Origin: Bryoerythrophyllum caledonicum | Lineage: Eukaryota; Streptophyta; Bryopsida; Pottiales; Pottiaceae | Assembly (NCBI GenBank): GCA_963971425.1 | Contig: OZ020520.1 | Span: forward strand, 11,469,807 to 11,533,806 | DNA length: 64,000 nucleotides | Direction: 5' to 3' | Shown here: piece by piece, positions 1 through 64,000 of the stretch | Layout of the letters: each line of letters begins with the position of its first letter | How positions within the stretch are numbered: position 1 is the first letter of the stretch | Made by a program: the position numbers and the translations under genes | The notes under the pieces: model-generated | Databases searched by the model: none | Seen by the model: the letters and a program-made list of their open reading frames with translations, nothing else | Told to the model about the DNA's origin: nothing

Positions 1-720
1 AGGAAACCAAGCAATTGACATCCCTCGCCGAAAAAAGGGCGCCATACCTTACATCGACAACAGCGACCCTCCGAAACTCCAAACAACCCACCCACACCAT
101 GACACCATCAGACGACCCCTACAACACCCGATCGACAATCACACAAACGGACAAAAGCCGCCCGCAACCACCGAAACCCTCTCCCACACAACACCACACA
201 CGCCCGACAAAGACGCTCACCACGGAAAAGGCCGCCTCACCAGAGACCACCACAACACAAGCCGAGCCGACCGGACCCGACCCATCAATTCAAGCACGCA
301 CGCACGCAGGCAGACCAAGACGGACGGTTGGTTGGTTGGAGGCACCGCTCACCCCGGCTCAGCGCCGCGCGACGATCGTGGCCGCCCCGCTAGCCATGGA
401 CAGAACAACCCACCTCGAGAGCAAAACGCGCCCGCCTCCGCTTCCCTCGCCTCGTCGTGGCAGGCCGCGATGATTGTGTGTGCAAGAAACGGTGCGTCTG
501 TTGGCGATGGATGAGGTGGCGTGAGAAGGGAGGTTGCGTGGAGGGGCGGCGGTGGAGTAAGTTGGAGTAAGACGCTGGTGGTGGTGGTGGTGCGTATGGG
601 GCGGCGACGGCAGCACCACCCTCCCTGGCAGTGAACGCGCGGGCGGGCGGGCGGGCGAGAGAGAGAGAGAGAGTGAGAGAGAGAGAGCGGGGGTAGACGA
701 GGCGGGCTCTCGAGCGAGAG
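1..720. other. Low-complexity C-rich then G-rich DNA, no supported gene
   Basis: The first ~330 bases are rich in CA/CC dinucleotides and the next ~350 are strongly GC-rich, with (GGGC)n at about 641-656 and (GA)n at 656-687. Open frames of 60-160 codons exist on both strands here. They overlap one another, are dominated by Pro, Thr, Arg and Ser, and show no motif I recognise, so I treat them as compositional artefacts. Confidence 0.6.
641..687. repeat. Adjacent (GGGC)n and (GA)n microsatellites
   Basis: About four GGGC units run directly into a GA run of about 30 bases with one T interruption. Simple-sequence DNA. Confidence 0.85.
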
Positions 721-876
721 AGGGTGAGAAGAAGTGGTGCTGAGCCTAAGAGGGTCTCTCATCAAAGGGGTGGCGCCGAGGACCACGCGGTGTATCGCTG
801 GGTGGGACTGGTCCGGGTATTCTGCCAGGGACATTCTAGAATCGGCAGCACAAGTCCGGGTGTTCTTGTCTCGTCT

Positions 877-990
877 GTATGCGAGTGCAGGTCCGGCTCT
901 GGTTATTTCGTATGCGAGTGCGAGGTCCGGGTCTCGTTCTTTCGCTTGTGAGAGAGAGGTCCAGGTCTCGTTCTTTCGTATGGGAGAGAG
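877..990. repeat. ~34-bp minisatellite, left arm (interrupted by element A)
   Basis: Units start at 877, 910 and 944, with a partial unit at 978. The shared core is AGGTCC, then GGTCTCGTTCTTTC. The partial unit stops at GAGAGAG immediately before element A. The same core (AGAGAGGTCTAAATCTCG) resumes directly after element A at 14,081, so the gypsy element split a pre-existing array. Confidence 0.75.
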
Positions 991-993
991 CGT

Positions 994-1535
994 TGTTACC
1001 CTATTGCCTTGCTCCCACGCCTATAAAATTTTGGTATATCCAACCCTCTTCCATCCCATTACCACCAATTCAGTTCCAAATGGAGGTTTGCTAATAGTCA
1101 AGATCCTTACTTTTGGTCGTTGGTTATGGGGGTAAGTACACTATTTGTGTTAGTACACTAAATGCAATATTTAGTGTCGTTAGCCCCTCAAGCACTTTTT
1201 AAAGACTTTCTTAAGTTTAACCCTTGTGGGCACTCACCCATGGCAACACTTCATGTAAAGGTGCCCTTGGATTCCCAAAGCGAGAGACACATTCTCACTT
1301 AGCTCCAAAGTCCTACCGCAATCCTACATTAATTGGTAGCCACCCTCATGATGGCTTCCAACCCACTTTTGGCGTGTTGGCCAAGGTCCGCCTACCAACT
1401 CCCGTTTGGAGCCATCCCAACCGGCATCAGCCTGATTGTAGTGCCACACACTCCCTTGTAGTGTCTATCTTTAAGTCTCAAGCACGACTTTTGAGTCCAC
1501 CTTGAATCACGGTGTGTGTACTTTAGGCCATGACA
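994..1535 (-). repeat. Element A 3' LTR
   Basis: On the minus strand it begins TGTCATGGCC after a polypurine run and ends ...GGTAACA. It aligns by eye over most of its length with 13,552-14,080, for example the shared CCTACCGCAATCC and TTGGCCAAGGTCC blocks in plus-strand orientation. Confidence 0.8.
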
Positions 1536-1553
1536 CCCTTCCCCCATTAAAGA
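1536..1553 (-). promoter_or_regulatory. Element A polypurine tract
   Basis: On the minus strand AATGGGGGAAGGG lies immediately 5' of the LTR start TGTCATGG. This is the expected plus-strand primer position for a gypsy element in this orientation. Confidence 0.7.
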
Positions 1554-2525
1554 AGGATGACATCCTCGTCACGAGGACCACTCGTTCGTGAGTTCAGATA
1601 GCCATCTCCCTTCAGACTCAATTCTCTTTGCTATTTGGTACGTTCTTTCTGACCCTCAACTTTATCAGACTTCACCCAACACCTCGCCTTGCCATGACAA
1701 GACCATGTATCCTCTTTGTGATTCTCTTCCACTAAAGTTTCCTCTTTACCTTGAAGAGCCAACTCTTTGTTGTTCTCTCCTCCAGTTTAAGATAATGTTG
1801 CCCCTCAGAATCCATATTCCTTTAGGTTGTCCATTCCTGACCCATTGTGTAGCTCTTATAGATTACTTTAAACACCTCACCATAACGCTTATTGATCCTA
1901 CACATTAAGCTCTTTTTACAAAAGCATATGATACAACAACAAATTCATTATAATAGGCAACATAGATCCAGAACAAATATTTTCTCTCTACAACAACCAC
2001 TTAATATTATTGCAACATCCATCAAACCAGATTGTCACCCTGCATGACATCCATTGAGAATAAATCATGTCAAAATTGGTCATAATAAAGGAATATTTCC
2101 TAATGGTTTGATGAATTTGTTTATGTGGATTCCCATGAGAATCAATTAATTTGTAAGTCAAAACCGTCATCGTAAGGCACCCATCAGCTTACCTACTCAC
2201 ATGTTCAATCAATTAATCATAGTGCATACCACTGCATCATACTTCACCATGCTCACCATACAGACATGTACAATGTTTTTGTTTATTGATGTTTTGCTAT
2301 TTGTTTCTATTTTCAACCCAAATGGTATGTTGTGGTTGGAGTTACATGCCCATCACTAGTTAAGTTACCATGATGTACACTAATTACTCAGCTGTTTTTA
2401 GTTCTACATTTGTGTCTGACAAGCCCCTCAACTATTGTGCGTCATATGGAGATTACTTGCACCATCATCATGTCATGTCATCCTTTGATATAACCATTTT
2501 GTCCAACGTTCCCATGTAATAGCCT
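1554..2525 (-). other. Element A 3' internal region, no coding domain recognised
   Basis: Lies between the polypurine tract and the recognisable integrase C-terminus. No conserved protein motif was found in either strand. Probably decayed end-of-pol or 3' untranslated sequence. Confidence 0.5.
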
Positions 2526-3464
2526 TCACCCATCAATTCTATTATAACAACCGCTTAATATAGCATCCTCTATATATAACAAGCAAATCGGCTTGTTATG
2601 TCTAGCCTTCTTATGTCTAGGATCTTGCTCTATGTATTGCTTCAACATCGAGACGTGAAAGATTGGATGAAGTCTATACTTCAAGAAGATCTTAATATAG
2701 TGTACATTCAAGATGTGCACTTCCCTTTTTATTTCAAATGGTCCCGTCCACTTAGACATCCATTTGTATAAAAAGTCCTTAAGCAGGGGCAAATTCTTGA
2801 ATGCCAACCACACTCTGGTCGCCACTAGGTATTGCACATCCCTTTGGTCCTTATTTGCCATCTTTTGATAACGTTTCTTTGCCCGGCTCCAAACTTGTCA
2901 TAACATTTCTGAACATTAGTTCTCTTCGTGGCACATACTCTTGTGTCTTAATATCAAACATACACATGATGCCAAGATCATTTTCACCACCACGAGGTAA
3001 TGACGGTTCACCTAGAAGGTGAAGACTCTCTTTCATTCCTCAATTTTAGTGCTAACTCTCTGGACGTGAGTGGCTCAAAACCTCTAGCCACATAGGATGG
3101 ACAGTGCCTAGTTATTGTTGTGTTTATGACTCTTGTAGCAAAACTCAACCATAGCAATCTACTCAATCCAATCTCTTTTATCTGCGCCTACATAGTGACA
3201 TAGATACATGTTCAATACTTAGTTGAATCTCTTAATTTGTCCATCTGTTTTTGGATGAAGGTTGTACTCATCTTGAGCTTGGTCTTCAGTCTAGCCATTA
3301 GATGTTGCCAAAACGTTGAAGTAAACTCCACAAATCTATCATTGACTATGTCTTGTGGCAAGCCATTTGCCACCATCCAATAGTCCAAGAACAATTTGAT
3401 AGTATTTTCAGTATTGTTGTTGGTCCTACTTGGAACAAACATTGTCAATTTATTATATCCATAT
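2526..3464 (-). pseudogene. Element A integrase, core and C-terminal part (broken)
   Basis: Two open stretches on the minus strand match the second half of a Ty3/gypsy integrase. 3,464-3,212 carries the core-domain stretch GYNKLTMFVP, then LPQDIVNDRFVEFTSTFW and LGTKL-like MARLKTKLKMS. 2,861-2,526 carries the post-core stretch RDVQYLVATRVWL, WTGPFEIKR and HPIFHVSMLKQY, typical of the SH3-like C-terminal domain. The integrase joins retroelement cDNA to host DNA. The second catalytic Asp region reads IVNDRF, close to the family pattern IVSDRD. The N-terminal half lies 4 kb away at 7.6-8.2 kb because element B landed inside the core domain. Stops and shifts make it inactive. Confidence 0.85.
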
Positions 3465-3949
3465 ACCATTGTGGGAGTGTGAAAACTCCCACTTTATAGG
3501 CCCCACTAAAAAAATGAGTTAAAAGTATTTGTTTTGATTAATTGTTGTTAGAAAGTAGTTAATTGTACATATAATTAGTTAGTATAAGAATTAGGTAAAA
3601 TAGGAAAATGCTTAACTTCTTAATTAGTTTTAGAATGGTAATAATACCGGGTCTTAAACTAGTAAATTCCTATACCTGGAAACACTATGAAAGATGCCCG
3701 GGAGGCCGGGAAAACCTTTCCCGGGATAGTCCGAAAACCTTCCCGGTACTTCTTTATGTGGAACCACCATTCTAATCAAATTTTTATAGTTAAGGTTTTC
3801 ACATATTAGTTAATACCTTATTTAACTAGATTAGTAAGAAGATAGATTAGTTATATTAGTAATTGTAGTTTTTTTTCAAATTCTTTTAGTCAGTTAGTTA
3901 GTCTTTATGTTTTGTTTTGTAAATGAATTAGATTTTTATTTAATTAGAA

Positions 3950-4215
3950 AAGAATAAAATAAATTAGATTTTTTTTAAAATATAAAAATAAAATTAAAAA
4001 AAAAAAAAAATTAAAAAAAATAAAATAAATAAATGGCCCAGGGCCGGGATCCCAACCCCGACCCTGTGGTGGCCGGGACCGGGTCACAACCCCCGGCCCG
4101 ACCACCAGCCGGGACCGGGACCCGATCCCCCGGCCCGGACAGGACTTTGTGTCCAAAAAAAAAAAAAAAAAAAAGAAAGGACCGGGACCGGGACCGGGAC
4201 CCTATCCCCCGGCCC
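3950..4215 (+). repeat. A/T-rich and G/C-rich low-complexity block in element B 5' region
   Basis: An A-rich run (about 3,955-4,032) is followed by dense CCGGGACC-type repeats, an A20-like run at about 4,155 and several GGGACC units. The rest of 3,470-5,043 holds no ORF I trust and is probably the element's long leader. Confidence 0.6.
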
Positions 4216-5043
4216 GGACAGTAGCTTTTATTTTAATAGAGAAGGAAGAAGAGGAGGGCCGCGAAGACACCAAGGGGAGGAGAGGTTGTTTGTTTTTTTT
4301 TGTTGTTCTTCTTGGGTTGTCTCTCCTTTTTCTTGTCCTCTTTGATGCAAGGAAGTAAGAGACCGAGGAGTGTCTAGGGTAGATACAATTGGTGGGTTTG
4401 TGAGTAAAGAGGCTTGCACAATTACAAGAGGAAGGATTTCCTCTTTTGTGTCTTTAAATTTTAGAAGTGAGGAAACTAAGTTTTGAGAGATTTAGAGTTA
4501 GGGTTTGAATCTTAAAAACCTTGGTGGAGCTTGGAGCTTGAAGGAAGAAGAAGACGGAAGAAAACCCAAAAACCTAAATCTATTTTAGATTAGGGTTTTT
4601 GGGGTTTGAAGGTTGTAAGAGTGCGAGAAGCGCAAAGAGACTAGGAGTGGCGGAAGCAACTCCAAGGCACTTGAATCTTTGTAAGCAAAGTGCCTCCACC
4701 TTGTAAATTTCATCTTTTGTGTATGTGCAACTTCTAGTTGTACAATTGCTTGTTTGTAAAATCTCCTTGTTTGTCATAAAAACTCCTACTCTCATTTCTA
4801 TTGTTGTTTCTCTTCTTTTGTAAGAAGGCTTGTGATTGTTTGGATTTGTGAGAAGAGTTATGCAAATTTTGCATAACTTTGTCTTGCACAAATTCTAAGT
4901 TCGTCCCGGTCTCCCGGTGGTCACCGGTAAACCCTTGAGAAACCTCTTTACTTCAAAAGGGGTGTTGTACTTAAGTGTTGTTTTTGTGTAAGTCAAGTAG
5001 CATTTTTGAGACATAGGTGTCCCGGTGAATTTCCCGGGACAAC

Positions 5044-5933
5044 ATGGCTCTACCGGCTACTTTCAAGTTGTTGAAAGTGGATCCCAACAAGCGGGAAGGG
5101 ACGGAAGAAGGAAGGCAACTTGAAGAGGATCTCATTCGGATGGGGTGTGGAGGATTATACGAGAAGCCTTGGAAGTTGGCGGGAGGTGGAGTAGTGGAAG
5201 AATTGGCATCACCCGGGACTTCCCGGGGAGCTTACCGGGCCAAGCCTCGGGTATGGACTCGAAGGAAATGGAGGAAGGTCTACTCATTCGAAAACCGGGA
5301 GGGTTGGAAGCCGAGAAATAACAAGGTATTGCTAGATTCTCACACCTCTCGGAGCTATGATTCCTCCGAGGGATATCATAGCTCATGCTTCATCGATTTA
5401 AGGTTGAGAAGGGTGATTGAGTTTTTAAACTCGATTTTCCATCCCAACCGGAAGGAGCGAATCCCGGTGAGGTTGGCAACGGCTTATGTGCAAGCTTATT
5501 TCGACGTCTCCTCTCCGGATTGGGCACTTCTTCTTCAAGAAGTGTTAACACCTCAAATTCGTGCCATTCAAGAAGGTGAGAATACGAAAGTTTTCCTCAC
5601 GCCATACCTATTTCACCTTTACGAGCATTTTGAATGCTTAGAGGAGGAAGAGAAAAACATTTGGAGGCAAGAGTTTACAAGAGGCAAAAAGGGTTTCCGG
5701 GAAATTCCACCGGGAAAGTCCCGGGACACCCTTCTTCCTCTTTGGGGGAGTCTTCGAAGGTTATACTTGAAGAGTTGAAGAATGATACTCACATTACGGA
5801 GAACAAGCCTAAGGAGCTTCGGATGGTGGTTTATCAACCACCGGGATGCGGTGACAACAAGCTTTTCCGGGACAGCCTCCCGGTCTCTCCTATATCGGAG
5901 GAAGAGGAGGATGTTTATTATTTCTCCGATTAG
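5044..5933 (+). pseudogene. Element B gag-like protein (one frameshift)
   Basis: A 244-codon frame starts at ATG 5,044. The first frame ends at 5,778, but a second frame entered near 5,700 runs on to a plausible acidic end, SPISEEEEDVYYFSD, at 5,933, so a frameshift probably truncates a ~295-residue protein. The conserved centre (about residues 125-195) contains VIEFLNSIFHPNR, then DWALLLQEVL, then a LFHLYEHFECLEEEE block. This aligns with the element C protein (FLNPIFHPEKP, DWTSLMHDL, HLTHLYFRQELL). No zinc knuckle, protease or RT is present. The two-element conservation argues for a real retroelement structural protein, by position a gag analogue. I do not recognise a named family. Confidence 0.65.
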
Positions 5934-6290
5934 ACTTACCGGAAGTCTATGTTTCAATGCTACTGGTTATGACATGTTATGTTTCGTTATGTTTTTTTTG
6001 TTAAATGTTATGTTTTGTTATGTAATTTTCCTACCATTGGTGGGAAGATTTTGGAAGGTGGTTGATTGAACTAAGTGAGAGTAATGATGTCGATGGGGCC
6101 CTATTGTGCACCCGGTCATTGCCACTTAAGTGAATTCTTCCATTTTCCTCTTATTGTTGAGGATATGGTTACCGGGAAGGGAAACCGGGATTTCCCGGTG
6201 TCCCGGTGACTAGGCCACCCTAGATTATAGGATCTAGATTCTTTTTTCCATGATTTGTGGATCTAGGTTTTCGTAGTTTAGTGAGTGGCT

Positions 6291-6330
6291 TTGGTGTACT
6301 TAAGGGGGGCTTGGTGTACTTAAGGGGGGC
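6291..6330 (+). repeat. Two 20-bp tandem units in element B
   Basis: TTGGTGTACTTAAGGGGGGC occurs twice in perfect tandem. Confidence 0.9.
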
Positions 6331-6348
6331 TTGGTGCTCCTTTTAATT

Positions 6349-6590
6349 CATTCCCTCTTTGTGTCTTTGCTTGTGTTTTTGTGTCTTTACACTCCTTCTT
6401 TGTATCTTCATTCCCTCTTTGTGTCTTTGCTTGTGTTTTTGTGTCTTTACACTCCTTCTTTGTATCTTCATTCCCTCTTTGTGTCTTTGCTTGTGTTTTT
6501 GTGTCTTTACATTCCTTCTTTGTATCTTCACTCTCCCTCTTTGTGTCTTTGCTTATGTTTATGTCTTTGCTCATGTCTTTGGTGTCCTTA
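6349..6590 (+). repeat. 60-bp tandem repeat in element B 3' region
   Basis: Three nearly identical 60-bp units start at 6,349, 6,409 and 6,469, with a degenerate partial fourth. Each contains CATTCCCTCTTTGTGTC and TTGCTTGTGTTTTTGTG. Units abut without spacers, so this is a minisatellite, not a CRISPR array. Apparent ORFs on both strands (Lys/Gln-rich or Leu/Cys-rich) are products of the repeat period being a multiple of three. Confidence 0.9.
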
Positions 6591-7599
6591 TATGTATCCT
6601 TGTGTCTTCTTTCTTTTCTTTGTGTCTTCATTGATATGTTGTCTTGACTTTTGTAGAGTTTGTTGCAAGTGAAGATAGAAAGAGGTGAGTCCTCCTAGTG
6701 TGTCTTTGCCTAGGTGATGTGAAGTTGTGACTTGCTAGTGTGTGTTGTGAGCCCGAGGCTTTTGGAGGGTGTAGGGCATCCAAGTTAGAATAGGTGAAGG
6801 GAGGTCCGGGACCTACTTCAAACCCTAGAGACCGGTCCGGGACCGGGAAGGGTTGTTTTCACCGGATCCGGGATCCGGGAAAACCCACCGCTATTAATGA
6901 TAGCGTTCCTTAAGTGGGAAGTGCTTGGATTGGTAGGAGAGGAGGGGTGATATCCCCACTCTTGGTACGCCGGTAGAGGTGCCGGTTAAGCCTTATCTTA
7001 GAGTATTCTAAGGTTTCTACCCTTGCGGCGGATGAGGCTCCATAATCCCCGTAGAAGGAAGTCTTGCTCATTTTGTTTGTATGACACTAGCTTGTTATGA
7101 TTCTTACATTATTTTTGCTTTGATTCATTAGGTGTGGTTGTGGTGGGAAACCCGGGTTTGCGTGACCTATTCACCGGGAAGGCTTTTCCGGGAAAACCTC
7201 CCCGGGGTAGCCTTCCGGGAGATTGTGAAACCCGGTGAAACTAACTACAACCTTTTGTCTAAATCTAAGGGTAGTTTAGCTTGTGGATTTTTGATGGCCT
7301 CTAGACTGCGAGAACGGAGGGTAGTAATTTTCCGGGCACTATAAAAACTCACCGGAAATCTACTCCGACGCTCAACGGAGTTTAAACTAAACAAGTCAGT
7401 TGCTATTTGTTGGTCATGAAAATGCCCGGGAAGCCATTCTCCGGGATGTGCTAAGGTATTTTGAAATGGCTTTGTGTTTAGAAGTAAATTGTTTAACGCA
7501 CGATAGAAATCCCTGGAACTAATCCGGTTAGGTGGGGCTTTCTTAAGGTTAATTTTGGTTAATTTTAAGAAATACGAACTACTGGACTACGACAACCAT

Positions 7600-7845
7600 T
7601 ACAAAAATAGCATCTCACCCCTCTTTGCAAAATTGGGCAATTGGGTAACACAGTCCATCAAAATACTTTCAAAAGCACAATGTGAAATAGGCAAAGGTCT
7701 TAGCAAACCAACAATTTTTGGTTGTTTGGCTTATTTGCTTACAACTTCTTACATCTCTTGATGTGCATGTCAACATCATGCCTTAACTTGAGCCAATAAA
7801 GCCTCTTTGAGAATTCGGTTACGGTGGAAAATTCTCTTCTATATA
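7600..7845 (-). pseudogene. Element A integrase, zinc-binding and start of core (broken)
   Basis: On the minus strand, fragments corresponding to a His/Cys zinc-binding region (about 7,800-7,720: HDVDMHIKRCKK with its partner Cys lost) and the beginning of the core (DAIFVMV at about 7,605) are visible. The core continues at 3,464 beyond element B. Several stops are present. Confidence 0.65.
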
Positions 7846-8213
7846 CGGTAGGTGAACCTCTAGTTTGGCTTAAAATAATTAGAAAAGTCCATGCCGAATT
7901 AAGTGGAAAATAATTTTTTGAAAATGCTGAATTTATTAGAAATGTATATTTATAGATTTTGTTACATTGAGAGACATCAAAGGGGATTAAGGCTTGGAAA
8001 GGTCTTCATTCATGGCATCTCATGCATGAACTCTTGGGTTTGGAATCCCAAGGTCTTGAGTTCAATCTCCATGGACGTCAAAGTAGGTAAAATACAGTAG
8101 TTTATGACTTCTTGCCAAAAATTACATTATTATTATTTTGAATGCCGAATGTAATTTTTTCACTTTAATTAATTATTCGGCATTAAGGTGTCAAATCAGA
8201 GGTTCACCTACGG
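7846..8213. mobile_element. MITE-1 copy a, inserted in element A
   Basis: The ends are inverted repeats. The left end reads CGGTAGGTGAACCTCTAG, and the right end reads the same on the other strand with two or three differences. TA flanks both ends. The inner flanks are also partly inverted (GCCGAATTAAGTGG on the left, CACTTTAATTAATTATTCGGC on the right in two pieces). No ORF encodes a transposase. Another copy with the same ends is at 31,087-31,453. The TA duplication suggests a Tc1/mariner-type parent. A tRNA-like box (GAGTTCAATCTCC) lies inside. Confidence 0.75.
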
Positions 8214-8215
8214 TA

Positions 8216-8940
8216 TACTCAAAAGCATGGAGTGATGTTCCTCTATTAACAAATACCTCAAGTCCTCTTTTGAGACATATATCCGCTTTTGGTTAAACCA
8301 CAACAAACCTTTGATTAACTTAACTATTTTGAGATGGCCCTGCCTTTTCTTATCTCTGATGTCTATGAGGATCTCTAGTGTCTTTTCATCATTCTCATAG
8401 CCCTTCCTAATGTCTTCTTCGAGGGAAGTTTCATTATCTCTTTGCTCTCTTGACAAAGTGTAGACTATGGCAAGGGTCGTATACTCCTCGTTTCTACTAA
8501 GCGCATCCAACATTATATTTTCTTTGTCTGAATTGTGAATGATCTTGACATTACTAACTACAATGGTATCATACCATCTCAAGTGCTTCTTAGAGATCTT
8601 ATCTTGAGTATCTCAATACTTCAAGAAAATGTTGTCTATGTACACCTTGGTTTCAAACATCCTAAGATAATGTGCCCACTTCTGAAGGCAATGTACAATT
8701 GCAAACAATTTTTTTCATAAATAGCTCATCGTTGCTCAACCTTAGGAAATTCCTTACTGTCAAATGCGAGGGGTCTGTCATCTTGAATGGGAACTCTCCC
8801 AATGGCAAAGCCGCTTACATCATAGTGAATTTTAAAAAGTTTGTCGAACTTTGGATACTTCAACACCGGTGTTGAAGCCCTCCTCTGTTTAATTTCATCA
8901 AAAGCCTTTTGAGCTTCATCAGTCCATGTGATCCTCATTT
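8216..8940 (-). pseudogene. Element A RNase H region and RNase H-integrase linker
   Basis: Minus-strand open stretches 8,938-8,726 and 8,582-8,208 match the gypsy region after RT: WTDEAQKAFDEIKQ, then a PVLKYPKFDKLFKIHYDVSG stretch in which the RNase H Asp is preserved, then DKENIMLDALSRNEE (family pattern GKENVVADALSR) and LLIEEHHSMLL, which leads into integrase. RNase H degrades the RNA of the RNA-DNA hybrid during reverse transcription. It is interrupted downstream by MITE-1. Confidence 0.8.
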
Positions 8941-9005
8941 AATTGCCCTTCAGCAACTCAATCAAAGGTGATGCAACTTTGGAGAAGTCTCTCATGGCCC
9001 TTCTA

Positions 9006-9550
9006 AAAGGTAGAGGCACCCAATTTTGATCACTTAAGCCAATCTGGGACTCAAATGACATTGTATGTCAAAAAATTTAATGTACAAAAATGTGGAATTA
9101 GAAATGAAACTCAACAAATATTTTTTCAAATTTAATTACAAAGATTTGGAATTGGTATAGAATTTAAAAGCCCAAAACCACCGGAGCCCATAATTAAACT
9201 GTAGAGTAGGTGAGATTTGATGCCCTCTTTCACCCAATGCCAATAAGTGAGTCCGTAAAAGAGAGAAGACATGCCATGGATAACCAACTCATGGAGGGTA
9301 CCCAATGTCGATCGGCCTTGTTCAATTTTTGAGGCAAGGCCACCAATGAGAGCTCAATTGAGGTGGAGCAACCAAAAATTGCACACTTCATGACCCAATG
9401 CCGATAATGACTGGGGTTTTTAGATTTTGAGTTATCGGTTTTGGGTTGCTTCATGCACCATTTCATGTATTTATCATTTCCATGCACCATGCCATGCATA
9501 CTCTACTCATCGGAATTGGGTGGCCGATTGGAATTGGGTGCCTCTACCTT
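9006..9550. mobile_element. MITE-2, inserted in the RT/RNase H junction of element A
   Basis: Terminal inverted repeats: AGGTAGAGGCACCCAATT at the left and its complement at the right. Removing it reconnects LANYY at the RT side with RDFSKVASPLIELL at the RNase H side. The motif CCCAATNNCGAT recurs several times inside in both orientations. No transposase ORF. The TIR start (GGTAGRGGCACC) resembles that of MITE-1 (GGTAGGTGAACC). Confidence 0.75.
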
Positions 9551-9575
9551 AGTAGTTTGCCAACCCATGGAAGCT

Positions 9576-10272
9576 CTACACTACCCTCTGAGTAGTTGGA
9601 ACCGCCCAAGATACAATGGCTTCCACCTTCTTTGGATCTAGCTCATAGACAACTTCTTCCAACACATGGCCACATAATTCCATCACTATTTTGGTAAACT
9701 CACTTCTTTCCATGTTGACATACAATTTGTTCTCTTGAAGCTTCTTGAACATCAATTTTATGTGTTTCTCATGTTCCTCTAGAAAATTAAAAAAGATCAA
9801 GATGTTGTCAATGTAGATGATGTCAAAATCATTAAACTTCCCATGGAAGATTAAGTTTATAAGCGACATGAACATAGAGGGCACATTGCACAAATCAAAA
9901 GGCATGACAGTAAACTTATAAGAGCCGTACCTTGTCCACATGGACGTCTTCTCTATATCCCCTCCGCAATCCTCACTTGGTAATAACGAGATTTCAAATC
10001 TATCCGACCAAAATACTTAGCACCTACTAGCCTATCCAACAAGTCATTAATCCTTGGCAACGGGTAGTTGTTCTTGGCAGTTATCCTATTGAGGCCCTGT
10101 AATCAATACACATTTTTAACGTACCATCTTTCTTGCCGACAAACAACACTGGAACACTGTAAGGTGGCTTACCGTGTCTTATGGAATCGTTTGGCATTAA
10201 CTCTATTATTTCAGCCTTCATTCCTTTCAGCTTCATTTTACTAAGGCGATATGGCGCCTTGGAAGGTGACAC
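9576..10272 (-). pseudogene. Element A reverse transcriptase (broken)
   Basis: Minus-strand 10,272-10,081 gives the RT entry: SPSKAPYRLSKMKLKGMK, then PYSVPVLFVGKKDG and MCIDYR. 9,941-9,576 gives YGSYKFTVMPFDLCNVPSMF and the active-site box YIDN in place of YIDD, then ILIFFNFLEEHEKHIKLMF. The second catalytic Asp of the YxDD box is therefore lost as well as the frame. It is clearly a Ty3/gypsy RT by domain order and wording. Confidence 0.9.
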
Positions 10273-10280
10273 CTCTCTAA

Positions 10281-10600
10281 CATCACTTCTATCTTATGAT
10301 CAACAACACGCTTTGTGAGCATTTCGTTTGGCAACTGATTGGTCAACACATCTTTGTATTTTTCAATGACTTTCATTATACTTGCTCATACAACATGACC
10401 ACTTACACCGTGGTCCTTCGTGTCTTCCACAAAGGCCTCTTTAAAAAAATACAAAATGAATATCCCCTAGTTCTTCTAGAATCTGAACCAAACAAAAATC
10501 TTTGTCAGTCAACAGTGAGAGAGTGGTATGGGAAAGATTTGCTTGGCCATTTGCTGTCAAGCCCACCACTCTCACCTTAGGTCGGTGCCTAAGCTCTAGA
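10281..10600 (-). other. Element A protease-RT linker, decayed
   Basis: No clear motif. Positioned between protease and RT in the polyprotein order. Confidence 0.4.
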
Positions 10601-11000
10601 CTATAAGTGGACAAAAAATGTGTTTCTTAAAATTGCCTCTACAACCCTTAAGTCACACACTATGAAGTCTTCTTGCAAGATCTCTATCCCGTAGTTGAAC
10701 TCTACTTTGGGCCCTACCCTCATTGTCGAGTTCCTCCCATGCCCAAAGTCCACCTTGATGGCCTTTGTTACATCTAGATCTTCACATAAATGAGTGCGCC
10801 GCTCTTGTATCCAACAACAAGAAGAAGAAGAACGCCGGTCCCCGGAGGGGCCGGCGTGAGTAAAGTGTCCGTTCATTCCACCACTAAGTCCATGCCCACC
10901 AGTATCCAACAACATAGACACCTTAGTACTGTAAACAACACAATCCAAATAAACAAACTTTGAAGAGGTAGAGGAGACCACATCCACTTTGGCCTCAAAT
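10601..11000 (-). pseudogene. Element A aspartic protease, disrupted by an 82-bp insertion
   Basis: The minus strand reads VSMLLDT just before the insertion. After it, a second copy of the same target bases continues as LLDTRAAHSFM, matching the gypsy protease active-site pattern DTGAxHSF. Downstream are IKVDFGHGRNS and ILQEDFIVCDL. The protease would cut the gag-pol polyprotein. The insertion plus one target duplication adds 95 bases and so shifts the frame. The active-site Gly is also changed (DTR). Confidence 0.75.
10807..10914. repeat. 82-bp GC-rich module with 13-bp target duplication
   Basis: GTATCCAACAACA occurs at 10,807-10,819 and again at 10,902-10,914, bracketing 10,820-10,901. 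The inserted DNA contains GAAGAACGCCGGTC, a GC-rich hairpin-forming stretch, GTAAAGTGTCC and CCATGCCCACC. A second copy, about three-quarters identical by eye, lies at 60,950-61,028 in the opposite orientation. A 13-bp duplication fits target-primed (LINE-type) insertion better than an LTR integrase or most DNA transposases, though no A-tail is present. Confidence 0.7.
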
Positions 11001-11029
11001 CTCCTTCCATCAAGTCTTCAAGGCCAAGT

Positions 11030-11880
11030 CTCTTACTCTTTGTGGCTCCGAACAATCCTTAGGGAAGTGATTCTCCTTCTTGTTACAATTATAACACATG
11101 ATGTTCTCCTTGCCTTTGTCCTTAGCCTTGTCCTTGGCCTTTTGAGTCTTGTTTTCCTTGGAAGAGGGTCCCTCCTTTGGAGGACGACCCTTAAGCTTTT
11201 TGTAGTCTCATTTGGAACCACTTCGAGCTTGGCCTCCTTCTTGAGGGGGCACTAATTTCTCGCTTCCTACCAAGTGGTCTACTTCTTTTAGAAGTTCCGA
11301 CAAACTCTTAGGAAGGTCACCAATAGCTTGGAAGGACTCCCGCTCTAAGTGACTTAAGCCTACAAAGTACATAACTTTCTTAACTTAGTCATCCAAGTGA
11401 GAAGCCTACTCCATCTTGTTAATGAATTCAGCCGTGTACTGACTTAAAGTACACCCTTCTTGCCTAATCCTTGTAAATAGAGCATCCAAAAAATCAAAGA
11501 ACTTAGTTGTGAAGCATTCTACCATTTGGACCTTCATATGCATCCAAGTCACTTTTGGGACCAACCATGTTCTTCATGTTTCTTGTTCTTGAACCACTCT
11601 CTTCCGGCACCACCAAGAATCATGGGCAAGAGATCAAGGCAATCCGTGTCCTTGGTCTTGTAGATGGTGAAATAATCTTCCACCCTTTCCAACCAATCTC
11701 GGATCTTGACTTCCTAATCCGCGTTGTAAAGGCAACATGCATCTTAATCCCACTAGCCGCTTTATTCACTTTGGACAAGCCTTCACCATGCATTTTTTCT
11801 TGTGACGCTACCAACTTGGTAGCTAGTGCAACATTGCTATTATGCATCTATCTAAACATCTGGATGATAGTCAATTAAAG
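11030..11880 (-). pseudogene. Element A gag core and CCHC zinc knuckle
   Basis: Minus-strand translation shows a retrotransposon gag core at about 11,720-11,640 (WLERVEDYFTIYKTKD) and, at 11,096-11,051, the zinc knuckle CYNCNKKENHFPKDC, which keeps the CX2CX4HX4C spacing. Gag packages the element RNA, and the knuckle binds nucleic acid. The intervening region has many stops and frame changes. Confidence 0.8.
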
Positions 11881-12600
11881 TGGTATAAAAACCTTGTCAC
11901 AAAAGCAAATTTCAGGAGTCACGACCGCTCCTTTGCTCTACTTTACATTTGATTTTCAAATTTTTAATAAAGGATGTAACTGCTGACTTGTATATGTTAC
12001 AATAATGGAGAAAATATGAAAACGTGCTTCACAATTTGACCACAACAAGTATTTTTATATACCACTATATACTTGTCACATTTACCAAAATCTTACAAAT
12101 ATACTCCTTAGTGGAGATTTTGTGCTTAGATTACTATGGACTTTTAGGTTCAAAATAAATGTATATTATTCATGGACATTATGAAATATAAAATCAGGTA
12201 GTGTAAGTGAAATATATTGAAAGAAAATGGTCTTTTGGAAGATCAAATAAAAATTGGGGAGAATGGTGGTTTTTGCCATATTTTTTTTGCAACCTTATAA
12301 ACCATGCAGAAAACGAGGTGGGCCTTCAGGTTCTTCATAAAAAATCAATTTTTTACCTTCAAAATCATAAAACCCTAATTTTGCATGCCCTGGCCCATTG
12401 TCTATATTGCAGATCTTGTGCAGTATAGTACATACAATATGTAATATACAGATATAACCAGCAGGAATGTGCATGACTAATAAAAAGTTTCCACGTGTCT
12501 TATCATAAAAAAATCCAAGAAACCAACACCAAATCCAAGATATTTTGGGATCCCCTAACATTCCTATAGCCACAATTTTTTAAGATTTTTATAGTGGACG
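11881..12600. other. Probable insertion or decayed segment within gag, AT-rich
   Basis: About 700 bases without gag similarity separate the gag core from the acidic N-terminal part. A plus-strand AAGTGGTATAAAAACC at about 11,878 resembles the primer-binding site motif near 13,540. I could not define ends or a target duplication. Confidence 0.4.
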
Positions 12601-13500
12601 GTTGCGGTCCATCATAGATTTTACAAAAGGTTGTTTTGAAGATCTACTAGACATACTACAATTTTGCCCAAAGTGTATCCACCCTAATTGACTTCTACAC
12701 ATCTCCAACATCTTTGAAAGAAATGCTTGGAGAGTCTCATTAGTTTGAGGGACAAATTGAGGCACTTTAGAAGGGGAGGCAACATCTCCCTCTTGGGAAG
12801 GAGACTCAACCCCTTTCTCCTCTTGTTCCCTTCTTACCTTATGGTTGTTTTCCTCATCACCATCTCCACTAGAACTAGAGTCATTGCCATCACCATCATC
12901 CCTATCTGGAGATGCTTCAGCAATGACAACGGGCGCCGTTTATGCCATTGACTCAGCTCCAGCCTTAGCGCCCCCAACTTGCTCGTTTTTGGCACCTAGT
13001 GCCAAAGGACCGGCCTTTGCACCACTCTTGGCATTGGATTTGGCCTTGAAATTTTTTCAGTGTTCGTTGCGCCCTTTCCTTTTACAACTGCCTTGCCACT
13101 TGCATGTTTTGGATCACGGTCTTCTTGCGCTTATGACGCCTCAAATTTAGAGGCAACACCCTTATTTTCCTCACCACCCTCATTCACGGCCGGCCCCTCC
13201 TTTTGAGGTTTTGTCACTGGTGTCTTTTGGGTGATTCCCAAGCTTTCGGCCTGAATGAGCTCTACTTGATACTCACCAACCTAGAAGGCGGTGCACTCCA
13301 CCAAAGATTGTTCCTTAGGCTAAGGTTTCTGACCTCTCTTTTTGACCCCAATACTCTATGGGCTAGAGTAGGCTTTCTCCACTAACGCCTCAGCAATAGC
13401 AGCATCTTATGCTGCCTCCATCTTGGAATCCACATCGTTGCCAGCTTTTTCTTGAGTTTCCACTACTACATTTGCCTTTGAGGGTGCCACCTTCACTAGA
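12601..13500 (-). pseudogene. Element A gag N-terminal, acidic/Ser-rich region
   Basis: On the minus strand a Ser/Asp/Glu-rich stretch (DDGDGNDSSSSGDGDEEN, then EEKGVESPSQEGDVASPSK) precedes FVPQTNETLQAFLSKML, which looks like the entry to the gag fold. Position just after the LTR supports gag. Stops are frequent. Confidence 0.6.
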
Positions 13501-13536
13501 AAGCGTATCTCCTTTTACATGGTACCGCACTTAGTC

Positions 13537-13549
13537 ACCTTTTATACCA
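13537..13549 (-). promoter_or_regulatory. Element A primer-binding site
   Basis: Directly 3' of the 5' LTR on the minus strand the sequence reads AAGTGGTATAAAAGG. The TGGTAT start is that of the initiator-methionine tRNA primer site used by many plant LTR elements. Confidence 0.55.
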
Positions 13550-13551
13550 CT

Positions 13552-14080
13552 TGTTATGATCCTAATGCCTAGCTTCCACGCCTTTGCTCCTCAAAGGCTA
13601 TACTAGTGACCACACCATCACTATGTTACCTATACATCACACAAGCCCAACACTAAGTGAGTCCAACACACTAGTAAGCCCCTTAAACATTTCTTGAGGA
13701 CTTCCTTAGTCTAACTCTCATAGCAACTTACCCATGGAGACAACTCTAGGATTCACGTAAGGTACACTTGGCTTTCCAAAGGGAAACACGTTCTCACTTT
13801 GTTCCACAGTCCTACCGCAATCCCACCTGAGTTGATAGCCACCCTCATAGTGGCTTCCTACCCACTTCTGGCCCGTTGGCCAAGGTCCACCCCCTGATTC
13901 TCGTCTAGAACCATTCCAATCGGCGTCAACCCAATTGTAGTGACCCACAATCTTTTGGAGGGCCTAACTACAATTCCGTCCAAAAGCTAAGTCCCCAAGG
14001 ACTTAGTCCACCAATTCCAAGTCTGGAACACCACTCTTGAGTCCACCTTGAGTCATCGTGTGTGTACTTTAAATCGTGAT
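13552..14080 (-). repeat. Element A 5' LTR
   Basis: Homologous to 994-1,535. On the minus strand it ends ...AGGATCATAACA, next to the primer-binding site. The expected TG start has decayed. Confidence 0.8.
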
Positions 14081-14165
14081 AGAGAGGTCTAAATCTCGTT
14101 CTTTTATATAAGAGAGAGAAAGAGGTTTGGTTTTGTTCTTTTGCATGGGATAGAGAGGTCAAGGT
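14081..14165. repeat. ~34-bp minisatellite, right arm
   Basis: AGAGAGGTCTAAATCTCG, then two further degenerate units ending near GATAGAGAGGTCAAGG. It continues the array at 877-990 across element A. Confidence 0.7.
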
Positions 14166-15803
14166 GTCAAAGCCCTCAAGGCTGGCCCACTCTACGAGCA
14201 TTTCTAGCAATGATAGAAAAATTGACCTAGAACAGACAATTTACAGGGTCTTAAAATTGTAAGCGGGAAGGATTCTGCGGTGGACGCCTAAGTAAGTTGT
14301 CAATATTCACTGCCCACGATATCCTCTGCTTTCGTTTTCTTTTTTAGCGCTTTGATTTTGCTTGTACCGTCACAGACAAAAGGTTGCTTATATTGCTTGC
14401 ATACTGACAAAGCGGCCCTTGGCTTCCGCATATATAGACAAGAGGCCACGACTTTTGGAGCTAAGCACGGGCAAAATGAGGGCATTGGAAGATGGCTCTT
14501 TATGGCGGGCACCTTTGAGTTTGCAAGGAGCTACGGGTGGTATCCAGAATGTGTAGGCGTTGGTGACAAGTTGCAAACTAGAATCCTGCTTCAGCAAATT
14601 CAAAATTGCCCGTTGAGGGAGCTATTGAGGGAGTTGTTGTGTATGCTCTAACCCTTTAATCCTTTAAGGCCTAATGTACATTTTTGGATTGTTTGGTCAC
14701 ATTGACCTCTGTAGCAAGCGCTACAAGCCACCTCCAAGGAAAATTTTGAATTGTGATTTAGAGATCAAGCAAGATGAACATTTATCGGGACCGGCACCAC
14801 TAAAATCAATGCAAGCATTGGCGAGCTAAAGTAATTTTAATGAAATAGGGTTGTGATGAGATGTATCCGTTGTGTAGATGATGTTTTGGAGAACCTATTA
14901 CAAGCATTAATTCTCCCATGCCTTGTGAGCTCATCCGTTTTCTATCATCCTCGTTGTCAAGTCTTTAATGTCATGCGTAAGGTTCTTCCTATACCAATTA
15001 CTCTATGGAGTTGTCTTTTGCTCATAACATGATTGAAGCTTTCTCGATTCTCCTATGTTGGAGTGTTGCTAAGCGATTCCGTTTAGCTTCCTTGCTCTTT
15101 GTTTGGTTCTTGCTTTGTTCTTTCCATACTAGAAGTCATTGGTTTAGCCTTTGTCTGTGGTTCTTGTTGTGTCTGAGCTTTTTGCCAATTTTGCTTGTGG
15201 CCTTCAGGCTTCTTTGTTAATCCGATTTCATTTTTTATTTATCCTAAATCATGACAATTCAATTCATCACCCTTAAAAGATTAATCCTGATAGGTCGATG
15301 AGCTCCCAAGGCTTGGAAGAATCTACGAGAATAATAGATTATGTAGAACAACATCTACACATCGAATACATTTTATCGCTACCTCACTACACAAAAATCA
15401 TCATAGCTCGCTTACGTTTGCATCAATTTTGGTCGCGCTAGTCTCCGTAGATGCTCATCTTGCTCCACGTCTAAATTTTCCTTAAGTTTTTGTCAAATTT
15501 TCCTCAAATTTTACTTCTTGGTGGCCTGAAGGGCTTTCCACATAGGTTAAAATGCCCAAATGATCCAAAGTTAGTCGCTTGTTCTTAAAGAGTTAAGGGC
15601 AATAGGCCCATAGGTGGTCACTTTTAAAGTAATTTTCAAATAAATTTACCGATAGGTCAACCCTGCATGATCCGCAAACTCTGGAAACTTGCGTAGATTT
15701 GTGCGCGTTCGTTGAGTGCAGTAAGACACTAAGTTGCAATCTGATGGATTTACATGAAAAGAGATTTGGTGTGGGCCTAGCAATATCTCCACCGTATTTC
15801 CAC
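14166..15803. other. Unassigned spacer between elements A and D1
   Basis: Mixed-composition DNA. Frames up to 99 codons exist on both strands at 14.3-14.65 kb but overlap and show no motif I recognise. Confidence 0.4.
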
Positions 15804-16166
15804 TGTCACGGGATTTGGTGTCGAGGACCACACCACATCTCGTGATGTTTGCGTAGGTTAGATTAGTCTAATCTACGTTAGTTTATGTGAGGACATGCGT
15901 TCGGCGCACCGTAGTCATCTCGTGGATGGATTTCATCCACGTAGGGTTGCGGTTGTGTGTATACCGCCGCATACGTCGTTGACTTGACGTCTTTGTCAAG
16001 TCAAGCTTTGTGAGTGAGTTAGTGAGTGTTTAGTGAGTTATTTGCTTGTAAGTGATGGTTTGTCATTAGTAAAGGCTCCGCATTCACTACTTAGTTGCAC
16101 TCGTTGATTCTCCCCTTGTGGAGTGCGTGCCGCTTGACTTCTTGTAGAAAACACATGTATCTTTCA
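15804..16166 (+). repeat. Element D1 5' LTR
   Basis: Begins TGTCACGGGATT and ends near GTATCTTTCA. Matches 27,422-27,769 closely and the two LTR halves of D2 (48,812-49,091 and 41,930-42,046). It contains several perfect or near-perfect stem-loops (see the 3' LTR entry). Confidence 0.85.
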
Positions 16167-16539
16167 CTTGACAAAGACCCTCTCATATCTCTCTTATTTT
16201 CCCACTATTTTTGGAATAAAAAATTTGCACCAAAATGGGAAGAGTAGAGGAAGAGTGGGTTATCAATATTTAGTTTTGAAATGTAACATTTCTTGGAGTT
16301 TTAGCTAAGTATTTAGCTTGGAGTGTAGAGGCTCATGCTCTGGAGAGAGCTCATTTCTCAGCTCTAGAGGTGCTGGAGCTTGTGAGAGAGACCCAAAATT
16401 TCCATCCTCACCTTGTCATCCACGGACACAATTCATCCACTAGATAAGACAACCTGCAAGTTGACTTGGATCATACGGCAAAAGGGACAGTCAAAGGTGA
16501 TGTGAGATGATGGGGGGAGGCGACGATGACGAGGATCCC
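16167..16539 (+). other. Element D1 leader with residual pre-methyltransferase coding sequence
   Basis: About 370 bases. The last ~170 (AHFSALEVLELVRE and following) correspond to the segment just upstream of the methyltransferase in D2, so the gag/protease region has been deleted between about 16.2 and 16.33 kb. Confidence 0.5.
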
Positions 16540-17160
16540 ACGGGCATAGAGGAGGTCGGGCTCAAGGGACACATGTACATCCACGTGGATAGTGGCTTTG
16601 CAGCCAACCGTGCCGCTCACATTACATTCAGCGTCTTCTGGCGCTATATCCACAGCAGTTACCACCTTCTACAATTCGAGGGTGTATTGGCAAGTTGCCA
16701 CGTGATGTGACGTTGATCAGTGAGGATGATCTTCGTTGGTTAGGTCACGTCGACTTGGTGATTGTCGGATGGCCTTGCCAAGGCCATTCACGAGCGGGCA
16801 ATGGACGTGACTTGGATGATCCACGGTCGGGTCTCTTTGCGGATTTGCTCAGGCTCATCGAGTAGTGGATTACCCACCAATCGACGCCACCGGGGTACAT
16901 TTTTGAGAATGTACCCCAATTGGGGGATACACGGACAAAAGTGCGTGAGGGTGGGGCATACATCCATCACCTTCTTGGTCCCCCCACATTTTTTGATGTC
17001 GCGGCGTTGGGCTCTTACGCCCATCGGCCACGTTGGATTTGGACCAACATGGCACCATCGGCGACGCTTACCTTTGCACTTTCTCAAGTGCAACGGCCTG
17101 TGTTTCTCAAGTGCAACGACCCTTGTTTGGATTTGTAGCCTTTGTTTTGCCGTTCAGCGC
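16540..17160 (+). pseudogene. Element D1 DNMT3-like cytosine-5 DNA methyltransferase domain (near-intact core)
   Basis: C5-methyltransferases transfer a methyl group from S-adenosylmethionine to cytosine. From about 16,625 to 17,138 one frame is open except for a TAG at 16,863. In order it has GYIHVD-like MYIHVDSGFAANR (motif II), VDLVIVGWPCQGHSRAG at 16,749 (motif IV with the catalytic Cys in PCQ), DDPRSGLFADLLRL, GYIFENVP at 16,893 (motif VI, ENV), and GSYAHRPRWIWTN at 17,010 (motif VIII). The FxD...AHRxRxxWxN wording resembles DNMT3/DRM de novo enzymes more than DNMT1 or CMT. Motif I is damaged here but readable in D2 (GIGTGLAA). Motif IX-X-like sequence is decayed after 17.1 kb. It lies directly before RT in the same orientation, so it was part of the gag-pol polyprotein. 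Confidence 0.88.
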
Positions 17161-17450
17161 CGTTTGAGTGACCATCCACGCGTGTTGGGGGCAGACTCTG
17201 ATGGTCGGGGGCAGCGGTGGCACATCTCACTGAGATTGAGGAAGCGGAGTTGCTTTTTTGTTTGAAGAGGCATGCAACTGAGGAGCTTCGTGCTCAGCGT
17301 ATCTTTGCAGCCTTGGCCGAGGACTTTGGTTGAGAGGGTGCCTGGGATATCTTTTCCTAGTTTTATCATCACGATACGGGATTTTTTGTGGATCCTGTGA
17401 GTGAGGAGTCTGGGGGCATCAATGCCTTCTATGCTACCAAGTAGCAATTA
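17161..17450 (+). pseudogene. Element D1 methyltransferase-RT linker
   Basis: Translated fragments include EIEEAELLFCLKRHATEEL, then AALAEDFG and VDPVSEESGGINAFY, a charged linker leading into RT. Several frame changes. No fold recognised. Confidence 0.5.
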
Positions 17451-18508
17451 TTGGTCGTGCCGATACGTGGTGAGTCCTCTACGGTGGAGAAGGAGACCAC
17501 AAAGTTTGATGATTGGCCTTTGGATTTGGGGCCACATCTTACCGGTACCGAGGCACGAAGGATACGAGCGTTTATACGTTCATATCATAGTTGTTTTGCC
17601 TTTAGTCTCCATGATTTGGAGGGCTACAAAGGCAAACCAATTCACATCTAGTTGGAAGACGACCACCCAATTTTTCGACGACTTTACAAGCTCAATCTTT
17701 CTCAGAAAAATGGGGTTAAGACTCGTTGTCAGGAGTTGTTGGCCGCCAGCTTGGTTGAGCTCTCTAACGGCGAGTACGCTTGTGCCACGGCCATGCCATC
17801 AAAGAAGGATATCTTTGGCAACTGGATGGAGAAGCGGAAGTGTGGGGATTATAGGCCGGTCAATCGTAAGATCAAGTCAGATCGATATCCCATGCCCACG
17901 CCAGAGGAGTTGTTTGATGCGGTGGGACACACCAAAGTATTTAGCACTCTGGATTTGCAGTCCGGTTACCACCAGTTACCATTGATGGTGGACGACCGAG
18001 TAAAGACCGCGTTCTGAGGAGTTGATCTAGATAAGAGAGATCAACTCTATCATTGCAAGTTTTTTCCATTTGGCCTCAAGAAGGCACCTGTTGAGCTTCA
18101 GAGGGTGATGGACCGGGTGTTGACCGGTTTACCTTTTGCCCAATGCTACATTGATGATGTTATCATTTTTAGTAGCAGCGCATAGGAGCATGTGAGGCAT
18201 CTTCAGGCGGTGTTTGACATGTTACGGCAGTGGGGATTGCGTTTGCACCATGGCAAGTACAAATTCTTCCATGACTAGTTGCCATACTTGGAACATGTGA
18301 TTGTTCCACGAGGTCTTGGCGTGCAGCAGGCGAAGGTTGATGCGCTGCAAAAGAACCCGGCCCCAATTGACGTGTCACAGCTCAGAGCTTTTTTTGGCTT
18401 GGCAAATTATTATCGCCGGTTTGTCAAGAACTTTAGCTCGATTGTCAAGTTGTTGACTATTCTCACGGGAAAGGATCAGCCATGGACTTGGAGACGAAAG
18501 TAGTAGCA
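17451..18508 (+). pseudogene. Element D1 reverse transcriptase
   Basis: Copies element RNA into cDNA. Readable in order: FDDWPLDLGPHLTGTEARR, FIRSYHSCFAFSLHDL, VELSNGEYACATAMPSKKD, CGDYRPVNRKIKSDRYPMP, STLDLQSGYHQLPL, FFPFGLKKAPVELQRVMD and the intact active-site box CYIDDVIIFS at about 18,145. After it come HHGKYKFF and the ELRAFFGLANYYRRFV-type thumb/connection stretch, LRAFFGLANYYRRFVKNFS. The Ty3/gypsy assignment is unambiguous. Five or so in-frame stops (for example at 17,649 and 18,015) and no large deletion. Confidence 0.93.
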
Positions 18509-18519
18509 GGCGTTTGCTA

Positions 18520-19058
18520 CTTTGAAGCTAAAGCTCGGTTCAGAGCCTGTACTGAGGCGTCCAGATGATACACGGCCTTTCCACTTGCACACAGATTGGA
18601 GTGCAGTAGGATTGGAAGCCGTGTTGACTCAGAAGGATGATGGGGGACGAGAGTGTGTTGTGGCGTTTGCTTCTAGGAGCAACAACACTGCGGAGTCCAA
18701 CTATTCGTCTCATGAGGGAGAAGCTTTGGCCGTGGTTTGGGCCATAGCTCATTTTAGGCCTACTTGTACAATGTATGGGCAACGTTTTACCTTGGTGACC
18801 AACCACCAGCCTTTGAAGTGGCTCATGGAGTCAGACAAGCTCACTGGCAAGCTTGCTAGGTGGGCTCTCTTGCTTCAGGAGTACAACTTTGAGGTTGTAC
18901 ACTGGGCGGACATCACTAACTTGGATGCGGATGGGTTATCGCGCAATCCAAGTCCTTCGGAGGAGGATTTGACTGGTGCTAGGTGGCAGGGGGACTGTGA
19001 TAGAGAGGCAGTTCCGGGGTGGCATGCAGCGGCCTATCTCACTTTGATGCCTGCCTGA
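18520..19058 (+). CDS. Element D1 RNase H domain (open for 178 codons)
   Basis: Open frame from ATG 18,522 to the stop at 19,056. LRRPDDTRPFHLHTDWSAVG carries the first catalytic Asp (HTDWS). SHEGEALAVVWAIAHFR carries the catalytic Glu. FTLVTNHQPLKWLM carries the third acidic position, here Asn instead of the usual Asp (family TDHQPL). LARWALLLQEYNFEVVH and ADGLSRNP follow. The Asp-to-Asn change at the third position would be expected to damage catalysis. It is part of the pol polyprotein, not a stand-alone gene. Confidence 0.9.
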
Positions 19059-19059
19059 G

Positions 19060-19495
19060 CGCCGACGTTACCTACTATGGCAGCGGATGAGGAACCAGAC
19101 AAGGCCCGGGTTGTTAGCGACGTGTGGGAAGACGTTTTAGTCTTGCACAAGTTGCAACATGGCATACTTCCGCCCGTTCTTTCGGCTATGAAGCGTGATC
19201 TAGTTGGACACCGGACAACGAGGTTCCGTTGGAAGAACGGCCTTCTATTTCGGTTGTGGCCGGATGGGACTAGGCGCATAGTTCCATGACCGGATCAAAG
19301 GGCTTCGTTGGTACGGCAAGTACACGAAGACCTTGGATATTTTGGCGTGCGGCGGACTCATTCGATGTTGCGCAACCAATATTGGTGGACCGGCATGTAT
19401 CAGCACGTCGCCACGTACGTTTTACGGTGTGAAGTCTGTGATCGGGTCAAATCCAATTTCAACACCTTCTCACCACAATTGCAGCCTTTGCCCAT
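19060..19495 (+). pseudogene. Element D1 integrase N-terminal zinc-binding domain
   Basis: 19,077-19,289 is the linker with VWEDVLVLHKLQHG and FRWKNGLLFRLWPDG. 19,308-19,490 is the H2C2 zinc domain: HEDLGYFGVRRTHSML, NQYWWTGMYQHVATYV and CEVC, with His, His, Cys, Cys all present. The domain ends at LQPLPI, where element C is inserted; the core domain resumes at 25,906. Confidence 0.88.
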
Positions 19496-20020
19496 TGTGG
19501 GAGTCCGTTCCTACACGGTTCCGGAAGTTAATATAAAAATCCGGCAAAAACATAAAAAATTAGTACTAAAAGATTAATAAAATAGATTAATACAGTAGGA
19601 AAGTAGAATCAGCAAATAAGATATATTGGGGGGGGGGTTAATTCCTTAACAGCTCTAACGGAATGCGTAATCCGGAAGGCCGGATACGACCATATTCGGC
19701 AATGACTGGAGCTCTCCGAAGGAAACCAGAATCGGGAGGAAGTTAGGAAGATACCCGGAAGAGGGAACCATCATGATGACGTCTTTGATAGTGACGTCAG
19801 AGCCGTTAGGAAATCTTGTACGTCGTGGGCGTTTAAAAAAGAGGCAACCGACGGGAATCCCCAAACAATTGTCTTTTCGGCTAGTCTTCTTTTCCTCCTT
19901 TCTCTCTTCCTCTCTTCCTTGTCTGTTGTTATCTAAGCCGGTTTCTTTTCAAGCATCCGGTAGTAGCTCGGGAGCTTTTGTGAGGTCAGTGCGTGCAGGA
20001 CGGACTACAGAGTAATCGCC

Positions 20021-21940
20021 ATGGCCGGAGAGCGAGCTGGGAAACAGGGGAGAGTGAAGAGCACCACCACCGGAGTGCCACCCATCGTGAAGGTGATACC
20101 GGAGTACCCGACGGAGGACAAGCATCTTCACGTCTTGTTCCACTTCTTGGATAAGATGGGATGTTCCGATCTGATGGAGGCGGTATGGGGAACGAAGGAC
20201 GAGAGAATCGTGACGGAGTTGATCGGCACTCCCGACAACCAGTATGACGGAAGCCTTCGAGCTCACTTGGAGAAGTGGACCCACTTGGAGTGGAAGCGGA
20301 CCTACGGCTTCCAGGACGGAGATGTCAAGATAGCGGAGCGAAAAGACGACCTCGTGGACGGGGAGTTCGACCGGCCTGCTGACCCGAAGGAGGGCTACAC
20401 GATACATGACCAAACCGACCCACAGGCCCAGATCGTGATAGGGTTTCTAAACCCTATCTTCCACCCGGAGAAGCCCAAGCGTATGGTGCTGGAATGGGCT
20501 ACCACCTTCTTAGGAGCAATGCGGGGAAGATCACCCTAGACTGGACATCTCTCATGCACGACCTGGTGGAGAGATTGGTCAAGAGCCTCTACCGGAACCG
20601 GAAGGTTGGATCACCCCTTCCGGCCCACCTGACGCATCTCTACTTCCGGCAGGAGCTGTTGAAGCCGGAGAAGCACGATGAATACGAAGAACTTCTGACT
20701 ATTTAGACGTACGGAGGGATGGAGACCGACTCGGAGGAGGAAGAAGATACGGAGCCACCTCCGGTGGAAACGCCTCCGATGCGGAAGCGGAGTCGCTCGG
20801 TGCAACCGGAACCGGCACCAGTGGGATCTCCACCCACCCGGATGGACACAGCCAGTGAAGATCCGGATGCTACGGGATCTTCGAAGCGACCGGAACGATG
20901 CCTGACTCCGGACCTTTCGGTACTCACCGGAAGACATCATGGAGCTGCTCTAGCATGTAGCATAGAGAGCCACATGGATCAATCAACACCTCAACGACAG
21001 CACCTCCATGTTATACGAAATCATGGGGGAGCTCTGGGTCGAGGATGTTGAGGAGATCATGCTACAGTTGAAGAACCTCCGAGAGACCTACTTCCGACTA
21101 CAAGCGGTGGAAGAGCAACATTGATCAATCCTCCAAGCCAGGACAAAACTGCAATAGGACCTCGCGAAAGCAAATGCAGCATTGATAGAAGCTCAAGCAG
21201 CCTGGAAGGCAGCGGAAGACAAGGTTGCCGCATCAATTCAAGCACTCGTTGAAGTCCAGGAGGAGCTGAGTTTTCCGGTTGACATAGTCAACCACAACCT
21301 CCTCTTCAACGAGCGCTAAGAGAAGGAAGGTAAGGTGAACTGAGGCCATATCATCCGGTTCCTTATGGATTACGCACGGAAGAAGAAGACGTGGAAGCAG
21401 ATGCAACTAGTGGCTAGCACCGTCATCCGGGAGGAACTAACAATGTCTATCTCCACCATTGACCTCAACTCGTCTCCGGATGCAGCCAGACCTTCAAGGC
21501 AAGCATAGGAATCTTCCTGAAAAGGTAAGGCCTAGGACACACCTGATGCAGCTTCTTCTGGGACATGTAGCAAGGCTCCTCCCAATAGCCTAGAGACGGC
21601 CAAGAAGACCCCCCTTTCTTCAGCTCTGTTTCAGGGGACTCCTCCCGCCTTCCAAATACCACTTTCTCCCCCTTCCTCCAACCGCCGGAAGGCGACTTCT
21701 CCACTATTCAGGGGCCATCCGGACGTAGCCACCAGTCCCAAGACCGCGGTGGGAACCTCCACCAGCACGGCGGAGAAGGCCACTTAGGCGGCACCCTCAG
21801 CTGACCAACCGGAGCCAGAAACCCCAGCTTCCGGAAGCTGACCAGTACCGGATCCAACTCTGGAGAAGACCGGCGGCAAGAGCAGAGAGTGGGAGCATCT
21901 CCGATGCGCAGGAATGGACGGAACAAGAAGACCCCTTAGT
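20021..21940 (+). pseudogene. Element C gag-like protein with acidic, coiled-coil and Pro/Ser-rich tail
   Basis: Starts MAGERAGKQGR at 20,021 and is open to 20,539. A frameshift near 20,517 moves it into the frame running to 20,706. One stop later it continues with METDSEEEEDTEPPPVETP (20,719 on). The domain at about 20,430-20,690 (VIGFLNPIFHPEKP, then DWTSLMHDLVERL, then HLTHLYFRQELL) is homologous to the element B protein, and both are followed by an acidic EEEED stretch. Around 21,050-21,300 a heptad-like helical stretch (VEEIMLQLKNLRE, then AKANAALIEAQAAWKAAEDK) suggests a coiled coil. 21.5-21.93 kb is Pro/Ser/Lys-rich. A gag-type structural role is inferred. No zinc knuckle seen. Confidence 0.6.
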
Positions 21941-22679
21941 TAGGTTTCGGATCAAAGTTGAATAGTTTCGGTTGCTAGGGTTTTTGTAGCAACTAACGAT
22001 GGGGCTCATGATTGCACCCAGCTACCAACCCATCGGTTAACCAAAAACTAAAATTGTTGACCGGCGGAAAATCCGGATCTGAGATCTATAATTTTCGGAT
22101 CTCAGGTTTGAAATTCCGGATCTTTAGGGATAAGATTTTCTTTAGGATAGGATTTTCCAGATTACACGCAGATTAGGTAATACTATGATTAGGAAACTTA
22201 GCTAGTATTTAGTGAAATGAGTTCTCTCAACTCATTATCTTGTTTTTCCTTACGTTGAATATATTTCGGATCTATTACTAGAATTTCTACCTAATTCGTG
22301 TGACGAGAATTATTATCTTTGTGAGGTACAGGATCCGTTGTTGTAGTACTTGCTGTGGAAATTTCTTTTGAAGGGAGTGGTACTTGACTTTACTTGAGAG
22401 TGAGCCGGTTGAGATCTACATCGAGAGAACGCTCGGAAGAGCTAGAGGTGTATTCCAGAGGTGTTCCTGGTAACCTCCAGGGTCCGGAAGAAGCCAGGAA
22501 GGGAAGAGATGTATTGCTCAGGTGTTTCTCGTAATCTCTAGGGCACGATGTCGAGTAGCGAGAGTTTTCTTTGGGAAATCGCGGAGATACTAGCTGCTGC
22601 TAGAAATGGTTTGAGAACAAAGGTTGTCTCCAAATAAATCTCTAGTCTCGACCACCAATTCCTCTTGTCTTCAAGTCTT
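21941..22679 (+). other. Element C non-coding middle region
   Basis: AT-rich with scattered TCCGGATC words. No ORF or RNA gene recognised. Confidence 0.5.
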
Positions 22680-22735
22680 TAGTCTTCATTCTTCAGTCTT
22701 CATTCTTCATTCTTCAATCTTCAATCTTCAAACTC
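22660..22735 (+). repeat. 7-bp AGTCTTC/ATTCTTC microsatellite
   Basis: About ten degenerate copies of RNTCTTC in tandem at the start of repeat R. The complementary GAAGACT run is at 52,590-52,630 in the second copy. Confidence 0.8.
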
Positions 22736-25060
22736 TTCTCCGTTGGCCTATCCTGTGGTGGTTGTAAAGGGTTAAGGGTAAGGGTAGGTGATAAGAAACC
22801 ACGGCCTCGGACGGGTAAAACGGGACGGCCAAACCACGAGCTGACCGTCCGAAAGATTGGCTCCTAAACTTCAAACCCACGGTGACCAGCAATCGCGCCT
22901 CACCGGTGGGAACAACATAAACACGACCGTGTGGGCCATTAACCCCACTTCGCCGCAACAAAGTTTACGAAGCAGAATTGAAAAACAACTAGCCTCCAAA
23001 ACCGGCTAGGAATAACGAATAAAGACAACGAGCCTCCAAAGCCGGCTAGGAATAACAAAGCCACAAGCCACAACACGCGAGTCTTCTAGTCTTCTTATCT
23101 TCAAGTCTTGAAGTATTCAAAAACACAAAAGACCTCCCAAAGTTCTTTTCCACACTAGCTGCGAGCTTCCGATTGATGCCACAGATGGTTCGAACCGCCA
23201 AATGCCAAGTGCTATAACTTTTTGGAAAGCTGGTGCAATAAGCTAATACCCTCCAAAATCTCAGGTTATTCTAAACTACCTTCTAAAAGTTATAGAGGTT
23301 CAAAGTTTGTGCCTTCTTATGTCGATGGCAGCAAACCCTCTCCAACTTCGGCGGCTATAACTTCTATACTACGATTCTAAATGAGCCGTATAATAGCTTT
23401 ATAGAAAGATAATTTAATAAGCTACAACTTCTCTAAATTTCACTTCAAACTAACCTACTCACTAAAAGTTGTGTAAGCTTAAAACTCACGCCTCTCCACT
23501 TCCAAGACGGTAGAACTCTCCTCTACTTAGATGGCTATAACTTTTTCATAGCGCATTTAAATCAGTCGAGTGATGGCTTCTTAGAAAGCTAATACAATGA
23601 GGTATGCTTTTCTTAAATTTCAAGTCTAAACACAAAGTATCAAAGCCGTGGTGAAGGCCCGAAGTTGCTGCTCCTCTAGTTGGGTAGCGGCCAACCACTC
23701 CTCACTCAATCTCTCATAACTTTTGCGTATGAACTCCAAATTGAACAAAAACACCGCTCAAAGAAGCGCAACTTCACAAGGAACAACTTCACAAAATTTC
23801 ATATTATTTTCCTGAAAAACGAGTACACACCGCCCGATCTCCTTCTCGGGAATTTTCTCACAGCACTCCTCACTCACCAAAAACACACACACTAGGAAGA
23901 AAGGAGAGTCGCCCCCCCTTATCCTTCCACATCAGCCCATGTCTAAGCCACATGGGCATCTAAAGCCTATTGGTTAACCTCCTAAAGCGCTCTAAAGTCT
24001 ATCAAGATAAGATAGGAAAGAAACCCCAACCATTGGGCTTCAAAAGGTATGGTTCCCAAAAGAATTCTAAGACGGTCAAACTTTTTCTTAGTTTCTTTCC
24101 TTTTTCTTTCTTGGATCTTGATCTTATATAAACATAAACACATAACAAACTCCTATATTAACAACTAAATGGATTCTACCTTCATCTAATCGTATAAAAA
24201 CTCTAGAATTTTACGAAGCACCACAGAAGCATAACTTGCTCTCCGTTCATCGCTTAAAAAGGTCAGCGGCCCTCGAAGCCAAAGACGGTGGCCCATCTCA
24301 TTAGAAAAGCGACTCACCATTTGGCCTTCATTGGTATTTTCTAAACACCCTTCAAACACCATCTGACGGCCACCCGTCAATGAAGCTTCAGCCTCCAATA
24401 CAATCACTAGAGCTCTCGCGTCCGGTTGAAGATTCACAAATGCAAGTTGCCGTAGACTTGGATCTGGACGTGGTTGAACACGACGCCCGGAAGGCCCCGC
24501 TTCATCTCGCACTTGCCGTCTGGAAGTTGATGGCTGAGAAGATTGAAACGGATTCTCCGGTAATTGCGATAACGACAACTCCCACTCATCTGGGTCTTGA
24601 GAATCCATACTATCAACTCTAAGCTATCCAAACTATTGGCTTGAAGCAAATCATGTGAGGCAAAGAAATTATCTTCCTTTTTATCTCTCAGTAACTTCTT
24701 TAAGAAGCTTGCTTTCACTGAATTACTCAAATAGCCATAAATAATTCTATTTAAACTAAAAGTAGCCCGCATCAAAAGATCTGACTAAAGGACAAGGTCG
24801 CGACATTGTACAGTCCCTCAACAGTTGTATAAAGCCGCCTTGAGTCCACTAATGGTCGCCAAGTTGTGGACTTGGTTGGCTGTCAAGGTCCGTTGATTGT
24901 TGCCTGCCGGTTCCGGGTTCGAGGTTTATCAAACTCGTTGAACGGCCTGGATAGTTGCAACTTGGTACTTGCTAGTGAAAGCAGGAAATAAGCAGCCAAC
25001 CGGCCACCTACGCTTCCCTGAGCTACAGTGACAAGATGCAGGCTTCCAACTTACGATAAC
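22680..25060 (+). repeat. Dispersed repeat R, copy 1 (nested in element C)
   Basis: Reverse-complement homologue of 50,955-52,640. Shared landmarks in order: an (AGTCTTC)n-like microsatellite (about 22,660-22,735), GTTGGCCTATCCTGTGGTGG, the block around CACGACCGTGTGGGC, a degenerate series of ATAACTTTT-containing units (23.2-23.9 kb), and a tRNA-like block at 24.84-25.0 kb (GGACTTGGTTGGCTG, then CCGGGTTCGAG). Copy 1 carries an extra ~600 bases (about 24.17-24.78 kb) containing a minus-strand ORF. The element class is uncertain: no TIR, LTR or RT seen. Confidence 0.7.
24186..24608 (-). CDS. Hypothetical ORF, 140 codons, inside repeat R copy 1
   Basis: Starts MDSQDPDEWELSLSQLPEN at 24,608 and stops at 24,186. 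The N-terminal third is Ser/Pro/Arg-rich (STSRRQVRDEAGPSGRR). The rest looks globular, with ALVIVLEAEASLTGGRQMVF, RFSNEMGHRLWLRGPL and SVVLRKILEFLYD. A different frame just upstream (24,775-24,600) also reads like protein, so the original coding region may have been longer and frameshifted or spliced. It is present only in this copy of R, which suggests a captured fragment of another gene. Function not recognised. Confidence 0.4.
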   Translation of the reverse strand: MDSQDPDEWELSLSQLPENPFQSSQPSTSRRQVRDEAGPSGRRVQPRPDPSLRQLAFVNLQPDARALVIVLEAEASLTGGRQMVFEGCLENTNEGQMVSRFSNEMGHRLWLRGPLTFLSDERRASYASVVLRKILEFLYD

Positions 25061-25900
25061 AAGCTCCGGTTATCCCCCATTGAACCAAACCGTGGATTTC
25101 TCCACGACCCCAACCTTTTGTATCCTTCTCCTCATATTCTATCCGTTGTCTAAAGCAACATCTTTAATATTTTCACACAATATATTAATTTACAACGCGA
25201 CAACGGAAGAATCCGGTCAAGGCCGGAGGTTACCCCCACGATAGGAAAAAGCCTGTTATGTAAGTCTAGAAGGAGTCCTCTCCAGTAAACTCTGCCACTT
25301 TCTCCGGAAAATTATAACAATGCTATTGTGAGGTCGTTGTAGTCCGGACTTGTCTTTGTGTGACCGCGTCCGGAAGACCATCCGGATGTTGTAAAAGTCT
25401 AAGTCTAGCAACAACAATCAAATTACTGGTTAGCAAAGTAGGGAGAGTGGTGTCCGGTCACTATAAGTTCCAGAGCAGTGGGTGTTTAGCCACTTAAAGT
25501 CACAAGGCAGTGAGGAATCCGGCCACTTACACAAAACATGATCAGTGGCCTTCCGGTCACTCATTTAAACCTTCCAGAAGCCTCTTTGAGGAGGAACAGA
25601 GATAAATCAAACTACCCTCTTGTTGTCCAGAAACTAGATCCGAAAAACTACTGTATTCCTTCCGGAAACTAGTTCCGGAAAGCATTGTATGAATTCCGGA
25701 ATCCGGAAGTTATCCGAAAGGATCCGGATCCGGAAGTAAATAGAATAGCTAGCCTAAGTAATTGATAGTTTAATTGATATTGGATATTGTGAAAAGATCA
25801 ATAGATCTCTGTGGGAACAAAACCGGAGTGGTTTACTTTGGAAGCGTTTAGTGACGACTTAGTGCATTCCGGAGGAATACTGACTCTACGAACTGCAACA
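25061..25900 (+). other. Element C 3' region, non-coding
   Basis: Rich in CCGGA words and short inverted repeats (GATCCGGATCC). No ORF of note. Ends at the C terminus CTGCAACA. Confidence 0.5.
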
Positions 25901-25905
25901 CTCAT

Positions 25906-26750
25906 CATGGGTTTGGGCTACCGTTGGTCTTTGGAATTTGCCAAGCCGCTTGTTGTTACCCCACTTAGAGCCAAATACGTGTTGGTAATGGTGGAGCACT
26001 TCAGCAAGTGGATTGAGCTTGTGGTACTACCATAGAACTCCTCGGAGTTGGCGGCCATGGCATTCCTTGATCGGATGATGGCTTGTTTTGGAGCCCTAGC
26101 TGAGGTGTTGACTGACTCATCAAGGGCGTAAGTTCATTGGTGCTTTCAAGGCTTTGTGTACCAAAGCTTTGATTGACCACCATACCACTTCTCGGGATCA
26201 TCCAGAAGCGGACGGTTTGGCGGAGCGTGTGGTTTAGACCGTCAAGCATGGACTACAGAAATATGGATTACTTCAGGGTGGCCACCGTGATTGTGATCTG
26301 ACGATACTATGGGAGACGGATTTAGCCAGCAAGCCTCTTTGATCGCTTTCAGTCCGTATCAGTTGTTGTACAGACGGGAGCCAATTTTACCCAGTTCTGT
26401 ATGGGAGAAGTTGGCCCCTGTTGTGGACTTGGATGATCTAGAGGTCTAGATCCAGTGTTCGCGTCATTGGGCGGAGTTCTTCAAGGAGGCCATGCCAATG
26501 GCCATTGAAAATTTATCCATCGCTCAGCATCACGACACGTTATGGTACGCTCGCAATTGCAATGGCGCTTACCGACCTCAGTTGCGGCGTTTCTCCACTA
26601 GAAATTACGTTTATTTGCAGTGTGAGGCGCCTACGTTGTTGGACGTCAAGGCTCGGCATACCATTTTTGCGTGAAGGATGTGTTGCCTAGTGGCATCTTG
26701 TTGTTGGAAGGCAAAGATGGCTAGGAGTGTCGGGAGCACTCCAAAAACTG
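25906..26750 (+). pseudogene. Element D1 integrase core and C-terminal domain
   Basis: Resumes with MGLGYRWSLEFAKPLVV, where the first catalytic Asp of the D,D-35-E triad is Glu (family pattern WSLDFAGPL). AEVLTDSSRA at about 26,105 keeps the second Asp. After a frame change, HPEADGLAERVV at about 26,200 keeps the catalytic Glu. SLIAFSPYQLLYRREPILP and the C-terminal NGAYRPQLRRFSTRNYVYLQ, then LLDVKARHTIF follow. So the fold is readable, but one catalytic residue is altered and there are several stops and shifts. Confidence 0.88.
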
Positions 26751-27000
26751 TGCTCCCTGTGATTTACACATTGGTGGCTCCGTTCATCCGGAGTTGGCGG
26801 TTGTGTCCGAAGGCCTTCCGTGTTTTGTGTGTGGAGAGAATAAGGGCGCGGCTACCATGTTGCTTTGTGACCATTGCCAGCGTAAATGGCATATGGCTTG
26901 CCTGACGCCGCCTCTTTCTACTCTAATGTCCGGGGATTGGACTTGCCCTCGTTGTAGAAGGTTTTCGAGCCACGTTTCATCAGATGAAACAATTTGATTT
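26751..27000 (+). CDS. Element D1 C-terminal PHD finger
   Basis: Open frame 26,794-26,997 (and frame-continuous upstream: CAPCDLHIGGSVHPELAVV) encodes a complete C4HC3 PHD finger: CFVC at 26,821, then CDHC, HMAC and CPRC, with all eight zinc ligands present and the WH...C spacing typical of the fold (KWHMACLTPPL, GDWTCPRC). PHD fingers usually read histone H3 tails. Here it follows integrase, where many gypsy elements carry a chromodomain, so a role in choosing integration sites or binding chromatin is plausible but unproven. The upstream part joins to the integrase C-terminus after one frameshift. Confidence 0.88.
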
Positions 27001-27314
27001 TTTCTTAGACATGTCACTGGTATGGTGTCCTGCCATCGAGTTGGAGTTCCTGGTTTTGTTTCAGGGATAGGCTACATGGGGATTGACTAAAGGATTGGCA
27101 ACAAAGTTGTCTAAGGCGATTAAGGATGGGGCTCACATTGCACTCTGCCCACCCTCTCTTAGTTACTTCTCTATTGGTTTATTGATGCGGCAAGGAATTA
27201 CATCTTCGACTGGATGCGTACAATTGTTGCAGCGGTTTCACCGTGGCGATTGTCTACATAGTGTTGTTTCGTCCTAGCCAGATAGAGGGTCTCTTTATTC
27301 GCTAGGGGGGGCAC
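27001..27314 (+). pseudogene. Element D1 pol C-terminal tail and polypurine tract
   Basis: Weakly coding tail after the PHD finger (MSLVWCPAIELEFLVLF, then GLATKLSKAIKDGAHIALC) with stops and no named domain. It ends in a purine run, CTAGGGGGGGCA, at 27,302-27,313, which may be the polypurine tract. Confidence 0.45.
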
Positions 27315-27873
27315 TTGAGGGTGTACTATGTATACTTGTTTTAGTGTATGTTTTTTGTTTATTTGATGTTGGTTGTGATTCTCAATCTGTTGTGTTTAGC
27401 GATCTTTGTTTACACGACAGCTGTCACGAGATGTGGCGTTGAGGACCACACCACATCTCGTGGTGTTAGCGTAGGTTAGATTAGTCTAATCTACGTTAGT
27501 TTATGTGAGGACGTGCGTCCGGCGCACCGCAGTCATTTGGTGGATGGATTTCATCCACGTAGGGTTGCGGTTGTGTATATACCGCCGCATACGTCGTTGA
27601 CTTGACGTCTTTGTCAAGTCAAGCTTTGTGAGTGAGTTAATGAGTGTTTAGTGAGTTATTTGTTTGTCATTAGTAAAGGCTCCGCATACACGTTTTAGTT
27701 GCACTCGCTGATTCTCCCCTTGTGGAGTGCGTGCCGCTTGACTTCTTGTGGAAAACACATGTATCTTTCCTTGAGGGTGTACTACATTTTTTTTTTATTG
27801 TATGTTTTTCGTTTACTTGATGTTGGTTGTGATTCTCAATGTGTTGTGTTTAGCAATCTTTGTTTACACGACA
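27315..27873 (+). repeat. ~106-bp direct repeat flanking the 3' LTR
   Basis: TTGAGGGTGTACTA... occurs at 27,315-27,420 and again at 27,771-27,873, with both copies ending ...TTGTTTACACGACA. The 3' LTR core lies between them. The simplest reading is that the LTR really begins at 27,316 and a partial second LTR follows in tandem. The alternative is a segmental duplication. Confidence 0.7.
27422..27769 (+). repeat. Element D1 3' LTR core with serial stem-loops
   Basis: Matches the 5' LTR. It contains a perfect 12-bp stem (CACGAGATGTGG at 27,425 paired with 27,451-27,462), a 17-base palindrome TAGATTAGTCTAATCTA at 27,477, a GTGGATG/CATCCAC hairpin near 27,540, and a perfect 10-bp stem TTGACTTGAC/GTCAAGTCAA at 27,597-27,622. 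Confidence 0.85.
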
Positions 27874-30800
27874 CCACGTAAAAAACTTTCTTCCGCTTTG
27901 ACGTTGTTAACTATTTGTAGGTAGGTCATCCGCATGCGATATGTGTGGACAAGTATTTGCAACCAATCCAAGGGATCATGCATTGGATAATCAACGCTTT
28001 AGGAGAAAGGTGTATATGTCACGTACAAATACGTTTTTGTTTTTAAAGGAATAAGTGTAGGAAGTCTACATATTTTCATTGTTTTCTCTTCTCTTTCCTA
28101 TCTTCCTTTCTCTTTCTTAAGATAGAATTGTCATGAACTATTAAGGAAAGTTATATCCTACCTAAGGGTCAAATTTGGCTACACCAATTAATTATTTATT
28201 TCTATAACTAGATGTTCAGCAAATTGGATATTCTCAAAAATTCATTCTCTCACCAAGTGAAGAATAAAATCTTAAAAGATAATTCCCGAAAATTTTGGAA
28301 GATACAATAATACAATTTTTTTGTTGAATTAGATCCCTTGAATACGGTAGTCATGGATAGATGTGGTGGATTAACATCCACGGATTCCAAATCAACACCC
28401 ACCAATTCCGAATCAACATCACAGAGTCCAAATCAACATCCACCAAGTCCAAATCACGTCATTTCATATAAAAAAGGAACATGTAGATAATCAAATTACC
28501 ATTTTGTGCAAGGATATTATGTGGTTTTGGAATCATGAATCTTATAATGTTTATCTACCTAAATCAAATTGATTAATTTTAAATATAGTAGAATATAAAT
28601 CTATTGGTCCGTGTTTGTTATTGGTCCTTGTTTGTTATTGGTCCCTAGACCATTCAAAGAACAAAAACCGCAAAGGTGTACCCACATGTTACATTGAATT
28701 ACTAAACTCAAATATATTCTAAATTCAGGTTGGATAAAAGCACACTAGGGTGTAACACTTTTGGGCAAAAACGGAAAGTTAAATAAAACCTCCAAACAAA
28801 AATTACATTTTGGTTGGTTGTTGGTAGAAGTTAACTTGATTTCATTTGTAGGTCTAGTTTTTTTGTTATTTTATTCCTTCTACAAAAGGAATTTCTTAGG
28901 AACGTTAAACTTGAAAAGAGGGACATTGAGACACTAAAAATTCCTAATTTTGAATTTTGAATTATTTCAAAAATGAAAGAATTAAACAAAATTATACATG
29001 TATGTACAATCTTCTTAATTTAATCTTCCAATCAACAAAAGTGCAAAAACAATTATTTTTTATTTTTATGGAATTCCCCATTTTTTTAGTGATTTTAGTG
29101 AATGAAACCAAATATTGATTACAAATGGCAAATTTCCCTTCGATCCTAAGATCCATTAGTAATGTCAATCATTCCTCCATATTCAATAATGTAGTTTTCT
29201 TCATTGATGTACCCTTAAAATAAATAAGTAGTGTTTTTTTCCTATTTTGTGACACTATGGCACCAAAAGTGGTACATCCTAGTGTGTTTTCACCCGGTTC
29301 CATGTTGATTAATGGCCTCTATAACATAAAATGATAATACACTGCAGAATGTATCAACACTGTTCATTTCAGAATGGAAATCAAGAACTTCCGTAGAATC
29401 TAGTTCTTGGTTGACCAATGTTCCTAATGATATGAAAGGACAAGAAACCTCAATATTGGAGAGATGATTACATTCCACTCTCTAATTTAATAACATTTGG
29501 GTATCTTCTGGATGACCTAGGTTTTGAGATCACGAGGTATCTAATTGCTTTTTGTTATATGTAGATATATAAAAGATATAGATATAGATATATATGTATA
29601 TCTGTAGATACATATATAATTTTTTATCTAACATGCTAAAGTATAGTCATTATAAATGATTATACTTCCTTAAATTACTCAAAAAATTAGTTAAAATGGT
29701 GTTAATCAAAGATTTTAATACTACATCAACTCATTCTAAAATTAGATATTGATTATTGATTTTAAGGTAGATCAATGATTCTTATTCATATTTACTACAA
29801 TATACTTGAATGGAGATACATATTGGTTGTGAGCCCCTTATGGCTGATTACAATGATCTTTATCAAACTACTACAACTATAATTACACAAATTCCTATAT
29901 CATTGAAAAAATCTATTTTTTTAGTTTTTTTATTATTGGTGATAATTTTTTAAACATTGCTGAAATAACTTTTCAAATAAATGATCAAATAAAATCTTAG
30001 ATATAATAAAAAAACCTTGATAAACTTTTGAAAAAAATAAAAGATAGGTCAAGACTCATTTAAAAATATTTCAGTGGATTAAAATCACAAATTTCTAAGG
30101 TGGTTTTAAAAAAATCTTACGTTTCTAAATTTTTGAAGACTTTCTTAAAAGGAACTTACTTATTCACAACCACCTTCAAAAATTCTATAAATGAAACAAT
30201 ATTCTCTATGAATTGAAATTGTCTTAGATTTGACCTTCTTTGATTATATACAATTAAAAATAAAACGATTGAAAGGAGTTTTTTTTTTAGAATTAAGTTT
30301 TCTAAGAGAATAATAATTTCTAGTCTATCAATTTTGTAAATGACATACCTTCTTAGAGTTTTGAAAAATATCTCATTAAAAAATTCACTAATATTTTAAA
30401 TAACCAAATCTCTTGAAATTGTGCCCAATATAAAATTTAGATTAATTTAATCATTTAAAGATTTTTTATAAATGTGATTTAGTAGCTTCTTGTAGTCTCA
30501 ATCCATATAATTTACATCAAATGATGTCTAAATCATTTAATTAGAAGAAAATACATGTGACCAATTTAAAATGGTCAACTAGTCGGTTAAAAGTATTGGT
30601 ATAGAAAGTAAGGTACAATAAATAATTTCCTTGAATACGCTAACAAATGCCTTCTTTCTGTACATAGTTTCTCAAGAACACTTCAAGGAGGAGAGAGGAA
30701 TGAAGTGTAAGTGAGCTCTGACTTTGTAGGTCAAGGTGAGAAAGAAGTTAGTCATCGGAGTGAACCTTAGGGTTATCAGAGGCGGCTTGGACTTGGTTTG

Positions 30801-31086
30801 TGCCCCCCTTTGCCGTAGATCTCCAGAGGGCTTGTGTTTCTAGTGCACCCAAACGTGTTGGGAAGGGCGAAAGGATGTGGATCTGAGTAGTTGAAAGGGG
30901 TTTTGTACATAGTGGACGAGATCTGGTAAAGATCAAGACTGAAAGCGGGAGATCATGAGCGTTGGAGACTAGGTTATCACCACATTTGCTCAAACTGCCC
31001 TCAATTAGTCTAGATCTACCCCTTAGAGGCCATGACTTGTGCACTAGATCTCAAAGCTTCTTGCATTCATCCTAACGCAAACACTA
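27874..31086. other. AT-rich unassigned DNA
   Basis: About 3.2 kb, very AT-rich between 28.0 and 30.6 kb. Only short, unconvincing frames. A small tandem repeat lies at 28,385-28,455. Confidence 0.6.
28385..28455 (+). repeat. ~20-bp tandem repeat
   Basis: Three and a half units of the type TCCAAATCAACATCCACCAAG. Confidence 0.75.
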
Positions 31087-31453
31087 CTGTAGATGAACCT
31101 CTAGTTCGGCATTTATTAATTAGAAAAATGCTTGCCGAATTAAGTGGGAAAATATTTAATGAAATTGCCGAAACTAAAGAAACTCTTTATTTACAGATTT
31201 TGTCACAATGGAAGACATCGAAGGGGAGTGGGGCTTGAAAAAGCCTCCTTTCAAGGTTGCACATGTATGGAGGCTTTGATTTAGAACCCCAAGGTCTTGG
31301 GTTTAAGCCCCACGGTCGTCAAATGTGCTAAATACAATAATATGTCATTTCTTGCCAAAAATTAATTTATTTTTATTTTGGATGCCGAATGGCCTTTTCT
31401 CACTTTAATTAATTATTTGGCACGGAGGTGCCAAACTAGAGGTTCACCTACGG
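31087..31453. mobile_element. MITE-1 copy b
   Basis: Same ends as 7,846-8,213 (CTGTAGATGAACCTCTAG at the left, its near-complement at the right), flanked by TA on both sides, same length class (~370 bp) and the same inner landmarks (CCCCAAGGTCTTGGG, CTTGCCAAAAATTA). No transposase. Confidence 0.8.
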
Positions 31454-33539
31454 TAGTGTTAACTGGCTGCAACACCGCTCAAGCGCAACTACACTTCCAT
31501 AGATTTAGGCACAGAAATAGATCAAATTACAACAGATAGTGGTAGATAATCACCAACAACGTTCTTGGAACATATTCACCAAGGAAGGAGTGCATTTGTG
31601 GCAACATAGCACCATTGGAGCCGGGGAGAACCAACCGCAGCGTAGAAGCACGAAAGAATGAACACACTGGCAATGCATCAGATCTGACCCGTACGCTATC
31701 AAAGGCACCTCCCGGAGACCCAACAACACCATTGGATCTAAACAAGCCCATGCTTAACCCAATCATCTCCTTCCTTTCTATCTTATGCATTAGATCTTTT
31801 TTACTACAACTTATTACCATATACATGTTGCTCGTGAATAATACCTTAGCACAAAACTACACCACTTCCACTAGGCTAGGTAGCACAACACATAGACTTA
31901 ATCAGCACCCCAATAGAAATAGATTGTGCACTCGCATACTAATCCATACCTCTAGCCACAAAATAGTGGTCTATAAGTATTGTACGCGGAAGCACTGCCC
32001 TTGTCGAACGAGAAAACACTACCTAGATACTTTTCTGTTGCACGCGGAAGCCCTACCATCAAAGTGCGCCACTCTCTTATACAAATCAAGTTGCCTCGGA
32101 GCCCACTCCAGCACAACGCCCTCTTTACAAAAAATCCAAGCATATACACAACATCAACAACAGACATGATGACCCGGGCCTGAAAACAAGACAAGAAAGA
32201 AGAAACGTCCAAGACTCGAAATCGCCCACTAGCAAACGCAACCTGCAATATCAACTTGCAAACGTGCCACATTGACACATCAAGATCAACTGTGCAACAT
32301 AACAACTATCAACTCTAGTAGCATCCAATATCCTAAGATTGGCTCTCAGCAAAAAGGCGGTGATAAAGAAGATCGACAGCAATCGGACGAAGGTGATTAT
32401 AACCTAGAAGAGCCACATCCATAATCACAACACCAACTCAGGGCATGCAAATGTACACAAAGACAACCCAACCCGCATCTAACAACCCAAGATTGGAAAA
32501 GCAAAGGCCTCTTTGCAATACCAAACCAACGTCGGCAAGGTCGTGAGGAGCTCCTGAGTGTATCTATTCCACAACGCCACAAACAAGACAACCTCTCCAA
32601 CTTGAAGATCGACTCCAACATGGGCGCTACCTCGACTCCCACGTGTGTGCTACCCCGACCCTCACCGCGCACTATCTCAACTCCTATCTGATCAAACTCC
32701 AACCTCCGAGCCAGCCTCAACACCTGACCCCCACCTCTAGACTCCCAACTCAATCCTCACCACTAGACTCACAACCGCAAGAGTCCGCCGACGTCCCCAA
32801 CCTCATACCTCCAACCTCCTACATAAGACTCTAGGCACCTACATAAGACCACGGCTCCATACTGCCAACTCCAGAGCCCCATATCAAAGAAGACCAAATG
32901 AGAGCTCAAATGGCAAGTGTGTTTAGAGCTTTGACCTTTATGAGGGCGGAATAGCTGCCCCAATGAGCGCCCTTGAAAACTTACACCGAACAAAGACATG
33001 AAAAGAGAAGAGTTACAAGAGCCTTGTGGAGGGCATCAGGAGTGAGTGAAGCTCATCACCGCTGCCACCCATTGTGAAGTAGGGACAACGTTTGACAAAC
33101 CAACCTAGAGACACTCCGTCCAAAGCCAAGTTTAACGATAGCGAGCTCAACAGCAGCCAATTCAAGCCAAGATACAACACAACCAAGATCAAAGAGGGCT
33201 CGCATCAATCCATTACCTCAATTGCAATTTGATCCCTTGTGACACCAACAATGACCTCCCGCCAACAACCTGTTGCCCCAACCGCCCCCACACTCTAGCA
33301 CATGTAAGTTCCCTTAATCCCCTTCTATCCTTTGTAATTTCTAAATTTTGTGTTCTCAATTGTGGTGTCTCTACTCCGAGCTCACTTAAAATACAAAACC
33401 AGAATCTCACTAAAACACATTAAAATCACATTGGCCTCAAAACTAATTCCAAACTCACTTTGCTTATTAGAAATACACATGTGCAAGTTACTATGTGGTG
33501 GAGGGTGCTTTGATGGATACAAAAAGTGTGAGAAATGGC
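31454..33539. other. Unassigned C-rich segment
   Basis: Frames of 60-180 codons occur on both strands and overlap. None shows a motif I can name. Possibly an old retroelement LTR or leader. I see nothing firm. Confidence 0.4.
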
Positions 33540-34709
33540 CTCACCTACGTGGACTGCATGGACATCTAATCTCCCACTGAGAGTCTCAAGATGCTACAAT
33601 GAGAACAAGCAGAGGAGTATCTCAAAGACCCAACCTCTAAAAAGAAACATAAACTTATCATAGTGGAGATCACTGACAAAGAAGATAAGACTTCATTCAC
33701 AAACCCAACAAACAGCGGGTTCATATTCTAGTTGGAATTCCATGTGATGGAGGAGTTAGCAGTGGAAGAAGGGCTTGAAGAGCTCTTTGGTGGTGAAACC
33801 ATTGAAGACATGGTCACCATGGGATTCAAGAAAAATGAGGCATAGGAAGTTCGGAAGGCAAGGGCCTTCTTGCACATACCACAACTTCTTTATGTAAGCT
33901 CCAGAAGAGGAGGTGGTCTAGAGGGACAACATAACAATATCATCGACGTACTAGCCGACATCCCCGTCGTTGAACATTCAAGTTTGGCCCTTGATTTCTA
34001 AATTGCCATCCACTTTGAAATTCCTGCTTTTCCAATGTTGCATAATGATGAAAGGGTGTTGGTTGTTAATCGACTAAAAGCTATGGACATTGCTCTTGAT
34101 AAGAAGCTCATCGAACCTATATGAATCCAATGTTTAAGTGTCAAACAAGGAGGAGGGCAAAATGGTGCATGGTCCGAAATAGTCAAGTTGCATTTATCAA
34201 AGCCTAAGATTGATGGCCTATTGCTTCTTAAGGGACTTAGGCCTTTTGCTTCTTAAGGGACTTAGGCCTTTTGCTCCATAAGGGACTCAGGCCTTTTGCT
34301 CCATAAGGGACTCAGGCCTTTTATTTGCAAGTTAGATGAAGTTGATATTGTTGGCAAGGTATGTAAAGCCTACCATATTATTGCACGTAATACTAACCTC
34401 CTAGTGAAGATTGTTAGCCCCTCCCTTGTAGGTATACATGCTAACAACGTCTTCAGAGAGATACTTGAGTCTAGTTTCAAGCGTAGACAAGATTTCGGGA
34501 TGACCAGTGTGCAAAAAGGAAAGGAGGAGGGACTTGCCTTCATCATGTCCACCACCCCGCAACAAGCAAAGAAGATCCAAGACCTTCAAGTGACCACACA
34601 CCAACAAATCATACAATCAAAGAAGGTCTTTCATGGAGCACGCATGACAAAGGATATGAAGGCCCCGAAGGATGTCTTAACCCTTATCCTTTCTCAACTT
34701 CCCATCTAG
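33540..34709 (+). pseudogene. Broken coding region of unknown function, part 1
   Basis: One plus-strand frame reads through with about six stops: EEYLKDPTSKKKHKLIIVEI, then EELAVEEGLEELFGGETIED, VTMGFKKNEA, NIIDVLADIPVVEHSS, ALDKKLIEPI, KLDEVDIVGKVCKAYHII, FREILESSFKRRQDFG and KDMKAPKDVLTLILSQLPI. The even, charged composition and conserved frame point to former coding sequence. A 25-bp minisatellite (four units, about 34,220-34,322) sits inside; three extra units add 75 bases and so keep the frame. No domain recognised. A gag-like role is possible but only a guess. Confidence 0.5.
34220..34322 (+). repeat. 25-bp minisatellite, four units
   Basis: Units of GCTTCTTAAGGGACTTAGG + CCTTTT type. 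The first two and the last two are each near-identical pairs. Confidence 0.9.
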
Positions 34710-35251
34710 ATGAGTGTTAGTGATACCACTAGTGCAATCCACAAGGTGTTAGGTGAATTAAGTGTTAGTTCTATCTGGTACCATAAGACAATGGGGTTTG
34801 TTACAAAGGAAGCGCCAATGTGCAATGTGCAAACCCCATTGTCTATAGAGCCTTTGTAGGAAAGACTATTCCTATAGGTGGACACTTTGTGGAATTTTCT
34901 CCATATAGGAGGAGCATTGATGCAATTGTGCCCTCCACTCAAGACCAACTTATAGAATTTGGCTTTGGTGACGTCAACAAGGCCATTATCAAGATGGCGG
35001 AGACCTTCAAGCTCCAAGTACTCTCTCAAGCCATCACCAAGAAAGAACTAGTGGAGGCCTTTGAAGAAAACAACAATATTTTGAGGCAAGAAGCTAGTGC
35101 ATGTGCAGTTGAGAAGGCCAAGGAGCTCCAAGAGCTAAAAGATAAAATGATGGAGATTCACAATTGTCTTGGAGTCACTTTTGCAATGATGCAAAAGATC
35201 ATCGGGTCCAAACCACCTCCCATGCTTGAAGAATGCCCGTTTAAAATGTAA
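34710..35251 (+). pseudogene. Broken coding region of unknown function, part 2 (coiled-coil C-terminus)
   Basis: Continues from part 1 after a stop and a frame change. Open from ATG 34,820 to the stop at 35,249 with IPIGGHFVEFSPYRRSIDAI and FGFGDVNKAIIKMAETFK, then a Glu/Lys/Leu heptad-like stretch (KKELVEAFEENNNILRQ, EKAKELQELKDKMMEI). The FVEFSPYRR wording is faintly like the N-terminal domain of some plant LINE ORF1 proteins. I do not claim homology. Probably one gene with 33,540-34,709. Confidence 0.45.
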
Positions 35252-36100
35252 AGTCAAACAACCGCAAGGTAAAACACGGCATATACTATCCTTGTTGTTT
35301 AAAGTACGTCTATAGAAGAGTATACCCAGAGAGTACAGATCTACTATACAAATTTCTACACATAATCAATATTTTACATATCTACTAGATATATCTCTTA
35401 AGTATAAATATAAATATTCATACATACACATATGATGGAATACCAATACATATACATATACCAATGCATATACCAACGTAAATACCAATGTAAATATCAC
35501 CACAAATGCCAGTACATATGTTGTCACCAATATCACTATAAATTCATCAAAAAATACACAATAAACTACAAAAATACATACATTAAACAAAAATACCAAC
35601 TTTAAGCATAAATACAAATACACAAATTAATGCAAGGATAAATCCAAATCCAAGCATAAAAAAAAATATTAAAATAAATACGATCACTTACTTAATTACC
35701 CCCATAATCACGCAAAAAATACAAGTACACACATTGATATTGTTACATATACATCTAATAATATAAACATCTTCTTAATTGCAAGACAACCCACAAATTT
35801 TCAAATAAAAATCGACAGAACTACACTTGTAAGCTCCAACAAAATTCCAAACAAATTGTCTGTCAAAACTAAAAAATTAATTAAAAATTTGACTACAACT
35901 TCAAAATATCCAACATCTGAAACCAATACTGCAACATAAAATTATCTAACACACACTACACACTACAAACAATAATAAGAAAAATAATACAAATAAACAT
36001 ACAAAGTCCACAACTCAAAGCATCCTATGAAAATTATTATTACCATCCTTCCTCCTCACAAGTACTACGGCACCTCAAATCATAACCAAAACTACGCCTA
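35252..36100. other. AT-rich spacer with degenerate ATACCAAT-type repeats
   Basis: At 35.40-35.55 kb words such as ATACCAATACATATACAT recur irregularly. No gene seen. Confidence 0.5.
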
Positions 36101-36105
36101 CACAT

Positions 36106-37535
36106 ATGGACTACATATCACAAGAAATTAAAACAACAAAACAAAACTATCAAGTTGATAATACAAATAATTACAACAATACAAACAAAATAAAAAACAT
36201 AATATCCATTACTCGAACTACATATTGTAAGCCATTTATGCCACTAAAAATCCCCTTACACAAGTACACAAATATGAACACACAAAATGTATCCACAAGG
36301 ATTCTACAAATCCAAAACATACAAAACTCATTATTCAAAACTAAAAGAAAAACACAAATACAACGTAAAAATAATAAACAATATAATAATAAAATTACGA
36401 AAATTTCATTTGCTACAAAAAAAACTAACAATTGATTACTACTACTAATATGAGGAAACATTGAAATAAACTCTAGGTCTATATCTATTATATTAAAAAT
36501 GCACCCCTCAACACATAAAAAAATAGAGAATGCTACAATGTATTCTATTCCAAACACCAATAGTATCAATAAACAACTAAAAAACAAAATAACAAATGTA
36601 TTAGCCACACAAAAAAAATTCCATTGCACACTTCTACTAATCCTTGGTGGAGATATAGAAATAAACTTGGCCCCATGCCAAACATAGTAAAAACACACCT
36701 CGCAAACCACAAAAAAGAGCAAAAATGTACTTTATCCCAAGTACTATAAAGCTCCACCTCAAATATCAACACATCTCTAACACATTTGCGCCCCTCTTAA
36801 AAACACTCACACACTACACAACGCTTGCAACAACTCATACTCGCATATTGCCCATTACATTCAGCACAATAATACACCCCCCCATGACACATACTATATG
36901 CCTTAATAATCACTATTCACCTACTCTAGAAGAATGTAACCACCTCTTATTACCACAGTACTCCGGTATAACACCATGGACTAACATTCTTCTGAACAAA
37001 CTAACGGCCCTCCATATTCCACCGGCACATTAACACATATCACCTATTTACAAAATTCATTGAAGAGAACCAAGACATTATACACCACAAAGATTCAATA
37101 CATGAAAATTTATACGACTTCATCTATAACCAAAATCCACCTCCAACACAAAACCTAATACAACAACACTTCCCATTTCTTCCCGATGAACTAATCAAAG
37201 AAACTTCAAGGTGCTTTGATACTACAACCAAATACACACCCGCCTTGACCACTTCCATACATCCTCCCTTGAAATTAGAACACAAACACATTAAACAACG
37301 ATGACACATGTATTCCTACATGGAATGCCCTATCCCTCAACATTGCCCTTCCATGCATTCAGAACCTTGCCACATACAAATATACCTCCAACCATAATGT
37401 GCATCCTAGAAATCAAACTTACAGCCACAAAGTCTACAAAATACATACAACGAATTTTTCCCAACTATAAACTTATTTTTCACAATATCCATATATTCAC
37501 CAGTTGTATACAACAATGCCGTCCATACACGTCGT
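36106..37535 (+). pseudogene. LINE 5' fragment: ORF start with 2A-like motif and AP-endonuclease beginning
   Basis: AC-rich plus-strand coding remnants. 36,499-36,687 ends with LLLILGGDIEINLAP, similar to the N-terminal GDxExNPGP (2A-like) motifs found in several non-LTR retrotransposons. 36,725-37,033 continues YFIPSTIKLHLKYQH, then LEECNHLLLPQYSG. 37,301-37,537 has PPTIMCILEIKLTATKSTKY, which fits the LQETKL-type motif of an apurinic-like endonuclease domain. It stops at about 37,535, where gypsy copy D2 begins. RT and C-terminal parts of what is probably the same LINE copy lie at 48,245-45,016 (minus) and 59,393-60,708 (plus). Confidence 0.6.
36634..36675 (+). other. 2A-like peptide motif in LINE 5' ORF
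   Basis: Codes LLILGGDIEINLAP. The canonical ribosome-skipping core is D(V/I)ExNPGP; here NPGP has become NLAP, so skipping activity should be lost in this copy. Confidence 0.55.
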
Positions 37536-37539
37536 GATG

Positions 37540-38515
37540 GTGACGCAAACAGCGGTGAATGGCAAAAAATGGCCACAAATCCAAACAATAGTGTTGAATT
37601 CAATGGCTTGAGCCTTGATCCAACAAATAACAACGTTAGCCCCTAGAGGAATGTGCTGCGGCGGTGGTGCCTGTCAAAAAGCCCATTGCCCGCTGCCTTT
37701 CATTGGCAGAAGGCTCCTCGTAAGTTTGGGAAGTAGATTTCCAAACCATACCCAGACAGCGTGTCCTAAAGACAAAGGATCCCGGGTAGCACATCAACAT
37801 GGAAAATGCCCCTCGAGAAAAAATCAACACGGTTCACCACTGCCAATGGTGGCTCATCATCCTTAGTAACCTCCGTCGAAATACAAAGGTCGTCCAAGAT
37901 GTCATTGACCTCACGGCTCTCGGGCCATTGCACTTGAGCAAGTATAGAAGTGAGCGTTGTCAATAATGCCATGTTGGTCTAAATCCAACGTGGCTGATGG
38001 TTGTAAGATCCCAACGCCGCAGCATCTACAAACGTGGAGGGACCAAGAAGGTGATGGATGTCTGCCCCATCCTCACGCACCTCTGTGTATCCCTTAATGG
38101 GAGTACATTCTCAAAAATGTACCTTGGTGGCGTCGATTGGTGGGTAATCCACCACTAGATAAGCTTGAGCAAATCCGCAAAGAGACCTAACCGTGGATCA
38201 TCCAAGCCAAGTCCACTCCCCGCCCGTGAATGGTCTTGGCAAGGCCATCCGGCAATTACCAAGTCCACGTGACCTAACCGGCGCAGATCATCTTCACTGA
38301 TTAACGTCACATCACGTGGCAACTTCTCAAAACATCCCTAGATAGCAGAAGACGGTAACTGCTTCGAATACAACGCTCGAAGACGCTGAATGTGATGTGA
38401 GTGGCACGGTTGGCTGCAAAGCCACTATCCACGTGGATGTACCTGCGTCCCTTGAGCCCGGCTTCCAACATAGCCGCAAGCCCTGTACCGATATCAGTAA
38501 ATACCTCCACATGGA
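37540..38515 (-). pseudogene. Element D2 DNMT3-like cytosine-5 methyltransferase (frameshifted, all motifs traceable)
   Basis: Gives parts missing from D1. Motif I reads DIGTGLAAMLEAGLKGRRYI (38,510-38,455), followed by HVDSGFAANRA. Motif IV is VDLVIAGWPCQDHSRA (about 38,262-38,215) with the catalytic Cys kept. Motif VI is RYIFENVL (about 38,125-38,100). Motif VIII is badly decayed near 38.0 kb. After it come VNDILDDLC, DDEPPLAVVNRV and, at about 37,715-37,660, EPSANERQRAMGFLTGTT, which matches the RERxxGF wording of motif IX; a decayed LLDQ...W segment may be motif X. The order I-IV-VI-VIII-IX with a short recognition region fits DNMT3/DRM-type enzymes. Many stops: inactive. Confidence 0.85.
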
Positions 38516-39448
38516 TAATACCATCATCCGGTGGTCGACACTAAAAAGTGCGAGCCAACAACGGAGTGGGAGAACTCAGTGAGAGATGTGGAGCATCTAG
38601 AGCATCCACAAGCTCTCAACTGCAACGAGTAAGCTCCAACTGAGTCCCTCATGGAGGAAGTGGATCCTAGCAATGACGTGCAGAGATCTCCAGTATCAGT
38701 GCTCCTGTGATTCCGTTGCCCCCGGCATAAAAGCACATGTCTCCTCCAAAAGCGTAGAACCACATGTCAGATCGGATGCCTCTCATACTCTAGATCCAAT
38801 GCCTTACTCTCCGTCATCGTTTACCAAACGTACCACCTTGAAACGCACACTACGTCGCTTACATGCAATGGTCAGACAAATAAGCCACCCAGAGATCAAG
38901 GACTAATCTCCGAAGGACTGCTCCATAGGTGTGGAAGTGGCATTGGCCTCAAACGCGGAAATAGCCTCCGCTGCCAACTTGGCCCACATTGCCACCAAAT
39001 CTTCGTCAGTGGGTGGAGCTGTCACTACCTGTGACACCTCCAATGATGGCATGGGCATCTTAACCTCCAACATACTACTCTCCAAGTGGAATACACCGAA
39101 TGGTTGAAAATCCGGAGTTTGGAAGTCCACACCGGCAAAGACTGGCAACTGCAATACCTTATACGCCAAGGTGTGTGCGGCATTTCCACGACTAGAAGAA
39201 ACCGCTGGACCGGAATCGGAGTGGGAGCGGCAGTAGAAGTAGCCGCATCCGCGATGCTAAACAAGAGAGGTTGCCGCGGCTTACCAATGTGGTCTGGCAA
39301 ACCCGCCTGGCGTGGACGGCCACTGGTAACCGGCACAAAAGGGTGAAGATGCCACTGCCTATGCAGTTGTTTGAGCATGAGCGGCAACCGCTACTACCAC
39401 CTCCCCTAAAACGCCATACAAGTAGCAATCTAGGGCTGAAGATGAAAT
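38516..39448 (-). pseudogene. Element D2 gag-methyltransferase interval
   Basis: Minus-strand stretch 39,169-38,903 is open (YKVLQLPVFAGVDFQTPDFQ, MPSLEVSQVV, DEDLVAMWAKLAAEAISAFE) and looks like former polyprotein. The expected protease should be here, but I could not find a convincing DTGA motif. Confidence 0.5.
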
Positions 39449-40460
39449 CTAACCCCTCACCGGAGGCCATGTCTCTGCCACTTGCCTCAACAAAGCCATC
39501 GTGCTCATCTGTTTCTTAAGCTCTGCCAATTTGGCCTGAAGAGTCTTCACTACATCCGATCCAGGAGTTGAAAACCCTCGATGCTTCTCCGAGTGAAGAG
39601 AAAAGCAGTTCTCATCATTGTTGTCAATCTTGCCACAATGAGAACATGTCACGGTCTTCTTCCCATTGCCTCCAACCTTCTCTGCAAGGTTGGTTGTCTC
39701 GGTCTTGGGCTTGGCCTTCACTGTACTTGCCTCCTTCTTGAAGCAATTATCGTCACCTTTGGTATCACCCGCCTCCCCACAAGACCAACAATGCACAACC
39801 TTGTTAGGTTGTACTTCCACCAAACTACCAGTAGCTATAGTAAGCTTCTTAGGCTTGAGAGTCTCCAATAGAGACTTGACAAAATCCGCGGCCCTTCTCA
39901 CGGCCAACGCTCAATCAAATGCTTCCACATCAGCAAACGTCTGTACTAAAGTGACATTTCTGTGATACCAAAAAAGAAGATGCGGGCTAATCAGCTCCAC
40001 CATCCACTTATCTAGCTTGGAGATAAAGATCTTCATCAGGTAGCGCTCCGTAGATACATCACCAACCTTCGCTGACAACCACTCTAACTGGGTGTACATA
40101 GTCCATGGGATATCTTCCTTCTTCTCGCCGAAATCTTACATGCGCTACATCTGATCACGCCTGAACTCTCCATGCTCCAATTGCGCCATGACCTGCACTA
40201 GAGGGTTGAAGACTGGCAGATTGCCAACCGTCACCTATGCTGCACGAGTGGTTACGGCCAAATAGGACATAGCCCCCATGCTAGCCCGTTCTCCCACAAT
40301 GGCAACACCTTTGTCCCTAGAGTCCTCACCGAGGAAACTCTCTTCCATTTTGGGCTCCTCGGTGGAAGTCTAGAATTAAGCAACGACACTCTCCTTGAGC
40401 GTAGTCACCAACTCCACACGCTGGCTCCAATACACCTCAACAAGGCGTAACTTTGCCTCG
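39449..40460 (-). pseudogene. Element D2 gag
   Basis: Minus-strand: DEAKLRLVEVYWSQRVELV, then MYTQLEWLSAKVGDVSTER and FISKLDKWMVELISPHLL (gag-core-like helices), then AADFVKSLLETLKPKKL and two degenerate zinc-knuckle-like Cys clusters: CWSCGEAGDTKGDDNC and CSHCGKIDNNDENC. A C-terminal helix (TLQAKLAELKKQMSTMALL) follows. The knuckle His residues are lost or replaced, so RNA binding would be impaired. 39,907-39,449 is open for 152 codons. D1 lacks this whole region. Confidence 0.75.
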
Positions 40461-41929
40461 TCTGCGTGGTCCACCTTCCGTATGTCCGAATGACCTCCAG
40501 CTCTAAATGTTGGGGCAAGAGCTCAAACGCATATGAGTCGTTAAAGGATGGCGTCGGCTGGCGCTTCTCTTTCATCCACGACTGGAATCGCAGTTGCCAA
40601 TTGGACAGGGAAATGCCCCCACTTCGTCTTGAGAATCAATAGCGCACGACATGACGGAGATTGTCCTCCATGTCGTCAAACGTGCCAGCATCCTAGACCC
40701 AAAGCCTACGATCGGTATACAACGCCGAAACAGGCTCAAAAGCCTCGTAGGTATTTAACTCTGGCCCAAAGTCTGTGGTGGAAGCACTCTCCGGGAGGGG
40801 GAGCGGTATTACCGACTCCGGGTACTCACCTTAAATAAAAACCACCTCACAGTCTATCTATGGATATTATCTAATGGGTAAGGCTATGAACAAGCAACCT
40901 GCACCTACAAAACCACAAAACTTTGTCGTTCATCCGTCATCACCTCTGGTTGACACAAATTCCACCATAACCTCACACATAAAAAGGTTGTGTCGGCCAT
41001 AAATCCGACTTCTTCCCTATGGTACCCTATCACAATCTAGAACAACAAGAAATGGGGCCATTGGAAAACACCGGCAACAAGCCCGCAACCGGAGGAGGTA
41101 GTACACAAGAATTCAAAAATCAAAATCGGATCTTCTCCCCGAACAACATAAAAGCGGTAAATGAAAATGACCAGAGTCACTGGCACATGTATTTAGTGGC
41201 CAATCAGTAGTCGCAAAACTTGCAACAACACAAGAAAAACACTCAAAGTTGTCCTTCCTGAAATCTAAAACAAAGGAGGTAACAAGCAAATGCGGTTGCA
41301 GTGTTTACAAAGACATGTCTCCCCAATGAAAATCACACATTGGGTGACATATGCGCTCAACACCAATCCAATACCAAAATTGGATTAATAGTACTATTTC
41401 CTAAATATAGGCGCAAATTTCACTCAAAACCAAGTTGAATTGCCCTAGTTACATACCTCCAAAGCTTAGACACTAATTTATTTATTTTTTACCAACCCAC
41501 AAAAATGTAGTTTTGGAAAAAAAATTCTACTAAATTTTTTCTTTTCCTCAAGGTAGATACCCTTATGAGAGCTCAAATCCGAAATTGGAATTAAAAAAAA
41601 TGAATAGTTTGTGAGATATTAACTCACAGTTAATGAATTCTGCCCAAATTATAGTTTCATCCATGGTGGATGAAAATTTCCCATAGCAGATGAATACACA
41701 AAAAATGGATGAAAATTGACCGCTGATGAAAAATCGCAGATTCAGGTCTAGTAGCTGTTTTTCTTCTTCCAATTCTTGCGCCGCTCACATCTTGGTCAAA
41801 AATTGTCCGATTTAGGCTCCGTTTGTTGCGTTGGCTCCATCTTGACGCGCTCTACAACATCAATCTAAACACTCAAATTTTTTCTAAACTCATCCAAGCT
41901 CAAATTCTAAAACCAAAGAGAAGAATGTA
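40461..41929 (-). other. Element D2 leader and gag N-terminal region, decayed
   Basis: Some gag-like fragments at 40.85-40.5 kb. 41.0-41.93 kb is AT-rich and non-coding by eye, as expected for the leader downstream of the LTR. Confidence 0.45.
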
Positions 41930-42046
41930 GAAGGGTGTTTGTCAAGTGAATAACTAGTGAACCACACAGTTAAGCATCTCGCACTCCACAGAGGGAGAAT
42001 CAACCAGTGCAAGTAGTATAAGTTACTAATGTCCGGAGTCGTTACT
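41930..42046 (-). repeat. Element D2 5' LTR, 3' part
   Basis: On the minus strand AGTAACGACTCCGG, then TTGCACTGGTTGATTCTCCC and TCACTTGACAAACACCC, matching the last ~100 bases of the D1 LTR and the bases after it. It ends where the CACTA-type terminus begins. Confidence 0.7.
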
Positions 42047-43534
42047 AGTATCAAGTAGTATAAGTTACCGCTATAAAAAACCATGTTTTTGGTTGCGTCA
42101 AGGTTGTTACCTCTCGTGTTTTCTATGCCGTCACGTGTTAGTAAGAAAATCCCGAAGTACCTCGAATTTATGTTGACATCGAAAAAAACGTGTCCATGTT
42201 AAAGACAGAACGTGCTGATGTCATCGTAGACAGACACGTTTTTGGTGACGTCAACATAAACATGGTCACGTCAGAGTGCAACGTCACAGAAAACACAAGA
42301 TGTCCACGTCAGCCACTGCATTTATTTTCACTGTAGGATGACTGCAGCCCGCTGCCCAAAAGCAAAAAATGGACCAGTTCGACAACTCCTCCACATAGAT
42401 AGGAGAAATGACTTTAGGTGGAAATTTTGGTCTTTCACTACATTGAATGAATTATTTAATGGACTTTTAGAAACACATGACTTTAAAAAGATAGTAATGA
42501 CTCAACTTAGATGCACATGTTATATGTTTTTGTATATATAATACTTTGGAATTGATCACGTCTGGGATTATTTCCTTGTTAATTTAAATAGCATCACACT
42601 ACATGCTAGTTAATATAGCAATTCCATTAATTCATTGTTTAAATGAATTGTCATATTGCCAAAGGTTTCAGTGCTTGTTTAAAACATGCAAGAGTGGGGG
42701 GAAAAAAAATGGTATTGCCTTTGGGAGTTAACAGACACGGAAGAGTGGTTAATCAAGATTAGAGCTGCAGGAGGACAAGGGATATTATTGAGGGTTTCAA
42801 AAATAACAATGAGAAAAATATGGGGAATGTGGGAATGCGCCGGTTTTTTTCTATTTTCAAAATTGTAAAAATGAATGGAAAAAAATATGAAATTGGGTGA
42901 GAGTTGGTATAGTTGCAACAAAGTATAATTTTCCATATAGAAAACATGGGTAATGCAACAAGGTGCTCGTTCCGTGTTTTAAAACAATGATACAGTGATA
43001 AAAGGCAACGGGGAAACTTATGGAGGATCTCATTGAATGTTCTAGAACTAACATTTATGTGCAGGCAAGAATGCTACGCCTATAAGATAAAAGGGGCCCA
43101 CACATTTGGTAAAAATGGCTTCCCTATATCGCAAACTGTGAGATAATCAATTATATACAAAATGTTCACTTACATCTTAAAGACATGTCAACTACAATTT
43201 CGGTTACAAATGCCATCATTCATCCATGCTCATCACCTTGTACGTCTCCAAACATGTATATATAAATGTCCCTCCATACATACAAGGTAGTGTCAAAAAT
43301 GACGTGGCCGAAGACATTGGTGTCCACATTCGTGCCACCGCTATCCTTAATCAAAATTGCTCTACCCCGAACGCCGTGCATAAGCCTATTGTGTTGGGTC
43401 TGCTTGCTGTTGCATAGAAGCCTTTGTTGCAGGTGGGATGTACACCACACCATTTGCGGACGCCGCTCTCACCGGCTTTGTGACCAACATTTGCGGTTGC
43501 AGACCAGCAAAGTCATTGTCGTTTCCTACTTCAG

Positions 43535-44005
43535 TCACAGAAGGATGCATTGGTTGATTTTGAGTTCACCACGTCTTCCCCTCACATTAGTGCGGCATAT
43601 AATCTTCCACCCACGCCGGTGTGGGTCGTCGGAAAAGAACACTTGTTGACAATGCAATGGAAATGCAAAGGACTCAGCGTGAATCCTACCATCCATGTGG
43701 TTGAAGTTTGCCATGGAAAAACCATATCTATCCCTCTGCACGTTTGCAAAACGACTATCTCGTGCTCCACAAACCCAGTCACATATAAGTACAATGGTGC
43801 AATGATTCCGGTAGTCCAACTCGAGGATCTCTTCAATGTATCCTACATAGTCATCGGTTCTCTCTATGGGTCGGCCATTACAAAGCCCCCATCGAAGTTG
43901 ACGGCTGAAAGAGGCAACCACACCAGAATCACTTGTGACAAGTCCGCCTTCTGCACTACGGACACGGAAGAGCATGCCAAAGGCATGCATTTGATGATGT
44001 GACAC
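43535..44005 (-). pseudogene. CACTA transposase C-terminal DUF4216-like domain
   Basis: Open for 156 codons on the minus strand. YVGYIEEILELDYRNHCTIV, then CDWVCGARDSRFANVQ, DRYGFSMANFNHM and FPLHCQQVFFSDDPHRRGW match the YYGxIEEIxELDY...F(K/R)CDWV...QVFYxxDP pattern of the domain that follows DUF4218 in plant CACTA proteins. It lies downstream of the 44.5-45.0 kb fragment in the same orientation. The segment between them (44.0-44.5 kb) is full of stops. Confidence 0.85.
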
Positions 44006-44498
44006 AGCATACCGCTCTAGAGGTTGCTCATACTATACGACATCCTCGTGTACATGTTCACAAGCGTCCCGATGAGCACTTACACGGGCACTCATCCACG
44101 ATGCAAAAGGAGACAAGTCAAAAAGGTGAAATGGGTACCGGATGGTCGTACTAGGATGTCGACGGCAAAATTGTCTTTGGTACGTCTCCCTCTCTTCCCA
44201 CCTCTACCCTCTTGCTCTTACATATTCCCTGCACATCAATGTACAAAGATGTGTTATGATGAAAAAGTGGCACCTGGCAGAGAAGCCCATCGTCATTTGG
44301 AGCTCAGACTATGTCTTCTATGACATCCACTATAACACACTGACGTCAAGGAAAATATCAAGAATGACATACAAACAAACGCATTTTGGCCTTCCGCCGC
44401 GCCTGAACTCCTCTCCGGAATTTTGTCGGTATTAGCTACTACATATTCCAGAATGAAGAATTACAAACAATCAACATAGGGCAAGGCACTCACTGACG

Positions 44499-45015
44499 CT
44501 ACTCCTCCAAGCACATTACGTTGTCCAGTACAAAGGCATGTGCATATTTCGGAAACTCATCTGGCATCTTACGTTGAGGCTTCGACTTGGAGCAAAAAAT
44601 CTCATCAACCATTGTTGGTTCTTCTTCCAGATCCCATATGCGATGGACGGTTCTTCTGTACTGACGCATGTACTCAATACAAAATCCTAGGGTATCATCG
44701 ATTTGATATCCTTCGGCCATGCTACCTTCTGGATGTGAAAATGTTTAGACATAATCCTTAAGCGTTTTCATATATCGCTCTATTGGATACATCCACCGAC
44801 AATGCATGGGACCGCATTTGAACAACTGCTCCACCAAATGCACTGGTAAATGCGTCATGATGATCAGAAATGTGGTCGGAAATTCCTTCTCCAACACGCA
44901 TGTGGCCATGATGACATTGCGCATTATGTCATCCTTCTCCGCCAATTGTACTTTCTTCGCACAAAGTCTTTGGAATACTCTACTCATTTTAATGATAGCC
45001 AAGCGGACATTTTCT
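44499..45015 (-). pseudogene. CACTA transposase DUF4218-like domain, C-terminal part
   Basis: Minus-strand 45,002-44,745 and 44,720-44,499: VRLAIIKMSRVFQRLCAKKV, VLEKEFPTTFLIIMTHLPVH, then CRWMYPIERYMKTLKDYV and MAEGYQIDDTLGFCIEYM. This matches the MVHLxxHL...YRWMYPxERxxxxLKxYV...AEGYxxEExLxFC pattern of DUF4218. The N-terminal partner of this domain is at 58,870-59,217 on the opposite strand, ending exactly where this piece begins. Confidence 0.88.
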
Positions 45016-48000
45016 ACTCTAAGGATGTTTTGTAGTCCATGAAGTTTTTTGGCTAATTTAATTTCTTTAATAGGATTGTATATGCCATAGCCAGCTTTTT
45101 CTTTGCGCCAATTTCCTGGGCTAATTTGTTCAGGTGGTTTGAAGGAGCCATCGGTGTAGTAGCTATATGCCGGATCAAATTTTGGTGAGGTTAGAGTTTG
45201 GTAGCTTGGGAGGGTGGGGGTTTTACAAGGTAGTTTAATGTACTATTGATGTAGTTTAGTTTTGACCATTTTTTGCTGCTATTTACGGGGGTTTGTATAT
45301 TTGCTGGTGGGGCCATTTTTGTGTGTAGGCGGTGTATGTTTAGAGAATTTTCTATGGTGGTGAGTTTGGCAAGTTGTTCTAGGGTGCCAAAGGTTTGATT
45401 TTGGTGGTGGACACATATTATTTGTAATGTAGATGGTTCAATCCGGGGCTTCTTTAGCTCGGGTGAGATAGTGGGTTCTTCGTATGGAATTGAGTCTGCT
45501 TCAAATAGTGCAATGTAATGGGAGTCTGGGAATGGGTTTGATTGTTGGTTAGAGTTTTGGTACCAATTTTTGTCCAGTGTGATAATGAGTGTAGATGTGT
45601 GGTGTGGGTTGTTTTTGGGAGTAAGGCGGATCCAGTGTAGCGCTTGTTGAGTTTCCTCCTCATTGTAAGAGTGAGCTATTCCCTTGCCAATCCATTTATA
45701 GTCAAAGGCCTTTCCCAAGGAGCCAAATATTTTATCTCTTTCAAAGGGTGAAAAGATTTTTTTAATTTGGTGGAACATCTTACGAGGGAAGAGAAGTATG
45801 ATTTTTCGATATTGAAGGATGAGATTAATGAGTCTAGGATGAGTGTGGGTATTGTGTATTGTGCATTTTTTAGGGGATTATTTTTTGGAATGCGATATTT
45901 ATATCTTTGGTATAGCCAGATTATTTCGGTTTCAAATGGTTGGGTTTTTTGTTTGATGTTTGTAGGAGTTTGTAGTTTTAAGTTATATTGGTTCCATAGC
46001 CATTGAAGTCTAGTAGTGGGAATAGTGTGTAAGTGTCGGCCATTTTCTTCATACAAATGGGCTTGGTTGTTCTCTATTTTAATTGTGTTTGAGGATGTGA
46101 GAATGTCGTTTTGGGGATTACATTCCGTTGTATAGATGTTTAGGAGTGGTATGATTATGGGTGGGGTTACGGATCTTGAGTCTTGTAATTGTTCTTGGAG
46201 GTGGTGGGCTTGAATGATCTCCGAGTAGAATTTATTTTTAATTTTTTGATAGTATTGTTTTAATTTTTATGTGTTGTTTGTGGAGGTGTTACGGTCATGT
46301 CGTGGAAAAAGGTTTCTTTGAGGGAGCCATTTATTGAATATATTGTTGTTGTGTTGCCATTGACATAGATACCTTGTATAGGTATTCTGTATATTGTTAG
46401 TATCTGTGTTTTGTATATGTTCATGGTGTATGATGTTATTAATAGGGTAGATGGTGGGATTTTTGGGGATGTATGTTGGGGGGCGGGGGTGGTATGGATG
46501 TGATGGGTTGGGGGGGTGGAGTGGTGGTAGGGTAGGTCTTGGGAGTATGTTATTGTTGATGGTGATGAATGGATCTTGGAGTATGTGGGAGTATGGGTGT
46601 ATGTTGCAAGAGGTATCACATGTGGTGGGGCATGTCGGATGGCAAAAAAGTTGTTTGGCAACATGTAGGGCACTCTTGATTAGTTTGGTTGGGGTGAAGT
46701 GGAAGGTTTTGAAGTCCTCAATATTCATGATGTGTGTGCCATTTGGTAAAGTAATTTGTTTTAATTCGAAAATATTTTTTGATAGGAGTTTTTGTAAAAG
46801 TTTTTGGGAGAGTTGGGCGTTGAGTCACGAGTGTGTTATGGTTTTGTGTTTCTTGACGCCATAATATTTCTAATGATGTTAGATCAAAGAGGAAATTTGG
46901 GAGTGTACTCTTCAGATGAACTTTAGCTACGTGTTTTAGTAAGAAAAAAGTACGAGTTATTGGTGATCTCATGCAATCCGTTTTTTAATTCTAGGTATAT
47001 TTTTAGCGCCTCCATATTGAGCAAGAACATGATAAGTTAGTCCATTATATATTTTTCCAAGTCCACCTTTATCATTTAGAGCATTTTGTAGTTGTTCTCC
47101 TACACATTGAAGATAGGCATTTTTGAGGGAGAAAGCTTCAAGTCCAAATAGGTTATGAGGGAGTTGGGTTATTGCGCTTGACATGCATTTTGGCATACCG
47201 CAAATGGTTTCTTGTATGGCTATAATCTTCTGATCTAGTTTTTTGATAGCTAGCATAGAATATGGTACAACATAGAAGCTATACGCTACACCTGGGCGTA
47301 TTACGGTGTCAAGCATTTTAATTTTTTGTTTCATGGTGGCTGGGCATGTTGTTAATTCTTTGCATTGTTTAATGAGTTTTGTGGTCGGAGTGTGAATTTG
47401 GATTTTTCATTTTAGAGAGGGAACAAGGTTTGTGCTTAGGTATACATATGATTCGTTTTGGTGTAGTATGGGGATTGGTTGACCACGGTAGTTGATGTTA
47501 GAAGCTTGCATTAGGGCTTTAAAAGTAATTGGATTCAGTTTGGATTTATTTGGACATCCAGTAGCAGCGCATTTTGGGACGCCTACATCCATACCAGTCC
47601 ATTTATAATATCTATGGATTTTATCAATTTGTGTTTGTAATGATTTTATTTTGTTAGTTATAGTAGCAAGGTCATCGGCATATGCAGCGGAGTTTATGGT
47701 GATTTGTGATGTACCAAAAGTGTATCCATTATTGCTTCTTTCCAGCCATCGAAGTAGTGGTTCTAGAAATATAATGAATAGATATGGACTAAAGGTGTCT
47801 CCTTGTATTGTTCCTCTATGAATGGGGATAGGCTTGGTTTTGCTAAAGTGTTCACCGGTGTACTAAGTAGATGATTGGGAATAGATATTTCCAACTAGTA
47901 TAGTTGCATCTTTTGGGTACCCAATATCAGTCATTATCGCTAGCAGTCGAGCGTGGTCTATAGAGCCAAAGGCATTTTTGAAGTCAACATATAAGACATA

Positions 48001-48245
48001 TATATCTTAGTTTGTGAATTGTGCGTCTTCTAGTGCCGCTATTATGGTTTGTATTTGTCTAGATGTGCTTCTCTCTGCTCTAAATCCTTCTTGACTATCG
48101 TGTAGGATTTTAAACTTTCCACCATATGAGGATAATATTGAGGTAAGTGTACTCGTGTAGAGTTTATATATTGTGTTGGCTAGTGCAATTGGTCTATGAT
48201 TTGGTAGTATTGAGGGATCACTTGATGCATACACAACTTGATTGC
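45016..48245 (-). pseudogene. LINE middle part: reverse transcriptase, connection region and start of RNase H
   Basis: Minus-strand order. RT: NHRPIALANTIYKLYTSTL, ILHDSQEGFRAER, then DFKNAFGSIDHARLL, IHRGTIQGDTFSPYLF, the active site SAAYADDLATIT (about 47,690) and KCAATGCPNKSK, with TMKQKIKMLDTVIRPG in the thumb region. Connection: a Cys-rich CHPTCPTTCDTSC at about 46,640 and MFHQIKKIFSPFERDKIFGS. RNase H start: SYYTDGSFKPPEQ (about 45,155) with the first catalytic Asp, then AGYGIYNP and LHGLQNILRVE, where it stops at the breakpoint. The remainder of RNase H begins at 59,393. RT YADD is intact, but stops and frameshifts are scattered throughout. Confidence 0.88.
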
Positions 48246-48811
48246 ATAATTCCTCAGCACGCTTGCTAACTCGACTTGAAATAGACTCACGTTGACTTAA
48301 ACTTGTGGTCCTTTCTCTTTTTCTTAACAATTCCTACTCCTCTTGGGCGCCATGTCTCCTAGACTTCTCTCCCTATCGACTTGACAATTATGGTTTCTTG
48401 GCATGTTTTTCACTCAAAATCCTATCAACTTTATGCATCAACAGTCACCACCGTCACAAGAGAAGTAGAATCAACTCAATTGTTGCTTTTGTAAGTGACG
48501 TTTCCACAATATTTCCACTAGATCACTCATTAATGGTTACCTTTAATTATGTTCACATTGAATAGATTTGTCATCAACTTCTACTTGATGTGTGAACTAA
48601 ATTTTAATCTTATTTAATAATTACATTTCTTCATTTGTTTTCAACAAAATTTCTAAATTGTACTTTGTTTTATTAATATTATTTTATTTTATTTTTCAAT
48701 TTCTATTTTATTTAATTCTGATTTTTAATGTTTAAATTTTGATATGGCCCCGCTCATTAAGTGAAACTTGTCCTTAAGTTTGATATCGTTTAAGGCAATA
48801 GCCATTACAAC
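48246..48811 (-). pseudogene. Gag-start fragment of another retroelement
   Basis: On the minus strand LKDKFHLMSGAIS near 48,770 resembles gypsy pol/LTR-proximal wording, and an ATG at about 48,352 opens MAPKRSRN, followed after a stop by RKRERTTSLSQRESISSRVS and KRAEELCNQVVYASSDP, which then runs without break into the LINE RT at about 48,245. So the 107-codon open frame at 48,330-48,007 is a chance fusion of two elements. 48.4-48.75 kb is AT-rich and non-coding. Confidence 0.45.
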
Positions 48812-49091
48812 TGTCATGGGGTGTGGCATCAAGGGCTACTCCGCATCGTAGTGTTTTAGCGTAGATTAGTTTGTTACTAATTTGCAAGTTTAGGGACGTA
48901 TAGCATCGCACCGCATTCATCAATGGATGATTTTCATCCATGTAGGATTGTATATGTGTGCGTATAGCACCGCACACGTCCTTGACTTGACGTCTTTGTC
49001 AAGTCAAGCTTTGTTAGTGAGTTAGAGAGTGTTTAGTGAATAGTGATTACCTATGATTGTAAGTAATTGTTTATCTTTAGTAACGGCTCAG
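48812..49091 (+). repeat. Element D2 5' LTR, 5' part (inverted)
   Basis: TGTCATGGGGTGTGG start, then ATGGATGATTTTCATCCATG, the conserved TTGACTTGAC/GTCAAGTCAA stem and AGTAACGGCTCAGCA, matching the first ~280 bases of the D1 LTR. It is cut at 49,091 by the CACTA terminus. Its missing 3' part is at 41,930-42,046 in the opposite orientation. Confidence 0.8.
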
Positions 49092-49125
49092 CACTAGTAC
49101 ACAATAAGAAATCCGTGTTTTTTGT
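49092..49125 (+). repeat. CACTA terminal inverted repeat
   Basis: CACTAGTACACAATAAG followed by AAATCCGTGTTTTTTG. The other end (42,044 on) begins ACTAGTATC and shares a downstream ATAAAAAACC/ATGTTTTTGG stretch. Imperfect, but of CACTA type. Confidence 0.55.
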
Positions 49126-50029
49126 AACGCGTTGAAAAACATGCCTAAGCGTCAAAAGTAACATGTTGCGTCAATGCTGGTGTGACCTAAAATCTGTTTA
49201 GATGAACAGGCCAAAATCAACAAAAACATGGACGTAACATGCATGTCAACCACTTGACATCCGAAGAAACATGGCCTGAAAAGCATTCAAAAGGGCTCCA
49301 CGTGGAGTAGGGCCCATGTCCACATTACCAATGTTTTGCCTTGGGCATCGCCACGCAGGACTTTTTTTCATCCAACTTTATTTTGAGCGGGCAGTGATGT
49401 AGCCCTAAATATTTGCTGACTCGGAGCCAAAAAATTCTGACATGGACAATCCACGTCAGCTGACGTCATGGTTTTAGGACATATTACGTCGACACAAGAC
49501 CGTTATTTTTGACGTTTGTTTTTACATGCTCGTGTTGCCTTTGACATCAATCTTGAGGTTGGTGCGTTTTGCTATATGTTGTTATTGACATTTATCAATA
49601 GCCCAGGTTCATGTGAACTTCAACGTCCACAACGTGCTTGCAGACGTTTTTCAAAGCATGCAGTGCATCAACCTACTATTCTATGTGATGTTCTTTTCAA
49701 CGTCAAAATGAACGTGGGATAATATCACTAGAGACAAGAAATGGTGTTAGATCCAATGTGATAGTCGAAAATGCCATCACCGTGGCTTTGACATTACAGG
49801 TAACATGGACGGTGTTCAAGCATGGAACATCGTTGCTACATTTGTTGCGTGCGGCAACATAAAAACATCGTATACATCCTTTTGTGGTACCTATCCGAAT
49901 ATGCTATACAAAATCTGTCTTAGCTATCGCAATAAAAAATGAAGATGGGCTTTAAAACATCAAAAGAAACACTTGCCGATTGCCTTCACATCCATTTTGA
50001 CAACATAGCTGCCCATCACTTTCTCCGAA
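49126..50029 (+). repeat. CACTA subterminal region rich in ACGTC/TGACG words
   Basis: Dozens of ACGTC, GACGT and AACGTC words occur in both orientations, as in the 42.1-42.3 kb end. In characterised CACTA elements subterminal repeats are binding sites for the accessory transposase protein. By analogy these may be too. Confidence 0.55.
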
Positions 50030-50930
50030 TGGCTTCTACTTTCTTGCCACTCCCAGCCTGCATGATTAGAAGAGCCATCGTCATAGCGTTAGTTTGCAAA
50101 TCAGCTACTCCATTCTAGAATATGTTAATATCCGAAGTCAACTTTGACAGTATCTGAGGAGGTTTAGGTAGACTAGCCTGCTTCGGAGTTAGGCATTTGT
50201 TTGTTGTTGTCTTAGCCGCTTGCTTCGTTGCCTTCGCGGAATGTGAGGTCTTCGCAGCACGTCGTGGACGGGTTGATGGCTCATCTAGTGTGTCAATGTC
50301 TTTTTACGTGGACAACGGGGGGTTAACACATCAGAGCGACTACATTGGGACTCTCACTAGTGCTCAAAGACTACACAAACACCCGTTTCCATAGGAAAAC
50401 AACAGATATCGGCCGGTCCCCATAAGATTGTAGTATATCGAAGTGAAAAACACACGCATCTGGAGGCTACTCTCACCAACAAGGAGAAGGAATGGTTGAT
50501 ACTGCCAGCGCTGTCAGTGACGTTACAAGTTGTCATCTGTGACGAGAGATGACGTCAGGATGGACGGGAGGGTGTCCTCTCAAGCGGTTAGAAGTCCAAG
50601 ACTATACCAACTGTGGCGAGAAAGTACATGACTCGATGGAAGGGTTCAGAGATGTGGTGCGTACCAGGGGCTCTGATGGCGCGGCAGAGAAAAATTCGGA
50701 AGCCTCTACCTCCGTTGTGTCCGCCTCACCCCCCACGTCGGGGCCGTCACTAACGAGATGCACTCCATCTTCAATTTCCAATGAGTAAACATCATCTTCT
50801 TCTTGTTGAATTTGTCGGTGGTCATCGCGTTGTCCTGATGGAAATTCTTCCATCATGTACATACAAGTATTAGTCTTTATATGTGTGGATTTTAATAAGT
50901 AAGGAGTTGGGGTAAAAGGGGTTGGTCGTG
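50030..50930 (-). pseudogene. CACTA accessory gene, probable 3' exon remnants
   Basis: Minus-strand coding-like stretches: EEDDVYSLEIEDGVHLVSD with DVGGEADTTEVEASEFFSA (50.81-50.68 kb), then RRAAKTSHSAKATKQAAK, KCLTPKQASLPKPPQILSKL and MTMALLIMQAGSGKKVEAI (50.27-50.05 kb). Same strand as the exons at 52.7-55.0 kb, separated by repeat R copy 2. Assignment to that gene is by position. Confidence 0.4.
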
Positions 50931-50954
50931 GTAAGAACCACGGTTTGAGGATTT

Positions 50955-52640
50955 GGGCAGGTGTTAGCATTTAGGTGCTGCACCGTTCTTGTCACTGCTC
51001 AGGGGGGTAGGTAGCGGGTTGACTGGTATTTTTCCTGCCTCACTAGCGAGCCAAGCCGTGGGCCGCCGAACCACTCGACGGGCTCGATTGGGTTCGAACC
51101 CGGACCGGCGGCAGCCACTGAGCACGACATTTTCAGCCAACCAAGTCCATGACTTGGCGATCAGGTTGTGCGAATCAACACCTTTATACGTCCGTACCAT
51201 CAGCTATCTTACGATAAGTTTTATTTTTATTTTTATTTAGTTATTTTTTTTATTTTACTTATCTTGTTGGTTGGAAGGTCTAAGTTTTTATTCTTCCAAT
51301 AAAGAAAAGACTAGGGGATTTTATGTGGTTGAAAGTAGAAAGGATAAGAAAGTAATGAAGTACCTTGTGGGGTACTTTGGGTAGGGTGACATGGGCTGGA
51401 GTGCCCACGTCCACTTAAGGTGGAAAAGTTGGAAAAGAGATTCCTTAGTGAGTGTGTGTGTGTGTGCGGATGAGAGAGCAAGGGTTTGGAGCAGAACTTT
51501 GACTGTGTGTAACTCGTTGAGCTTGAATGATATGGAATGGAAAATTTGTGATCTTGTTCTTTGTTTCAAGAGCGTTTCATACTCGTTTTAAAATTTGAAT
51601 TCGGAGTTGTAGATAAAAAGTTATTGAGGTTTTAATTCTGTGAAAATCCGAGGCCATCCATTGAGGGGCAGAGGTTTCGAGGAGCCACAACTTTTTTTGT
51701 AGTTCTCAATTTGATTTGAGATTTTGAGAGACTGTGCGTCTCTACCTTAGCTTTCTAGAAAGATATTATAATTGAGATTTGGAGTTGTGAGCAAGAAGTT
51801 ATAGAGATCTGAATGAATAGGGGTAGGCAGAACTTTGATTGTCTATAACTTTTGGACAGTAGTTTAAAATTGTTTGAGAATTGGAAGGTGCGTGAACAAT
51901 GGTCATAGCTCTTCAAAAAGTTATTATAATTGTGATTTGGAGTTTTGAAGAAGAAGTTATGAGCGATTGAATATTTGGAGGGGCAAAACTTTGAACTCGT
52001 ATATCTTTCGGAAAATAGTTTAGATTGACTTGAAATTTGGAGGAGTGTTAGTTGACTGAATTAGCTTTCCAGAGAGCTATTACACTTAGTATTTGAAGTT
52101 TTGAGTCATCTGTGTCACTTGTTTGAAGGTTACAGCCTTGGTGAAACTTTTCCATTGTGTTTTTGAACACTTCTTTTGAGTTTCTTAGTGTTTTTGAACA
52201 CTTGAAGACTTTGAAGTTGAAGGATGGAAGAATTGAAGACTTGAGGCTTGAAGAGAAGAGAAGATGGAGACAAGTGTGTTGTGGCTTGTGGTCCGATTTC
52301 TTTTTTTGTGATTCCAAGCCAGCTTTGGAGGCTAGTTGTATTTCAATTCTGTTCTTGTAAACTCTGTTGCGGCGAAGTGGGGATAATTGCCCACACGGTC
52401 GTGTTTATATCGTTCCCACCGGTGAGGCATGTTTGCTGGTCACCGTGGGTTTGAATTTTAGGAGCCAATCTTTCGGACGGTTTCAGCTTGTGGTCTGGCC
52501 GTCCCATTTTACCCGTCCGAGGCCGTGGTTTCTTATCACCCACCTTTACCCTTAACCTTTTAGAGCCACCACAGGATAGGCCAACGGGGAGAAGTTTGAA
52601 GACTGAAGACTGAAGACCGAAGACCGAAGACCACAAGATT
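50955..52640 (-). repeat. Dispersed repeat R, copy 2 (nested in the CACTA element)
   Basis: Reverse complement of 22,680-25,060 without the ORF-containing 600-bp segment. The tRNA-like part reads on the minus strand GTGCTCAGTGGCTGCC, then GGTCCGGGTTCGAACCC, combining an A-box-like and a B-box-like sequence only ~20 bases apart, too close for a functional tRNA. A (TTTTTA)n-like stretch lies at 51,215-51,265. Confidence 0.72.
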
Positions 52641-52695
52641 TGACAGAACTCCGTAGCAGACTATACGAAGTCGCAGCCAGATACCTCGTGTATTC

Positions 52696-53262
52696 TCAAG
52701 GCGCTCCCTTCTCTACACGACAGCGTACTGGATCTTCATGGGGCTTGTCGAGGTCTCCCGTGGACACTGTTGTATTGTCTAGGACATCGGTCTGGACAAG
52801 CGCTGCGTCCGCGAGAACGTCATTAAAGACGTTTTCGGTGACAACAACGATTGGAGGAACATCTACATGTTGTGTCACAATAGAAGAGGATGCGGACTTC
52901 GGCATTCGCAAGAGGAAATCCTGAAGAACCGCCATAGTTGACGTCAGCGTCGATGTCCCTTCCACCTTCGTTGATGATGACGTCTCGGGCATGTCTTCCG
53001 ATACATTGGATTGTTTAAACCCTTGACCGTGGAGAACTTGATACATCATATTCTCCATACGTTTTTTGGACGCACTCACATTATCTCCGAGACGTGTGAG
53101 GCTACTCTCCACGTCTGCGACACGGCTACGTACCTCTTCAATCTCTCTCGCATAATCGGGACGCCACTTGCATTTGTCTTTTTGCTGCCGCTGGTATTCC
53201 TTTGCCACTTCTGTATCTACCTCCGGGTCAAATGGTGGCCTACCTAATACCATGGTCTGCAA
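52696..53262 (-). CDS. CACTA accessory protein, exon with coiled-coil (TnpA-like gene)
   Basis: Open for 188 codons on the minus strand. It starts VLGRPPFDPEVDTEVAKEYQ, then YAREIEEVRSRVADVESSLT in a heptad-like pattern, then GFKQSNVSEDMPETSS. Upstream exon-like stretches on the same strand at 53,620-53,400 (NKPRPEDVKREYWDDMVGEH, AKAKSAHMR) and 54,209-53,877 fit the Ptta/En/Spm plant transposase pattern: KPxxVxxxxWxxLV, then xxRANRxK, then a xGRxPxxxE-type motif. In En/Spm the equivalent product binds the subterminal repeats and helps excision. Introns between these pieces are inferred, not proved. Confidence 0.6.
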   Translation of the reverse strand: MQTMVLGRPPFDPEVDTEVAKEYQRQQKDKCKWRPDYAREIEEVRSRVADVESSLTRLGDNVSASKKRMENMMYQVLHGQGFKQSNVSEDMPETSSSTKVEGTSTLTSTMAVLQDFLLRMPKSASSSIVTQHVDVPPIVVVTENVFNDVLADAALVQTDVLDNTTVSTGDLDKPHEDPVRCRVEKGAP

Positions 53263-53394
53263 ATCCCATTTTTACATAGCGACTAACGTTATGTACATAG
53301 AGAGAACCGATGGGAAACAGACGTCAACTGCAATGTCTGCATGAACATGCATAGTGACATACATGCAATGAAGAACATGAACACCTGGTACGAC

Positions 53395-53625
53395 AATTTC
53401 AATTGTGGCTTGTCATACTTACCAATCGAGAAACCACGTCCTTCTCAATGGTCCACATCTACGCTGTAGGTGACGCCTTGCCCTTGGAAATTACACGCAT
53501 GTGCGCTGATTTTGCTTTCGCTGCTTCAGTGGCATGCTCTCCCACCATGTCATCCCAGTACTCTCTCTTGACGTCTTCCGGCCTAGGCTTGTTGGAATCA
53601 ATCAATTGATTTGTCCAAAATTACA
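53395..53625 (-). pseudogene. CACTA accessory protein, middle exon
   Basis: Minus strand: NKPRPEDVKREYWDDMVGEH, then EAAKAKSAHMRVISKGK and AWTIEKDVVSRL. Resembles the core of the PF03004-type plant transposase domain. Flanked by non-coding ACGTC-rich sequence, consistent with introns. Confidence 0.55.
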
Positions 53626-53876
53626 AAGTAAATAGGTCTTTTCTTATAACCGACCCCAAGAACTTCGCGCTCACTCTGTTAGAATTGCCGCAGACCTGCC
53701 AATCCAAAGCAGAAGAAAATTTCTCATGGCAAAGATGGAGGAAGACGTGGTAGCTATCCACATTCGGGTCCGCGTCTCACGTTACAATTGACGTCAAAAA
53801 CAACATCAACGTGGACTCAATGTTGATGTTACTTTTGACATGTTGATAGACATTGGTTCAAAATATGGAAGACGAT

Positions 53877-54209
53877 CTATTTACCCGTGTAGAGTCTTCT
53901 GAGCAGGTTCTTCTTTAGACGCCATGGTTGTTTCTCCCAGCCCACCCTAGGATCAAGGTCCTTCGCATATTTCTTTACATCATTGGAGAAGGCTTCTTTC
54001 ATAGACCCAAAAGGCTGCCCCTGGCCGTCGACTTCAATGGATTTTCTCATGGCATTAGTTCCTCCTCTTCTCTGTTTAGGATGCAAAGCTTCAATAACAT
54101 CCTTTGTGTTGCCATTAGAGTCTTCACCGTCACCCACCAGAGTGCGACTCATATCCCCATTTGCACAAGAGAGAATACATTGAACAAAGTGAGTGCAATT
54201 ATAGGACAT
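53877..54209 (-). CDS. CACTA accessory protein, N-terminal core exon
   Basis: Open for 110 codons. EVDGQGQPFGSMKEAFSNDV, then KKYAKDLDPRVGWEKQPWRL and KKNLLRRLYTGK match the GQPxGxxxxxFxxxxG...W+xVPxxxKxxLW pattern at the start of the Ptta/En/Spm transposase domain. The frame ends at a stop that coincides with a plausible exon end. Confidence 0.6.
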   Translation of the reverse strand: MSYNCTHFVQCILSCANGDMSRTLVGDGEDSNGNTKDVIEALHPKQRRGGTNAMRKSIEVDGQGQPFGSMKEAFSNDVKKYAKDLDPRVGWEKQPWRLKKNLLRRLYTGK

Positions 54210-54611
54210 GTTATGTCAAGTCTAGATTTAAGTTGCGCATTGGATCTGGCTTGAGCAACTACAACGACTTAATATCTAGTGTGAGTCGCTGAGCCACTAC
54301 CACGTAACAATTGCCCACTTCTATCGCATGTCAATCTGTAGGTCTAGAGCGAAACTTGTTTCTGTTGACCTCATTCAGCAATTACTACGTCAACCGTTAC
54401 AAGAAGCAATGGTTCATGGTCAAGAAAATTTAGGGTTAGAAGGGTTACAAGAAAAGCATAAAGTGAGGACGACATTAATGTGTGATCGGCAAATGTGCCC
54501 GGTGAACAAAATTAAAAAACGTTCATATTGACGTCAATCTGGACAGAATATACCAATGATAATCCAATGTGGCGTCATATATGACGTAACAATGCTCACA
54601 TGGACGTCTCT

Positions 54612-55046
54612 TCAAACGAGCTGGTGACAATCATCCTCACACCAAATAGAGTGGACACATTCCCATAGGTGAGAACCTTGCCTCCACGATTGCTCCCGCA
54701 AGGAGACGTTGTGTTTGCCTTCATCAGAGCAATCGTCATCGTCTTCATCGTCCTCCGACACCACAACAACAACCCTTATCCTTTTCCGCGGAGGAGAAAC
54801 TTGAAGAGCCTTTCCTTTCGAGGCCGCAAGGTTTCTCCCATCCTCTTGAGCCATGGATTGACGCTCTTCCAATGCGCGCACGTGCCTTCCAAGTAGAAGC
54901 GTGTCTTCTTCCACATCAGGGCTTCTAGAAGCTTGCACTTCTTTCCGCTTTCCCACCTGCGAACTATGTCGCGGCATTTCGCAAATTGGGTCTCTCCACT
55001 TGACGAAAAAACTTCCTTCAACCTGCAAGACATGACCGTAACACAC
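54612..55046 (-). CDS. Possible N-terminal exon of CACTA accessory gene
   Basis: Open for 144 codons on the minus strand with PPRKRIRVVVVVSEDDEDDD, a basic cluster followed by an acidic run, as in nuclear proteins. An alternative frame over 54.93-55.03 kb (EVFSSSGETQFAKCRDIVRR, then WESGKKCKLLEALM) reads even more like a folded domain, so a frameshift is likely. Assigned only by strand and proximity. Confidence 0.35.
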   Translation of the reverse strand: MCYGHVLQVEGSFFVKWRDPICEMPRHSSQVGKRKEVQASRSPDVEEDTLLLGRHVRALEERQSMAQEDGRNLAASKGKALQVSPPRKRIRVVVVVSEDDEDDDDCSDEGKHNVSLREQSWRQGSHLWECVHSIWCEDDCHQLV

Positions 55047-56715
55047 GTTAAACCTTACACACCTTGGAGAACATTTGAATACGAACTAGCTTTACCGCAT
55101 ATGGGATTTGTAATGTACGCATGAAGAAAACATAAAGAAGCAACTTGAAACAAACAAACATACCCAGCTTTAATCCAACCAAAGCGTGAAACCCTAATGC
55201 GCCGAATTGTTCCACGTCAGTTGGGCTGAATCATGGCTTCGACAAAAACAACAGAGACTCACGACGTTGATCAAGGAGTTCCGAGTTCCAAGAAGAATCA
55301 AACTTCGACGTTGACTCTGCTGGCTCTTGAAGTTCGGGGAGAGGTGACAGCGCAGTACAAGGAGGTCGCCGCAGGGAGGTAGCACGATCCCTACACTGAA
55401 GACACACCTAGCAACTTGACCGCATATGTTGGGTAAGAAGACTCCCTCCGAAACATGGTTTTCGATGCTGCAGACTTCGGCGCGTCCCCCGCAACTACCT
55501 CGAAGTTACACCAAAAAAGCACCACGCTCGGGGAGGAGTTCGGGGAGAGTGCAAGCACATGATGAGGAGATGCCCAAACTAGCACCAGCAGGGTGGAGCA
55601 ACACATGACAACACGTCATGGAAATTGACGGCTGCAAGCGGCGACATCAACTCTGGCGGCAGATCTAATACCCGCCTTGCCTTGCATGATACCCGGGTAG
55701 CCAAGCAGAAGCATTCAACTTGAGGACCTACTTAATGCAAAAGCCACAAAAACGAGGTCGCCTTTCCAGCCTCGAAGATGAGTAATTCCGGAACCCTCTG
55801 CACAATGACCGCATATTTAACTTTGGTGCAATTGCGACTCGTGTGTAAAAATACCTCCGAGCGACGGTGATTGAGGCTTAAGTTAAACGGTGCGTCTCCG
55901 CCGCTCTAGCATACTGAGATAGAAGACGGTGAAGATCACTGCAGAGGTAACCTTCGGTGACCAAGTTGAGGCCCCAGGAGAAATGTGTCCGGATGAATGC
56001 AAGGAGGGAAGAGTTCGAATTGACCTGAGTGCTGGTTAAGTTTGTTGCATTGGTCTCAAGTGCCGAAGGTTGCAACGGACTTCGGTTTAGATACCGTCTC
56101 TGTAAGCGGGAGCTCCGTCAGGCCGCCGTCGCATCCAACCTTTCGTCATCGGCTTCATGGCGGTCTTGAGAGGAACAGAAACAAAAAACAAGATTGGTGA
56201 GAGCCTCCGCAGCCTCTGAGTCCTCGATGTTGAGCGCGTCCGCCTGTTCTAAGTATTTAGGTGTACGAATCCTAGTACGCGTGGATATTGAAGGATGTAG
56301 TGTCATTTTGGTTAACTATTTAAAAGAACTAAAAAATTTCTTGGGGGAATCACACAATAGATGCGGAAAACCCTAAGCGCAAGCAGATGGGTTCTAGTAT
56401 AGCGCAATTCCTTCACCAGGAAGCTTGAGACACGTGGGAATTTATAGTTGTCTAGGTGCGAAAAATACGGAATCTTGTTCATCCTCACGTCCATAACGAC
56501 ATCAAAGTCAACATGAAATCCTGACATGTTGCTAAGAGATGGTAGCAACGTCGAACATTCCTCCTGATGTTATTTGCTGCTGCCTTCACTTCATATCATG
56601 ATATTGTTCCTTTCTATGTAATGGCACATGCTAATCTTAACACGATTCCATTGCTATGGTCTTATAGGTATGCTAGGGTACTCCGGAGACCTTTTAGACT
56701 CCTCGGCGCGTAACC
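55047..56715. other. CACTA inter-gene (divergent promoter) region
   Basis: Lies between the minus-strand accessory gene and the plus-strand transposase. ACGTC words and GACGTCA-like palindromes occur. No convincing ORF. Confidence 0.45.
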
Positions 56716-59217
56716 ATGGCAACGCACATGAATTCAAGTTCCTTGCGCCGTGGCTCTACAATTCGTATTGTGGAAGATGGACGCACCCTACGACACGTCC
56801 CGATGGGTGACTTGATTTTGCACACGGAACTACGAGTGGCCACGGAAAAAAATGTGCGCTCTTTCAGGTGCCCATGCCTCGATTGCAAGGATGGCCGTCG
56901 CAAAATCAGTCACGTCATATGGCAATACCATGCGACGGTGGGTCGAGATCCATTTTTTAAAACGTCCCTTATAGGAGGCGACCCCCTTGAAGGCTATCCG
57001 CCTGGTGGTATTTGGGTTGAAGACGTTGCATTTGACAACGACGTCGTCCGACATGATGTCATGGATGACGTAGATGACAATGTTGACGTTCTTGTAGACA
57101 TCAATCCTGGCAATAGAAATACAGACCCCCCTACAGATCCGGAATTTCCTCCACTAGATGAGTTCCATGAAGTGCAGCGCCAGGTAATGGAGGCCTTGGA
57201 CAGAGGAGATGCATTGCACGAGGAGGTGGATGCGTTCCACGATGTAGGCAATCGAGATGATGGTGCCAATGATATTGTAGACGGTTTGGAAGAGTTGTAC
57301 GCACAAGCCACCACTGCAGCGTATCTTGGTTCGAGAACAAGCATCGTGTCCGCCACTATCATCATCATGAACATGTGTACGGTGTTCCACGTCAGCAACA
57401 AATTCACGGATGAGTTGTTTCGATTCTTGTCTGTTGACTTACTCCCACTGGGCAACAAATTGTCTCGAACCCATTATGAAGCCCGCAAGAGCATCATAAG
57501 ACTTGGATTGCATTACAACAACGTGCACGCATGCCGAAATGATTGTGTTCTCTATGAAGGTGATCATGAAGCTATAGATTCTTGCCCGAAATGTAGCACC
57601 TCTAGATGGACAAACGAGACAAACCACATTCTTTCAAAGGTCATTCGATACTTTCCCTTGATTTCGAGGTTGAAACGAATGTGGAGGTCGTCAGAGATAG
57701 CGCGCATGCTTACGGGGTACACTAAACATGTCAACAGTGACGGTGCCATGTGTCGGTGGTCGATAGTCCAGCGTGGAAGCACATTGACAGCGACGTCGCG
57801 TTTAAAAACTTTGGATCTGAAGTTCGTAACATGAGGCTTGCTCTTGCTTTGGATGGTGTGAATCCATTCAAGTTATCCAACACGAAGTGGTCAACGTGGC
57901 CGGTCTTGACCTTGATATACAACCTTGAGCCCTGGTTTGTTACAAAGAAGTTTTTTTACTTCTTTGAGCATCTTGATTTTAAGGAAGCATTTACCCACTG
58001 CTGCAGGCCTCGACGTTTTCATTTTCCCCTGTTGAGGGAGCTCCAAGAACTGTGGCAGGTGTTCCGGCACTTGACTTTTTGCAACCGGATCAGAGTTGCA
58101 CTTTCACCTTACGTGCTGTACTCATGTGGACGATCTCAAACTTTCCCGCGTACGGTCTCGTTTCACGCCTTTGCTGCAAAGGTTACAAGGGTTGCCCTTT
58201 GTGTGGACCTAATATTTAAGGGAGAATGGCCAAGACTGGTGACGTTTTCCCAAACAGAAGAACGAGAGGCTCAAAGATTGTGTACGGAGGCATACGTCGT
58301 TATTTGCCTAGTCACCACCCATACCGTCGGAACTTGAGATTTAATGGGAAAGTGGAGAACCGTGAACGATTGTCTCCGTAGACGGAAAATATATTATTCG
58401 TCATGCTGCATGGCGACAATCATACCTAGATTTAGGTGGAAAGGAGAATGCTCCAGATGATCCGGTCCACGTAACAGGAGTGAAACGTTTGTGTGCATTA
58501 TACGAGCTGCCGTATTGGGAGGTATGGACCCTTGAACCTTGCATCTGTAATAGTCTTTCTGCGTTCCTAAAAACATGCATAATTATGTTGTAACGTCCAA
58601 ATTGATGTTGGCAGCGTCGTTCTTCACGTCTATCTTGACATCAAAGAGGACGTCCTTGTTTGCGTAAATGACCTGCGCAGGGAAGGAAGTGCAATAATGC
58701 CATGCTCGCTCTTCAATCAAGTGCTCTTCACTCCATGTGGAGTCATGTTACAAAAAATGTTTAATTGGATTTTGCAGTATTCATCCACCATGTTCCCAAA
58801 GCATTGACCGCATATTTCTTAATACAATTCTTATTGTATTATGTTGTCGTTGTACATGTCCTCATGTAGCACTTGTTGGAGAGACATACCTTGCATGTCA
58901 TGCACTGTGAGAAAAATTTGTGCGAAAATGTAGTGAAGACATTGTTGGGAAAGAAGGACAGTCCCGGGAGTCGAGTCGACGCTCAAGAATTGGGCATTCG
59001 AGAAGAGATATGGCTTCAACCTCCACAACGGCGCCATGATGAGTATTACATGCCACATGCCCCTTTTGTATTGAAGCCACATGAACGCAAGGAGTTTGTA
59101 GGAATAGTTACAAATATCCGAACCCCTTCGAACTACGTTGGTAGCATCCACAAGCGCATAGAAGATGGCAAGTTGTAGTATATGAAGACACATGACTATC
59201 ATGTCCTCATGCAACAG
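56716..59217 (+). pseudogene. CACTA transposase (Transposase_21-type) N-terminal to DUF4218 start
   Basis: The transposase binds element ends and catalyses cut-and-paste movement. Starts at ATG 56,716 and is open for 372 codons: LILHTELRVATEKNVRSFRC with the Cys pair CPCLDCKDGRR, VHACRNDCVLYEGDHE with SCPKCSTSRW. A frameshift near 57,750 leads to VVDSPAWKHIDSDVAFKNFG and RNMRLALALDGVNPFKLSN, then WPVLTLIYNLEPWFVTKKFF, the hallmark Transposase_21 stretch. After decay at 58.0-58.4 kb come LRFNGKVENRERLSP, LCALYELPYWE, a clean intron (58,522-58,869) and HTLHVMHCEKNLCENVVKTL, then KTHDYHVLMQQ, ending at a CAG|GT donor. Its missing C-terminus is at 45,015-43,535. Confidence 0.9.
58522..58869 (+). 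other. Spliceosomal intron in the CACTA transposase
   Basis: GTATGG donor after LPYWE and ...TGTAG acceptor before HLLERHTLHVMHCEKN. Phase 0, so the family-conserved stretch between the two motifs becomes continuous when it is removed. Length 348 bases. Confidence 0.75.
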
Positions 59218-59392
59218 GTCCATTTCGAACTCTATCTTGGCTTGCATTGTAATCAGGACACTCTGAATGTCATATGCAAGGACCCGTGTTGCAGTAGACG
59301 TTATATATGATGTTCTTATTGGCGTATTAGGAGACGTTATATATAATTTTTGCATCATGGCTCGGACATGTTTTGTAGATTTTCCCTGTGGC
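59218..59392 (+). other. 5' part of a second transposase intron, then inversion breakpoint
   Basis: Begins GTCCAT immediately after the codons for VLMQQ. No coding sequence follows. It contains a ~45-base direct repeat around AGACGTTATATAT. At about 59,393 LINE RNase H sequence starts abruptly. Confidence 0.5.
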
Positions 59393-60708
59393 GGTTCAAA
59401 ACCTTTTGGATGACTTATGGCCATACACAAAACACTACAAATCATCACAATAAAATAAAGCAATGAATCCACACACATATTCACTGATTATATCAATGCA
59501 CTTTATCTACTAAACACCCAAATAACACACCCTACCTTCCACAATAGCCACCCCGACCAAACTATACTAATGTCAATGGTCCAAATGTTATAGAACCGTA
59601 CACAAATAGCAACCCTTCAGAAAGTTAGAGCCCATGCCGATATAGATGGAAACGAACAAGCAAATAAACTAGCAAAAGAAGGCCGCAAAAAATCACACAA
59701 AAATGCAAAAGATCCATACGAACATGCCCATGCTACCCCATACTACTTCCAAAAAGAAGATACCCCCGATAAAGGTCCGGTTAGATTCTTGAACAAATAT
59801 CTCAAGAAACAAGACCTCTACAACAACCTTGACACAATCGCAGAAAACTTCCCTAATGTAGAAAAATGGACTCGCAACAACAAAATAGACAATGAACTCT
59901 CCACAAATTTCTGGACGAATCCTATCATCCCCGACTCACAAATAACATGCCTCATCAAATTCCATACCGGACAATACATGGGAAACGCCCGAAAACAACT
60001 CTTCTTTGGAATAGAAAGATTCCCATCTATAACATGCCCCATATGCACTTCCACTGACCCCGACACATGGCTACATGTTCTATTTAAATGCCAAAACCAC
60101 CTCATGCACTCGTTAATTGTCAAAAGACATAACAAAGCCATATGGGAACTTAATAAACTAATCACCTCCCATAACATATCAAGATGTTTTATTCTCATGA
60201 ATGCCGGCACCTTTAATAACAACCCACTAGAAAATACGGTTCTCCCTTGGCTACTCCCATGTACATGTATTAGTCAACGGTGTCATTGCAATACTAAACT
60301 CAAACCAGATATACTCTGCGTTCGAGGCCTACCATACAATGACCCCCCATCCGACCACATAAACCAAGACTATACCATTCAATTCATCGAATTCACATAT
60401 TGTAATGATAGATTTTTCCCATAAACAATTGAAAACAAAATGAATAAATACCAACCCCTCATGGATGACATTATTGCCCTCGGATGGAAAGTGGACCCCC
60501 TTATTGTAATCACAGCCGGCACCCCTGCCCCACCTTTATCCCATCTATAAAAACCTTAGAAGACACCTTCAAAATTCCTATTGATACAATTACAAACACT
60601 TTAAAAAATATTAACATCATCGCCATACAACATGCTATGTCCATCCTTCTACATAAACAAAAAATTGAAAACAACCAAGCCCTCCCCGATACACAAGACC
60701 CCCCATAA
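59393..60708 (+). pseudogene. LINE 3' part: RNase H remainder, CCHC finger and PD-(D/E)XK-like C-terminus
   Basis: Starts within RNase H: LMAIHKTLQIIT, then HIFTDYINALYLLNTQ with the catalytic Asp in TD, and VRAHADIDGNEQANKLAKEG with the later His/Asp positions. A linker follows, then CPICTSTDPDTWLHVLFKC (CCHC, CX2CX9HX4C). The C-terminus reads KPDILCVRGLPYN, YTIQFIEFTYCNDRF and, past a stop at 60,422, NKMNKYQPLMDDIIALGWKV. The spacing PD...E.T...K..KY resembles restriction-like endonuclease ends of some LINEs. 59,789-60,424 is open for 211 codons. It finishes with ALPDTQDPP at 60,708. Confidence 0.85.
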
Positions 60709-60762
60709 AGTTACCCCCTTTTACTTCATTTTTAAAAACCCTGACATTGAGAAACACACCCT

Positions 60763-60848
60763 CCTCTCCATCTTTCCCTCCTCCCCTTTGTTCCCCCCTC
60801 CCTCTCTCCTTCCCCTCTCCCTCTTTCCTTCTCTCCCCCTCCTCCCTT
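60763..60848 (+). repeat. Polypyrimidine tract
   Basis: About 86 bases almost entirely C and T (CTCC, TTCC words) just after the LINE ORF. It may lie in the LINE 3' untranslated region or be a simple repeat. Frames here are compositional. Confidence 0.8.
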
Positions 60849-60949
60849 GATACTCTCCTCATTGTTTGGTTTGTGGTTTCTGGCTACTTGTTACATAGTG
60901 TCTATCCTCGAGAGGGGGAAGTAGTTCCAGCTTACTAATTCCTTGTCCG

Positions 60950-61028
60950 GTGGGCATGGTCTTAGTAGTGGAACAAATAGACACTTTATTCACGCTGGCC
61001 TCCTTCGAAGACCGGCGTTCTTCTTCTG
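60950..61028 (-). repeat. Second copy of the 82-bp GC-rich module
   Basis: On the minus strand GAAGAAGAACGCCGGTC, then GCCAGCGTGAATAAAGTGTC and CCATGCCCACCGG. Aligns without gaps to 10,820-10,901 at roughly three-quarters identity. Here it lies in an open minus-strand frame (61,071-60,859), so it could once have been coding. A target duplication is not obvious. Confidence 0.65.
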
Positions 61029-61795
61029 CATCAAGTGAATCATAGATGCGTGGAAAACTCGGTGCTTTCATAGGTGAACAAGAAGAAAATCCAGTAGATG
61101 ACCAAGGTTGATTGTTAAAAAATCGATTTAATGTATAGTTATTGTATTGTACTGATCAAGTAAAAACCCCAACAATGATGTCTTGTTGAAAAAAAAACGA
61201 TTAGGGTTAGACCTGTATAATGTGCAGAGTAATTGAAGTTGAAAAAAACTGCATATGCCTATTGTTGCATGTTTGTTAAGAATAGTGAGATTGATGAAAT
61301 TGTAGAGTGAACGAAAGCGAGAAGAAGGAAGAGAGCATAATGTCAAAGAAACAATCTGTGAAAGAAGGTGAGAATTTTTCAAGATGTTGATGAAAGGTGG
61401 TTGCAGATGAGATAGGCAATATATTTTCAATGTTATCTCTTTTGATTTTCTGTTTTCAATATCATTGCTTTGTTTTGTGAAAGGTTTTTAGCATTCCCTC
61501 AATATTTTGTTGCAAAACTCCAATCTTTTTGGTCGTAGTGTTAATACTTTCAATTTTTTTATTATATTCTTTGTCTATTGGATCAGTTTTGAGTCTTTTT
61601 TCAATTTGATGAGTGTTTGTTTCCGGTTGAAAGAGGGTAACTTTTACACTTGATAAATCTTAGTGCTCTTTCAAATTGAGGAGTGATTTTTTGTGAGTAA
61701 CTTTGAGTCTATCTTATTGAAGAGAGAAGAAGAGGTTAGGTTTTGTGTAAGTTGAGTAAATATCCAAGAGGTCTGTGAGTCGTATCAATTAGATG
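61029..61795. other. Unassigned AT-rich spacer
   Basis: T-rich and A-rich tracts. A 100-codon minus frame at 61,430-61,128 has no recognisable motif. Confidence 0.4.
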
Positions 61796-63660
61796 GCCCA
61801 AAGAAAATGGCAAAACGGAGCATAGAAGAAACAACTTGACAGGAGGATTATCCAAGATCAAGAGGAAGAATACTACATGGTCGGTTTAAAAGAACCTGGT
61901 TCTAGAAAAGATGGTGCTACGTAAGGTTTACACAGCATAGAAATCAAAGATTGAAGCCAACTAGCAGAATTTGCAGATGTCAGGAGTATGGGATTTTTTG
62001 GAGCTGCAATTGGAAGATGAAGTTGATGATTATGTGCGGGAGATATGATAAACTTGAAATAGGGCAAGATATTGAAGTTTCCAGATGATGGAGTTCCGGT
62101 CCAGTATGGACCTGATGAACTTACAGCCTTGCTGAAGCTACCTGCAAATGATTTGGGCGCGGAGGATGGAGCAGAGTCAACGATGGAAATGGAGTTCAAA
62201 ATCTTTGACAAGAAAGCAAAGACCGCAATAGGCTACGACATCACCAAAGCCAGAGGAGTATGGAAAGAGTGGCTCTCATTTTCCAACAAGAGTATACTTT
62301 TATGTGAAAAGGGTATCGATTTGATAACGAAAGAGGGTTAAGCACTTGCGGTGTTGGCGTAGAAAGGCGTATAGATTGGATGGGCTAATGTGGTGTATAA
62401 CTAGATGCAAATCAAATTGATGAAGACAATAATTGGGCAACCGCAGAGGTTATATTCTATTATCTACTTATCTGGTTTGGTGCAATTTTTACATCAAGTG
62501 GATTGTCAACAAACATCAACTAGATTGGAAGAGGAGAGGGTGGAACTACCCATTGTCCCAGAGTATCAAGTAGAATCGGGACCTTTGGCAAAGAAGAGGA
62601 AGTAGTCGGAGATGAAGTTGGTGGAAGATATACCTCAACCGCCTCCTGGCTGTAGGAAAAATAAGTTGAGACCTGACCAGATGAGAGAGAAGGTGATAGT
62701 TATTAAGCCACTGTCTAATGTAGTTGATAAGGAGGAGCAATTACCAATGCTAACACAAGAACAGAAGCTAATGAAGGAGCTTCAATAGATTCGAATGACT
62801 TTGCATCATACTCAACATCAAATTGAACAGTGTCTTGGAAGCAATCGACCAGTGGAAGAAGTTCAGCAATTGCAAACAAAGTTGCAGAAGGAATGAGACG
62901 AGGTCACTCTGATGCATAATCTAGTTGAGGAAGACCGAGCGGAGTCATCTGCATTCAGAATCTATTTGATAAGGAGGAAGCGGCGAGGAAGACGGTAGAG
63001 TGTAATTTTCAGAATGAACATGCGGCCTCGTTAAATGTGCAGATGGAGCTGGTATTACAAAAGCAGAAAATACAATGCTACAACTCGCACGCGGAGAAGA
63101 GATTCAAGATTTGAAGGCTCAACATGCTCAGGAGATGGACAAGTTGAAGATGGCACATGCCAAGCAGGTGCCAATAAAGATCAATGTAGAGGCAGATGTT
63201 TTTTATCTCAATATTGAGAAGAATTTGTTGAAGTGGATCAACCATGAATAGAGGCAAGAACGAGATTTGGTTGAGTGATCAAGTTGAAAGATTGCAGAGG
63301 CAATTGTGGCAACAAGACGCTAGCTTAGCACCAACATTTTCTCTTTTTTGAGCATATGAAAATCAATGTACCTTAATGTTACACCTATTGGAATATGATC
63401 AAGGACATCTATTAGATGAGCGAGCATATGATGCCGCTTGGAGATTTGCAACTAAGTACGACAAGCAGAACTTGTTGTGCGAGATGCTACTCCGAGGCGA
63501 TCTGGAGTTAATGCCCATGCACAAGATGGTGAAACCAATTGGCCATGTAGGTGCACAAGCGCTTTAATACTACTTGGAGTTGGAGAGGGAGTTGGATCAC
63601 CAAAGATGTAAAGATCAAGCGTGGAAGGAGCAGAGGAGGATCATCGCTATATCAAAAATC
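61796..63660 (+). pseudogene. Element E: degenerate gag-like, coiled-coil coding region
   Basis: Traceable plus-strand coding with many stops: MAQRKWQNGA near 61,796, then IIQDQEEEYYMVGLKEPG, FPDDGVPVQYGPDELTALLK with LPANDLGAEDGAES (62,072-62,341 open), YDITKARGVWKEWLSFSN, EERVELPIVPEYQVESG, then a long Gln/Glu/Lys helical region (QEQKLMKELQ, QLQTKLQKE, EIQDLKAQHAQEMDKLKMA-type words at 63.1 kb) and HLLEYDQGHLLDERAYDAAW at 63,376. The layout (globular N-part, long coiled coil) recalls the element C protein, but I see no direct sequence match. No pol seen before the window ends. Confidence 0.5.
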
Positions 63661-64000
63661 TAGTGGACGAGAACTGTGGCTGAGTTAGAGGGTTTGGATT
63701 GTCTTATTTTTTTGACAAATATTGGAGGGACTTTGAGAGTAGTTTTTTGATCAAACGAAGTTGCTGGAATCAATGGTTGCAGCACATGAACAAGAACAGT
63801 ATTGACATTGAAGCGAACTCACCAACAAACAATATGTTTATTGAGTGGTATGTCGTGAGATAGAGATCAAGTTGATGCTCAATCAACTTGATGGCATGCT
63901 TTCGTTTTGTGATCAAGTGGATGCAATGCTCAACTTGATTGTACCACCGGAGGTCTTTTGTCCACCATCAACATTGAAGATAAGAAACATGGTGACGGGT
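63661..64000 (+). other. Window end, probable continuation of element E
   Basis: Contains repeated ATCAAGTTGATGC-type words (63,865-63,940). No ORF of note. Confidence 0.35.

What the first reader, a model, noticed from the sequence alone, without database searches (positions are those of the whole stretch)
16540..17160. Ty3/gypsy retrotransposon carrying a DNMT3-like cytosine methyltransferase (D1)
Motifs IV (GWPCQGHSRAG), VI (YIFENVP) and VIII (AHRPRWIWTN) lie in one frame with a single stop, directly upstream of a gypsy RT on the same strand and inside the LTR pair. A mobile element encoding its own DNA methyltransferase could methylate its own copies or host loci, which runs against the usual host-silences-element picture. 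The AHRxR...W.N box points to the de novo DNMT3/DRM branch. Captured methyltransferases in retrotransposons have, as I recall, been reported in a charophyte and dinoflagellates, so novelty would lie in this subfamily, its host and its pairing with a PHD finger.
Basis: partly seen in the sequence, partly recalled or inferred. Interest (0 to 1): 0.92.

Follow-up and report, generated by a model that had tools for sequence, protein, structure and literature searches.

The report
Moss retrotransposon carrying a DNA methyltransferase
A family of jumping genes in a moss genome carries its own DNA-methylating enzyme, as one relative in a green alga was already known to do; here some copies are intact and the family shows an unusual way of joining the chromosome.

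Summary
Window 15804-27873 is one Ty3/Gypsy-type element flanked by a 4-bp target duplication (CCAC); 16551-17102 encodes a decayed DNMT3-like domain (PF00145, E 1.6e-11). This copy is dead: gag, protease, motif I and motifs IX-X are gone, and an unrelated element sits in its integrase. Its genome (437 Mb; plastid genes point to a Bryopsida moss) has 122 further scored PF00145 matches; the 22 loci I opened are this family. Six of 16 copies fetched as 10-kb stretches keep both frames whole: gag-protease-DNMT, one UAG in readthrough context, RT-RNaseH-integrase-PHD. The DNMT is under purifying selection; relatives occur in Marchantia, Sphagnum and Closterium. KnitGypsy-Dnmt3 of Klebsormidium nitens is a published precedent, DIRS-like repeats included, so the capture is not new. 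My searches found no report of the rest: bryophyte hosts, DNMT ahead of a conserved UAG, a PHD finger, a covarying 13-nt self-primer, and 4-bp duplications at 16 of 16 insertions with both ends found, although these ends lie inside the LTR. That implies a DDE integrase cutting an LTR-internal palindrome, probably in circular cDNA. This step, and methylation of its own cDNA, are inference.

The parts
15800..15803 (.). target-site duplication CCAC, left
   Evidence: identical to 27874-27877
15804..16165 (+). repeat A1 (R-U5-like); begins TGTC
   Evidence: 90.8% to A2 over 369 columns, gaps included; start set by the TSD
15989..16001 (+). candidate self-primer inside A
   Evidence: 13-nt perfect reverse complement of the site at 16166-16178
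16166..16178 (+). candidate primer-binding site, abutting A1
16551..17102 (+). decayed DNMT3-like domain (motifs IV, VI, VIII; frameshift near 16680; UAG at 16863; motif I side and motifs IX-X deleted)
   Evidence: PF00145 E 1.6e-11; 89.6% and 91.9% DNA identity to genomic copies L020 and L019
17442..17450 (+). UAG CAA UUA between the gag-DNMT frame and the RT frame (readthrough-type context)
   Evidence: UAG CAA CCA or UCA at the same place in 20 of 21 genome loci where the site could be read, and UAG CAA UCA in L067
17655..18323 (+). reverse transcriptase, three in-frame stops in this piece
   Evidence: PF00078 E 3.7e-24
18507..18965 (+). RNase H
   Evidence: PF17917 E 4.5e-34
19080..19502 (+). 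integrase zinc-binding part
   Evidence: PF17921 E 1.6e-17
19502..25902 (.). nested insertion of an unrelated element (not part of the DNMT element)
   Evidence: alignment to L020 breaks at 19501 and resumes at 25903
25907..26116 (+). integrase core (DDE type)
   Evidence: PF00665 E 9.8e-6, below its cut-off, here; 9e-14, over the cut-off, in copy L020
26737..26994 (+). PHD finger at the C-terminus of the polyprotein
   Evidence: PF00628 E 1.5e-11
27304..27313 (+). polypurine-tract-like run directly before B1
   Evidence: sequence; a purine run stands at the same place in the five copies of both subfamilies shown
27314..27419 (+). repeat B1 (outer part of U3); ends GACA
   Evidence: 89.6% to B2
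27416..27425 (+). palindrome GACA-GC-TGTC at the B1/A2 joint; the GC pair is absent at the element's ends
   Evidence: 346 joints with up to 3 mismatches in the genome, reversed-pattern control 0
27422..27769 (+). repeat A2
27770..27873 (+). repeat B2; ends GACA, the right end of the element
27874..27877 (.). target-site duplication CCAC, right
37527..41491 (-). second decayed copy of the same family: gag side 41491-38809, DNMT side 38780-37527; no RT matched
   Evidence: 79-85% to L019/L020; 85% to the first copy
48804..49093 (+). fragment of a third A repeat
   Evidence: 74.6% to A1

Best explanation
This is a decayed copy of a recently active family of moss Ty3/Gypsy-type retrotransposons in which a DNMT3-type catalytic domain is a standing part of the gag-protease frame. 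Shown by sequence: (1) DNMT sits before, and RT-RNaseH-integrase-PHD after, one conserved in-frame UAG; (2) a 13-nt site abutting repeat A is perfectly complementary to a site inside A, with compensating changes; (3) inserted copies read A-coding-(B-gc-A)n-B, mostly n=1, with TGTC...GACA ends and 4-bp duplications. Inferred: UAG readthrough gives much Gag-PR-DNMT and little Gag-Pol, so the DNMT is packed into particles at Gag level. The RNA 5' end primes reverse transcription as in Tf1; because A is bounded by the primer-binding site and B by the polypurine tract, the cDNA LTR is B-gc-A. Two such LTRs are joined end to end (A to B, as in a two-LTR circle), and the DDE integrase cuts the palindrome GACA-GC-TGTC inside the LTR next to the coding region, drops GC and inserts with a 4-bp stagger. 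Least certain: the packed DNMT methylates the cDNA or the circle, so that new copies arrive methylated, and the PHD finger tethers integration to nucleosomes.
For: DNMT family: 29 DNMT3 sequences rank above every other PDB sequence, best E 1.3e-14; the 50 Foldseek rows listed of 1597 are all DNMT3 entries (model mean pLDDT only 60.9). Intact frames: 6 of 16 fetched 10-kb copies have both. dN/dS in the DNMT 0.04, 0.09, 0.15 and 0.19 in four pairs; RT 0.00, 0.02 and 0.11 in three pairs; gag region 0.07-0.61 in five pairs. Readthrough: UAG CAA CCA/UCA in 20 of 21 readable genome loci, plus the window (UUA) and L067; first Met of ORF2 at residue 24, 82 or 117 in three copies. Self-primer: 13 of 13 nt in 7 of 7 loci tested (six genome loci, one with A only in part, and the window), 0 of 1000 shuffles of A in each; a third variant with a compensating pair in L067. 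TSD: 16 of 16 insertions with both ends found. Polarity: of 38 exact joints on C1-C4, 13 have an exact A start 9.0-13.4 kb upstream, 0 downstream, 0 within 300-800 bp; the other 25 have no exact A start in these ranges. DNMT and RT trees agree on the main groups by eye.
Against: No RNA, cDNA, circle or methylation data exist here. The two joints of a two-LTR circle should be cut equally often, yet only one order is seen; the circle model does not explain that. Of 22 insertions examined, 6 did not give both ends: L013, L015, L016, C1:57135 and C1:4159 were sought without success, the left end of L022 was not sought. One copy (L016) has CAG in place of UAG, and L002 and L015 gave no readable site. 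The 15 loci were picked as copies whose first frame ends there. CpG depletion expected from self-methylation is clear only in L011/L013 (o/e 0.50-0.51) and not in the other four copies measured (0.78-0.80). The K. nitens relative showed no activity in yeast, judged inconclusive because human DNMT3B also failed.
Confidence: 0.68

Rival explanations
1. The DNMT acts on the host or limits the element: it silences new insertions and so tames copy number, or marks host chromatin, rather than protecting cDNA.
For: The selection seen fits any useful role. The 2018 authors raise both ideas (PMC5890265, part 4 of 7 of the text).
Against: A place in the gag frame, in a particle that also holds reverse transcriptase, points to the cDNA; but no experiment separates the two.
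Confidence: 0.25
2. The A-coding-B-A-B order is made directly by an unusual reverse-transcription scheme (linear product with permuted ends); no circle is cut.
For: Only one of the two orders expected from a circle is seen. The n=0 and n=3 forms could be later recombination between repeats.
Against: The primer-binding site abuts A and a purine run abuts B, as in ordinary LTR elements whose cDNA would end there; I know no template jump that restores GACA/TGTC ends.
Confidence: 0.3
3. The DNMT domain is a folded but inactive nucleic-acid-binding part of the gag-frame protein.
For: Motif I reads FAGIG or FGGIG, and the model is poor in the C-terminal third (pLDDT under 50 at residues 225-294).
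Against: PCQ, ENV and HRPR motifs are kept in the three copies printed, and selection is purifying.
Confidence: 0.12
4. Chance neighbourhood: a stray methylase beside an RT in a repeat-rich window, or a mis-assembly.
For: The window copy is broken and nested.
Against: DNMT, UAG and RT frames stand in the same order in 6 whole copies of 16 fetched; database proteins from other plants join DNMT and RT; the unit is TSD-bounded.
Confidence: 0.01

Closest known systems
KnitGypsy-Dnmt3 of Klebsormidium nitens (de Mendoza et al. 2018, PMC5890265; parts 1, 2 and 4 of 7 of the main text and found passages read, supplements not seen)
   Same: Dnmt3-type domain inside an LTR Gypsy element; repeats arranged as in DIRS; Gypsy domain set; purifying selection on the DNMT
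   Different: There the DNMT is described in the Pol polyprotein ORF; here it is in the gag-protease frame ahead of a UAG. In the main text 'PHD' and 'readthrough' do not occur and 'TSD' occurs once, for a LINE. The passages read describe no bryophyte element.
SymbioDIRS-Dnmt3 of Symbiodinium (same paper)
   Same: Dnmt3 domain, A-coding-B-A-B repeats
   Different: A tyrosine recombinase there; DDE integrase and 4-bp target duplications here
Self-primed LTR retrotransposons: Tf1/Tj1 of fission yeasts and the plant Tcn1 and TAR lineages (PMC4600332 and PMC6317226, passages read)
   Same: Primer-binding site complementary to a nearby site in the repeat that would be the RNA 5' region
   Different: A PHD finger and no chromodomain match; DNMT; permuted repeats. 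Phylogenetic placement against Tcn1 not tested
DIRS/PAT/Ngaro elements with split direct repeats
   Same: Repeat order A-coding-B-A-B
   Different: They use a tyrosine recombinase and make no target duplication (recalled); this family has H2C2/rve integrase and 4-bp duplications

Membership tests
DNMT3 methyltransferase | C5-methylase domain, closest to DNMT3A/B | tested here: met
DNMT3 methyltransferase | motif order I-IV-VI-VIII-IX/X (not permuted) | tested here: met
   copies L009, L011, L020 read by eye; the window copy itself lacks I and IX-X
DNMT3 methyltransferase | de novo DNA methylation activity | not testable with these tools
   no enzyme assay
DRM | rearranged motif order | tested here: not met
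   DRM chains match only in part and rank far below DNMT3
Ty3/Gypsy LTR retrotransposon | gag-PR-RT-RH-INT order with H2C2/rve integrase | tested here: met
   L020 and L011: RVT_1, RNase H, H2C2 and rve over cut-off in both; protease under cut-off in both; zinc knuckle over and Retrotrans_gag under cut-off in L011 only
Ty3/Gypsy LTR retrotransposon | identical LTRs at both ends | tested here: not met
   ends are A (left) and B (right); repeats are split
Ty3/Gypsy LTR retrotransposon | 4-6 bp target-site duplication, TG...CA ends | tested here: met
   16 of 16 insertions with both ends found
DIRS/PAT/Ngaro | tyrosine recombinase | tested here: not met
   no such domain in the Pfam scans of both frames of L020 and L011 at E <= 0.01
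DIRS/PAT/Ngaro | split direct repeats | tested here: met
KnitGypsy-Dnmt3 | Dnmt3 domain in Gypsy coding region with DIRS-like repeats | tested here: met
   against the description
KnitGypsy-Dnmt3 | same sequence clade | not tested
   no protein named for K. nitens among the hits
chromovirus | C-terminal chromodomain | tested here: not met
   PHD finger in that place, no chromodomain match
TMV-type stop readthrough | UAG followed by CAR-YYA (recalled consensus) | tested here: met
   efficiency not measured
self-primed (Tf1-type) | RNA 5' end complementary to the primer-binding site | tested here: inconclusive
   13-nt covarying complement found; the RNA 5' end is not mapped

The most novel reading that the evidence does not exclude
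A DDE integrase that does not use the ends of linear cDNA but cuts a palindrome inside the LTR of circular cDNA, as a tyrosine-recombinase element would, in a particle that carries a DNA methyltransferase at Gag level so that its cDNA is methylated before integration. It would revive the discarded circle-junction route of retroviral integration (recalled) in a living lineage of land plants and their algal relatives.
Probability: 0.28. Interest if true: 0.88.

Novelty: new variant of a known kind. Interest (0 to 1): 0.66.

Why it matters
Plants silence retrotransposons by cytosine methylation, so an element that keeps a methyltransferase under purifying selection runs against the simple host-versus-element picture. 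The published Gypsy case sits in one alga, which its authors describe as having fewer copies than Symbiodinium; a moss genome with hundreds of copies or remnants, some intact and young, would make the question testable. Relatives in Marchantia polymorpha, a genetic model, would allow experiments there. The target duplications on an element with DIRS-type repeats pose a concrete question about how a DDE integrase picks its ends.

Tried and rejected

Led nowhere: viral-contig scans found no relative. Rfam and tRNA scans of the window were empty. The SSU rRNA search was busy and then gave no usable answer. PF12047 (host DNMT1) did not complete, nor did patterns for the A/primer-site joint, the purine-run/B joint and the primer pair. 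CpG depletion gave no consistent sign. The first self-comparison script dropped most pairs through a filter bug and was redone. Papers: the listings, and the passages I opened, showed no report of DNMT-carrying Gypsy elements in mosses or liverworts, of target duplications on KnitGypsy-Dnmt3, or of a PHD finger in it; several listings were capped at 8-20 titles, and only this open-licence library was searched.

Full report
What is there. The frame continues past a UAG at 17442 into reverse transcriptase, RNase H and integrase; after a nested insertion the integrase core and a PHD finger follow. The unit is bounded by a 4-bp duplication, CCAC, at 15800-15803 and 27874-27877. The copy is dead: gag, protease, motif I and motifs IX-X are deleted, with a frameshift, stops and a foreign insertion.

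Host. The window is part of a 437-Mb, 894-contig genome. rbcL sits on three small contigs. AccD from one of them is 96% identical to an entry named for the moss Timmiella anomala, which stands for a cluster of 236 sequences; the next entry, 86%, is named for Sphagnum. The second plastid type is 92.6% identical to the same Timmiella entry. I conclude a Bryopsida moss, species unknown. The two plastid types differ by 7% in AccD, so a second moss may be in the assembly, and the link from plastid contigs to the nuclear contigs is assumed.

Copies. PF00145 gave 123 scored matches out of 1054 candidates; one (L001) is a bacterial-type dcm and is excluded. The other 122 may include host genes. The 22 that I opened (L003-L024) carry this element's coding region. 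Twenty of the 123 rows list an open frame of 1300 aa or more. Of 16 stretches fetched, 6 (L009, L011, L012, L013, L018, L020) have both frames whole: 1353-1371 aa, one stop, 1041-1047 aa in the same frame. Pfam on both frames of L020 and L011: DNMT, RVT_1, RNase H, H2C2, rve and PHD over cut-off in both; an aspartyl protease under cut-off in both; a zinc knuckle (over) and Retrotrans_gag (under) in L011 only. Two subfamilies, I (L009, L011) and II (L019-L021 and the window), share only 37-38% of ORF1 residues.

The stop. UAG CAA followed by CCA or UCA stands between the frames in 15 of 15 loci picked because their first frame ends there. Of 8 further loci searched for the site, 5 have UAG, L016 has CAG, and L002 and L015 gave no match. 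The window has UAG CAA UUA. L067, a contig filed under a cyanobacterial genome but 94% alike in the DNMT, has UAG CAA UCA. These fit the CAR-YYA context of tobacco-mosaic-type readthrough (recalled). ORF2 has no early Met in two of three copies (residue 82 and 117; 24 in the third). Some database relatives are predicted single polyproteins that span DNMT and RT (P0070, P0071, P0080).

Repeats and ends. For ten copies I fetched the upstream part; 8 of 10 gave a match to A there, L013 and L015 did not. In these eight the A pair and the B pair were each 98.6-100% alike over the stretch compared (for L018 only 72 nt of A). Ends are TGTC and GACA; the inner B1/A2 joint is GACA-GC-TGTC. With both ends found, 16 of 16 insertions (window included; contigs C847, C851 and C872 show one insertion, counted once) carry a matching 4-bp duplication; six more of the 22 examined did not give both ends. 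Thirteen of the 16 are n=1 (ten by sequence, three by distance), L023 and C2:5990 are A-coding-B (n=0; the second by distance), and L017 has n=3. Genome counts for subfamily II with up to 3 mismatches: 346 inner joints, 68 A2/B2 joints, 1108 A starts, reversed-pattern controls 0; these sites differ in how variable they are, so the ratios are not copy ratios. Of 38 exact joints on C1-C4, 13 have an exact A start 9.0-13.4 kb upstream, none downstream, none 300-800 bp away; 25 have none in these ranges.

Priming. Directly after A1 stands ACTTGACAAAGAC (II) or ACTTGAGAAAGAT (I); its exact reverse complement lies inside A in 7 of 7 loci, with 0 of 1000 shuffles of A reaching that length in each. 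L067 has a third, again matched, variant. RNA folding pairs the two sites in one copy of each subfamily. A purine run stands directly before B1 in both. By the usual rules the cDNA LTR is therefore B-gc-A, and the integrated ends lie inside it. That is the strangest point: integrase seems to act at an LTR-internal palindrome. A two-LTR circle opened there gives A-coding-B-A-B, and a one-LTR circle gives the n=0 form; the missing second order is unexplained.

Relatives. A search with the domain found 52 proteins (7991 best candidates scored); those with a species name are from Marchantia polymorpha, Closterium sp. NIES-53/54 and Sphagnum fallax. DNMT and RT trees agree on the main groups by eye, without a formal test; subfamily I groups with Marchantia (98/89), apart from the window's subfamily II. 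Ten of the 52 proteins, the Sphagnum one included, were left out of the DNMT tree for short coverage; the outgroup and P0098 are long branches; only one Marchantia protein is in the RT tree of 16 rows. In P0078, P0081, P0084, P0089, P0091 and P0093 the DNMT lies behind the RT instead of before it. Selection: DNMT dN/dS 0.15, 0.19, 0.04 (dS 1.7, near saturation) and 0.09; L009-L018 had no synonymous change in the DNMT, and comparisons between subfamilies were saturated.

What is known. de Mendoza et al. 2018 (PMC5890265; parts 1, 2, 4 of 7 and passages) described Dnmt3 in a Gypsy element of K. nitens with DIRS-like repeats and purifying selection; its yeast assay was inconclusive for that enzyme. 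Self-priming in plants is predicted for Tcn1 and TAR elements (PMC6317226, passages). A 2025 paper (PMC12344493, passages) repeats the retrotransposon DNMT3 cases for streptophytes and dinoflagellates. I therefore file this as a new variant of a known kind. The PHD's PDB matches (60 of 109 shown) include PHF12, CHD4, KDM5B, PHF21A, UHRF1 and AIRE; several read unmodified H3K4 (recalled), and no peptide-binding residue was tested.

Noticed in passing
L001 (C14:16014858-16018817): A 22-Mb contig of this genome holds a stretch with a full bacterial-type dcm and an IS-like transposase frame (read by eye): transfer, or a foreign piece in the assembly.
   Followed up: no
L035 (C821) versus L036/L037 (C590, C894): Two different moss-type rbcL-accD stretches in one assembly (AccD 92.6% identical).
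   Followed up: partly
L067 (CADCWO010000201.1): A contig of a cyanobacterial MAG is a piece of this retrotransposon family (94% in the DNMT), so the MAG seems to hold plant DNA; behind its A repeat comes the primer-binding site, not B, as a collapsed assembly or a one-LTR circle would show.
   Followed up: partly
P0078, P0081, P0084, P0089, P0091, P0093: DNMT domain placed after the RT in a separate clade: the domain has moved within the polyprotein.
   Followed up: partly
L017 to L066 (C9:22325820-22327617): Tandem B-A units (about 599 bp each) behind one copy, inside the same 4-bp duplication.
   Followed up: partly
L011, L013: CpG observed/expected 0.50-0.51 against 0.78-0.80 in four other copies: one subgroup is CpG-depleted.
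   Followed up: no
window 22696-23313 and 51982-52631: The element nested in the integrase has a relative elsewhere in the window on the other strand (88.6% over 333 columns).
   Followed up: no
window 56698-58337 and 44745-47862: Long frames resembling (recalled, not searched) a CACTA-type transposase and a LINE.
   Followed up: no
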